Shown here: positions 1 through 64,000 of the stretch, in pieces
Numbering within the stretch: the first letter of the stretch is position 1
Layout: every line of letters begins with the position of its first letter
Origin: Siniperca chuatsi
Taxonomy: Eukaryota > Chordata > Actinopteri > Centrarchiformes > Sinipercidae
Reading direction: 5' to 3'
Length of the DNA stretch: 64,000 nt
Assembly (NCBI RefSeq): GCF_020085105.1
Contig: NC_058045.1
Span: 11,231,833-11,295,832, forward strand
Translations under genes and position numbers: made by a program
Notes under the pieces: generated by a model
The model's input: only the letters and a program-made list of their open reading frames with translations
Told to the model about the DNA's origin: nothing
Database searches by the model: none

Positions 1-618
1 AAGAGGCTGCATTAAGACAAACATGTTGAAAAGCAATTATTAAAGAGCAATAAAGTATGTTTAGTACCCTCTCCAGGCAAGTGGCGCACATATTTTTTTA
101 GTAACTGAGCTGAGAAGTGAGGCCTGTGGCCCCACGACTATCTGGGGGCTCCATGTGAAAAAAATGAGGGAAAATTGACTTATGACAAAGTAGACATGAA
201 TATGTGCTTTGTTATTGTTGAATCTTTGAGAAAGCAAATCTTGTTTTTTTATTGGATACAAGGTTAGTGACTAAGCTGAAAGGCATTGTGTTTTTTACAT
301 ACAAGCATCTACTGAAAACAGGGATAAAATGAGGCCCTAAATTGGCCAATATGGAGTATAAAATCATGTAGGATTGATGCAGGAAAATAGTTGGGATTAA
401 ATCCACTACCACTCAATGACTACTTTTTTAAGATGATACAAGTCTTTATCATAGAGATAAGAAGTATATACTATGATTTATCACAATGATTTAAGTTGTA
501 AAATGCAGGAGAAATTACCAAAAATTATTTTTATCATTAAAAACTATTGCTAATGGAAGCTGTTTGCTGCAAAGTGATCAGTCCAGGAGTTGCAGTGTAA
601 AATGACTCTAATATTCAC
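1..618. other. AT-rich stretch, no confident gene
   Basis: I see no confident exon here. On the minus strand around 85-160 an open stretch reads like a short beta-strand segment (residues PQIVVGPQASLLSS) and could be the next downstream ccdc33 exon, but its splice sites are poor (acceptor after a cccccag-type run, donor gttact), so I do not call it. The rest is AT-rich with no repeat I can name. Confidence 0.3.
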
Positions 619-1093
619 TTACACACACTCAGTGGCCACTTTATTAGGTACACCTGTACAATCTAATGTACAATAGATTTCACATTAGATTACTAATACA
701 ACAGCTCTACCATAACATCTATTTTTTATAAAGCTCATAATGTTTTTGGTGATATTGTCGGAAATGTCAATTATATGTTTTTGTTTATGAGGTCATAGTT
801 AAAGGTGGTGTTGTTCTGGACTGCATTATATTGAGGTGTTTCTATTTTTGTTCTTTTCCACTTACATACATGAGGGAGGCAGAATATTAGAAACACCTCT
901 CAGTATAATGCAGTCCTGTACCACCACTAACTATGACCTCAATGCTAAAACATAGAATTGAATTAACACCTCAATGACAGTGTCAAGAAACGGAACAGTA
1001 GGCATTATGAAAATAGACTTTGTGGCAGAACAGTTGTGTTGGATTGCATTAGATTGCACATGTGTACCTAATAAAGTGGCCAATAAGTGTAGA
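619..1093. mobile_element. Palindromic TIR element (non-autonomous DNA transposon)
   Basis: Both ends carry the same 40-50 bp sequence in inverted orientation: the left end contains gtggccactttattaggtac (633-652) and the right end contains its complement around 1063-1083. The interior is itself an imperfect inverted repeat: 789-842 (gaggtcatagtta...) pairs with about 890-952 (...taactatgacctc), so one strand could fold into a long hairpin. It has no coding capacity. Related pieces occur at 17605-17715 and 25519-25706, which shows a dispersed family. I cannot assign a superfamily because the target-site duplication is not clear. Confidence 0.75.
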
Positions 1094-1395
1094 TATTTCT
1101 GACATCACAGTGTTTTGACTGGTGGTGACAGAACTCAGATCTGACTAAATGAGACATAGTGCTGACAGCTGAGTGTTGAAGTAGATAAAATCAACAATCC
1201 ACACTACACTGTATGACTTATCTATAACAACAAAGGAAAACAGTTCAACAAGAAACACAAAGAATGGCTGTTGTCATGACAATACATTTCAATCTTGTTT
1301 TAACAACGTATTCTGTACCACCTAGATAATGAAATAAAGCTGTCCAAAAGTAAGTGTTCCAAAGTGAAGCATAAGCAATTAAGCCCCTCACTCAC

Positions 1396-1476
1396 CCTCA
1401 TCCCCTTCTGCCCTAGTTCTGACATCAGCTTCCTGTATAGTTCCTGGTGGAGGAGCCATGTGGATGACTGAGTTAT
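1396..1476 (-). CDS. ccdc33: ccdc33-like exon, probably frameshifted
   Basis: The exon is bounded by an acceptor (atgcag) above 1476 and a good donor (gtgagt) below 1396. One reading frame encodes LLHQELYRKLMSELGQKGMR, which resembles the CCDC33 segment that follows the second C2 domain (remembered family sequence: ...PLKSRLYQKM...). The preceding exon (1636-1765) ends with one leftover base, so splicing enters a different frame (DNSVIHMAPPP...) that fits only the first residues. The switch between the two matching frames lies in the cctccacc run near 1437-1446. The 81-base length does not fit the flanking phases, whereas 80 or 83 would. This is either a 1-bp indel in a decaying gene or a sequencing error. 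Confidence 0.5.
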
Positions 1477-1635
1477 CTGCATACATCAACAAACATACAG
1501 ACAACACTGTAGAAACACTTGGCCCTTCTGGAAGGTTTCAGGGCACATTAAAAACTGTGCAAACATTCCTGATTTAGCAACAGTTTAGTTTCACATGTTC
1601 TCCCTGTAAATGTTTGACTTTAGTCCTCATGTTAC

Positions 1636-1765
1636 CAGTGGTTATGGAGTAGTACTCCCACATCAGAGCAGCAGCTCCAGTAAACATGGTAGCACAGTCT
1701 CGTTCCAGAAACCGAAAGGTGTGCTTCCACACAGGCTGCATCTCGAGGGAAACAACCTGGGAAAC
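1636..1765 (-). CDS. ccdc33: ccdc33-like exon, second C2 domain core
   Basis: The exon opens after a polypyrimidine-ctgcag acceptor and closes with a gtaaca donor. The translation includes PVWKHTFRFLERDCATMFTG and then an ALMWEYYS segment, the W-(N/K)-x-(S/T)-F-x-F strand and following strand typical of C2 domains. It matches the remembered CCDC33 region ...PLWNQSFLFQGRDGAT...LVLEYYSS... closely in length and order. It starts in phase 0 and ends with one leftover base. CCDC33 is a testis-enriched coiled-coil protein with C2 domains whose biochemical role is poorly known. This is the clearest identifier of the gene in the window. Confidence 0.7.
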
Positions 1766-2027
1766 CTGCAGCAAACACAGGGGAGGATCACAGCAACACA
1801 CAACAAAGGACTCAATGTGGCTTCAGGAAATTATCTGCATTCATCAAAAATTAAAACATACTCTGAATCCATCTGTAGTCGACTGTAAATCCATATTAAG
1901 CGCAGCTTGTCCCTGGGTTAATAATGAGTCTCTGGGTGGGAATGGGAGGACATGATGATCAACAGTTGGCACAGCGAGGCTGATCCCAGCAGGCAGTGCT
2001 GTTGTGGGGTGAGAGCGTGCACAGCAC

Positions 2028-2106
2028 CTGGCTGGTGCCCAGTGACGAGCTGGCAGATGGTATTGACGCTGGGGTGTGCATCCTCATATATTGAGTACAA
2101 CTATGC
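2028..2106 (-). CDS. Possible ccdc33-like exon (low confidence)
   Basis: The candidate follows a strong polypyrimidine tract and acceptor (tctctctctctctaag) and ends at a weaker donor (gtgctg). It is open in the only phase that joins a 2-base carry upstream to phase 0 of exon 1636-1765. The translation is Ser/Pro/Thr-rich, as expected for the linker before the second C2 half, but I cannot align it with confidence. The phase fit is the main argument; the weak donor is the main objection. Confidence 0.3.
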
Positions 2107-2199
2107 CTTAGAGAGAGAGAACGCAAAGAAAGCAGGCACCTGCAGGTGAGAAAAGGAAGTACTGCCAAACAGAGGAGGGGTCAGGCAAAGGAACTCCAA

Positions 2200-4600
2200 T
2201 GGAGTGGGCTGGAGAGGGGCTAGAAGGGTCACAATATGCCCCAGGCAGACAGATGTTTCAGCTCAGCTTATAAAGCAGGTCTGCATATTTTGCCCAACAA
2301 CTGAATAATTTATGTCTGCAATGTCTGCATCTTTCTGTAATCTCTAACCCTTTTGCAGTATTTTCTGGCTCCATCCTGCTATGTATAGGTGCGGCTCATA
2401 CACTCCAGACTGCTTTGGTGCATCTATATGTTCTGCCAGGCTGAGCACTGTTTAGAAACACACAGAGATTGCCAAGAGTGTCATTTACACACTGCCTGAT
2501 GAGTGCTTATCCATGGGGACCTTTAAGCTTAAAATGTCATTGGCTGAGGCTCCTCTGAGCGCACACAAAGGTCATCAGTGACACTGGCTCCAGAGCTCCT
2601 TATAGATTCCCAATCTACCACCATTATTCCTGGCAATTACAGACAGAACTGAAATTCTAATCATTGAAATACATTCAGTGTGAGGATGTATCTGGAATTG
2701 TAATGTAATGCCAATACATGTATAATTCAATCTAAGGTCAGTGATTCCTCTGTGTGTTGGTGAACAGCATTTTCCCACTGGTGCATCAACATGTGTTGCG
2801 ATTTAATCATAATATTAATACTTTTAATGCTAATATTAAACATCTACTGTCAAAATAGTTCTATTTGAGACACATTTTAAATGTAAAATGGTGATATACA
2901 AATATCACTTCACAAAAAGAGACATGACAGAGAAAGTGTTCCATCTGACCATCTGTATAATTGTGCTATTAAAGTATAGGTGATAGAAATAAACAGTCAG
3001 CATGTAGCTAAAATCATAATGGCTACAATTTTTTATTGTGCCTGTTATAAATATTTTTTTATATAATTTGTTACCTTCTGGAGCACTGGGAAGCACCTAA
3101 TTGAGCACACAGTAGTTCTGACAGCAAACAGAAGCTAAGCACAAGCATAGATGAAAGCAGCGGTAAACTGCCAACATTAATTGTAGTATAAATTTCTAAA
3201 TACTTTGATTCCACAATATAATTAAATGCATGTTGGCATCAAACTAGCTTTCCTCTAACAGTCAGACTTACAGTCTTACCATGCATATTTGTTATTAAGA
3301 ACTGAAGACATTTTCATATTTTAAACAGGCAAAAAACAAACAAACAAAAACAGAGCTATGTGGCTGTATAGAGAGGGTGAGTGTGTATGAAGTGGCCTGT
3401 TGCCTGCCTGAGCACAGATGGTGGCAGAGCAGGATGTACCGACCTGTACATTTGCCCACATGAGCGTGCACACATACACACACATACACACACATTCTCT
3501 CTCACACACACATACAGAATAATCAAATATGCATGGATGCATATGTAAATACTGCCCTCATACATACACACCCACACATAGGTGCTAAGAGCTCATTCTC
3601 TTGCACAGGAAGTGACTGCAGATAGACAGACTGGTCATTTAAGAAGGTGTCACACTTTTTTTTTTACAAAGATCAGGAGTCAAAACCCAACATACTTCTA
3701 ATTCTGTAATCAAAACAGTTTCTTTCCTTTTTTAACGGTAACACAAGACATCTAGACATGTCGATCAAAGGCTGACTGCGGTTCACAGAGACATCCAAGG
3801 CCAAGCAGGATAATTAGTGCACTGGAACGATCAATACTCCTTGCGTGGGGGTTGGATGCAGAGGAAAAAGCAATCTAAGGAACATTTGGAAGAGAACTGC
3901 CAGGGACAGCAAGATCCAAACATGCGGCATACATTACAAAGTGAGAGATTTACATCAGTGGGACAAGTACATACCGATTGCAGGATGTCCAGTTTTTTGG
4001 ATCCATATTAAAACCACTAATATTCATTATTTATATTCTAAACAGAGAGGTACACAACATATTGATTACTAACAAAAGCTATTGAGATATCCTCACTGCG
4101 CATACAGACAAGTGGTAAAGACTGGAGACAAATGGCAAGGCGTAAAGACAGGAAGACGGATAGATAGGTAGATGAATGAAGGCGAGGGTTCAGCCGATCG
4201 ATTGGCAGAGGAAGAGTGGAGGTCCCTCAGGGGGAGTGGGGCCTTTTTAGCACTGTATGAGGAGAGAAGGATGACATGTTTCCCTTTTGAGGTGCTGAGT
4301 ATGTGAGGGAGGTTTATGCCATCATGGCCAGGATGGAAAGATTCATGAGAGGAGAGTGTGTGGCCACGGCGCTCTGTGGCGTGACAGACGGTGATAGCGA
4401 GTGACAAACAGAGCTCTCTGAGAGAGGAGAGGAAGACATACTGGTTCTCCAGACTCCATCTCCCTGCCATGACTCTGGGATGTCAGCCATGCCCTGCCCA
4501 TCTCACTCAGTTACAGCCATCAAGAGAAACACAGAGCTTCTGATTTGATCTGGAGGCTTTTTGATACATCCTCCTGTCTTTTTTCTGGAAACCCAATTAA
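2200..4600. other. Intronic DNA with CA-rich tract
   Basis: No convincing exon. A degenerate CA/TACA-rich microsatellite lies at about 3468-3515. The long minus-strand open frame at 4093-4470 has no splice signals or recognisable domain and looks like chance. The rest is AT-rich intron-like DNA. Confidence 0.4.
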
Positions 4601-4630
4601 AATGGGACAAAGAGAACACGGCAAGCATAC

Positions 4631-4693
4631 CTGAAGTCAGCCCTGTGCAGTGAGGTGTGGAGGGTGGATGCAGGAGGGTGGAAAATCCTGCTG
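4631..4693 (-). CDS. Possible ccdc33-like exon (low confidence)
   Basis: A good donor (cttcag/gtatgc) and an acceptor (cacaag or cacaagcag) frame 63 bases that stay open when joined to the 2-base carry of exon 6279-6376, and they hand on the same 2-base phase. The product is a Pro/His/Ser-rich linker (HPPASTLHTSLHRADF) in the place where CCDC33 has a Pro/Ser-rich linker between C2 halves. Homology is too weak to be sure; phase and position are the evidence. Confidence 0.3.
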
Positions 4694-5439
4694 CTTGTGA
4701 GGTGGAAAGCATCATGACATCCTTTAAAATCAAATGACACATAAAAAACATTTTAATTATAATTTGTATTATTCTAACATTATTATAGTATTCATTATTA
4801 AGAATTATACTATCCAAAAATATTTGTAATACAATAAAATGTAACAAAGAAAATGTTTGGCTGTCACTATATGTATAATATGCCATTTACATTAAATTGA
4901 GTGATGGAAACATGGTTTCTGTGGAAATAGAGACTTGCTCCCCGATTTCCAGAATAATAAGAATTTGTAATGGTTACCCCCACTCAAAAAAAAGGCATAA
5001 ATGAAAACATGATTTGTGTCGACCGCCATCCCTGCTACAGATTAAGGTTCTGACACTCACCTAGAAAATCCATTTGAGCGAACAAAATAATACATTAACT
5101 TGCACCATTTGCACCTTGGCAACAGCTTTACTATTATTAGAAGACCGGTAGGTGCAGGAGAGACAGAGACGGAATAGCTCCAAGTGTGTCCAGACAGGGC
5201 AGACTCACACACATAACCCAGTCTGAAAAATATATTGTGATGTCAGAGGCTCGATACAGGACTCTACACTCACATGTCATTCACTATTATTATTATTATT
5301 AGACAATAGAAAAGTGAGATAAAACTGATTTATTAATATGAAATAATAATGAACATCTAGTACAAAATCTTGTAAAGGAAATCAATTAAAAGAAATCTCT
5401 TCCTTTTGAGATGACTCTGTGGGAAGGAAAGTATGACCC

Positions 5440-5917
5440 TTAAAGAAACAGTTCGACATTTAAGGAAATATGCTTATTTGCTTTCTTGCTGAGAGTAAGA
5501 CTGGGAGATTGATACCACTGTCATATCTGTACACTTAAAATGAATGCTACAGCTAGCATCCGGTTAACTTAGCTTAGCATAAAGACTGGAAACGGGGGAC
5601 TGACTGGTGACTGATCTCTGGGGAACAGCTAGCCTGGCTCTGTCCGAAGGTAACATTTAGCATTTAACTAAATCCACCTACCAGCACCTCTGAAGCTCAC
5701 TAGTTAATACATTATATCTCATTTGTTTATCCCTTATGAAAAACTAAAAACCGTAAAAGATGTGGTTTTACATGGTGTTATGTACCAGACTATTTCTAAG
5801 CAGCTAAATGGCTTCATATTTGATGTACAGACATGAGAGTTTATCAATCCTCTCATTAACTCTCGGTAAAAAAGAGAATACTAGTAAAATGTCAAAATGT
5901 CAAACTATTCCTTTTAA
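5440..5917. mobile_element. TTAA-flanked MITE
   Basis: The two ends are inverted copies: agaaacagttcgacattt follows TTAA on the left, and the complement of aaggaatagtttgacattt precedes TTAA on the right. The interior contains the stretch agcttagcataaagactgga and cacctaccagcacctctgaa, which I recognise as a repeat found widely in percomorph fish genes. It is about 470 bp with no coding capacity. TTAA at both ends fits a piggyBac-type insertion, although TTAA is common in AT-rich DNA. Confidence 0.7.
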
Positions 5918-6278
5918 AAGATGATGAAAAATGACCCAGAACTAAAACCGGACCTTGGTGACAAAATGTCACTTCAACAAAGGTCTAATCGGTAATGGCG
6001 GTTCCTTTCACCACATGAACACGCCCACATTTGCTACACACATTCAAGCTTTTTAGCCTGCAATGCACAGGACAGTTAGTCATTGTCTCTCTTAATTGAT
6101 GTCAGAGCCCTGAGGTGCATTAGTGTCTTACAGGATGTGCCCATGCTGGTGTGCATTTGCCCTCTCTGTAAGAAGCACCCAGGCTCGCCCACCAGCTGCA
6201 CAATACAGCCACAGCATATTGATTATACTGCTCATGGAGGCAGAATAAAAGCAAGGGGGATATTTTTTTCTGACTGAC

Positions 6279-6376
6279 CTGTTTGAGTGGTAGTTAGGGA
6301 CAATATCTGCCACAGTAAGCAGAAGAGCTACAGTTGAGGATTCTTCATTGAGCTTTTCCATAGCCTGCAAGAACGC
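6279..6376 (-). CDS. ccdc33: ccdc33-like exon, second C2 domain N-terminal strands
   Basis: The acceptor is tgcttttag and the donor ag/gtcagt. The translation (AFLQAMEKLNEESSTVALLL then TVADIVPNYHSNR) continues in phase from exon 6896-6967. It aligns with the remembered CCDC33 stretch ...EIFLQGVNEPLA...VVIARVVPNYKEFK..., including the conserved V-x-N-Y near the end. It ends with two leftover bases. Intact, with no frame break inside it. Confidence 0.65.
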
Positions 6377-6895
6377 CTAAAAGCAAGACTGATTTACTCA
6401 GCAGGAGAGAAAAGAGAGGGAGATAGAGAGCATGCACACCACAAATTCCTCACACTGTCCAATCTGCAAACATGGCACATCTCTACTGGTTACTTTAAGT
6501 TATGCAGTATCACATGCAGGCATTTAAACTCATGTTATTCAATACCACCTGGAATTGAGAAGATCAATAGAAAGATTCAGTTAATATCAAATTCTCACTT
6601 TGCTTAATTAAGTTAGCATCTTTTTCATCTCTCACAGAGCGCAGAGCACAGAGCTGTGAAAAAGTTTAATTGAGCTTGACTATCTTATCAGATGTTCCAG
6701 GATCTAATTAAAGCAAAATGATTTGTCAACATTATAATTGCTTGAATCCAGAGTCCGTAAACCCCTCCTTGCATCTCAATGGATATTCATCACCGCCAGA
6801 AGATTTAATCCATTTATCAGCTAAATAAAGGGAAATATGGGGATGACAATAAATATATAAACTAGCTCATGTTGGACAGGGAAAAGTGTGCTCAC

Positions 6896-6967
6896 CTCAA
6901 ACCCAGTGAAGGAGACATGAGGCTGCTGAGGAAGGAAACTGACTTCCCTGATCACAAGAGACCTCGG
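6896..6967 (-). CDS. ccdc33: ccdc33-like exon joining the two C2 regions
   Basis: Exactly 24 codons between a ttccag acceptor and a gtgagc donor, phase 0 at both ends. The product PRSLVIREVSFLPQQPHVSF plus TGFE joins directly to exon 6279-6376. It resembles the remembered CCDC33 sequence ...ATVVRKSSFIPRY...MALE, that is, the last strand of the first C2 region followed by the start of the next. The good splice sites, phase and sequence agree with each other. Confidence 0.6.
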
Positions 6968-8768
6968 CTGGAACAGAGTGGTGAAAGGAAGCAATAAAGC
7001 AGGAACAATGTGATAATTGGGCACAGCAATATTACTGCCACAGAGGGGCAGTAGTCCATTAAGCTATAATCCAATACTGTAGTATGAAATCTCCTCAACT
7101 GCAGCATTCACTGCATAATTCACCTGACAAGAAATAGTGTTGATGGTTGGTAGGGCTAGCATCTGTTGTTGGTGAATTAAAAAAACAACTAGAACCACAG
7201 AACTTCACAAACAGTGATTACGGCTCAGAGCTCTCAAGAGGGTCCTCCATTATCATCACTGCACAAATCAATGTTTATGACCATCATAAAAAAACTGCAA
7301 ACTAGAAAGCCCCCAAAGCCCGATTCATCCATAAAGTCTGTTCTTTACACACCGTATTCAGCCATCTTCAAGCTGATTTAACCTGAAACCAGTCCACTAG
7401 TCCTTCATCTCCCTGCTATAACCAACCCTGCAGTTTAGTCCAAAGAACCACTAACAATGAAGCACTGGTAATGTTGCCTACAGTGATACTGACAGATATT
7501 CACAGCTACTAAATACTTGATTGATGTGTAAAAGAAGTAAATATGGTAAGAAAAAATGAGTAATGTAAGCTGTTTTAGTTTGAAAATGAGGGGTTTAGTC
7601 ATACTTTTTTTGGTGCAAATTTTTGTCTCATACTGGTGGTGATCTCTTTAGTTTTGACATGCCATATATCCCAAAATCCTTTATTTTAACAGGTAATCTC
7701 AATGAGGTCTTGAGCTCAGTAAGACTAAATAAAGAATTAACTAACTAACAAAGTAATATAATAATAAACTTTAGTTATACAGCACTTTTCAAAATCAAAA
7801 GTGCGTCACATGGTTGAATCAGGGTTAAAATTTCAAACATTAAACATTTCAGGACTGAAGCAAATACAATTAGGCATTTAAAAATACTGCAATACAATGA
7901 AATAAAATGAAATAAAATAAAACCCCTAACTAATAATAAAACAGATATGATATATTGGCAATAAAACAAAGTACTAGAATTAATAAGAGGCTACATATCA
8001 GACAATGTACGCAGCATATCAGCTTTGTTTCTTTCTGTAATATACTTTTAAGGTCCTTTTAAGGTACAAAATGCATTCAATCTCCCAATTATTAATTTGT
8101 AGATAATGCCTAGATGTTATAAAATCATTATTGAGTTAAAAAAATGTTTAATACAAATACAGCAGTTGGATATTTGAAGAAAAGGCAACAGAGAATGTAA
8201 TGGGATACGCATAGTAAGACAGGAAAGGGTAAAGAAAGCATGGATTATTCATGTCTATTCCCACCATGCAAACAGCTCCTTTTTGATGGATTTTGCCTGG
8301 GGCACTCCTCCCTGCTCAATACCAACAGTCCCAGGCAGCCCAGCCTCATGCTGCTCCACGTAGCCAGGATGATGAGCTCCCCCAGAATCACAGACAGGGC
8401 CAGCGGCTCTCATCTCCCCTCTATAGTCAGACATAATGATGGTGTGTGGTCTGAGGTGAACCTAAATTTAAACTAGAGTATCAGGAGGAGGGTAGTAGAG
8501 CAGAGAGGTAGAAGGGGACAAGTGCTGACGGTGATTGACTGAGCTTATTTTAGTTTTAACTGAAGGAGGGGAAGTAACATGGATTTAGTGTAAGGGTCTG
8601 TCATACCAATCAAATGAAAGGTGGAGGTGCAGAGAGGTGGTGAAAGAAAAAAACATTGTCACCTTCAGTACAATACAGTAACATATACTGAACATATTTC
8701 TCTGCACCAGTTTGTTATCCGGAAAGAGACTTTGGAGTGTGTGTCTTTGTGTGGATGCGTGAGCTCAC

Positions 8769-8865
8769 CTGGACTGGCTCCAAATGGTAGCGGTGGATAG
8801 GCTGCAGGGGTGTTAACGCAGGAAGGTGGTGATGCCCTGACTGTCAGCCACGATAAGTACCATCA
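8769..8865 (-). pseudogene. ccdc33: ccdc33-like exon with a single-base frame break
   Basis: The exon lies between an acceptor (tctatctgcag) and a good donor (ccag/gtgagc). Its first half reads MVLIVADSQGITTFLR in one frame, which then hits TAA at about 8813. Its second half, in the neighbouring frame, reads LTPLQPIHRYHLEPVQ and splices in phase to exon 6896-6967. Both halves match consecutive parts of the first C2 region of CCDC33 as I remember it (...VILKVVDN... then ...FHPYHFELVKP). The exon is 97 bases, where 98 (or 95) would keep the phase. No 16-bp intron could explain this, so it is a deletion in this copy or a sequence error. The flanking genes show no such errors. Confidence 0.55.
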
Positions 8866-8929
8866 CTGCAGATAGATAGACAGAATATTTTATTCATGGC
8901 TAATTCTGATTTGTGGCATATTTTGTGTT

Positions 8930-9050
8930 ATGTTGTTTGTCTGTAACTCATTGTTTTTGCTGCCTATATTGGCAGGACACTCTTAAAAAAGTGATTTATA
9001 AGCTAAATGAAGCTTTTATTGGTTAAATAAAGGTTAATAAAAAAAAGAGA
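8930..9050 (+). repeat. LINE-like 3' tail ending in an A-rich run
   Basis: The stretch ttgtttgtctgtaactcatt... ttggcaggacactcttaaaa... ttggttaaataaaggttaat followed by an A-run resembles the degenerate 3' end (ttggccagg...aataaaggttaaataaa) common to a teleost retroposon family. Only the tail is present. The family assignment is from memory and is not certain. Confidence 0.4.
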
Positions 9051-10951
9051 ACATGGATACAACACAAATTAATCTGCAGTAGGATGTCTAATACATTAGA
9101 CATAATTAATTAAATTTTTTAATGCGATACAAGTAAAGAAAATAAAGAAGGAGAAATAAAAAAACAACAACAACAATCCCATTAGTTCCTAGAACTACAG
9201 CAAGTCAGAGACTAAAACTATAGAATTGAACACATACAGTATCTAAGTGAAGACATGTAGAGATAACTGGGTTGAAAGGAAGCTCCTCTTCCTCCTGCAT
9301 TCAATGATGTGCTCAGTCTGCAGCACTGAAATAGCTTTCCCTCTACATGAGCTCTGAACTGAGGGTGAACCTGAGCTTTTTTCCACCTCTATTTAAAAAG
9401 AGGCCTATCTGCAGACAGCAGGAGTCTTTGCCAAATTTCTCTTGGCAGAGGATTTAAAAGACGTGCAACATAAAGAAATCCAACACGATGCAGGTCAAAT
9501 CTCAATAAATGTTGCCTGAAGCCATCAACACCCCAGATAGCAAGTGATTGTGTAGACTGTCCACTGAAACTGAGTAATCCTGAGATTTCACACTTTCAAC
9601 ACATTCCATATCATCTCCTAGCATTCAGCAGGTGAAGATGGACAGCAAATGAACCCCTCTAATGGTCAACTAACCATTCAAAACACCTTAGCAACAGTTA
9701 GAATCCTTCATGCTGCAGGACCGATCATCCACCCGCGACTTGCTGTCCTCCAATGAGCTCGCTTCGCCGCAAAGGGGAGGAGGCAGCAGTAGGCAAATAA
9801 AGCAGGGAGGAGGACAAAGGGAGGAGGATTCAGAAACATTGCATTGCCTCTGTTGGGCCATCAGTATTCCCTCCACATCCACTGCTATCGCTCCACACAC
9901 TCATTGAAAGCCCCATTTAGCTTTCTGTGTAATTATTCTGTCACACACAGGCAGACACCATGCTCCATGAATGAGCAGACCCTTGCTCGACAATTATCAT
10001 CAACACCGAAGTCTTTTCCTGGACTGGTAAACAGATCAAGCCAAAGCTATTACACACAAATACACATTTTGCTGCCAATATTTCCTATAAACCACAGAGG
10101 GAAATATGCTGCATTAACATTCAGAGAGTGGCCAGTGAAGTGCAAGAGTTTCTCAGAAGCATAAGCCCAATTTTTCACCTCCAAATGAATGTTCTTCCTC
10201 AGTGACAGAGAGACTTCAGAGACACATTTCAATACATTTTTCTTCTCTTGATGTTGGAAGTTCAGTCAGTACTTGAAAGGTTAGCTGTATTGGTGAATGC
10301 AGTGATGGAATTTTAAGAAGTAACTTACATTTCCTAAATACTCTGAAGACAAATTTGCATCATCACCCCTTGACAGTGTGGGTGAGAATGAAAAATAACC
10401 CCACAAAAATACATCTAAAGCGTTAGAGGCATTAAATTCATACGTGAGCATGGGCTAGCATAATGTGCATTAACTGGCCAAAGCTCTACAGACAGCTTCA
10501 TAATTTTACGATTGAGTCCCTGCACACCAGCCATGATCTCAATCAACTGCGATATCACGTATCAGTTATAGATTCAGTCATACCTTTTCTCTATTTCGAC
10601 ATGTTTGTCCTGTGCTGGTAACTCCTTTTAGAGTACAGCATTAACAACATGCTAACAATGCTACGCTCCAGAGCTCTGCATTTAGAACAGTTTTATGCAT
10701 CTTTGACCATAATTACTGAAAGACCACTCCTCCCTGTTTCTTCTCTACCACATTCAATTACAGGATTGAAAGACCAATCTATTCTTAAATTCTTAGAGTA
10801 GGATTGCCTGAAACTGTTCATGGGTTTTAGCATGTCACATACTAATTCAAATTCAAAGAGGATTTGCTAAAAATCATTCTAATGAAATGAGCCACAGCAA
10901 GTTAGTTAAACTTGACCAAGACAGATCATGATCTGAATCTGAAGCCGAGCC
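9051..10951. other. Intronic DNA of the ccdc33-like gene, no confident exon
   Basis: By comparison with CCDC33, an exon encoding the middle strands of the first C2 region should lie between 8865 and 15744. I could not find it here on the minus strand. The purine/pyrimidine-biased block at 9700-9910 is open on both strands but has no convincing splice sites. Another open minus-strand stretch at 10050-10232 lacks splice support. Confidence 0.4.
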
Positions 10952-10956
10952 CACAC

Positions 10957-11760
10957 TGTTGTACGTATGATCTTCGAACCCACAAATGGAGAACACATCT
11001 ATAGTCTTTATAACCCAAGTCACACTTTATTTATATGTTAACAGGAATAGTGGGAAGGGGTGTAGTTGTTCAGAGCGAAGCCTTCGGTGTCGAACTTGGT
11101 AACCCCAGGAGAGCAGCAGTGGTTCCGACTCTGAGCCTTGATCAGCGGTCACCCCGCTGACTGGGTCTAGCCGCCACGTAGGTCTGGACAGGCAGGCTGG
11201 TCCATGAAGCAGAGTCAGGTGGTACCACGTGGATCTGGCTGGCCATGGTATAGCGCTGATTGTGGTGTGTTAGCAGAACCAAGATCACGGAGGAGGTAAG
11301 ATGTTGGGGTTCTGGCTCTGAGGTGGAGTGGAGGTAGACAGGCAAAGTGGAACTGTTGAAGACAGGTGAGGTGAAGGTGGCTGGAGAGGCAGGCAGACAG
11401 GAATCCAGGCAACGACAGGAGCTGTGATCACCAGCACAGGATAATCCTTCAGGCAGAGCAGAACACAGGATCAAACACGAGGCAAAAACCCCACTTGCAA
11501 AAAGGGTACTTAGCTGAGTAAGTTTTGAAAAGCCTTGACATAGTGGTTGTACAATGTACGGGGACGATCTGGCGTCGGTGTAGTGGAAGAGCCTGGCATA
11601 TAAGCTGTGGAGACTGATGAGTTATAGGAGACAGGTGTGCCAGTGATCAGCAGCAGGCGGGGATTCATGGAGCCAGACCAGTAGACATAACACAGGGAAA
11701 GAGGAGCACCCAAAAAGACACACAGGGATGGGAGGATAGGTGGCTGACTACAATAGTACA
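10957..11760 (-). repeat. 3' LTR of the Ty3/gypsy element
   Basis: This aligns along its length with 14848-15682, for example the shared gatcttcgaacccacaa near one end and ggataggtggctgactacaa near the other. It is about 30 bp shorter because the 5' LTR has an extra CA-rich insert near 15570-15615. The two copies differ at many single positions, so the insertion is not recent. Confidence 0.9.
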
Positions 11761-12076
11761 ACCCCCCCACCATCTTTGGGTCGAGGATGCGGGAGTGCGG
11801 AACCCAGGACCGCTCCTCCGGACCATATCCCTCCCAGTCCACCAGGTATTGGTACCCATGTCCACGTCGGCGCACGTCCATGAGTCGCCTGACGGAGTAG
11901 GCAGGATGGTCATCAATGACCCAGGCAGGTGGAGGGGAGTCGGAAGGCAGGCACAGAGTGCTCCACGAGACTGGTTTAAGCTGTGAGACGTGGAATGTGG
12001 GGTGAACTCTCATGGAGCTGGGTAACTTGAGTTTGATGGCATGGTTTAATGATGCGGTCAATGATAAATGGACCAA
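11510..12076 (-). pseudogene. Retrotransposon pol C-terminus with chromodomain
   Basis: The frame contains a chromodomain-type segment ([19 protein letters not shown], about 11790-11850), with the conserved Y-x-V-x-W-x-G-Y and W residues. This is preceded by the S-x-L-K-P-V link that follows integrase in chromoviruses. Chromodomains target integration to marked chromatin. The frame is offset from the integrase frame upstream, so the polyprotein is broken. Confidence 0.85.
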
Positions 12077-13052
12077 TGTAGCGGGGAGACAGTTTCTTGG
12101 ATTTGGTTCTTAACGGAACATTTTTTGAAGATAAGCAAACCCTCTGACCTGATTTGTAAGTGGGTGCTGGTATCCAGTGTCGGTCAGCAATTTGCATGTT
12201 CCTCTCGGTTGATTGAAGAGCTGCTTGGGTCTCTTTCCAGATCTTCCGGCAACGGCAAAGGTGGTGCTGTACGGATGGAACTGCAAGATCACTTTCCTGG
12301 GATGGGAACAGGGGTGGTTGGTATCCTAGCGAGGACTCAAACAGAGAGAGACCAGTAGTTGTGCAGGTCAGGGAATTGTGTGCATATTCCACCCAGGGAA
12401 GTTGGGAACTCCAAGAAGATGGATTGTGGCAGCTACACTGTGAAGGGCTGCTTCAAGGTCCTGGTAAGCCCTCTCCATCTGACTGCAGGTGGAAGCTGAT
12501 GGTTGCTCCCAGAGCTTGGCCAAAAGCTCTCCAAACCTGTGATATGAACTGAGGGCCTCGGTCCGAGACAATATCCATTGCTATACCGTGAAGTCGGAAC
12601 AATTGGTGGGTTAGGAGGTCAGCCATCTCCAGAATTGAAGGGAGTTTCGGTAATGCCATGAAGTGAACCGCCTTGGAGAACTGGTCTACTGTGGTGAGTA
12701 TGGTAGTGTGACCTTGCGAAGGCGGCAGTCCGGTGACAAAGTCTAGGGCAATGTGGGACCATGGGGGACTGGGAACCGGGAGTGGCTGTAGCAGGCCAGC
12801 TGGTGGTCGATGAGAAGACTTCCCTCGTGCACAGATGGTACAGGTAGCCACAAAGGCCCGAGTGTCGGCTTCCATGGTGGCCCACCAAAAATGCCGTCGG
12901 AGGAGGGAGAGAGTTCGGGTGACTCCAGGGTGACAGGAAAAGTGGGAGTTGTGGACCCACTGAAGCACTTGGGAGCGAGTGGCGTCGGGCACAAACAAGC
13001 AGTTAGGAGGGCCGTTGCCTGGGTCTGGTTGATCCTTCTGGTCCTCCCTCAT
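11976..13052 (-). pseudogene. Retrotransposon integrase region, frameshifted
   Basis: On the minus strand from 13052 the frame shows an integrase zinc-binding H...C-x2-C segment and the start of the catalytic core (ALDFVTG..., later VSDRGPQF). The frame is lost near 12460. The C-terminal half ([10 protein letters not shown] and the ...GPFIIDRII... GPY/F-like part) continues in other frames at 12392-11976. Two of the three acidic catalytic positions are visible; the frameshifts make it non-functional. Confidence 0.8.
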
Positions 13053-13117
13053 AACACTTTCGATCTCCCAGGGTGGCCACTACACATGTGGAAGGCAGAA
13101 TAGTGTCTGATCCGGTT

Positions 13118-13573
13118 TCAGGTTCCAGGGCAAGATCCTGACGAGATAGGCCGGTAGGTGAGTGTGAACTTGAAGCATCCAAAAAACAATGCCCATCGTG
13201 CTTGACGAGAATTGAGCCTTTTAGCGGATTGAATATATTCAAAATTTTTGTGATCTGTCCACACAATGAATGGTTGTTCTGCTCCTTCCAACCAGTGGTG
13301 CCACTCCTCCAAAGCCATCTTCCCCGCCAATAACTCCCGTTTGCCCACATCATAGTTACATTCAGCGAGAGTGAGGTGTCGGGAGAAGAAGGCACAGGGA
13401 TGTTTCTGGTCGTGTTGGAGTACTGGGAGAGTACAGACTCCCACGTCCGATGCATCAACCTCCACCGTGAATTGGCGTGCAGGATCAGGTTGGATCAGGA
13501 TTGGAGCGGAGACGAACAGGGCCTTAAGTTTTTCCAAGGTGGCCTCTGCTTCGGCGTTCCAGGCAAAGGGCAC
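13118..13573 (-). pseudogene. Retrotransposon RNase H region
   Basis: The translation contains the Ty3-type RNase H signature [13 protein letters not shown]... (first catalytic Asp) followed by [12 protein letters not shown] and [13 protein letters not shown]. It is joined downstream, in another frame, to the integrase. It belongs to the element 10957-15682. Confidence 0.85.
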
Positions 13574-14130
13574 CTTGGCGGAGGTGAGCTTGGTGAGTGG
13601 GGCCGCAACACGGCTGTAATCGCGGATGAACCTCCAGTAGAAGTTTGCGAATCCCAGGAAGCATTGTAATTGCTTATGATTGGTGGGTGTGGGCCACTCC
13701 GAGACTGCCTTAACCTTGGCCCTTGGCCGGGTCCATCCTCATCTGACCACTTTCCAGGATGTATCCCAAGAAGCTTACTGAGTTCACGTAAAATTCGCAC
13801 TTCAGCTTTAACGAAGAGGTGGTTCTCTAGGAGTCGTTGCAAGACCTGACGGACGTGACTGATGTGACTAGCTGGGTCTTGGGAGAAGATGAGGATGTCA
13901 TCGAGGTAGACAAACACAAAACGTTTTAGGAAGTCACGGAGGACATCATTCACCAGGGCTTGGAACACCGCCGGTGCATTGGTGAGCCCAAATGGCATGA
14001 CCAGGTACAAAGTGACCCAGGGGTGTGTTGAAGGCGGTCTTCCATTCATCCCCCTCACGAATCCGAACCAGGTGATAGGCGTTGCGTAGGTCCAGTTTAG
14101 TGAAGATTGTGGCCCCGTGGAGGGGTTCAA
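13495..14130 (-). pseudogene. Retrotransposon reverse transcriptase region, broken
   Basis: The frame holds RT motifs [13 protein letters not shown] and the catalytic [11 protein letters not shown] (YLDD encoded at 13897-13908). After about 13830 it drifts out of frame relative to the RNase H part. RT copies the element RNA into DNA in Ty3/gypsy elements; here frameshifts interrupt it. Confidence 0.88.
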
Positions 14131-14199
14131 AAGCTGAGTTGATGAGAGGCAGGGGGTACTTGTTTTTTATGGTGATCTGGTTGAGCCCTCTATAATCAA

Positions 14200-14847
14200 T
14201 GCAGGGTCACAGTGTCTTGTCTTTCTTGGCTACAAAGAAAAACCCTGCTCCTACAGCGGCAATCGTGGGGTTCCCCCGCCGTGGCCCTGGAGGAGACGTA
14301 GAGCTGAAGGCAGGGCAGGAGACCGATGGAGGCGCTCTTGGCGTCTTTCGCGAAGGCAATTGTCTATCCCGATACAAAGGGTAATTAAGGAGTCCAAGGC
14401 CACGGGTTCATTGCGGGAAGCCAACTCGTCCTTGGTGGGTTTGCTTAGACCACTTCTGAAGGCGCTAACCAGGGCCTGCTTGTTCCACAGGTGTCCGGGT
14501 GGTTGAAGACCGTCGTGAGTCTCTCCAGGAAGTCCGCTAGGGAGAAGGATGAGAGAGGTCTGCTAGCGTGCGTCGTCTCGGCCCAAGCTAAAGCTCTCCC
14601 CCGTAGTCTGGCAGAAGACCAAGGAGCACTGAAGCAATAAACTCCGGCAGCCATTCACTTCTCTGGAGAAGAGGTTTAGGTCCGATGTGTAGGAGTCCCG
14701 GAGTGGCTGAGCTGACAGTGACGGCGTGAGTGCTGGCGGTGAGGACGTCGTCGGGGCCAGAGTCGAGAGCTGGGTGGTGAGTCAGGAAACCTGCTGGGTT
14801 AGTTGTGTGATTTTGGAAACCATGGGTTCATGTTGGCCAGATCGTTC
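14200..14847 (-). pseudogene. Retrotransposon gag remnant and leader
   Basis: Between the RT region and the 5' LTR there are only about 650 bp. These hold short, stop-interrupted gag-like pieces (ALAWAETT..., FSLADFLERLTTVFNHP) on the minus strand. A normal gag plus protease would be longer, so this part is deleted or badly degraded. I could not identify a clear primer-binding site next to the LTR. Confidence 0.55.
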
Positions 14848-15682
14848 TGTCGTATGTACGATCTTCGAACCCACAATCGCAGAACACAACTATAGTCTTT
14901 ATAATCCAAGTCACATTTTATACATTAACAGGAATAGTGGGAAGGGGTGTAGTTGTCCAGAGCGAAGCCTTCGGCGTCGAACTTGGTAACCCCGGGAGAT
15001 TAGCAGTGGTTCCGACTCGGAGCCTGGAGCAGCGGTCACCCTGCTGACTGGGTCTAACCGCGCATGGGTCTGGACAGACAGGCTGGTCCGTGAAGCAGGT
15101 TGAGGTGGTACCACGTGGATCTGGCTGGCCGTGGTGTAGTGCTGATTGTGGTGTGTGGAGACTGACCGTCAGTGGAACCAAGATGACGGAAGAGGTAAGA
15201 TGTTGGGGTTCTGGCTCCGAGGTGGAGTGGTGGTAGACAGGCAAAGTGGAACTGTTGAAGACAGGCGAGGTGAAGGTGGCAGGCAGACAGGAATCCAGGC
15301 AACGACAGGAGCTGTGATCACCAGCACAGGATAATCCTTCAGGCAGAGCAGAACACAGGATCAAACATGAAGCAAAAAACACACTTGCAAAAAAAGGTAC
15401 TTAGATGAGTAAGTTTTGAAGAGCCTTGACATAGTGGTTGTACAGTGTATGGGGACAATCTGGCATCGGTGTAATGGAAGATATAGCATATAAACTGTGG
15501 AGACTGATGAGTTGATAGGAGACAGGTGTGCTCAGCAGCAGGGATTCATGGAGCCAGACCAGTAGACATACACACACACATACACATATTCAAAGATGAA
15601 CCGTGGACACAAGAAACACAAGGAAAGAGGAGCACCCAAACAGACACACAGGGATGGGGAGGATAGGTGGCTGACTACAACA
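14848..15682 (-). repeat. 5' LTR of the Ty3/gypsy element
   Basis: Partner of 10957-11760, with the same TGT...ACA ends. It has an additional CA-rich insert (about 15570-15615). The LTR ends only about 60 bp from a real exon of the ccdc33-like gene (15744-15877). Confidence 0.9.
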
Positions 15683-15743
15683 CACACAACATCACACAAT
15701 AACCTTATCCTGTTTGGTGGAGTTGTAATCTTTGGCTGCTCAC

Positions 15744-15877
15744 CCTCCCTGTAGGGCTGCAGCTCCTGGAGCTCAATGGAGAGTCTCTCCTCCCGGGAGG
15801 GGCTGTGTGTGGGCTGGTGGGTGCAACACGTCACCTCCTGACTCCTCCACCCACAGGACTCATCCACTCCACTCTGC
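15744..15877 (-). CDS. ccdc33: ccdc33-like exon, start of first C2 region
   Basis: Acceptor gcatttgcag and donor ggag/gtgagc, 134 bases, entering with one base of a split codon and leaving with one. The translation ends HSPSREERLSIELQELQPYR, then EG. It fits the remembered CCDC33 stretch ...[25 protein letters not shown], the linker plus first strand and loop of a C2 fold. No frame break. The right LTR of the retrotransposon begins about 60 bp downstream of its donor. Confidence 0.6.
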
Positions 15878-17604
15878 CTGCAAATGCAGGGATGCAAACA
15901 TGTGCAACATGCTGAGGAGATAACACTTATGGGAATTTCTTTGTTCTAATAAAGCCAGTCAGTTTTTCTGAGGAACTCCCTCCCTAAACTGTATGTTACA
16001 CAAGTGAGATTCATATTGTCATGGTGTTTTCTGAAATGTGTTTTGTACAACAGGGCTACCGTACAATACAATATAGGTTGGTATACATTATAACATAACT
16101 CTTGGTTGCTACCAGCAAAGAAACCTCATTTTAAACTTCACACATTTGTTTGTTTGCGATGTTTAAAATATCACTATAAAATGTATTCCCCTGCTTATAG
16201 TATATGTAAAAAATCAACTCTTCGGTATGTATAAATTTATTTTTTTCATACAGTGTGCACACGAGCAGCAGAGTCTGAGCAACATTTTTACATTCCAGAG
16301 GAAGCAGAGAGTCAAGTGGTGCTTTCCACTGAAATAACACTGTTGTCTTTCGCAAGATGTTATAAAACACACACAGCCCAGCTCAAAATGCCTGGCTAAT
16401 CACATGAACAGCCCTCCATCCTCCCAAACCTTTGAACAGGCTAATCAAATATGCTCCCTATCCCTTCAGAGGCCTAATCCCTCTTAGCGAAAATGTAGGA
16501 AACGTGCCACCTGCTTCCAGTCATACAGCTCCAGGCCTGACTGCCCTTGTGACACCACGCTGCCCTTTATTTCATGAACAATTGCATAGCTTCATCTAGA
16601 TGCAGCTGCTGGATCTGGACTCACCACAGTATATGTACATATTTCCACCATCGCTCACCAAACTTGCAATCCTTTGAACTGGCTTGCAGGCTGGGATTAA
16701 TGGACTTTGACCCACAATATCCATTAGAAATTAATAAACACATGAGCAATTACATTCCAAAATGTATCTGAAGCTAATATTAGGCTGATAACACGATATC
16801 TTCCAAATTTACAGTATTTTAAGTACAAATGTCACTCTTTGTGCTATCCCCCTACCACATCTCAGCATGGTAACACTGTCTGTGAAATCAAAAAGAGAGA
16901 ATGAACAGGCGGAAGCAAGCAAAAACTGCTGGGGGGGGTGCCATAGAAAAAAGTCACTATAAAAGGAGTCCTGTGGTTTAAAAGGGGAACTAGTGTTCTA
17001 AAAGCTGTGTACATGAAAACACGATTCATCAGCAAATTACTTATCAGTCTTGTATTTTGTGTTAAAAAGAGCACAGTGTGCTGTCACTGTCATCTTCCAC
17101 AAACTGCCTACACAATATTTTCAGGATCAAGTCAGACCATCTGAGTGTACTAAAAAAGTAGAGCAGTAGTGTTCAGATGGATGTTTGTATTAAAGTTACC
17201 TTTCATTTGCTGTTGCAGTTACCCATTCAGGACAACAAGGGTTGTTTAAACAAGGATGGAAATGTCAGGCTGCATTAGCATCCAGACAGACTCTGCACCC
17301 AGAGGATTCAGCAGTGCCAGGAAAATCAGTCATTAAATTTGCAGGCGCTCTGCAGAGCTCCACCGTCTTCTTATGGCTGCAGAATGCATTTACCACAGCA
17401 ATGGTTCATATTTCTGATTCTCCCCACAGATAAAGAGTTGCCTGTAAAATATGACGCAAAGGGCCAGGGTGGTTTTGGTGAAGTTTAGTCATACAAAGAT
17501 GAGCAATATATTTTTATTTCTGAAAGAGAGTGCTGTAAGTGCCCATTCAATATTTACAGAATACTAATAAGACACCAGTTACCAACAAGGACTGTGCAAA
17601 AATA

Positions 17605-17715
17605 CTACAACACCACGTTTAACTATGACCTCCATAATAAACATATAAATCAATTTACACATTTCCGACAATGTCACCAAAAACTGGACATTGTAAACTT
17701 TGTGAAGGTCGAATT
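17605..17715 (-). repeat. Fragment of the palindromic TIR family
   Basis: The complement of this stretch aligns with 715-830 of the element at 619-1093: shared ttttggtga(t/c)attgtcggaaatgt and ggaggtcatagtta blocks. Only the inner part is present, with no terminal repeats. Confidence 0.6.
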
Positions 17716-20349
17716 TATGACAGAGCTATAGAAAAAGCACTAAACACTAAAAAAAAAGATGACTGCAAAACAAATTGCAACTTGCAATTTATGAATCTAT
17801 TCGTGTTTGTTGTTGTGGCAGCCATTATTTGAGGCATGCAGTATTCATAATTTTTGCTCTGTCATTATCTTTTTGATTGCTGTTGGGATATTTGCCGCTC
17901 TGCTGGCAGATCTTTTCAGCTAAACATTGACTTTGTTTACAGCTCTTTGTTCATCTATTGTAAACAAAGGACTTTTGTTGTTTCTCATTTCAAGTGCCCT
18001 TCCCCCGTCTACCTTTTGTCTCTGAAAGCCCTGGTTTGTTGTTAGAAGCCTTCAATTGGAGCCTGGCTGGCCTGCCCCCTCTACTGCCTCAAAGCTGGTT
18101 GCAGATGAAAAATTTATGACTGTATGCCTTGAAAACCTCACATTCCATTTGAAGTGCTTCTGTTCCTCTGATGCTGCCCCCACTGATGGCGACTGCGTCT
18201 GCCGCCTTCATTCGACCAGCGCTTTTCCTCACAGTGGGAGTGCAAATCAGGGAGCGAGGGTGGGACGGTGTCTATGGCTTTACACTCCTTCACTGGTATT
18301 CACTAATGAAGGACATCTTTTTTTTGGCTGTGTGCAATAATAAGACATTGATTAGCTGCTTTTAAAAGCCACTGACTGTAAACTGTAAAATAGCCCCCAC
18401 ACAGTTCTCTCTTAGTGCAGCATAATGTCTGTATAGTCTATTTCTATGTCTCATTTATCGAGGATTAACCTCCTTTGCCACATGATCAGTTAAATGTGCT
18501 CATTGGGAGTAAAGTGCCAGCATATCCAGGACCTTCTTTGGGATATATTGGCATTTTACTAAAGTTCCTTCTATTTTACACTCAATAATACATTATTTCA
18601 AAGGCCAATCATTGTAGAATGGCTATTTTAACATGAATAACAACATTTTTTTTCTGCATTTCCTGCAGAAGCCTGACCATTAATAATGGCAGGATTTGTA
18701 CTACAGACTCACTCTGCTTAGTTAAATCTTTATTTTTAATTAAAAAAACCCATAAGAAAATAAAGATTATTTATTTCAAGTTTTGTTTGTTTCTATTCAA
18801 AAAGTATCTTGTGGAAAAAGTGGCATTTTGTGCAGTTTCCAAAAGAAACATCATAAATACATATAAAAAGAAGAAGAAAGTAAAAACACGACCAACTTAA
18901 ACATTGCAAGACCCATTAATAATTTTATGATAATATTCACACATTTTTAAAATTTAAAACTTTAGCTGAAGCTTTGCAAAACTGCTGAAAAACAAAAGTG
19001 AACTCATAGGATGAGGAGCAACATCACGGGACTTGTTCTTTGGACAAGATGTTGTCAGACAGATGTTGTTTATGTTGTTCAGTATTGGGATTGTGTGATC
19101 TTCAAATATGTGTATTGTGTAACATTTCAGATACGATATTCATACTATTTCAAATAGATGTGAACCATGTCTTTTATTCAGCGGGGGATGATTTAATCAC
19201 CATAGTGACAATAATAACCCCTGTTCCAGGGCCAAACATGTGGGCATTGTTTCCCAACGCCTCTCCATCTCTCAGTAACCTGAAACTGATGTTTTTACAC
19301 ATCCCTTTGGACGATTGTGAAATGTGCAAATAGCGGATACAATAAAAACAATTTGCTAAGGAGTAAATGAATAACACCATATACGCTGATTATCATTCAC
19401 AACCATGTTCATATTATCAAGAGATTTATCCTCTCTTGACAGTGCACAGTTTCAACATTTACAAAATCTTTTCAATACTAAAAAAAAAAAAAAAGAACTC
19501 CTGAGCAGGATGAGAAGAAGATAAAATGGTTATTTTGCTTTTAAATTTGAGGCACATAGTAACATATACAGTATAGAGAAAATATAAGTAATTTAGATTT
19601 GACTTAACACAAGAAGAATAGAAGAATTCTTGTGTTCATAGACCTTGGCAAAGCCTGCTCTCATGCATAAAGTCACACTGGTTTCTAGGCAACAAGTAAT
19701 TTCACAACACATACTGCTGTAAGTGCAGCAGCAGCTTTTCATAGCGGGGTTTCATACCAATCTAAAGTCACATCAGATGGCAACCTTGAGCCACTCAGTA
19801 CTGTTCAAACCTCTGTTCAAAGCTGGGGGGTGATGCCACACTTGTCACTGGAATAATTAGTTCAGGACAATGAAGCACAATGAAGCAGCATTCATCTTCA
19901 GAAGCAAGGTCCTCTCCAGCACTACATGAATCAACATTCCCCTGCATAACCTACGGTTTCCAGGCACAGGCTCCAATTATTGACTTTAAACGGTTATGAT
20001 GAAAACCGACCCATCACAAGGTGGATTCCAGAAAGATCCCCATCAGCTTTTAGAGTTATCAAAAAAAGAGTTATCAGGCAAAACCTCATGCTCACGTTTG
20101 AATGATTCAGCAAGACTGTGTGTTAATATCATACTGCGTGGGGAGACAATTGAAAGTGAGTTGGATGTGATGTCAAAGTGACGTTAAGTTAAAAAAAATC
20201 ACTTTGCATGAATTTCACAATGATGTTTTCACTGTAATAAAGCTTTGACAGTAAACTGGAGACACTGTGATGAAACTGAGTCAAACATTATTGTTCAATA
20301 CATGCATTAATTACCAACAGGAACCAGCCATTAAATTTGGAATTATGTT

Positions 20350-20700
20350 AAATGACACCGGTGATATTCTATAGTTTCCTTATTGTTAACAAATCCCATA
20401 AAAAGACAAAAAAACAACAATTAATTGATCCTACTTTCTGTGTAGTCAAAGGTTGGTCCGAAAACTAATAAAATACATCAACGACCCACACCGTTGCTGT
20501 CCCTTCTTTAATATGAACTTGGCACCGTAGCTTATTTTGAGTTAATTGCACATATACAGTCCTGCTGCTGTAAATACTAAAAATAGTAGTCTCTAACAAA
20601 TGCACTATTTACTGCTTGAGTAACATTTGCTAAAAAAATACTAGTGTCCAGTTGTTTTAAGAAATTACTGAGCCTTTAAAAAAATAAAAAATCTTTGTGA
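20350..20700. repeat. Diverged relative of the 46015-46479 MITE
   Basis: The block ttccttattgttaacaaatc ccataaaaagacaaaaaaac aacaattaattgatcctact resembles the left part of the element at 46015-46479 (ttcttattgtcagcaaatcc cacgaaaagaccaaaacc...). The ends are too diverged to define. Confidence 0.45.
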
Positions 20701-23700
20701 CCCATTTTGACAAGCTCATTTGTCTTCAGTAGGAATAAATGGACTTTGGGGCCTCAAACAGGATAGGGAAGATGGAAAGCATGAGAGATGGACCAACACA
20801 TTGTTGATTTTCATCTTTTTATGTTTATGTATTTGTTAACAATGTAAAATGTACAGTAATAATAAGTTCTACACTAATGATTGTCATGGTAGACAGATAG
20901 TGTGTCATATTTTTCAGTATTCTTTCTTAATTCTCACTGACAATCTTAAAAATATATTTCCTGCAATGGCTTGACCTGGACAAAGTGCAAATTTTGACAC
21001 ACAAACAAGCCATTCAGTACATACCTAGTCCCTATCCTACCCTTACCTCAGACTCTGAAAATGATAAATCCAACCATGTCTTTATTTTGGTTTTGGGATT
21101 CAACAAAAAGAAAAAGTTCTGTGCTGCTGCTGATGGACAACAACACACCACTAGCTCAGTCTCACAGGACTCCAGGCTAGTCAATAATTCAGAGCAGAGC
21201 GAGAAATTTTATAAGGCGGCAGAAAGATAGTGGATAGTAAAAATATAAAAATAAATAAAAAGCAGGGAGGAAGAGCAAAGAGTAGATATGAGGGAGTATG
21301 AAGGCTAACTCCTGTTTGCCTGTTTCTGACCCAGAGCAATAACATGTCAACAGAGGCTTTCAGGGATTCTAGCTGTCAATCAACAAGACACTCAGTACAG
21401 GGGAACGGCCAGTATGAAGCATGAAGGAAAATAACCATTTTTCTTCCATTTTCTGTGGCTAGCATTTTTACTGAGCATGTTATATGAGATAATATGTGAG
21501 GGAATCGGTTTGCTACAGGAACACAGGAGACACAAGTAGAGACAATAGACGATGGAGCATTGATTGGTGTCAGCAGCGCAAATGCAAATCACTGCAGAGA
21601 ATATTTGCATGAATCGGAGTTAGCAGCTTAATAACAGCATGAGTGATGATGTGAGATATTAAACTGGCCAGTAGCATGTGTACAACTGACAACCAGCCTG
21701 ACAAATGATAGAGATAATGATCTGAAAAAACAAATTCAACACAGGGTACAGAAAAATGATTTAGTGCAACAATAAATTATTTGCCTTATGGAGGGCAGAA
21801 AGCTCAGGTAACTGAAATATTGTACAAGAACAAGGTAAATCATTGTCCTTATTAAGAGAAAATTAATGGATTCTGATAAGATAAGGATATAAACATGTTT
21901 AGTTACAATTATTACAGGCAAGTATAAATAACTTTTATTGAACCACAGGTGAAAATAAGAAACCTGGTCAATAAATCACTCTACTGTGGCTGTTTCATTG
22001 TTTTTTCAGTAAGAATTCAAAGATGTGTACATGTAATGAGAAATACTCTATGAGGCAGATTATGTTTTCAGTCTCAATGTTTCAGCATTCAGACACATGG
22101 TACACACATTTCATGACACAGTCCAATAACTTACAAAGTCACAACCTGATACCACAAAAAACATGTTAGAACAAAGCGGCGTCACTATGGCAGACAAGGC
22201 CTTTTTTTTTTCTTTAAAGCAAACAGCCAAAGACATGTAATATCTAAATGTTGCTACCTGCTGAATAAAAGGAGGAGTCTTACAGTGCAACACAGCTCTG
22301 CTCTCCAGAGGCAGAAATTCCCAGCACGTATAAGGCGGCTCTTTTATCAGGATCAGGGTACACTTTGAAAAATAATGACTCTCTGTAGAGTTTCCTTATC
22401 TGTTGTGCATATCAAATGCAGGGTAAAATTCAAAGTGTATTTCTCCATCACTCAAATAGTTCAAATACACAAAGTAATTCTAAAAAATACAAAAGAGACA
22501 ATCTGACAATTAAATTTTTTTGGGTAAAATTTCACACAAATGATCCTTTTACTGTACCTGTACATCAAACAAAATCGTTTTAATTTTTAAAAGGAAATTA
22601 GGCACAATAAATGTACCCACTATTATAATTAGCTACAATAACAACACTTCTGAAATGACTGTACCTTTGGGGTCTGTTAAGCAAACTAGCCCTGAAGTGC
22701 CACTGTCCTTCCCCCATATGCACGCCACCTCCCATCTACTCACTGGGGCACATAGATGCAAATGACAATCTGTTGCCGTACTAATTAAGGTCTAGGTCAC
22801 GTGAAATAGAGCTGGGTGACTCCTTGAGCTCAAAGAGGCGTTTTGGTTGATATGATCCAACTACACTGTGAGCAGCCTGTTGAGGAGACTGTGATGTTAT
22901 AAAAAGTATATCAGGAATCATCTTTAAAGCAGCATTTTAGAACCTTGCAATAAAAAAGTAAAAAAAATAACAAGCAACATGATGTATTCCGCCCTGCCCA
23001 TACCATGCCCACAGGGGTTTCCTTACTGGTTTATCGTCAAACCTCTCCGGGAAACATGACTCAGTTCCGCATGGCAGTCATCCGGGGAATCAATACCATG
23101 ATGTCACTGGGACAGCCGGTGGATATCAAATCCAATACCGATAATACATAAATCATAATCACAAATGCAGTAACATAATACTGGACAGATTGCTAAATAA
23201 GTGCAATATTTCTTTCTTTTATGTGGATAATTTAACAGTGCACTCTAAGTTCAGCTGCAGAAATAACATCACATATTGTCTACAACACCAAATTGCAGAG
23301 CAGATTTTCTAGAAAAAACAGCACACACAGTACAAACAAATGTTGCTTTGACAACCAACTCCTGTCTTTAAAAGTCACCCAACTCTTTTATTATTTGATC
23401 CTGACTCTGAAACTCACTGAAGTCATAACAGATCAGTTTCAAGTCTAACACCTCAATCAAATACTACAGGAAATACCCCAGTTTAAGTATTACACAACAT
23501 GGTATTTTAGAAAGTACACAAACTTCTTCTTGTGTCTGGCTGTGTTTACCAACACCTTATTTATGGCTGCTAGCATTCCTCCTTTAGTGTCGGATGGATA
23601 CATGTCTCTTTGTTCAGGCAGTGACATGTGGAGAGCAGCCTTTTGCTAATAAAGTCTGGTGTGAGTGATCTTTGCAGGAGACCTACACGGTGTGACGTCA

Positions 23701-24668
23701 CTACAGTCTCATGGGATTTACTGTCAGCTTCAGAGAGCACCCAGATTCCTGGTCGCCTGGCCATTTGTGTTGAACTGACTTTTACAAATCATCATGCTGA
23801 CCACTTTCGTGTCTTCAAAGCAATCGCTGCAATCTATTAATGGTGACAGGGGTGATTGGATAGGTTTTAGAAACTCCAACGAAACCTAACTCTTCACTGT
23901 GAAAATAAATGTCCAAGCTACACCTTTATGTATTATATAGCTATTTACAAATTATGTAAGGAGGTTAGGTCTAGATCTTGCTCTTTATAATATTATAAGT
24001 TATATAATCATTTCAGAAAGGAGACACAAAAAAGAGTGTAAATCAGTATTCCACCTGTGTAGCCACTAAATGGGTGTTCATACAGTCACCATTATAAAGC
24101 CTCCTAATGAAATATCCTAACATCACAGAAATGTTCACTCTCTGTCTTTGGTGCATAGCAGGATATTCCCCACAGCTGTTGATAACCAAGACAAGCTCTT
24201 GATTCAGCTTCATTCCAGCAGAGATGTGTGAAAGTCAAGCATCTCTGAACACACAGTAAGAGATGTCTGCAGCTTCAGACTATGAATACATTATTCATCA
24301 GAAGAAAACTAATGCTCACAGACCGGGAGGCATCCTCTCTTATGAAAACTGGTCAAACTCAGGCCCTGTGGCACAAATGATGCTCTACTGAAAGGCATGC
24401 AAAATAACCAGACATTGGATTTACAAACCCCATGACAGAGTCACTTAAGGTTCTAACGATGGAAAATACAAAAAACTTTCAATACTTTGCATTTTTTAAT
24501 CCAATATTACTTTAAATGTTTCTGATTTTTAACACATCAGAGCGACCAGGATACTGAAAGGTTGGATGGTTTCCAATTTATACTGCATACATGAAGTCAG
24601 ACACAGGTTGAAGCTCTGCAGTATAAGAATTTAATAAAAAGCACACTATACATCTTTAAACAGAAACA

Positions 24669-24669
<1 letters not shown>

Positions 24670-24714
<45 letters not shown>
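24670..24714. repeat. (CA)n microsatellite
   Basis: An almost pure CA dinucleotide run of about 45 bp, interrupted once by cg near its right end. A likely length-polymorphic marker. Confidence 0.95.
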
Positions 24715-24715
<1 letters not shown>

Positions 24716-25518
24716 TAATAACACTCAGCGAATCAAACTTAAAAAACTAATCAGTTTTTTCCCTGCCTTCAATTAGCTCTTTTGGGACAATTTGGCAAAT
24801 CTCTCATTTTGATAGCAATTATGTTAGACATGCTGGGGTGAAATTTCATTTCATAATTAAAAACTCTGAGATGTGAGAAATGCAAATCCCCCATCAGACT
24901 GAGACAGGACAGGACTTTGACAGCAAAATCCATATTCATAGCACGTTTTCTTGGATAGATTGTGTATGTGTGGATCTTTTTGGCAAAAAATTATGACATT
25001 GTCTTTCATTTTCTTTTTCCTGTATGAGACATTTGTTGTGTTTCCCCGATTCCCTGATTTCACCTAAGTAATGAAATATCATTCTCAAACAGCAAAGTAA
25101 AAACAAACAAAGCAAATCATTCTCAAAAAATTAAAGGTCATATCAATATGATTGAACTTTCTACACTGCAGTTTTATAAGTAATAAGATAAAACTGAAAC
25201 ATCCGAAATTCAACGACAAACCAATAATCCACCACACACGACCCACATCGACCAAAGCCTTTAAATTTATGCTCACACAGACCACCCAAACAACACACAC
25301 ACACACACGCACAAACACACAGAATGACAAAATAGAGGCCATGGCAAGGACATCATCTATCACGCTGACATGTACAACACCCCAACTAAAACATACATCA
25401 CCACACACACACAAACAGATCCGAAAGAGCAATAAATACTTGATACAAACTCTGTGTTCAGTCCTCTTTATCTCACTGGGTCAGCTCACTACAACACAAC
25501 ATTCAGTACTACCAAGCT

Positions 25519-25706
25519 AACAGTTTATTAGATGCACCTGTGCAATCTCCTGCAGTCCAATACAACAGCCCTGCAATAAAATATTCCACTTTGAATCATT
25601 TGCAATTACATTTTTGGTTATTATGTTGTAAGGTAATTTTTTGTCCACTCCCATTTATGCACAAGAGGGGGACATTAGTTTGTAAAGGTGTACCTAATAA
25701 ACTGGT
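25519..25706. mobile_element. Short member of the palindromic TIR family
   Basis: The left end (gtttattagatgcacctgtg caatct) and the right end (aaaggtgtacctaataaact) are inverted relatives of the terminal repeats of 619-1093. It also shares gtccaatacaacagccctgc with that family. It is an internally deleted copy of about 190 bp. Confidence 0.65.
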
Positions 25707-27099
25707 AAGTCAGTTTAAGTGGCTATATACACAGCTATGAAAGTATTTCTTCAGTAAAATACCAAGTGTAAACTGTCATTTAAGATAAACAGATCAAATC
25801 AAGTTGTGTCTTGAGTGTGTGCAGTGTGTTTTCCAAGGTGTTCTCCAACCGGTTATATAAAGAGGATTATTACACAGCAACTCAGACACGACGCTGCCTC
25901 CCCGCCATAAATTCAAGGCACTAGTCAGGCAATCGCAGCAGGAACGTGACAGACTGAGCGCTGCACACCGGCGCATCTGCGGCAAAGTGATCATGACCAC
26001 TTTAATAACTATCAGGAAGATTTGTACTTGTCACAGGCTCCTTAGATATAACATCCCATTCTCAGCGCTCATAAGCAGGAATATAAATCTTTCACTCCCG
26101 GCCTACCACAATAACTGCAATAAATTAAAACAGAAATGACCTGTAGTGCAGAAATTGATTTTTTTTTTCTTCTAGCGGCCGTTTAGGTTCAGTCAACCTT
26201 AGATGCCAAAATGCAATATGGAAGCTCATCTACCATAAAAGTAGATTATTAAAATCCACTTCAAATTTTCAAATTTAACCAGATCACCTCTGTTAAAGTT
26301 AAACTGAAATAAAAAACACATTTTAGCTAAGAAATCATTATGTACTGTATATGCTTGGTGTTTATTTTGCCAAAATTGTAATTACCACAAAGAAGACATT
26401 TTAATTATATTTATTTTTCTGCCATGACAGCTCCACCTACATTGGGATTCTCCAGGGGGTGTGAATTTTTGGTTCAACCTGACAATGTTGGTACTGATAA
26501 TTTCATTGGTTCAACATATTTGTAAGCTGGCAGTAAAAATAGTCTGTAATATCGCTTCAGTTCCAACGGTCACACAGGAAGTTAACCAGCTCGGTAGCCG
26601 ACATTTCTTTGTCTCATCTGTGATTTGAGAGCACCCTGTGTATGGCCTACTCTATAGGTTAGTTACTCTGTCATGATTCGAATCACAGGGTAACATACAG
26701 ACTGCTGAGTTTACAGGGCTACAAATTGCTGTCTGGTAATTTGCCATCACCACAACTGGACCCATGAAAGAGAGACAGCTAATGCTAACTAGACCCACTC
26801 CTTTATAGGCCTATAATGTGGGGTCTGCCGATGTTGAAACAAAACATGAACAAAAAGTAACATCTAGTAGGAATCACTACGAACATCAGCAAACTAGGCT
26901 AACTGGCTTGCACTTTCTTAGGAATGCCCCAATCACTGCAGTTTTTAAATTGACTGAAAACCTTATTGTTCTCAAGTGCTTTTAACTAAATCTTTTTAAA
27001 ACCCAATGTCGTATTATCATTGTATTATTATTACTATTTTAAATCATTTTATTTATTTTTATTACCCTTTTACCCTTTCATATTGTGTTTTTAATTTTA

Positions 27100-27240
27100 T
27101 TTCTATAAACATTTATCACTTTTATTTTGCTCTTGTAAATTGTGTTGTCTTGTTTTAACTTCTCTTCTTCTGTACAGCACCTTGAATCTACCTCTGTGAA
27201 TGAAACGTGCTTTACAAATAGCAAGTGCCTTGCCTTGAGA
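27100..27240 (+). repeat. LINE (L2-like) 3' tail with CCTTG repeats
   Basis: The stretch tctgtacagcaccttgaatc ... gaaacgtgctttacaaatag caagtgccttgccttgaga has the shape of an L2-clade 3' end (acagcactttga...gtgctntataaataaa) followed by short tandem tail units. No coding part is present. Confidence 0.5.
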
Positions 27241-28128
27241 GAAAGCTAGTTAGCCTAGCTCGCTAGCTTCCAACTTTCTGAGCGGAATCAAATACTTCAC
27301 AACACACCGGGACCTCCCAAAAGTTTACTGTTGTAAAGGGCTAGCTGTCTTAAAAACCTCTAACAACACAACTGACAATATGTGAGCTTGTTGACTGTCT
27401 TGTATCAATGTTTGTAGGTTATGTTATATATATACAATATATATCAGTCAACTGCTGTCATGGAAACATACGCCCAAAGACTTGAAGCTAAGATGCTGTT
27501 ACAAATATGTCCACAAACAGTTTTATCCTCTTCTGAAAAATGAAAGTGCAATAGCTGCAGGATCATCGTAGTTTTTATTTCCTTACACAAAAAGTGAGGA
27601 GAATTAAAATGTCCCTTCAACTTTAAACTACAGCACACAGTTGTGATTTTTGTGTGTAATTTTACAGTTAACTGTGTAAACCAATCAACATTTTTTGTCA
27701 TATTATTCCACCTTAACCAGACTGTATACAACAATGTCAACAATACATATGGGCTCATTATTTAGCTACGGCTATGTGCCCAAGTATAAATTATTAATTA
27801 ACTGTATATATAATGTAAATCCAAGCTTTTTTAGCCAAGATAAATGTAAGGCACATTGGTGTATGGCAGGGGATGTGTGGGAATATGCTTACACTGAAAT
27901 TTACAGTTGGCCAACCCAATTCAACTTCATTACAGCTGTCAACAGAGATAAGCAGTTCTTTCATGTCCGCTCAAATGTACATGTTTTTCCACCTCGAACA
28001 CACGCAAATCCAATTACGTGCTAATTGAGTGTTACAAGGCTCATTGATTATGACAGAGGCAGTGCAGCAGACTGAGCCGGAGAAAAATATCCCCAGTAAT
28101 TACGCGCCCCCCCCAACACACACCAACC

Positions 28129-28155
28129 CACACACACACACACACACACACACAC
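28129..28155. repeat. Short (CA)n microsatellite
   Basis: About 13 CA units next to a C-run (cgcgcccccccc at 28101-28112). Confidence 0.9.
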
Positions 28156-29291
28156 CCAGGAGGCCTTCAGGAGGCATGATTTAATATTGAGGCAATATTT
28201 CTCAACTGTCAATTTGAATTGACTTTGCCAACAATGATACAATTTGATTTGTTTTTATTCATCTGAGGAATCTTAAATCAAAACTAGACTGGGTTGAAAT
28301 ATATCCAAATTATTGTGTTAACTCCAATTCAGTGACTAAATAAATTTGAATTAAAATAATGCCTATTACAGAATCTAATGCATTCTCTGTATAAGGACAG
28401 CTGAGATAGCAGAATTCTAACTCGCTTGCATGTTTTTCAAAAGAAAAGCTGGAGTCAGCTAGTTAATAATTATGACGGTGTGCTTTTCCTCGTGGTCAGT
28501 GTTCAAGTTTAACAAAACAGACAGAATTACTGGTAAACAGCAGTCAGAGGAGGGCTTTTGTTGACTTGCTTTTATGGAAAGGTTGTGCCTGTCTGTTGTG
28601 TGGAGGAAGTCTGGACTCTTAGGATGCATAAAAATCACACTTGAGATTTCCACTTCACTGTCAGTGGCAGGAAGCTAAGAGAAGAATAACAAACAGTGCC
28701 TGAATTCAAACTAATGGCCATGTATTTGGTAGCTGTGTGAGCCCTGAAGGTAAAATCCTACAATACAAATTATGTTGTTCCTATGAACATGAACAGGCTC
28801 TATAAAAGGCCAAAATCTAATTTCTGAGGCCAGTAAAGACAATCTCTGTCTCTGCACTACTGTCATGAGTCAGTGGCAGTGCAGTGAAAGACGGTGGAGT
28901 CTGTGAAGGACGTCTTTGTGCACACAATCCTATCCTGATGATGCCAAAACCATGAGAAGCTAATTTTAGTAGTGACATTTTCTTTAGTTGTATGTGGGGC
29001 TGGATTTGAGGGGATTGTCTGCTGCTTGGTTCAGAAAACAAAAGAGAAATTAGATACATGTATGTCTCCAGTATTGTTGTAACCCCAGAATTGTACTTGG
29101 AAAGAGGCTAACTCATCTCACTGAGCGCTCTCCACCACAAAAAAGAAGTTAATGATGTTATTCACAAAAGGTCTGACTTCATGAACACAATGAACACAAG
29201 CTGCCCTCAGTGCATCAACAGAAAGTCGCAGCGAGGCCATAATGTGATGTTGTTGATAGAAATAATCTCCCTGACCAACAGAATCCCTCAC

Positions 29292-30749
29292 CAGCTTTGA
29301 CATCAGCCTCTTGATCTGAGCCTCTCACAAGCAGAGCCTCTGCGTTCAGGTGAACACCATCAAATTAATCCTGAAATAACACAAATTGAAACGCCACTGT
29401 ACACTGTATGCTGACTTTAGATTAAAGACAAGTAAAGACAAATTAGTTTCTTTTTGTGAAGGCGTAAACCTTACCAATGCTGGTATGCACAATGGTATTC
29501 AGTGCATCCAGAAGTCTCCGTCACCAGGTTGCACAGTGAGTACTAGAAATCCTTGTTAGTTGATCTTCACAGTCAGCACCTCATCCTCCTTCCCTTCCAC
29601 CTTGATGGGACTCCCCTGCATTGTGACTGCTGTAAAATCGGAAATATGCGTCAGAATATACAGGAACTGTTTGTTATGTTAATGCATCTTTGGCAGGAAC
29701 AATCCCCTCTTTGGCCAGAAATGTTAACAGAGCAAAAAACCCAGCAGGTTGTCACAAAGGTCATACACAAGCACAAACTTATACCTTGGGTTATAAGCTG
29801 TTTGGCCTAAAATATTAGATTTCATCCAAAAAGGCCCACCCAAATGACAAAGGCTTTAGCCTAGGCTTGTTTGCTTGTAATTTCAATAATGAATAGACTG
29901 CAAAATGTCAGAATACTCACTCTTGACTTGACCACATTAGTCACCTCTATATGTTTCACAACAACTTTTCCTTAGTTTGCATGCAACAGCACTTTTATGA
30001 TGTTCTCACCACAAGATAGAGTCAGGTCAAAGTCCAGACCGACCAGACACTACATGTGAGGTGTCCAGGAAAAAAGAAAAGTTGAGATTGTTGTCTGGTT
30101 TGTGCAATTACTGAACTTCTCCAAGGTGGGTGTGTGGTGGAAAGTGTCATTTAAAATTCTCCAAACCACGAGACAGACAGCACAAGATTTACACAAGGTA
30201 AGGTCTTACATTCAAACTACAGAGCATGTTATAGGCTGCAGTATGTTCATATTTGTCAAATATGTTCAGGTAATGCACAACATGGAGTGTAATTAAAATG
30301 TATACATTTCTGGCCATTGACAAAACGAGCTGTTGGTGCCAGCAGTCCTGTTTTGACATCCATCGACCTTCCACACCTTCCTGGCACTGCAGCACGCGTG
30401 CAGACAGCCGGTAAGTAGCCTTGGATCTCAAAGTGTATAAAACTGATTAGCCAGTGTTGCTGAGATTAAGTACAATCACAATAAAACAATCTTCTCTTGC
30501 GAAACTTGCCAGTCAGTGACAAAAGTTGAGAAACGTGCATGGTCATTTGCATAAAATACACATTTAATTCCTCATGTAAATGGCATAGTCTAGTACATGT
30601 GAAACAAAGAGGCACAGGTGATTAAGTTACCTGTTGCGGCTCTCAGGCTCAAAGTCCCTTTGTTGTTAGAAGATCAAGCTCAACTTCAAAGGCATGAAAT
30701 TTGTCCATGATGTCTTTGTGAAACCGAATCCAAAGGCAGGCATGCTCAT
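29292..30749 (-). CDS. Cluster of exon-like blocks, possible ccdc33 5' part
   Basis: Four minus-strand blocks have good acceptors and/or donors and protein-like translation. 30631-30749: cccacag acceptor and caacag/gtaact donor, with a frame containing MDKFHAFEVELDLLTTKG and then a stop. 30010-30049: CLVGLDFDLTLSC, donor gtgaga. 29556-29629: VTMQGSPIKVEGKEDEVLTV then KIN and stop. 29292-29339: LLVRGSDQEADVKA, donor ctg/gtgagg. They look like beta-strands of a C2 domain, as expected at the N-terminus of CCDC33. However, two contain in-frame stops and the phases do not all join. Either this is the damaged 5' end of the gene or some blocks are coincidental. Confidence 0.3.
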
Positions 30750-33700
30750 CTGTGGGAAGTAGGACAACAATAATCTGCCTGCACTGTTAAAACTCGTTTA
30801 ATGCAATCATCTGGTGGATAAAGGCCTACATGTTTAATGCAGAAAATAAATTTCAGTTTAATGATTACAGTGTGGAAACTTCTGGGTTCCTCAGAGTCCC
30901 TGAGTGATGATATTATGGATATGAAAGTCAGTATGAAAAGGATCTTAGCATCCTAAATTAACAGTGTTTTAGCAGTACTAATGCTCATGGAGGGTTGAGC
31001 CAAATTCAGGATGAGCCAAGAACTTTTAAAGGAAGTTTATATTCATGCATTGAATTTTTTGTACATTTAAGCACTGGAGGTAGGCTATTTGTTAACTGAG
31101 TCTCTTTCATGTTTGATCAGTTTGTGGATGCTTGACTTGTCACTGTTGATGCTGTTTAGATTGTTTAAAATGGATTAGTAAATCAGTAATTCAATTATGG
31201 TTGTTTTCACAAGGCCCATGCCTAATATATTTTCTACCAAAGGGCTTTTGAGCTGACTTCCTAAACCTGATACAAGTGAACTGTCTGGCTCAATCCAACT
31301 GCCTCTCTATTATGTAATTATAACTGTTCAAAGCATTCTTTGTTCAGTGACCCCTTTATTTGCTAGGCTGCTTTTTCTTCGGGAGCACATTTGATTTGGT
31401 GGCTTACTATGCTTGAGAAACCATGTTTTCTCAGGAGTGTTAGGAGGGACATTTTGTTGCTTTTTAAAGAAGTGTGACTGTAATCCTGGCATAATGAGCA
31501 TATGCTGACATGGAGGCAGTGTTGCAAAACTGATTTAGTCTCAGCCAGCTGCAGCTGAATGCAGGAATGCAGACATGTTGATGTTGCACAAGATATATAT
31601 ATATATATTTATAACCTTTTGTGTATATAATGGTGCATGTGAACATAGAAATGTGAGCACATTTGCTGTTGCTTTATTAACTTTTGCAGAAAGAAAATAA
31701 TTGGAGCTAGGGTGTTGGCATGACCCTTGACCTTAGCCTGTCTTTGTAGCACTCACATGCTTTTGCTTTACTTATGTTGGAGGCTCTTTGTGATCATTTT
31801 TGCCTCTCTTTATACTGTTGTTACTGTCATTAATTCTCTTGAATTCAGCAGGAAAAAGTCTGCTGCCCAAATCAGCTTTTCTTTCACCTAAAAAATAAGT
31901 AATAAGTTATATTCCTGTTTTGAGATTTCCTTTCTCTTGTCAGGAGAAATAAGAAACAACAAAAGAGATCATCTTAAAGAGAAGAAAAGGAGAAGCAGGA
32001 TATAAAAAGGAGAAAAAAACCTGATGATATCAAAACTGTGATGTAGCAGAAATTAACCCAAAATTCTGGTGTGATGGGCAAGTATTTTGTTTGTGAAACA
32101 CCCGTGCTGCTAGACTCTGATGGAATTTAATATGTAACAGAGATTTGTCATGACTCAGGAGTCAAGATCCAACCTGGTGTGATGAGATGAGCCAGGTCAC
32201 ACTGTCATATGAAATATAAGACATGTAAGCAAACTCATATAATGTTCTTTTGTTTTGTAGCCAACAATTATTCTGATTATCAATCAATCTGTACATTGAT
32301 CAATCAGTCTATGAAATTGCAGAGAATAGTAAAAAAATGCCCATTGCAATTTCTCAGAGCGCTAGGCAGCATCTTCAAATGTCTTGTTTTGTCTGACCAA
32401 CAGTCCAAACCCCAAAGATACTCAATTTACATTGAAAAAAGCTGCCATTTCTCGCATTGTAGAAGCTGAAATCAAATGATCTTTGGACCTTTTGCTTGGT
32501 GAATGACTTAATCATTAACAAATCATCAAAATTGTCAGTGATTAATTTTCCGTTGCTAAACTAATCAATTAATCAATTCCTGTTAACAGAAAAGTAGGAG
32601 AACCATAAGTGGTCTGTAACAAGATTTGTTTATCCATCAACAGTAAAAATAGATTTTACTTTGGTGCTTTTTTTGTTTTGATTGAGATGGCTGTGAATGG
32701 GGTGAATTTGTTCTCTAAGGCAAATTTCTGATATTCTGAAGTCTACTCTCCTTTGTAAGTCCACACCAAGGAGAGTTGTCCACATTTATTGTTGAATATC
32801 ATTTGTGCCTCATGAGCTAACAAAAGACACCACTAGTATGAAAAAAAAAAGCTTAGATGAAATTCCTGTCCTCGGGGCAGTGTGATTGTACCTATTGTTA
32901 AATCCATTTCATTCACACATCATGTACTCATTCATGTTGAAAACATAGATTTACGCCTCTCTCATTATATTTGTATGATCTTTATCAGTAGTTTACAGGA
33001 TTACCTAAATTACCTGTTGTCACATTTATGTTAAACCATGCTTTTATAAGAATTGTTAAAATAACTTGATACCAGTGTGGCAAATTAGAGATGCAGGCAT
33101 CTGGTTTAGAAAAATATTTCCACATGAATTTGCCCTTGGACATCTTTATCTTAATTTATCTGCTGAAGACAAAGTACTGGGTTAAATGAACCCTTCCTTG
33201 ATCCTAATCAAGCTGAAGGTGCAGAGCTATGTAATGATGTGAGGTGTAGTCTGACTGGCTGTTCTGAAAACATGCATATTTCTTCCATCCTGCTCTATTT
33301 GGTCCATGATGTTGTACTGGTGATTTCCCCTGGATTCAGTTTTGGTAACCTTTCACTAATGTAACTGAACCATGACTGAAGGGAACAACTTGAGAATTTC
33401 CCTGTTATCAACGTGGAACTTCCCTGTGATAGGAAAGGCTCATCGCTCCCAGCTACCCACACAGTCGAGTTTTATAACTCTGCACACCTGACCCCTTCAA
33501 CCACCGGCCACAGGTCCAATAACACAACCCCAAAAGTAGATGTAATCCCAGTAAGCTGCAGGTGCCCTTCCAGATTGGCTGCACAGATCTCCACATTTTC
33601 CCCTCCTTTCACACACTCCCCCCACTTTTTCCCCAGGCTTCCAGTGTGGTGGCAACCCTCAGCTGAAATAGGGCCTTTGCAGGGTGGAGGCAGCAAGCTA

Positions 33701-33974
33701 CAGCCAGGACCTGTCACATTACTCTCAGCTCCACAGTGGGACGAGGGCACCTGAATACAGGCTGTGAGGGAGGGTAACAGAATGTGAGTGGAACTAGACC
33801 AAACAGGCAAACAAGGACGCCTTTGCAGTAGCAACAGAGTCTGACTTGGGACTTTGTAGACACTTTTTCCTCTTGAATCAAGGGGAACGCAGCTGTGTGT
33901 CACTAGAGATTGTGGATAAAAGTACTCCAGCTCCTCTGTAAGACTTTGGATCTGTTTGAAAAAGAGACAGCACA
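30750..33974. promoter_or_regulatory. Divergent intergenic region upstream of stra6
   Basis: This region lies between the presumed 5' end of the minus-strand ccdc33-like gene and the stra6 start codon. It should hold the stra6 promoter and any 5' non-coding exon, but I see no clear TATA box or initiator and no CpG island. A 185-codon antisense open frame at 33472-34029 overlaps stra6 exon 1; it has no domain or splice support. (AT)n occurs near 31593-31608. Confidence 0.4.
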
Positions 33975-36900
33975 ATGGATAAGGATGCTCTACTGGACTA
34001 TGAGTATCCAGACTCGGATCCTCTGCCATCCAAAATTGAAGCGGAGTAAGTACATTCTTGTAGTCTTTCTGAGGACTTAAGATTAGTTCTTTTAGACTTA
34101 AATGTCTGTCACTTAGTTTAGTTTTGTATGCTTTTATTGTTTGTCTAAAAATTATTATTATTTATTGTCTGTCCATTGTTTCATGTGTGTTAGTACTTGT
34201 ACTTAAAAAATACTTTAAAAAGTCTGAACAATTTTGCAGTGAGATACAGCTCTCATTGAGATATTAGGTGACACTTGGCACACGTCTGCAGTGCCAGTGT
34301 GCAGTCTTGTTTCTATTCAGTTCACTTGTCATATTACAGTAGAGGCTGTCTCATTTTCATCCCTCGAGAATACAAGTTGTGTGGAAAGCTGGTAGGTTTT
34401 GCCCATAGAACTTATTAGAAAAAGTATGAACAAAACATGAGTGCATTCAACCAAAAATAACTCACTGTTTAAAAGTTTTACTGTACATTTTTGTCAGCCA
34501 CAAAACATGAAGATGTAGTCCACGGTACCATGCAAAGTTGTACATAAGATCCAAAACTGATACTGGGCATCATTCTTTGCTCCTGGCCCATCCCACAATG
34601 CAGCAGGGCACATGCAGTATTTCCAGCTAGTTCTTTTTGGGATGTTGTCTTACATCTAAATAGTTTTTCCATGTAAAAATGTCCCCATGTATACACTGGT
34701 ACAGAGTGATTTATAGAAAAATTATTGATATTTAATAATGGCTTCAGATTTGACAGAAATACGATGGAACAAGTGTCATTTATCACCAGCCGCCATGTTT
34801 AGCTAATAAACCGTCTGGCTGTCGTGTAAATTAATAGACTGTGTTGAGGTGGTCTGAAAAGCTCTTGTGTGGCCACTACTGTAGCTCACTATCAGTTTTA
34901 GCTAGCTGATTTGTAAACACTAAAATGTCCTGCTGCTCCTCCTCTTCAGCCAGCTCTGACTACGGAAATGTGAATTTTGACATTGACAAATTTACAAATG
35001 GTCGGCTCTCTGAGTGCCAAGTTACAAATTCACCCACTGTTTGGATAGGTAAGAGACTGTTGTGAAAAATGTCAAAAACATCCATTCTGGAAGCTGCCAT
35101 CTCTATGCTCACAGACCATAGAGTATGTATAGTATTTTCCTAAATAAGTCTCCCAACCTGGCCTTCTGTGAATATCAGAGTTGTAATTACTACCCCATGA
35201 CCAGGCATTCCTGCTCTTCAAGTATACGGGAACGTGAACATAGGCAATTGTTGTTTTCCTGTGTCACGCTGATTTCCAATCCGTTTAAATGCAAATCTCT
35301 GCTGCAGGATTTCAGGTGCTCCTGACAGTGACGTGTGAAAGGTTTAGTGAGGTGTAAGCCTGTTCAGTGTCTCAAATAGCTTGAGTCTTTAGTTTAAGTT
35401 TGATTGTTTTGCTCATGTGTGAATATTTTGTTCCTTTATTTTTTTTTTAGAATAATCCTTCCGTGTGACCCTACTGCTGATGACAGGCTCTACCATATAT
35501 GCATCACTACGATATCTGTAAGTCCACTTTACTGTTGGATTAACATGACATAACATTACACTGTCCTGTCACTCACTCATTCATTCACCAAGTGTATGAT
35601 ATCACACCTTGCTGTCTAATTATCTCCACCAGTCTTCTTCAGTCCTTGCTGTTTGTTTATCTATTAGTTAACAATTATGTCAAAAAGTTGTGAACAGGTT
35701 TTAATGAAATTTGGTGGAACATTGGGAAAAAATTATAGGATTCTGACACAGATCCAGATCCAGATGTGGATCTGGGGCACAGGAAGAATTACTGGAAGGA
35801 TCCACATTATGAAATAGAGTGTTCTTGGAAGTTTTTGCTTCTCATTAAATACGGCACTTACTTGAATCATAAAAAACAGTCACATGTAACCCATAATTGC
35901 CTATCATGTATTTTTGATGGAGATCCTGACACAAAAATGATGGCTGAACATATCTAATTTAGACAATGGTGCAGCAGTTATTCTCTAAGTCATTTCCAGT
36001 TACATCACACAAATAAAGTAATACAAATGCAAAATGAATGTATAATAATTGAGTGCAGAACCACCAATTTACCATATTAGTAAATCATTGTCACTCAATA
36101 TGAGATCCAGAAATGTTGGCTATCATTACCATTTTGCTAACTATTGCACATAAATATTTGTGTTGTCTCCTGCCATGTTTACATAATGATGTTACTTGAT
36201 ATTCAGGTTCTCTTCTTTTGATATCGGTTTTAAGATGGTCTTGGTAGTTGGTTCAGGCAGGCCCTATTTAGAGCAAGACAGTTTCCCCAGTCTTATGTTT
36301 CCTAAATGTGTTACAGGTCACGACAGGTCATTGAACTCTCACTGGTCAGTGATCCTGACTGATGACAGTTCATTCAAACTACATCCATGGGGAGCACTAA
36401 TGAGACACCGGGGTTTGGCCTTTTGTGGCATCAACTCATTTTTAGTGTGAAGCCGGATGAGGCCTGAACCCTGAGGAATCCACAGCTGCATGCTACTCTG
36501 CAGATAAGGCTAACTGATGTATCTTCTCTTCTTGTAGCTTGTTGTCATGCTGATCCTAGCAATTTTAGCCAGGCGCATGAAGGTGGGCGACAGACAGAAA
36601 GGACTCCCAGGTTTACTCAGGTGAGGCTGTATCTTATCTATTTTATCTCTCTTTTCTGGAATGACATAAACATCATGGTTGAATGTGAAATCAATTAGCT
36701 GCTTGCTTTGATAGGACCATACTAGTAGTTTTGTACGGTCTGGCCCATTAAATTGTACACAGTTCACATCACTATTGACCATTTTGCAAAGCATACGGCA
36801 CATTTATAGATTGATTTCATATTTACCTGGCAGTTGTTGACTTCCATTTATTTCAGTATCATATGTATCGTGTCAATGTGGTAGTTTGTCATTTTATATA

Positions 36901-39900
36901 GGCAACTTTTAGCTAATTCTTAAGTCAAGGATGTCTGGTGTGTCCCAAAAGCACTGGAACACACCAGCAAGGAAACGTTTTAAAGCAGTGCCTTCTTGCA
37001 ACTTAACTGTAATAGCACAAACGTTATCGGCACTAATTCACACTCTTTTGACTGGCTGATGTACCCTTGAGCAATTAACCCCCAAATATGCTCCAGTGGA
37101 GCAGCTCACTGGCCAACAGATAAAACTGTGGTTATACAGGGTTTTTGGAGGTGGGTGCTGGTGAGGCCTTTCATGCTCAGTGAATCTTCCCTGGATTAAT
37201 AGAGGTTGAAAACTGTGATGAATCTTCCTATCTCAAGCAAGTTTTTTTTCATACCAAGTTGATTTTCATACTATACTGACATGAATGGAAGCAAAGGGCA
37301 GCCTGGAAGGTAGAAAATCACATTAAAATGTCCAATAAACTTTAAGTCAGAAGTAATTAGTTTGTAGTTTGTGGGCTAAAACTTAAAAAATGCTTAGATG
37401 GTCCTTTTGAAGTGAGTCATTTCTGGTCAATAACTGTTTCATCCACATGTGAGGCTGGTAACATGTGGGCTCTAAATACCTGCTGCTTGATTTCACAGTC
37501 CGGTCAACTTCCTAGACCATACGCAGCACAAGGGCCTGGCAGTGGCTGTGTTTGGAGTGCTCTTGTGCAAACTGTGGGGCCTGATCGTGTCGCCAAACCC
37601 CCTCCCCTTCACAGCAGACACAGAGAATAAACGTGAGGAGGTCATCTTTGTTTGTCCTGCACTACCATTAGCTGCATTCACTTCACACAGATTGTAACTC
37701 TTCTATGGCCACTTTTTTAATGTTTATCTTAGTAGTTTCAACAAGTGGACAAAAGAAAGATTCTGTTAGGAGATTAGACAGCATCAAATGGATAAATGTG
37801 TCTCCATAAACATTATTTTTGTTAAATATCTGTGTTATGTAATTGGATTATTTTGTGTCCATCTGTCTCTGTTATTTTCGACTTAGGAGTTTGATGGCAA
37901 GCTTTGTAAGAAGCTTTTTTTTTCTAAAATGAAGTTACATAACAATTGACTGTAAGGAGTCGGTTCCCTGCTACTTTACACAATCCCCAAACAGCACAAG
38001 GTTCAGCAGAGTAGAAAATATAAAGGCAAGTGTAGAAGTTAAGCAGAATCAGTTGTCAAAGTTCCAGTCTTGTGTCACATGGTTCAGTAAATCATAAATC
38101 AACATTTATTCCTTTTGATGATCTGGTTCTTCACACACCTTTTTTGTATTTGCAGAGAACTGGGTGATTCTGGGAGTCTTCTACTACCCCGCACTATACT
38201 ACCCTCTCCTGGCATGTGGTACTTTACATAATAAAGTTGGCTATGTACTTGGTAGCCTCTTGTCATGGACGCACTTTGGAGTTCTGGTCTGGCAGAAAAT
38301 TGACTGTCCCAAAACGCCTCTGGTATGCAAAGATGGTTTTCAATACCGCTATGAGTTCCAGTGCATCTGCTTTTATGGGACAGCAATAGATTTATAAGGA
38401 ATAGAGTGCGTTATATTGTCTAGATTGTCACTGGATTAATTGTCATTTTCTTTGTAATGTGTCATCTGTCTGAGTTTTAAGGATTATTTCAAAGACAAAG
38501 CTGATTTGTTCTGGTCTGGAAACCCATTGATTACCAAACAAAGCTGGTCTGTAGCATATGTAAGAGATGTGATTTGAAAAGATGAATATTAGGCTTTTCA
38601 GCTTTATTAATGGACACATGGTTGGAGCTTTAAAACTTACACAACCCCAGAGTTTGTGCCATATCCACGTTTTTATGTTTTCTGTGCGATGAATGGCTAC
38701 AACTCGAAACAATTTGTTCCACTGTCTGTTGGTCTTAATCAAGAGGCTTTGTCACAGTTAATCAGTTTAGTGTGTGTGCGTGTGAGAGACATCCAGTCTT
38801 TGGATGGTTTGTCTGTTTTTTAATAGTGGTGATACTTGTCTTTATATCCCACTATGAGCAGGCACACACATGCTGCAGTGAGCATTTGAGCTGATCTGCA
38901 AGACTGAGCTTAATCACATAAGAATACATTTTACTAAATATTATATTTAGAGCAGTATTTTGTTCTAAACATGGACAAAAGAAAAATCACACTATTAAAT
39001 CCCAGTCTTTGGTATATAACTTAAAGCAGAAAGATTTCTAATATGTTAGCATTTTCTCTGGCACTAAATCATAAAACAACATGCAGACTCCCACCACAAC
39101 ACACAATGCCATTTGTGTCTGTTTTTTGTGTTGATAGGTGATTTAAAGTCTTGTTTTATTCCTTTGCAGATACACAAACACTACTCCCTTTTCTCCAGCC
39201 TGCCCCAGATAGCTTGCTTGGCATTCCTTAGTTTCCAGTATCCCCTTCTTCTATTCAAGGGCTTGAAGGGCACTGAAAAGAACAATGCTACAGAGGTAAG
39301 TTTTGATCTCAGCGATGTTCCTCTGGCAAGTCTGGCTCAGGATGGTTGTACAGCCCTTATAGCGCTAATTGTTTGGCCTGCTTACACATATTCACATAAG
39401 GCTGAACTATTAAAAAAGAAAATCTCACTAAGACGCACATTTCTTCTGAATCTGTGCACATGAGGAACTATTATAAGCTGCCTGCTAGGGGCTTATCATG
39501 CTCATAGAGTCTAGGCTGAGGGAAAATGTGAAGTCCAACGCAGCGTGCCAGTTGCCTAATCATTTTAAGTAGATTTGACGTAATTGGTTTACGTTATGTT
39601 CTTGATCAGATTATGAAAAGGTTGCCTTGTTTTTTCACTGACGAGACACAATGCTGTGTTTATTTGATGCTAATCTCAGCATAGGTGTGACAAAACTGAA
39701 CTGGGGTGAGGCGATTGCCTGGAGCCCCCATCCTGCACCCCACTGGAACACACCTGACACCATAAATCTTCACAGATACAGAAACTTACCTCAAGGAGGA
39801 TTAGTTTGTGAGCAATGCTTTTTCCATATTAATAATTACGAAATAATTCAGGAATATGAAGGCCCAACTGAAGCACCTGACCCCAAAAATCTGATCCAAT

Positions 39901-42900
39901 TCATTCAGCTTTCACACTGTCCTAGCCTATTTACTATTAACCATTATCATTTGGTTCCATACATGGTTGCTGTCCATTTTTCTATTAGGATCTCAGCAGC
40001 AGCTACTATAAAGACTATGTAAAGAAAATGCTCAAGAAGAAGCCCACCAAAATCAGGTGAGAGGTGTAGCCTTTTATGAGGCTTTATGAATACATCTGAT
40101 TTGCTGCATTATTACATGTTATGTTTGTCTTTTAACATCTCTTCAGCCAATACAACAGCTTGTTGATTTTTTGTGTAATTCTGAGTTTAAACACAGCTGA
40201 AGGGGGAGCTCTTTTCCCCAAACAAGAGACTTGGATTTACTTAACTTTAGCCTTTATTATAGACAGTCAAGAGATGACCAGAAATGAGAGAGAGAGAGAT
40301 GCAACAAAGGTCTGGACTTTAACCGGGGATGTTGCGGTTCATGGTCGGCATCTTAATCATATACCCTAACAGACACATTTGTGGGGACTATGGTAGAAGT
40401 TGTTTCAGCTACTCTTTTTTTTTGGCACCTATTTCCAAACGGGCAATACCAAGGGAAAACCCACAGAAACTCTAGAAATGTGCAACCCTGTGTCTGGGTT
40501 AAGCCCATTCTAAACTGTTCAAGGGGTGCAAGATAATACTATTTAATATAATGGATGAACTTACTTCTTTCATCGCTTGTAGTCCAGCCTACATTTGAGA
40601 TCATGCCCTGCCATAGGTCCTTCCTTTATCTCTTTAATCCAAATTAAAATGACATGCAAAATACATCTATTAAAATAGAAATGTCAATAATAGGGAGAGT
40701 ATCTGAAGGAAACAGGTTGCTGCCCTGCTGAAGTGTCCTTGACACTGAATCCTGATTAAAGAGAAGCCCCTCAATGAGAGAATGCTTCTATGATGATCAA
40801 CAATGAGTTTCTTTGTAAAGAACTTGATTAATCATATCTGCTGGGCAAATGATAAAAGTAAATATTTCCTCATACAGTCAGTGTAAATGACTTTAATGAT
40901 GAATTATGAATGAAATGAATGTCATGCAGAGGTTGTTATCATGGTAAATGAGCTCCAGGAAATAATGCATTATTTTCTTCCATTTGTAGAGAATGTTTGA
41001 CTCTTGCATAGAAACACATTTTCTTAAATTTAATGCATTCAAGAATGATGGCAAAATTGGCTCATTCCGTCACAAATGTTTTCTAATTTCATAAATTTGT
41101 TGAATTGTGGTGTAAAATGCAGCATTTTAAATGTGTACCTTTCACCTCAGCACAGAGACACCCAAGCTCCCTCAAAGAATAATTGATGCTGTGAAGTCAT
41201 ACATTTATACACCAGAGGAAGGTAAATATGTCGTCCTGGTCTTGTGTTATGTCTGGTCTCATGCCTTCAAGTGTTATCTCCTGTTACATTTTTATAACAC
41301 TTTATTTTTTCAAACAGCTTTCCGTTTTCCACTGAAGTTGGCTATATCTGGTGTAGTGTCATTTATAACCCTGTATCAGGTAATTACCATATGTACTATT
41401 AGACTATATAATCCAAAACAATCCATAACATAATAGATAAGGACAAAATGATCATCGCATACATAATGTAATATGTCTACCTCTGCTTTAGATAAAAACC
41501 TTAAAGGCATAGTCCAGTGTTGATACTCAAACAACTACCATGTGATTTAAAAAAGTAGATATGCAACACTGTCTCTTAAATCTTTATTGACCATACCCAA
41601 TCATAACCCTGACATTGGCCTAAGAAATTCAGTCCAGACTCATCAACAGATTACATTTTACACTACTGTCTCAGTAGACTTTAAGTGCTACACACAGTAT
41701 TCACCTGATAGTAAGCTGATTATCAGCAGTTGATGATCCAAATACAGCGCAGGCCAGTTTTAATTTTCACATCTGTAAAAGCCATTTCATTGCCATGCTA
41801 GGGTAAGAGTTATTTGTTTTTTTTAGGTGGGTCTTCTGCTGATCTCTGCAGTGGTGCCATCTCTCCAGACTGCCCGTTTTGGAGTCAATGAAGACATCGC
41901 CAACCTTTTAGCTGGCTTCAAGATTGTGCTGTCTCCAGACAAACATGAAGTGATCAGAATAGTGGTTTATTACATGTGGTGTGCAGAAGGTGAGTGAAAA
42001 CAGAAAGCAGAAGGAGCCATTTAGTGAAATGAGAGATGCAGAATATATATGTATTAATTTAGTTAGATCACGTTAGACTCTTAGCACATTAACATGGCCG
42101 TCCTCTTGTGCTTGTTGCACATGACATCTTCCCACAGTAAACAACCTGAATGTCATGCGCTCTCTTTCTTGCAGTGTGCTATATCTCAGCTATGACCCTG
42201 TCTGGCTTGGTCAACCTGGCTATGCTCATGCGGTCTATGGTTCTGCATCGGTAGGTGTGAGAAAAGAACAGTGTGTAATAGCTGTCTTTGTCTTATTTTT
42301 CTATTCTCTTCCCAAAGTTTCCAAGAATCGAAAGCATGCTTCGCATTTTGGGTCCTTTATTATAATGTGATGGTTCACAGAGGAGTTATTATAACATAAT
42401 AGAGTACTAATCATCCAGACAGACAGAATAGCATTCACTCTGCACTAACTGCTGCTAGAAGTGATAATGGCTATTGAGATAAGAAATTAAATACTGTGCC
42501 ATTACCATAAATTACATAGTATTAAAAGAAATGGGTTTCTGTGTCGAGTATTGAATTCGGTCGTATCCGATGCCTAATTACCTCTTTAATTTACTATGTA
42601 ATTTGTACATTTACTGATGAATCAGTTTATATATTGCATAGTGCTGCATTGTCTTGATTGTGTTTTTGATTCTGTAGGTCAAACCTGAAGGGGCTGTACA
42701 GAGGAGATATCTATAATGTTTACAACTGCCAGAGAAGTATCAGGGCTTCCCGGCCAGCACTGGTCTGCTGGATGGGATACACCAGCTTCACAGCAGCTCA
42801 CATCTGCATCGGTACAGCTACACATTGAATACTAAAGGAAAATAATATAGATGATCCTGATTTTTTTCAAACTGTATTTCCAGTATTCTTAAATGTTTCG

Positions 42901-45900
42901 ATCTCTTTTGTTTTTATTTTTGTTTTATCACTCTTATCAGAAATGCTGCTAAACCTTAGATTTTGCGTATCATATGGTTTGTTTTGTACAACTGAATACA
43001 GTACTATACTCCTTAATAAATTTGATTTGTAAAGATTTGTTAGGGTTTTACATGAAGTTCATGAAAGGAGACTTTCTGTTCTTGAGGTTTCCAAAATACA
43101 AATTACCTCTCCCTTCACTGGGATATGAGAGAGGAGTGGATGTGCAGTGTAGATTTGTTGGATGCCAGACAGGGTGTGAGCTGTTGGGCCCTGAAGCTCT
43201 CATCTCTTTCCCCTGCAGGCATGATCGTCCAGACCATGGTGTTTTTCCTTTGTCTTCTGATCGCTGTCTTCCTCATTATCATACCAATCCTGCACGGACA
43301 GAATCTGATCCTCTTTCAGATCCTGTGGAGCATGTGGTGAGTGTCCTCACATCTCTCACTCATTGAACTTCTTTGTCCGCAGACTGTATGACTAAGGCAT
43401 AATAATTCCCTGCTGTAACATTGCTGTTGTCATGCGAAAACCTTATAACTTCAGTTGTAGTTGTTTTTAATGTTTTGACCTGTGTGGGAAAAAACCATCA
43501 GCTTGGCCAGATGTCTTCAGGTCCTCTCACAAACTTTAATTCTTCTTCAATAAAACACTTGAGTCGAATAGAATCCAATGCAATATAGATTTTACTGTAA
43601 TATCAAAACAAAGAGGGCAGAGAGATATGACTCCTGGGAAGAGTGTCTTTTCTGTCTCTTAATTAGACAGAAAGAGTTTACCACAAAACTTCCCAGGCTC
43701 TGTTCAACGAAATACAAACTTTCGTGTGTTGTTTCTGGATCATAAATTCAATGTTTCTTTGATTAAAATGGAGCACATCATAACTCCAGCACCCTCTGAC
43801 TTTCGGTAAAACACATCAAAGCCCACAGCAGTTGGTATTACGTGTGTACAGAGAGCATGCACATTTTATTCTCACAACTCTTATGTATGTCCATCAACTG
43901 TAGTTACTTAATAATAATAATAATCTATAGTATATTCTAAACTATATGAAAAATAAAGGCTTTGTTACAACACTATATGTATTAATCAGGAAACATATTA
44001 CTTGCGATCAAAGAGTGAGCTAATTCATGCACTAGCAACACAGGGAAGGGGAAGGTCATTCTGCCCTGTGTGCTCCAGAGTGTTTAAGAGTGCCATTGCA
44101 CGGGAGAGGCAGTGAGTTTCTTCATACAATGGGCACCCTTCCACAGGGATATAGGTGCACTACAAGCAGGCCGGTGCATTCATTTAGCAACACAACCTCA
44201 ATGATTATTGAACTTGGTTGTCTATATATGTCTGTTTCAAAACTACATATTCAGTGTCCGACCAACTGTGAAATATGGTCATCAGTTCTTGAGTTATGGC
44301 CAAAAACGTGTTTTGTGAGGTCCCAGTGACCTTGAACTTTGACCTTTGACCACAAATTCTAATCAGTTCATCCTTGAGTCCAAGTAGACATTTGTGGCAA
44401 ATTTTAAGAAATTCCCTCAAGGCGTTGTGAGATATCGCGTTCACAAGAATGGGATGTACGGATGGATGCACGGACAACCTGAAAACATAATGCCTCCGGC
44501 CACAGCTGTCACCGGCGTGGAGTCATAAAAGCACTACATAAACTCAAAAATGCATGTTGGTCAATGTAGAACTGATGTTTTCTTAGTTCCTGAAAACTTG
44601 ACACCTTATAGTGGTCTGTCAGTTACCAAATGTTTTTGTGCCTTCTCTCTTTCTTGTATCACCGCAGGAGATGTTTAACTGTTGATTTTGTCCTTTCAGG
44701 CCCTTCTGGCTGATGATTCTCTTGGCTGTGTTGCTTCAACATATCACCGGCAGGTTTTGCTTTATCAAAAAAACAGCAGGCACACGAGACCTAAATAACA
44801 GGTGATTTACTGTATTTGTGTAAAAGTGTTTTACTCTCAGATAATTGCAACATATTCCTGTATGTTTGATGCATTCTGTCCTATCTTACAGGGGTAATCT
44901 GTTCCTGCTGACGTACCTGCTGTTTCCAGTCAATGTTCTGATCGGGGTGCTACTGGCACTGTGGCGCATGATCATCACAGCCCTGTTCAACATTGTCCAC
45001 ATGGGACGCATGGACATGAGTCTTCTTAACCGCGATGTGGAGGCATTTGACCCAGGTGAGCCAGATATTCTGCACTCCGTTCAGATCAACACAGCCACAA
45101 TGTGAATGTCTGGTATGCTGACCAGGCCAAAGCATTAGGTCAAGTTCAATGTCATATGTATTAAAAATATATCATCATATAATGCATAGCTTGTACGTTG
45201 GCTGTCTCACCTGCTAAATTAGCTCTGGGTCCATTAAATATGTGTTCAAATAAAAAGCAACAACAACAAAGTATTTCTAGGGAATTCAATTATATTTTAC
45301 ATTTTCCTACTGTTTTTTCTTCTTAGTCTCAGACACACAATGTTAACATATTCATTGGTATTAACATCGTGCTGTTACCTTTGTAGATGCAACTGTGTTG
45401 TTTTTTATCACTCTCACTGTGGAGGCTTAAAGAGAAGCAATTTTCTATGAGCAAATGCACTTTTACTGATCCCACTTAGAGGCCAGAAATGTGTATCCTA
45501 TCCACTTTACCCTGCTAGCAGCTCACTGCAGCTCGTATGATATCTGTATTCTGTGCAGTGTATGGGACTGTAATTGCACACCGATCTGAAATGGCTGCAG
45601 ATTTAAGACATCTGTTGTCAGGAAAAGCAGGTGGTTAAAAAAAAGTGTGATTGTGTGCCCATTATGTGTGATTGCCTCAAAAACAACATGGGGTGTTGTC
45701 CTATGTGTTTATTGCTTTTGCCCAGTCAGAGTGATCCCCCCCTCCCTGTGTCTGTCTGCAGCCTACCGCTGCTATGCTCATTATCTGAAGATCGAGGTGA
45801 GCCAGTCTCACCCTGTGATGAAGGCTTTCTGCGGCATCCTGCTGCAGTTTATGGGCCAGGAGAGCAATGCTGCACAGAGGTCACGGGACGCTGAAGAGGG

Positions 45901-47596
45901 TCTGTAGCACAAAACTTGCATCATAGTCTAGACACTCTACTCATTTTCCAGGTGCTAATGATTCAGCTTGAGTGCACAATGACTTGGTACTGTGGGTTCA
46001 GTTTATTCATACATTTAAAGGATCAGGCTTGTGTTTTTCTCAGTTGTTCTTATTGTCAGCAAATCCCACGAAAAGACCAAAACCAACAATACATTAGTCC
46101 TTCTAATACTTTCTGACTTCCTTACCTTGTCTGTGGCACTGAATCCCAAGCACGTTTATTTCTACTGAAGACACAAATCTTTAAAAACAGGTCACAAATA
46201 TATAGTTTATTTTTAAAAAGGGTCAATAATTTCCTAAAACAGCTGGGCGCTGTAGTTTCCATAAGTGTCCATATTTACGGTAATTAAAAGAAAATGTCAC
46301 CCAGTGCAACAATGTGGCTCATTGATGTTGTTTTTAATTTGTTTGGACAACAATGGAGCTCTATGGCACAGATGAATATAATATATACATGTATCAGGCT
46401 TTGGCTGCACAGGCAATACTTATTAGTAAGATCAATTCATTGTTGGTTTTGTTTTTATATTGCCAGTCTTATCCTTTAAAGATGAAAGGTAGATTCATAT
46501 CTACATTAAAGTCAGTGTGACTTCTTTAATTTCTCCAGGGAGGTTTAGAATTCAGTCGTAGGTCACTAATACATAATCAGATCATAGCACCGTCTTGCAC
46601 GCGCTGAAGAAATAAAAGCTTAGCAGTTCTGATTTAATATGTCAAGAGCAAATTGAGTTTCACTGTGGAATAATTTACAGTCCTGCTGCTGGTCTCAATC
46701 AAAACTGTCATAAACTAATCAGCTGTCCTTATGGCATGCCCACACTCGTCTGAGTCCTCAGCCTTTGTCACCAAGAGACAATGTGGTCATATACTGTAGG
46801 TCGCCGTAATACATATTATTTAACTAATGCAAATGAAACCAATGTATTATTCATGTAATTTACCCAAAATATGAACAGTTACTTTAAGGCTGGTTGCTGA
46901 TCTGCAGTGATGGTATTGACTCTAACCGGAGGTGAGTGTTAGTCACCTACACGTGTGGTGGCAGGAGGACATACATTATAATGAGGAATTAGCAGCAAAA
47001 TGCATCTAGAGAACAATGCATTATCAGGAATAATCTATTGTATTACAAAGATTAGTTGTCGAGTAGCTGATTACACAGATGAGCTACGCTAATTGCCTGC
47101 TTCATATTCATGTAGCCCAAGGGGCTTAAGCTTTCAGTGTGTTAATGGCAAGCCCAATATGCTCCTACCATGCTTAGAGGATTAGAATATGATTGCTTTC
47201 TATTATTACTCTTTCTGTAGTGTCTAGCTGGTCCTGGATGGCCTTCAAAAGAGTATTATCCCATTTCCAGTTAAGATTAAAAAATGGTTATTCTTGTATG
47301 ATGTGTGTATATCTATGACATACCGTTGGTGCTATCACGATGTCTCAATGTCCTCAGGGATCCAGCTGGTCCAGCAGGAGAAGATACAGCACAAAGTGTC
47401 CATTGCCAAGAGAGCCCGCAGGCACTGGCAGCTCCTCTACACCCTGGTCAACAACCCCTCCCTGGTGGGCACCAGGAAACACTTCCAGCATCAGACCACA
47501 GAGAGCTTTCTGAATGGAAGCCTCAACCGCATCACCAAGGAGGGGAGCAAAAAGGAGGCAGCAACCAAGGAGGCAGAGGCCGCTGCCAGCAACTGA
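33975..47596 (+). CDS. stra6: STRA6, receptor for retinol-binding protein (17 exons)
   Basis: Encodes the multi-pass plasma-membrane receptor that binds RBP4 and moves retinol into cells. Coding exons: 33975-34045, 35451-35517, 36538-36620, 37499-37632, 38156-38322, 39170-39295, 39989-40056, 41151-41221, 41318-41379, 41827-41989, 42175-42250, 42678-42811, 43219-43336, 44700-44801, 44892-45055, 45762-45899, 47358-47596. All introns are GT-AG and all phases join, giving 660 codons plus TGA (human about 667). Diagnostic segments include [34 protein letters not shown]-free hydrophobic helices throughout, [41 protein letters not shown] and [14 protein letters not shown]. The C-terminal cytosolic tail is basic, then Lys/Glu/Ala-rich. 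The start ATG has A at -3 and G at +4. Known vertebrate STRA6 is a dimer with nine membrane helices per chain that binds calmodulin. Exon 1 is the least certain because the N-terminus is poorly conserved. Confidence 0.95.
35640..35970. repeat. Degenerate interspersed repeat in stra6 intron 2
   Basis: The phrase atgtcaaaaagttgtgaaca ggttttaatgaaatttggtgg followed by short gatccagatccagatgtgga repeats resembles a dispersed teleost repeat (gtcaaaaagttatgaacgga tttcaatgaaattt...). Boundaries and family are uncertain. Confidence 0.4.
36315..36330 (+). promoter_or_regulatory. Perfect DR4 nuclear-receptor half-site pair in stra6 intron 2
   Basis: Two exact AGGTCA half-sites in direct orientation are separated by the 4-bp spacer cgac. 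DR4 is the classical arrangement for RXR heterodimers with thyroid-hormone receptor or LXR. Degenerate half-sites (ggtcag, agttca) lie within the next 60 bp. STRA6 is a retinoid-regulated gene in vertebrates, so an intronic nuclear-receptor element is plausible, but DR4 is not the usual RAR spacing. Function is inferred only. Confidence 0.45.
41497..41765. repeat. Probable MITE in stra6 intron 9
   Basis: It begins ttaaaggcatagtccagtgt and continues with text I associate with a TTAA-starting teleost repeat (acaactaccatgtgatttaa aaaagtagatatg...). The right end is not clear. Confidence 0.35.
44200..44525 (+). repeat. Interspersed repeat carrying nuclear-receptor-like half-sites (stra6 intron 13)
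   Basis: The text gttcttgagttatggccaaa ... tctaatcagttcatccttga gtcca ... ttccctcaaggcgttgtgag atatcgcgttcacaagaatg gga ... aacataatgcctccggccac is a repeat I recognise as abundant in percomorph fish. I cannot name the family with certainty. It includes the half-site array at 44327-44352. Confidence 0.65.
46015..46479. mobile_element. TTAA-flanked MITE in stra6 intron 16
   Basis: TTAA at both ends, followed by imperfect inverted termini AGGATCAGGCTTG (left) and AGGATAAGACTGG (right, complement). The interior is non-coding. It has the same design as the element at 5440-5917, with a different sequence. A relative occurs at about 20350-20700. Confidence 0.6.
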
Positions 47597-48345
47597 ACAT
47601 GAATGTGACCCTGATTAAGAATTGACTGCAAAGTCACTTTTGGTTTTGGGAAAATTCACAATTTAGAGATATTCACCAAGCCTTTCCTGTCTGGAGATTG
47701 TGTGTCCACTTTGTGCTCTTCATGTTTCCCTGGTTGTTTATATGTGAGGGCCACAGTCTTCTGTCTGATGGGAAAGCTTATGTGGCACTGACCTCCATCT
47801 ATACACACTCGTTATGTGTAATTTTCAACATGTTTATGTGCTTATTTTGGGATAGCACTCGTTTGCTTTATGTTTCAACCTGTAGTTTAATCACATGCTT
47901 TCCAATATGTTGTTATTATCATATAGGCCTAGTGCAGATAATGCAAATGTGTAGTTGCCCAAACTAAACACATGGATGTGCAATCCACTGAAGCATCCTT
48001 TTTTAGATGTATTATTAATAAGTAGAACATTTCACTATTTATGAATTTACAGAATGAGCTGTTTTCAAAGACTGGGTAATACATTTCTGTTTTCAATTGT
48101 ACACATTTTGTGTAATTAACAATAACCTGTGGAATAGGAACTACCAGACAACTGAATCTGTTTGTATTTTCGGTTTTATTTGTAGATCTTTAAAAGTCCA
48201 AAACCACTTGCAGCAACCAGTGTTTTCTTATTAACATTACATCGTTTGTCTCTGCATTTACACTTACAATGCTGACTTTTAAGTGAAAATACGAACACCG
48301 TATTTTCCTTCTGATTACTGTGAAAATAAAACTGAAACAGAAGTT
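47597..48345 (+). other. stra6: stra6 3' UTR
   Basis: This runs from the TGA at 47594-47596 to the first strong poly(A) signal at 48325, followed by a GT-rich and T-rich segment (gttttgccttttttc). No open frame of note. Confidence 0.7.
48325..48330 (+). terminator. stra6 poly(A) signal AATAAA
   Basis: Canonical AATAAA about 730 bp after the stop codon, with a T/G-rich element 15-25 bp downstream. It is the best-placed signal in the 3' region. Confidence 0.7.
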
Positions 48346-48900
48346 TTGCCTTTTTTCAATCGTTTATGTTATTATTAGAATATTTCATTCTAGTTAATTT
48401 AGGATACAATTTATATAGGCTATATATATTCATAGTGTGATGCTGCCGTGTTGTGTTGCGCGAAATGAACTGAACTGGACCAAAATTAAGACAAAGGGAG
48501 GCTTTGTATTCAGCGTTTTCAATCGCAGCAGTTTTTTCTTTGGCTTCTGCATAAGCACACTCCCCAAAATCCAAGAGAACGTCTCTTTTTATCTTTTGTT
48601 AGAAAATATGACAGAGACATCGAAGCAAGATCCCATAATAAAAAGGCATCAAGAAAAAAATATCTAATTAAAAATAAAGTAACCGGGCGTTTATTTTTTT
48701 AAAGACCATCTGAATCGATTTAAAACTTAAACTGGTGGAATCATAATATAGTAGCCTGGATTACATTTTGTTTTCAAATGATTATTATTTCAGATAGGCC
48801 TACATTTTGAAAATAATGTAGCCGAGTTCAATTTTTTCCTGGAACATCTCAATCAAGGTCAAAGACAAATCCAGAAAATAGTCTGTATAGTTTCATGTGT

Positions 48901-48906
48901 TTTATT
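48901..48906 (-). terminator. islr2 poly(A) signal candidate
   Basis: The plus-strand tttatt is AATAAA on the minus strand, about 1.1 kb beyond the islr2 stop codon. It lies only about 570 bp from the stra6 poly(A) signal, so the two genes end tail-to-tail. Another AATAAA-like site occurs near 48692, so the exact end is uncertain. Confidence 0.5.
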
Positions 48907-50017
48907 AAGTCCACTTACATAAAATTATATCAAAAAATCTTGAAAGGTCACGGGCTTTTCGTTTCGTTTTACAACAGTTCACAAAAACTCACTATATACA
49001 TCAAATTACGAGACAGTGAAGCCGCCAGACACTCATGCGCCGTTTTTGTTTGAGGCTTCATAGAAAGTTACCTACCGTCGTAAAAAAGAATAATTTCAAT
49101 TCACATGGCTTTACATCACAGGCTGACAGTAACATCTAAAGTCCTCTAGACTACACTAATAAAAACCACACAAGGAATTACGTGTGACATGCCATGGACA
49201 TGGTCATTGTAAAAAGCGAGAGTATAGCAAGCACCCGTTGATAAAGAGGTTAAAGTCGCACATTTTTAAAGCCTTACAATACGTCAAACAACATTTTGTT
49301 GGTAAATAACCTGGGGTTTCCCGTCACGCACAAGACAGTTGAAAAGTGAAATTTCCCTTTTGGACTCACAGGACAGCGGGCAGGTCAGGCGCAATAACAC
49401 CGAAACCAAATATCTGCATCTAGTATCATTTCATAATTTTTTAGACGACGCTCATCCACATCATTACACAGACGCACGTTTAGAAAGAGCATATTGGTCC
49501 CTGATGTCAGTTAATTTGAAATGGCTATAAAACATATGTCACCTTTTGATTGTTTTTTTTTTTTGTTGTTGTTGTTTGGGTTTTTTTTGTGCTCTCCAAT
49601 GAGGTTATTTTTAATATAATTTTTTTGCCTTACATTACGCGAGACTCTGGCGAGCTCCGCGCCTCACCGTTTGCACAATTTGCGCACCATGCCCATCCGT
49701 GTCTGTCCTGCAGAAAGGGAACATTTTGCTGCTTTCCTGTCAGTTTTGAGGTCTGTAGAAAGCTGTGCTTGCACTGTAAACGTATGTTGCTTATTTTAAC
49801 CTTACAGTACTACAAATGTCACATGAATCACTTCACAATCTCAAGTGATTGATGGAGAACTTTCTGAGGTAAAAAAATTAAAAGATCCACCTTTTTTTAA
49901 ATCAGAAGCCATCGTTTTTCACGTGTAGTGATGGTGGGTGAGTTACCTGCTTGAATGTAGACTAGGCCTACTTGAAAGTAAAATATTTTACAATATACTG
50001 GCAGACATCAGCGGGGC
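48907..50017 (-). other. islr2: islr2 3' UTR (predicted)
   Basis: About 1.1 kb between the islr2 stop and the candidate poly(A) signal. It includes a G/T-rich tract on the plus strand (49551-49590). No exon or repeat was recognised. Confidence 0.5.
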
Positions 50018-52153
50018 TCAGCGGCTTGGCTGCTTGTAGTTGCCGTTGATCTCCTCCGAGATGTTGACTGCCTCTGCTCCCAGCGGTAATCTGTCACTGT
50101 ACTCCGAGCCCATTTCAAACTCCTCCTGGTTAGTTTTGGATGAGGATCCGGGGATGGACTCTGTCACCACGCTGCCCTCAGCCTCTCCCTCTCCGTCTCC
50201 TTCCTCTTCCTCGACCTCTCCATCCCCCTCGCCTAACTCGCTGGGGTTGAAGGTTTTGTCTGACTCCACAAAAGACGCCCTGGGATCAAAATCTCCAGCC
50301 ATTTGTTTCTCCATCTGATCTGGATTCTGAGCCCTCATGATCAGCTTGTAGGTCTTCCCTTGGTACTTGTATAGCAAATGGCAGCAGGTGGCCCCCAGTA
50401 AGGGAACAGTGGCCAGACCCAGTAGGAAAATGCTGACAACCACGATGATAAGCAGGGAGGGGATCTTCTTCCTAGTTGTGAAGACTACTTGGACTTGGCA
50501 GTCCTGCCCCCCATAAGTGAGACAAAGTGTGTAATTGGTGCCAGGCTGTAAACCATGGAAGCGGTAGGCATTAACCCCCTCCTCTATGTTGGACCACTGA
50601 ACCATGGAGTGTCCATTACCTGTATTTACACAGAGGTAGAGCATGTCCAGGGTGGTTTTACTGGATGAGGACTGGAACAGACCCAGGGGCTCTTTATTCA
50701 CTGTTTCCTGGTTTTCAGTTTGACTGAGATGAAGGTTAGATTTGCTGCTGGGAAGCTGCAGCGGATTCAGCTGCACTTTGGCCTCCGTCTCTGACACTTC
50801 TAATGCAATAACACCAAAATCAAAAGTGTACTGCTTCAGGTCATCCAAGCTCAGGTTGAAGGCGTGGTTGGAGATGTATTCACTGCTTTCTCTCACGCCA
50901 CACTTGGTGGGGTCCTTTGAGACACCACCAACCTGCTCGGTGCCGTCACTTTTGTCTGACGAACCTTCAGGGCTGCCCTTTGTCTTTTCTTCAGGCTTGC
51001 TCCAGTTGATCACATTGTTTTTGGAGATCTTGGTCTCTGTAGGCTTTCTAACAGATGGATGGATCTTGTCCACTGTAGAATCAAGCTTTGAGTCCCTGGC
51101 AGGTTTTTGGGTGCCTGCCATAACCACTTTAACACCACGCTCCACCTTACCTAAATCATTCACCGCAGAGCAGCTGTAATTTCCATCTTCCTTTTTACTC
51201 ATACGAGGGATGATGAGAGTGCCGTTTCTAAAGACGAGGAATCGATTGTTGGTTGTTTTATCATTAATTGGCACATCGTTTATCTCTCCAGTAGAGGGCA
51301 ACGGGAACAGATAGTTCTGATTTCCTGCAGTCACCTCCCAGCTGAGCTGCGGTGTGGGGCTACCTTTTGCCTCACAATTTAAGATGACCATGAAACCCTC
51401 ATAGAGCTCTGTGTTCTCAATGTTGGGCTGGTAGGTTATTGTGACAGTAGGGGCCTTACAGTCCAGTTTGGGAATCGTTGTAACCATTGTACCCTTCAGG
51501 TGTTCAGGGGCCTCACATAAAATTAAATTTGGCTCGGGGACAGAAATCTTAGTTGTTGCGATCCAATCCCTCAGCCACTCCAGGCTGCAGGAGCATGTGA
51601 AGGGGTTGTTAAAAATCTGAAGGTGGGACATGGAGGAGAGAGCACTGAAGGTACCCTCCACAATGGTGGTAAACTTGTTGTTGTTGATGCGCAGCGACCT
51701 CAGATCTTTGAGAGTGGAAAAGGCATCCTTTGGAAGGTTCATCATCTCATTGTTGTTCATTTTCAGAAGCTGCAGGGCTGTGAGGTTGTGCAGATCCTCC
51801 CATGGAAAGTTCACAATTTTGTTGTAGCTGATGTCCAGGTTGCGGAGCTGGATCAGGGGAGCCAAGGTGTCCGTCTCTATGGTAACCAACTCATTGTGGG
51901 ACAGCCAGAGTGAGGTGACCTGCGTGATACTGATGAAGCTTTTACTTTTCAGTAATTTGATCTTATTGGCAGAAAGGCTCACGGTGGTAACATTGGTGGG
52001 GAGACCCACGGGTACCACCAGCAGGTCTTTGTAAGCACAGTCAGCAAACTGGAGGGCAAATTTATCCTGGCAGCTGCATAGCTCTGGACAGCACTGCACA
52101 ATGCCAACCACAGTAGTCCACAAGGCAAGGAGCTGTAGGAGCTGTCTCGCCAT
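50018..52153 (-). CDS. islr2: ISLR2 (Linx), LRR and Ig-domain neuronal membrane protein
   Basis: A single uninterrupted coding exon of 711 codons plus TGA. The order is: signal peptide MARQLLQLLALWTTVVGIVQ, an LRR N-cap CPELCSCQ, five or six leucine-rich repeats (LxxLxLxxN spacing, to about residue 175), a C-rich C-cap (CSCSLEWLRDW), a C2-type Ig domain (about 230-345, YSCSAV near its end), a long low-complexity stalk, one membrane helix (SLLIIVVVSIFLLGLATVPL, about residues 565-590) and an acidic tail with a run of E/D/G. I start at the ATG at 52151-52153; five upstream codons that seem open begin with TTG and lie across a splice acceptor. ISLR2 is known to interact with Trk/Ret receptors and to guide axons. 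Human ISLR2 is about 745 aa. Intact, no frame problem. Confidence 0.95.
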   Translation of the reverse strand: MARQLLQLLALWTTVVGIVQCCPELCSCQDKFALQFADCAYKDLLVVPVGLPTNVTTVSLSANKIKLLKSKSFISITQVTSLWLSHNELVTIETDTLAPLIQLRNLDISYNKIVNFPWEDLHNLTALQLLKMNNNEMMNLPKDAFSTLKDLRSLRINNNKFTTIVEGTFSALSSMSHLQIFNNPFTCSCSLEWLRDWIATTKISVPEPNLILCEAPEHLKGTMVTTIPKLDCKAPTVTITYQPNIENTELYEGFMVILNCEAKGSPTPQLSWEVTAGNQNYLFPLPSTGEINDVPINDKTTNNRFLVFRNGTLIIPRMSKKEDGNYSCSAVNDLGKVERGVKVVMAGTQKPARDSKLDSTVDKIHPSVRKPTETKISKNNVINWSKPEEKTKGSPEGSSDKSDGTEQVGGVSKDPTKCGVRESSEYISNHAFNLSLDDLKQYTFDFGVIALEVSETEAKVQLNPLQLPSSKSNLHLSQTENQETVNKEPLGLFQSSSSKTTLDMLYLCVNTGNGHSMVQWSNIEEGVNAYRFHGLQPGTNYTLCLTYGGQDCQVQVVFTTRKKIPSLLIIVVVSIFLLGLATVPLLGATCCHLLYKYQGKTYKLIMRAQNPDQMEKQMAGDFDPRASFVESDKTFNPSELGEGDGEVEEEEGDGEGEAEGSVVTESIPGSSSKTNQEEFEMGSEYSDRLPLGAEAVNISEEINGNYKQPSR

Positions 52154-52162
52154 TTTCTGCAC

Positions 52163-52881
52163 CTGCAAGTATCAATTAGCAGACATTAGCCAAAGGTAAA
52201 ATTTTATAAGACAGTCACATAACATCCATTATGTCCATTACACCAGTGGAAATGCAATGTGGAAGCTTTTACATCTCATATAAATTCAAATGTGTTTTAC
52301 TGAGTAGCTTATGCTTTTTAAAGGGGCATCAAACCTCTTTAACACAACTCAAGACTGCATTACAAACTCATAAAAACAGAGAAACTGTAAACAAAAACAG
52401 GTGAATACTATAACTGCTGCTGTCATGCAGTCTGATTGAAAGCATCCTTTTGTTTCGCACTGCACAAAGATAACATTGATTTTTTTTATATTTCTTTGTA
52501 CATCCATGCACTTTCGTTAAAGCATATATGCTGTGTGTCATTTTGCAGCATTTTCAGGGCCAGTTCTCTCCTGCTCTGAGCGCGGTTTCGCAATCCGGGG
52601 CGGACAAACAGGCGCTGATTCTAGTGTTGAAAGCTTTGCTTTTAAAAAAAAAAACTGTTTACTTTCAGAGTTACATTGCAATGTTTCCATGAGCAGTTTA
52701 CACAGAGGTAGGCTATAGCTTCTTGCACTCATGAACAGATGCCGTTGTGATTCATCACAGTTGCAATTGACCTACAGGGCGATGTTTTCCACCTTAGGTT
52801 TTATCTGGATTTGCTCAAGGTCTGTAATTTTTTCATCTTTTACCTTCAGTAACTGCCTGATTAACTACTAAATCGTCTTAC
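52163..52881 (-). other. islr2: Predicted 5' UTR intron of islr2
   Basis: On the minus strand a donor cattggacag/gtaagacg ends a possible leader exon at 52882. An acceptor atacttgcag/gtgcag lies 9 bp before the islr2 ATG. A single coding exon with an upstream non-coding exon is the usual structure of ISLR-family genes. The splice sites are seen; use of the intron is inferred. Confidence 0.55.
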
Positions 52882-53200
52882 CTGTCCAATGTTAACTTCA
52901 ATTCCTGTGTCTTATTAATCACTCTCGGAGTTTACAATCCTCTGAAACAAGTTTAATGGTCGAAAAAACTCTAGTCCTCATGTGTTGTGGATCCTTTTAC
53001 ATGACTTTTGCAGACATCGACAGCGCTGTTGAAGGGCGGTGGAGGGAACATTTTCCCCGGTGAGTCGCTGTTGCAGTCCGACGGCGCTTTTTCCTTCTCC
53101 AGCGAGTGTGGAATCCACTGCGCGCTCCCGCCGCCGCGGAGCGAGAAAAGGAAACGTGAACGCGCAGCCTCTCCCATCTCTGTCCTCACTATTAAAGATA
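52550..53200 (-). promoter_or_regulatory. CpG-rich block, likely islr2 promoter/leader exon
   Basis: CpG dinucleotides cluster here (gagcgcggtttcgcaatccggggcgg at 52578-52603 in part; cgcgctcccgccgccgcgga near 53120), in contrast to the AT-rich surroundings. The block lies just upstream of the predicted islr2 leader exon. No TATA box is evident. Confidence 0.5.
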
Positions 53201-54408
53201 CAGAAGCTCCGGGTCCTCCACCCTCAAAGAAAATTCATAATTTAGGATCCGATGTTTAATTAATTACCCCGACCCAAGCCTATAATCTTTGACCTCATTC
53301 GGTTGGCCTATTGTCTTTAATTAAAGAGTTTCCAAACGCACTTTTTAGTTTAGTTGTGCTGCGAGTACCAGGCTATAGACACAATTTCCAGCACTGCTAA
53401 AATAATTGATATTTAATAATTAAAACAAACAAAACAACAAAACAAACAAAAAGACTGACAAGAGGACTCCAATGACTGAAAAATCTTGAGCCACATAGAT
53501 TATTTGATGGCATTTCATTGCAACAGCGTTACTGTATGTGACGCCTGAATTGATTTGTAAGCGTTAGCGAATATGTAACCGGTAATGGCATATAAAGCTA
53601 ATAGAAACCGCTTTAAGATAAATTACAAATTTGTTATTCTTTTTAAACAGAAATGTCTTCAATCTCGCCCATTTAGCCTATAGCCTACTTTTTGTAACAA
53701 GTCCGGTGGTTTGTTTTAAATGTATGTGGTCGCCTATGACTTTTAAATCGACATTATCATTGTCATTATAGTTCCTTTAATGTTTGAGTCATACTGTATG
53801 CATAAGTGTTAGTATTTGATGAGACTTGTTTCCTGCTCAAATACTGCCATCGTCTGGTACACTGCAGTATGAACTCTGTCTCTGTGGTAGTTCAAATAAC
53901 AGACCACTTGGCCATAATAATGCATAATAAATGTGCAACATACACCATCAAATTAGTAAGAGAATAGTTCGTGGATCTAAAGGCTTACTGGTAGGTACTG
54001 TTATTTCCTTCCTCTCCAGTGTTTTTGACTATGAGTGTGTGTGAGGACCAATTTGAGTTTAAGACCTTGGGAATGAGGACAATTTGGCTTTTCCTCACTT
54101 TGGGCGGGACATTCAAATGGTTCACAGTTTATCAAGTCTGTCTTAAAACAATAGTCAGCTGCCCATATGAACATTGAAGCAGTTTGTGCTTGCTGGCTGT
54201 TAAAATATCCTTTCCTATTGCTTCAAATGTAGACCTAAGTGATGGGGGACACAATCCACAGTCCTCATTCTGTGTGAACATGTATTCCAAAGTTTATCTG
54301 AGGTTAACATGAGTCACAAATCAATTGAGTATCATCCAAAGTTACAGGTTTTTTAGTAGCCTACTTTGTGTTACTATCCCATGTGTCTTTTAATGGCCTG
54401 TATGAACA
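53201..54408. other. Intergenic, nothing recognised
   Basis: AT-rich DNA upstream of islr2. No exon, RNA gene or identifiable repeat. Confidence 0.5.
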
Positions 54409-54416
54409 GGAGGAAT

Positions 54417-55254
54417 TAGAGTTGTGACGTTCGCGAACGAACCGATTCTTTTGAACGGCTCATAAACATGAACGATGGGAGCCGAGTCGCGGCTGGAGGG
54501 GAGCCGTTCTTTCTGTCGTTCTTTTTTCCTATGCGTGTTTCACACAGATGCACACAAATGAGCTCCTCCGCGAGACAGAACAGTTATAGGGGGAGGGGCG
54601 CACCCAGCGCAGGCCAACCCTTTATAGCGTGATGATATTAGTTATTAGTTGTGCAAGCATCCTTCACGTGAGTACTCCAGTGGAAAAAAAAGTCATTGGG
54701 TAGGAGCAGAGCCATGACATGTGCACGCTGCCGTCACATGCTTACTCCAGTTTAAAAAAAAACAAAACAAAAAAAACACGTGCGATTGCCTCTCTGTCTC
54801 AGTGCCAAACAAAGTTTACAGTAGTAATAGTATGTAGTATGTAGACATTTCCATTTTATTTATTCTAATTTTATCTACTTTAAATATTTTTTGTTTTCTA
54901 TCAAAATGTTCTTGTGTGATAACAATGTTCTTGTGTGGAAGTGTTTGTAGTAAAAGCTGTTTTGCACAGAAATTCATTGCAGCCGGCTTTGTTTTTGATG
55001 TTTATTTGTGAGTAGGTATTGTATGAATAACATAAGTCAACGTAGCTTTACACACACACACACACACACACACACTTTGTACTAAAGGTAAATCCAAAAT
55101 AGTGATGTCACTGTCTAAGCAGAGGGATTTGTGCTTCTTAAAACTGACTAAATATTTAAAAAGAGCCAAAAGAGCCGTTCTTTTGAACGGCTCTTTGAAA
55201 GGAACGGATCGCGAAGATCCGGATCCCCTCAAAGAGCCATAAATCCCATCACTA
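54417..55254. mobile_element. Non-autonomous hAT-like transposon with 8-bp target duplication
   Basis: An 838-bp element flanked by perfect 8-bp direct repeats ggaggaat (54409-54416 and 55255-55262), the hAT hallmark. The ends begin TAGAGTTGTGACG and, on the complement, TAGTGATGGGATT. Subterminal regions carry repeated GAACGGCTC/GAGCCGTTC motifs, including a near-perfect hairpin at 55161-55188 (agccgttc-tttt-gaacggct). It contains a CA run (55049-55074) and no transposase gene. Confidence 0.85.
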
Positions 55255-55262
55255 GGAGGAAT

Positions 55263-58200
55263 GATTACAGCAAGCAAAAACTGTTTTAATGTATAAATAG
55301 GCAAGTGAGTATTGTTTTAAGACAGACATGAAAAAATGTGAACCCTTTAAAACTTGGCCTTTGGGTTAAGTTAGACTTAAGTTTAGGGTTCAGTTTAGGG
55401 TAAGGAGTCCGTGTAACGCTTAGAAGATTGGAAAAATCTAAAATTGTATTTTTTGTTGGTCAAATTTCTATTATAATTTTTTATATGGAAAACTGAACTG
55501 ATAAGTGTTTCATGGACCAGGTCGGGGTTTTTAGGTTGGGGTTGTGAAAGTGTCAGTCCTGTTAGACAAGGAGGACCTCTGCTGTCAAAATACTGTAATT
55601 ACATACAGAATTGGTAAAATTACTGTTCTTATAACAAACCTGTAAGTAAATTACACAGTCTATTCATAGAAATACTAAACATATTTTGGATAACATTAAC
55701 GTACATTAGAAAATGTATCACTATTTCATATGTTTTAAGTACAGTTTGTTTTTAATCTACAGGGTGGGTTTCCAGTCATGAACCATAACCATGGTTTGTT
55801 TTGTTCCATGATTTCCTTGACTTTGGCTTCTTCCAGTAGACTTTCCCATTAAAGAAGCACAGCAGGAACACTGTAAATTATTTTCAAGTCCTCTAGGGAT
55901 CAAAGTCTATTCGTGCTAATTTCAGATCACAGCTGAGATACGAGAAGCTTACGGTCACCATTTCACCGATTTTAGACTGCAGTGTGGCACCATCCAGACT
56001 CTGAGCTGCTGACAGTTTAGAGATGGGGATACTCAAAGTGCTTCTTAAAATAGGCCTACAGAAAATCAGTGATGCTTGTAATACGGTATGAAGCAAGGTT
56101 TGAAGCAAATACAAGGTTGCCACAACACCACTTGAAACATTTCTTAATTGAACATGGTGACTCCCAAAATGACTCATGTACACCACAGACAAATTACATT
56201 ACCCACAAAAACACATTTTACATCTCCATCTGAACTATGAGTAGTCTTCTCAGCAGCCAACACTCTACAGGTCAAGTGGACTCTTAACCACAGGAGGCTC
56301 TTAGCTGTCAGGTCAGGTGTCGTGTCAGCTCCGGCTTAAGCCAGAGACTTCATTAAAGTGACCTGACAGCAAGACACATGTACTGTAGGTGGGTCATCTG
56401 TATTCACCCTGTGCCCTACACTGCTGGGAAAACAAAACAATTGTAGTCAAAAGTCTGTGTTGTAACCTCAGAAAAACAACTGACAACATCTTCATACTTC
56501 AGATATACCATGTAGCATCATCACTGTGGTTTTCTAAACTGAGGATGACAGCAAGCTACACAACCCAACATAGTAACAGCAGGGTTTGGTCACAAACAAG
56601 AAAGCTAACATGCCAAGATGACTGTGCTCCTTTACCCCCCACCCCACCCTCCCGTTCTTGATGTTCTTACCTCAGTAACACTAAACATCACAGTATTTTA
56701 TTTTTGTGTCAAGGGGGCAGAGTTTAGAAGTACTCATTATCAGAAAATGGAAATGGAAAGATTTCACTGTGCTAGATGTGTAATCTTGGATCTAATTTGA
56801 AAGAAATATAAACAGCGGGAGAATTCTCATGAAGCTTCAAAACACAATTACTTAATCTGAAAATCAAGGACAGCCAGCCAAGTGGTTGTGGTGCGATGGC
56901 CAAAGAGCTACATAGTGTAGCTGTGCTGTGATTTCCTCTCCTTGTGTAAACAAGATGTACTCACTTGGTCATCATTAGTAGGGTTGAGACGTCAAATCCA
57001 GGAATAAGACAGTCTAAGCTTAAGATCCTTAGTGGTTGTCTCAGACTGCACGTGATCTACTGAGTGTTATGTCTGAGGAATGACACAGAGATTAGATACG
57101 GATAAATTACTTTCTTCAAACAACTTATGAGTGGGTGTAAGTGAGGTATGACTATGACTCCTTGTGAACAATGTTATGGATTTTCAGCTCCATTTTTTTT
57201 ATTTTAATGATTAGAAAATCAACAATATCCACTTACATCCTTTGAGTAGAATTTTCAAGCAATCATTATGCAAAACACATAATGCACATATAAAATATCC
57301 AGTATTAAACATTATATATTTAGCAATAAAATAAAAGTTAAGATCATACCAAAATACTATTTACACAATAAATATATTTAACTTAGTAGTCGTTTCTTGT
57401 TTAAGACTATGTATCTTTTGAAGGAAGAAATAACAGTCTCTGTAATTCATAAGCAATAAAGCACACACACATTTTTGCCAAAATGTATGTGTAAATTAAA
57501 TAAGGTGCTTATTATTTTTGAAGTTAGACTTTATCTGCTCCACAGCAAAATACGTTTCATTGCACATTTTTCAAACATCTCTCTGATCACTGATTAATGG
57601 GAGACAAAACAGGAAAGTTCGAGGACGGTCCCTGGCTGCCTCCACCCTTCCCTAAACACTGATATAAATAATCAGTGCACTGGGGTGGGGCACAGAGGAA
57701 ATTTACACAGGAACTTTAAACCTCTAATGGTGTAAAGAGCTAAGAGCTGGCCTTAACAAGTGCACGCCCTACTACTACACCACGCCAACTACACAATGTC
57801 TACTTACTATGTACTCATGATCACAACATTTTAGTGATGTGCTTTGGTTTAAGTGTTACTGTCATACACAGACTGCGTCCTTCTTACTGTAAAAGGATTA
57901 CTTCAGATTACTTCTTATACCTTCCCTAATAACTAAGTAATTCATGCAGGATGCTGAATTCATTGGCTGATCAAAACAAACAACATTAGGGCTCTTCAGA
58001 TCATTCAAATTATGCTCTACTGCTTACTGGTTGTGCTGTTTTCTCCCTCCATGACATCGACCTCTTGCTGTTCTGGCTTCTCTTTTTATTATAAACTTGG
58101 CTACAGCATGTTCCGGTAGACAGAAAACCTATGGTAAGCCACAGCTATGCTCACGGCGGGAGTGATCCTGCTTGAACTGTTGACTTGCAAGCTGCATTGG

Positions 58201-58300
58201 TGTTAGGGTGGATTTCCTTTAGTGCTGCCTGCGCCCTAGTGTGATCGAACAGAACTTTTCAAAGAGAAAGGAGTGTAGAGTTTAAATAGTAATTTGTGCA
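55263..58300. other. Intergenic between islr2 and the sema7a 3' end, nothing recognised
   Basis: About 3 kb of AT-rich DNA. The open frame at 55893-56192 (minus) lacks domains or splice support. A C-rich run (cccccc...) occurs near 56634. No RNA gene or clear transposon was identified. Confidence 0.5.
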
Positions 58301-59462
58301 CAGGGTGGGCGATATGGCCATACAATAATATCATGATATTTCAGGGTATTTCTGCGATAATGTATTCTTGACGATTCTTGGCTCTTGGTTGAGTACCAAC
58401 TGGGTGCTTCTGCTTGAGATGGTGACATAAGTTTGTTGTATTGACCCCTTATGTTATTACAGTCTTCTTGCACGTCTTACATATTATCGGAATATTTCCT
58501 TTATCACAATATGAATTATTTTGATCATATTAGTACAAGTTCAAGTTTATTTCTCCCTCTGTGAAGCACTTTCAGAATCAGAATCAGAAATACTTTATTG
58601 ATCCCCGTAGGGAAACTCTATGTTACAGTAGCTCGCCTTTACGTCAGAGCACACGGGAGAAAGTACTAGCAAACAATATGATACACTATAAAACACTATA
58701 AAAACAGGTCAGAAAATAAATTAAGTATCAGGTCGGTATAAGTATAAGATAAACTAAGTGTCAAGTACCAAGTGGGTTTACCGGTTGATGATGATAGTAC
58801 AGTATAATAATACAATGTAACAAAATAAGTAATAAGCAGAGGTGCATGTACTGTCGAGAGTAATAGAGGTATATAATAATATCAATAACAATAAATAAGA
58901 AAAACTAACATGGGAAAACTAATATTGCACGGGAGTAGTACCCAGAATATTGCACAATTATTCAATTACTGCAGAGATGTAATGAACAATGTCCAGTTTA
59001 GTGACCTAGGGTCATACAGACTAACCCTTAGAGGAAGGAGTTAAAGAGCTTGATGGCCACAGGCAGGAATGACTTCCTGTGGCGCTCTGTGGTGCTTTTT
59101 GGTGGGATGAGTCTTCCGCTGAAGGTGCTCCTTTGTTTGACTAGCACGTCATGGAGTGGGTGGGAGACACTGTCCAAGATGGCATGTAGTTTGGCCAGCA
59201 TCCTCCTCTCTGACACCACCGCCAGAGAGTCCAGCTCCACCCCCACAATGTCACTGGCCTTACGGATCAGTTTGTTGAGTCTGTTGGCGTCCGCTACCTT
59301 CAACCTGCTGGCCCAGCATGCAACAGCATACAGGATAGCACTGGCCACCAGTGCTATTGTACTTTGTTTTGAAAAGTGCTCTATAAATAAGTTTCTTCTT
59401 CTTATTATTATTAAAAAATATACTGATATCATTGTGAACAATACGATATGGCACAGCCCTAG
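58301..59462. mobile_element. Nested repeat block: terminal-repeat element containing LINE fragments
   Basis: The left end (cagggtgggcgatatggcc atac) and the complement of the right end (tagggctgtgccatatcgta ttg) are similar, as in a TIR element; the left arm extends to about 58540. LINE-derived pieces occupy the middle (58545-59410). I could not find a matching target-site duplication, so the outer element is a probable, not a proven, unit. Its right edge is 6 bp from the sema7a stop codon. Confidence 0.55.
58572..59345 (-). mobile_element. 5'-truncated L2-clade LINE fragment
   Basis: The minus strand ends with the signature 3' tail ggggatcaataaagta then repeats of attctg (plus strand cagaatcagaatcag at 58572). 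Upstream it encodes the last roughly 100 residues of an L2-type reverse-transcriptase protein (e.g. KVADANRLNKLIRKAS, STFSGRLIPP, then FLPVAIKLFNSFL) ending in a stop at 59028-59030. The 5' part is missing, as is normal for LINE copies. Short tails of two further retroposons flank it (58545-58570, 59350-59410). Confidence 0.75.
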
Positions 59463-59468
59463 CACACC

Positions 59469-62400
59469 TTATCTGAAAATCCTCAACACTGCTACAGACA
59501 GTCCAAGGGTGATCCATACTATCTGCGGCACAACAGTTGATGCATCATTAAATTTCCAAGGGGGAGTGTTTCCGTTCTTTGTATCTGGGATCATTTGCTC
59601 TGTAAGCTGATACTTTTTCACCACTTTGGTGTAGTCTTTTTCTTTGGAAACACACTCGTAGCTGCCATAGTTCTCTTGTGCCATGGCAGGGATGAGGTGC
59701 AGGCAGTCAGACTGCATTTGCAGACAAGGGCGGCTCTGGCCTCCATGCTCCCAGGTGTAGGCAGCGTGGTAAGAGTCTATAGGACATGACAGATAGAAAG
59801 GGACACCCAGGGGGACCGAGTGAGCTATCCTCAAATTCACTGGTGATAGAGAAGCTGTCTCTCGTTTGGTCCGGTTTATTTGCTTTTGTTCTAAAAGAAT
59901 AAAAAGAAGATAAAATAGATTAGATCCTTCTTTGAGCCTTTAGCAAGTGTGTAGTATGAATAACAGTCTCATCATTAGTTACCTCCTGCTGATGTAGAGC
60001 ACACGCTCATTTGTCCATCCATGACATTTTGAATCCCTCCACTGTGAACAAAAACAAAACACATGTACTGTTAAGTACATTTTTTTGTGTGAGAGATGAG
60101 TGATTTTGACATTGATCCTTTGAACCCGATGGTCCATTTTATTTTGGAAAAAGTTTGAGTTTCTAAACATTTTTTCTCATCTTCGCATCAACATTTATTC
60201 CTATCTTTGGCAGAAATGCAATATTCAAAAGAGCATGCAGAGAGCAGCTATTTCAATATTGTTGACTGTAATATGAAAAGACTTTGTGCAGTATATCACA
60301 AGTCTACTAAAGAGTCTCGGTATGAACACTGTCCACACTTACGGGACAGTCGGGGTGCATCCAAACTTCGTCCAGGCACAGTACGGGTCCCGGGCCAGAA
60401 CACAATCTGAGCAGGAGTCATTGTACTCCTCACACCTCTGGAGGTCCACGGTATAAATTTTGTCTGAAAAACCCACCACTAGCTTTTTCTGAGCAAAGGG
60501 AGACAGAAACATAATTTCACTTTAAACATGCATTTATAGATCTTTTGGTCCCTTGGGTGCAGTGCAACAAGCTGTAAACACAACATTGACATATTATCAC
60601 CTTATAAAGTTATGTTAAATGTGCTAGCAGTGAATTGGCTATTTGCACAACCAGCAGACACGAAACATTTGCATTTGGAGTCGTGTTTCTGGCTCCCTGA
60701 GGTATTTAAGTCCCATATCCATATCCCATTGATCCAGTTAATAGGGAAATATTGATTAGTGCAGCTTTAAATTATAAAATTGTGAGAAATAAAATTTCAC
60801 TAATGCAAAAAAAAATAATCTTTTATCTATTATAAGTGAAGACGCTGACAAAAACACTGCTGAGCTGTACCTTTTTGGAGTCAAGCTTCAGTGATTGTAT
60901 GGTTGAACTGCTGAAGAGTTGTGTTTCAGAGATGATAAAAGGTTCTGACCCAGCTTCTAACACTTTATGGATCTTCCCAGAATCTGTTGGAACAGCACAC
61001 AAACAGCATTTAGAAACAATGTTATTTTGGGAGTGAGACTGTAAGCTATATTTTTAGCGCACAGTTCCTAGCAGAGATTACAATACAAGATTTTGAGCCA
61101 GACCAAAAATAAGCATAAATAGCTAAACAACATATAGCACATATGGTGCATTTTCCCAAACAGAACATACCAGTGGCTAGAAGCAGAATGTTATACATGT
61201 GCTGGTCTGCCGCCTGGACTCGGTCCACAGCTATCTTGGTGTAATTGTTGCTGCTTATATAAAATGGAGCTGTATGATGCAAAGACTGAACCCAGTCAGT
61301 CATTTCTGGGTAATCCTTCACCATGTTGACAGTGGCCAGTGGCAGGCTCCGGCTGTTTTTTACACACTGAAAAAATACATGGACACAAAGTTTTTTTTAT
61401 TTAAAAGTAGTCTGCATACTGTAGGAAATGGGAACATAAACTGAATGTTTGTAGGACACTCAGGTTAAGGAATTTGACCATCTTCAGGTACATAAAACTG
61501 AAGGCATCTGAAATTGTATAAAAACAAATCAGAGACAAACATTTCCTCAAGCTAGACATAGCAACAAGACCATGTCCTTAAAGGAAAAGCAATTATTAGT
61601 CACTGGATCAGTAAACAGTTTGCTGTTTGTGGGCCCCTTTAGTTCCTCAAGTACAGGTTTGAACATAAATAGACTTCATGTAAAAAACTACAGTCTGAAT
61701 CCATGGGTGGAAACACTGAACCACACTTAGTAACATTTTCCACATTTCCACCCATTTATGTAACATGCCTGTTTTTTTAACCTACAGTCCTACTCAGTGA
61801 CATGTGATATACAATTACTAACCACAATAATAAATGTGAGTGAACCCAAAATGCATTAGAGGGCTAGAAACAAAGGAGGAAGAAGAAAGTGAAGTATTGT
61901 GTCTCTGCATATCTACATAGCAACAAAACAAAATCCTTACTGTTCCTGGCCTTGGTTTAGGAATGTCTTTGTTGTAGCCCTTGAAAGTTGAGTTCTCAAA
62001 TATTTCTTCAATCATTCCTACTGAATAGATGCACACTGCTGTGGAGTTCCTAGAAGAGAAACAAGATAACTAAAGTTAGCATAAAAAGGGCAGTTTTATC
62101 TATATATTAGTTATTGCCTCAACCATGGTAATGGTTAGGGTTGCGATTTTGTCCCATTGCCTCATTCTGTTTGTCTGTTCGCAGAATATCTTAAAAGTAA
62201 TGATTGATTACAAAGCAACAGAATAAGTGATAAACCCTCCTTTACACTTACAAATAAATATTCAATTTCCACTTCAGACATAAGAGCTGTGCCAATCTTA
62301 CAGAGGCTCGGTCCCTTGGCCATACAGCTTGACCCATACTAAGGACTAAAAGTCAGGATATCTCTGCCTTTGCTGCTTTGATTTTGACCATCCTTTTAAA

Positions 62401-63063
62401 AATCTGTCTCTTTCATGAATCCCCCAACTTTATAGAAGAGCAATCCTAAATTGCTGGAGCACCCCTTTAAGTAAATTTTAAGTACAATCATGAAAATGCG
62501 TGTCTCCTAATGTGAGACTAAAATGTAGTAGGGAATGAAGTTAACAGTCAATCTTATGTATGGGTCTAACCTTGAAGTCTGGACCCATGCATAAGAGGGT
62601 AGAAATAGTACATTATGTAACCTCAGGAGCAGATTTGGATTTAGTCTTTTGTTATTATTGATTGGATGTGGCAGACCCACTCTCTTTTGTGTTTTTTATT
62701 TGTATTAAAACCTTTTCTGCAACATACTGTATAGGTCAAAACCTACAAGCCTGGTTTAGTTTTGTCCCAGTGGGCGGAAACATTTCAAAATGCTGAGCTT
62801 TCAGTTTTAAGTGAGAGCCATTCTGTGTTTCCATGTCAGCATGTTGCTCAGTTGGTGTTAATAAAGGAAAGGAAGGCGTCTAACCAGCTGCTTGTGAAAA
62901 GGGCATAGACTTTAGTGTCATGCCAGTCCTCGGCTTGCATCACATAAATGTCTTGGAGACGGTTGAAATAGAGTGACTCCTCTGGAAACCCACAGACAAG
63001 CCGGGCCTTGAGGAAAGATGTCCACATGTTCTGGAAGAATCTTTTTGATCCGCCTTCATCTAC
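59469..63063 (-). CDS. sema7a: Semaphorin-7A, C-terminal half (7 exons; 5' end off window)
   Basis: A GPI-anchored semaphorin that signals through plexin-C1 and beta-1 integrin. Exons on the minus strand: 62885-63063, 61941-62049, 61171-61366, 60871-60983, 60343-60488, 59983-60041, 59469-59890. All are GT-AG with consistent phases, giving 407 codons and TAA. Order: sema domain (SFLKARLVCGFPEESLYFNR, ENSTFKGYNKDIPKPRPGTC, GKIHKVLEAGSEPFIISE), a PSI module (CEEYNDSCSDCVLARDPYCAW), a linker with RTKR, an Ig domain (YLSCPIDSYHAAYTWEH...GSYECV) and a hydrophobic C-terminus (IVWITLGLSVAVLRIF) fitting a GPI signal. The single Ig plus GPI tail, with no thrombospondin repeats or transmembrane-cytosolic part, points to class 7. 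At least the first third of the protein lies beyond position 64000. Confidence 0.9.
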
Positions 63064-64000
63064 CTGCAAAATGATACCAATAAATTACACCAAGACGACG
63101 CTCTTTCACTTTTCTTGCAAACTAAAATTCATCAAAAAAGGGTTATTTGATAGGACTATCTGTAACAAAACACCTGACCGCTTTAGGGTAAGTCTTGTTT
63201 TGCACAGATGTCAAACAACAAGGGTGTTGAAAAGACTGTATTTCACCACAATAATAGTATGCCACACTGCAGCAGATGGTTGCACTACTACATTAATCTG
63301 GTTAAATACTTTAATTATATGTATGCCTTGGTCAAAGCCTGGCATTATAGTCACGTAACTGTAAGATATCACGCTGCCCACAAAATTTCCATCTACCTTT
63401 GTTTTTTAGCACAGTACAAGTAAATAATACATTTCCTAGGTTATCATACTATCCATGATGACAGCCTAAGCCCTCAGTATAAGCATATAAATATGACATA
63501 CTCTACTGATAAAACTGTAAATACTGTCTGACCTTAACCATTGTTACTGGAAGAAACAAAGATTAAAGTAGACAAAGAAAACTGGTTTCATCTCCTTCGT
63601 TTGGCAAATTCAGGTGGGGTTACTGTAAGAGCTGCAGCAGACGCTACTAGAACATTAACAGCTCTGCTGAAGCGTCCCACAATTCAATTTCTGTTTATTC
63701 TAATTGAAACCAGAAGAAGAAAGTAATTGTTTGCGAGAACATCATGTAAAATGCATTAATTTATATACTACATTATAAATCTAATTAAAGTGTGGAGCAC
63801 AGACTTGTTGTGTTAGACTGATCTGTTTCCATTCATGTGTAAAGTCATAGTTTCAAAGTTCATTCTTTACCTTGGTAACAGTTAACAAAAAAATCTCACC
63901 TCACCGAGGTTCATTTATTCTGTCTTCTGGTGCTTTTGATCACATTACATGACCATCGGCAAATGGTAACAACTGGACTAACGCCATCTGCTGATGAAGA
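63064..64000. other. sema7a intron, next exon not found
   Basis: The exon at 62885-63063 begins in phase 0, so further exons must exist upstream. I found none with semaphorin similarity before the window ends. A donor-like site (ggtgag/gtgaga, complement near 63898) is preceded by an uninformative open frame. Confidence 0.45.

Follow-up and report, generated by a model that had tools for sequence, protein, structure and literature searches.

Does a ccdc33-like gene whose exons repeatedly change reading frame record the recent loss of that gene, or the older loss of one part of it? The question is raised by the window analysed here, a stretch of 64,000 nucleotides of the mandarin fish Siniperca chuatsi, a percomorph (Centrarchiformes), placed at C4:11231833-11295832 by a search of the 718.8-Mb, 65-contig assembly. 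A preliminary description of this DNA had proposed the recent or ongoing loss of a testis-type C2/coiled-coil gene. Based on the evidence given below, it is considered quite probable that in the Siniperca line, and apparently in percomorphs generally, the C2-domain half of ccdc33 was lost and the coiled-coil half kept.

Identity of the locus and architecture of CCDC33

A query built from the exons of the preliminary description gave four proteins with E <= 1 among 727 candidates. The best was CCDC33 of Centroberyx gerrardi (P0001, 1128 aa, E 1e-45), and the other three belong to Osmerus mordax (780 aa), Anoplopoma fimbria (451 aa) and Cyclopterus lumpus (425 aa); the joined exon pieces used as a query had no match in Pfam and one in the PDB, at E 0.48. 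A Siniperca chuatsi protein named "coiled-coil domain-containing protein 33 isoform X2" (P0167) aligns exon by exon with the locus. All of the genome-wide matches of the Anoplopoma short form (8/8, E <= 0.001) fall at the ccdc33 locus on C4, within 34 kb, and the plus strand carries three frames with matches to the STRA6 family (PF14752) at 41131-47593, so that ccdc33 appears as a single locus beside stra6, a neighbour that human CCDC33 presumably also has.

Centroberyx P0001 served as the reference for residue numbering and implied exon sizes. Its predicted structure, obtained with a 28-sequence alignment, is strand-rich at residues 13-175, 319-442 and 453-655, disordered from about 661 and formed by long helices from 822. 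A Foldseek search with this model, whose mean pLDDT of 63 limits its use to the domain level, returned 31 matches at E <= 0.001, including the extended-synaptotagmin C2A-C2B, ferlins and single C2 domains. Pfam recognizes one C2 domain in P0001 (321-412), the other two C2-like regions being drawn from the low-confidence model. The modelled ancestral architecture of CCDC33 would thus comprise tandem C2-like regions, disorder and then helices. Siniperca has a C-terminal coiled coil homologous to that of CCDC33, and in place of the N-terminal C2 domains it has relics with stops, net changes of -13 and -32 nt and the replacement of W374 by R.

Relic exons, frame breaks and an intronic element

P0001 was compared by tblastn with 65 kb of the Siniperca locus (window coordinates, negative values lying left of the window). 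The C2 half gave eleven colinear minus-strand matches, nine of them inside the window. As a control, residues 1-744 gave 11 matches of at least 28 bits on the minus strand versus 0 on the plus strand; neither the reversed protein nor any of 30 shuffles gave a match, the best shuffle reaching 26.2 bits. The features are as follows, in the order of the protein.

29154..29500, minus strand: relics of the N-terminal C2-like domain, residues about 68-183, in several frames and with an in-frame stop
19201..19272, minus strand: possible relic, residues 302-325, a weak match (30 bits, 50% identity), colinear
15744..15877, minus strand: relic exon of the second C2 domain, residues 347-387, open, W374 changed to R (E 1.6e-9, 70%; residues 347-383 at 15876-15766)
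10956..15680, minus strand: Ty3/gypsy-like element between relic exons 15744-15877 and 8769-8865
10956-11753 and 14847-15680: LTRs of this element, differing at 58/773 aligned bases, plus 86 gap columns
8769..8865, minus strand: relic exon, residues 388-424, net -13 nt, frame break and a stop if read on (residues 404-424 at 8834-8769)
6896..6967, minus strand: relic exon, residues about 436-458, open (439-458 at 6955-6896)
6278..6372, minus strand: relic exon of the third C2-like region, residues 458-485 (match at 6367-6278)
4628..4702, minus strand: possible relic, residues 506-526 (28 bits), containing a stop
1637..1768, minus strand: relic exon, residues 525-568, open in Siniperca (E 3e-15, 80%)
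1396..1476, minus strand: relic exon, residues 569-606, net -32 nt, its shifted frame shared with the records of four percomorph genera (residues 588-609 at 1452-1387)
from -4324, left of the window, minus strand: residues 666-695 (tblastn)
from -6327, left of the window, minus strand: residues 701-745 (tblastn)

On sequence grounds, the broken exons are the decayed C2 half of ccdc33, the rear, coiled-coil half lying intact outside the window. Two stretches are poorly preserved, one situated 5' of 15877 (residues about 302-346) and the other comprising most of the N-terminal C2-like domain. The latter is represented by three colinear matches to several CCDC33s, 29500-29432 (a scrap that carries a stop), 29356-29282 and 29279-29154 (residues 137-183), each weak when taken singly (23-33 bits). 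The residue replaced in exon 15744-15877, W374, is listed as invariant in the 28-sequence alignment; this exon is also present in records of Anoplopoma, Perca and Brachionichthys and, in part, Acanthopagrus.

The frame breaks attributed earlier to exons 8769-8865 and 1396-1476 proved real on alignment to Centroberyx P0001. On the minus strand each is read in two frames, giving VMVLIVADSQ and HHHLPALTPLQPIHRYHLEPVQ for the former, and NSVIHM and LLHQELYRKLMSELGQKGMR for the latter. If the splice junctions are those of Centroberyx, the first exon has 97 nt versus the 110 nt implied by that protein (net -13) and the second 81 nt versus 113 nt (net -32). The 3' part of exon 8769-8865 occurs in the same frame in Cebidichthys P0123.

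Two other claims of the preliminary description had to be abandoned. The segment 30631-30749, regarded as a third broken exon, was matched by none of the CCDC33s tested: it is absent from the best 40 matches of a comparison of the first 330 residues of CCDC33s over 800 aa with positions 28000-34000, and it had no match in Pfam or in the PDB. It was dropped as a part of ccdc33, being matchless and situated 5' of the matched N-terminal exons. Likewise, a middle exon of the first C2 region was thought to be missing at the intron that holds the retroelement. Exon 15744-15877 ends on one spare base, G, and exon 8769-8865 opens with TG, together giving V388 of Centroberyx when joined by hand; since the two exons are in phase, nothing is missing across this intron. 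Siniperca yielded no counterpart of EKLPLR, a small exon that comes after 1396-1476 in other percomorphs.

The retroelement itself was described correctly, as it has two LTRs and two frames with matches to RT_RNaseH and integrase models. By rough hand arithmetic, LTR divergence is about 0.04 per copy versus about 0.1-0.18 substitutions per base in the relic exons on the Siniperca line, which puts the exons about two- to fourfold above one LTR. The element is therefore probably a later arrival and looks like a passenger in an intron of ccdc33.

The coiled-coil half and the short forms of percomorphs

Left of the window, 14-18 kb past its edge, the coiled-coil exons of Siniperca are found downstream of a start exon.

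C4:11219055-11219105, left of the window: start exon (MKTSKKTKSLSSPVAIK) upstream of the ten coiled-coil exons
C4:11213445-11217951, left of the window: ten coiled-coil exons with GT-AG introns and no stop

Together they make 11 exons with 10 GT-AG introns and 1227 nt without an internal stop, encoding 408 aa; identity to Sander lucioperca P0129 is 83.3% over 408 aa. Exon by exon, the coiled-coil exons are 67-85% identical to those of Centroberyx. A unitary pseudogene leaves no intact product; here, the 408-aa coiled-coil frame is open.

A search for short forms admitted proteins of about 248-789 aa; among the 120 entries listed of 320, 85 are percomorph, all of 287-531 aa. Entries are not equivalent to species, many being isoforms or predictions, and were assigned to percomorphs by species name and fish classification, three species being looked up; the 35 non-percomorph entries include one without an organism name (P0195). 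The start exon MKASKKTK, with close variants, is present in 42 of the 85 percomorph entries versus 0 of the 35 others, among those listed. In the corresponding search for long forms (about 620-1974 aa), no percomorph was recognized by name among the 120 entries listed of 146, which represent clusters at 90% identity within which one could be hidden; the long teleost forms listed are those of eels, milkfish, characiforms, a catfish, a smelt and Centroberyx. Most of the records listed for carps, salmonids and herrings are short as well.

The idea that the percomorph start exon is homologous to the short-form starts of other teleosts was set aside as unsupported, a profile search between them performing no better than shuffles. 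An older short start exon, MKRYYRPHTST, known from herring-type fishes and with relatives in salmonids, is readable in Siniperca, where it contains an internal TAG, and is kept inside the Sparus P0175 and Betta P0207 records. This suggests that a short product was already present when the C2 half was lost, and that it made the loss tolerable.

The history of the frame break in exon 1396-1476 was approached through 119 short-form records, of which 100 had usable N-termini. Within this set the shifted frame of the exon (MAPPPGTIQEADVRTRAEGDEG) matches records of Sebastes (P0125, E 2e-10), Anoplopoma (P0003, 5e-9), the apogonid Sphaeramia (P0165, 9e-9) and Perca (P0124, 2e-5), all of them annotated proteins, the form in which the other species are known here, and annotation tends toward whichever frame is open. 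Myripristis, a holocentrid that lies outside percomorphs, keeps PLGFSAL, the piece deleted in the Siniperca exon. Scophthalmus P0222 reads VIHMVPPQEPHRKL at a like junction, which would represent the same deletion with one base fewer, restoring the frame. Toxotes P0194 and Scophthalmus P0222 have frame switches of their own in exon 1637-1768. Taken together, the records point to one lesion that looks ancestral and to others confined to particular lineages. Several observations speak against a single event: Perca keeps W374, the records of Dicentrarchus and Sander begin at an ATG within the 3' part of exon 1396-1476 in the ancestral frame, and Toxotes and Scophthalmus also read this part in that frame.

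Relative rates were estimated by taking as ancestral the consensus residue of ten outgroup fishes at 70% agreement. Nine relic segments accumulated 52 changes in Siniperca versus 17 in Centroberyx (157 sites with a defined state), compared with 39 versus 35 in the coiled-coil exons (216 sites; Fisher p = 0.0056). The test left out the weak 302-325 match (p = 0.0072 with it), the N-terminal scraps and 506-526. On leaving out relic segments one at a time p varied from 0.001 to 0.014, except for segment 137-183 (16 to 2), whose removal leaves 36 to 15 changes (p = 0.063). This result appears to agree with an old decay of the C2 half, leaning on segment 137-183; two well-kept exons, 347-383 (4 to 5) and 588-607 (1 to 2), show no acceleration.

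Origin and significance of the probable C2-half loss

Errors of assembly or base calling in an intact ccdc33 are hardly credible as the source of the breaks. Both are single-exon indels in an assembled genome, as such errors would be, but net changes of -13 and -32 nt are too large for base-calling slips, ten neighbouring coiled-coil exons and islr2 are clean, and one break is common to the records of other species. As the shifted reading of exon 1396-1476 occurs in annotated proteins of four other genera, error and recent origin are both unlikely; the shared reading favours a lesion that may be fixed. The preliminary description had argued for good sequence quality from 25 exons of stra6, islr2 and sema7a that read through without error; this read-through was covered in part, and the argument is sustained by a 717-aa open frame of islr2 (a name taken from that description), the STRA6-family frames and the open coiled-coil exons. 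Its proposal that the whole gene has recently been, or is still being, lost in Siniperca is very improbable. The frame breaks at 8769-8865 and 1396-1476 would be expected under it, as would the several neighbouring exons that are still open, and the decay of the C2 region indeed stands; loss of the gene is contradicted by the intact coiled-coil half, and its recency by the shifted frame common to four other genera's records, by LTR divergence lower than exon decay in rough arithmetic and by the shortness of the percomorph records listed.

It can also be proposed that the C2 half was lost repeatedly within percomorphs after a long time in which the long form was weakly constrained, the shared shifted reading being a coincidence or an effect of annotation. 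The different lesions of exon 1637-1768 in Toxotes and Scophthalmus, the retention of W374 in Perca with R in Siniperca and Anoplopoma, and the good conservation of some relic exons, which are not accelerated, are in line with this possibility. Nevertheless, Siniperca, Sebastes, Anoplopoma and the apogonid Sphaeramia have a similar peptide past the junction, M-A/T-P-x-P-G-x-x-Q-E-A, and repeated loss is thus held to be rather unlikely. The best reading is that decay of the C2 half is old; it is probably clade-wide, a CCDC33 formed by the coiled coil only having been kept. In the mechanism proposed, a frameshifting deletion in exon 1396-1476 would have ended the long reading frame in the common ancestor of at least Eupercaria and Gobiaria, flatfishes being included too if the Scophthalmus record shows the same deletion, and the gene would have persisted because its coiled-coil part was already being made from transcripts that start downstream of the C2 exons. 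The chances seem evenly balanced that percomorphs swapped the C2-bearing CCDC33 for a coiled-coil-only version by means of a new first exon, with the shifted relic exon providing a new N-terminus (M-A-P-P-P-G-A...) in some lineages.

CCDC33 was placed at the tip of motile cilia only recently. According to that study, CCDC33 and CCDC78 are located at the extreme tip of 9+2 cilia in multiciliated cells, CCDC33 bundles microtubules and affects cilium length, and its C2 domains were suggested to take part in the caps that join microtubules to the membrane at the tip (PMC11870508). The term "testis-type" is therefore too narrow, the same study dealing with a distal-tip protein of motile cilia in multiciliated cells of frog, mouse and human; it also names a C2D1-type ciliary tip protein of Tetrahymena as the likely CCDC33 orthologue (PMC11870508). 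The Siniperca gene is by sequence the same gene as this vertebrate CCDC33 and differs from it in its decayed C2-like regions and its start exon, tip localization and bundling by the short form being putative. The C2D1-type protein shares the ancestral architecture of C2 domains plus coiled coil, whereas the percomorph form is devoid of the C2 part. To judge from its sequence, percomorph CCDC33 would keep the microtubule part without the membrane part; the remaining short protein, lacking the C2 domains by which the tip cap may be attached to the membrane, would still be expected to bundle microtubules and to work at the tips of motile cilia or sperm flagella. If percomorphs as a clade carry this version, motile cilia and sperm flagella operate in thousands of species with the membrane-binding half missing, and a clade without the C2 domains would constitute a natural experiment on whether the link between microtubules and membrane is needed.

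In isoform-restricted pseudogenisation a gene keeps a short product while the exons of its long form decay. The Siniperca case is alike in having an intact downstream product and relic upstream exons; in contrast, it apparently spans a large clade and has a clade-specific first exon. No paper on this type of pseudogenisation was found in the literature search, nor was any on ccdc33 in fishes in the literature searched; the single ccdc33 passage in PMC13108966 only cites the work on multiciliated cells. DUF4472, which we take to mark CCDC78, the partner of CCDC33, has two matches in the Siniperca genome; the literature search returned nothing on the tie between DUF4472 and CCDC78.

Speaking against an old decay of the C2 half, the relic exons at 15766-15876, 6955-6896 and 1637-1768 have kept an open frame, with 70-80% identity to Centroberyx. 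Such conservation exceeds what is expected after very long unconstrained decay, and some relic exons may serve as 5' exons or may have decayed later than others. Records of Perca, Anoplopoma, Sander and Dicentrarchus splice pieces of relic exons into the N-terminus.

CCDC33 short forms outside percomorphs

In carps, salmonids and herrings many CCDC33 records are coiled-coil forms of ~370-410 aa (among the short-form matches listed, 120 of 320), and the long-form matches listed (120 of 146) include none from a carp or a salmonid. The C2 half may have been lost independently in these non-percomorph teleosts.

A piece resembling residues 701-745

The stretch C4:11225371-11225505 of the contig carrying the window (window -6327 to -6461; IRVEWGCRELLG...) resembles residues 701-745 of Centroberyx CCDC33 and also matched the Cheilinus record P0199. 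Since the consensus of outgroup fishes is defined at only 3 of its positions, this piece may be an acanthomorph-specific exon.

Other features of the window and genome

10956-15680: Ty3/gypsy-like element, frames matching RT_RNaseH and integrase
30631-30749 (-): open-looking piece, DEHACLWIRFHKDIMDKFHAFEVELDLLTTKG, with ccdc33 on one side and stra6 on the other

The LTR pair of the element shares 83% identity, gaps counted. The open-looking piece gave 0 matches in Pfam and 0 in PDB, and was not among the best 40 matches to the tested CCDC33s (first 330 residues, forms >800 aa).

DUF4472, which we take to be a domain of the CCDC33 partner CCDC78, had two matches in the Siniperca chuatsi genome, at C20:14761409-14762091 on another contig, one of them with a TAG inside the matched stretch.
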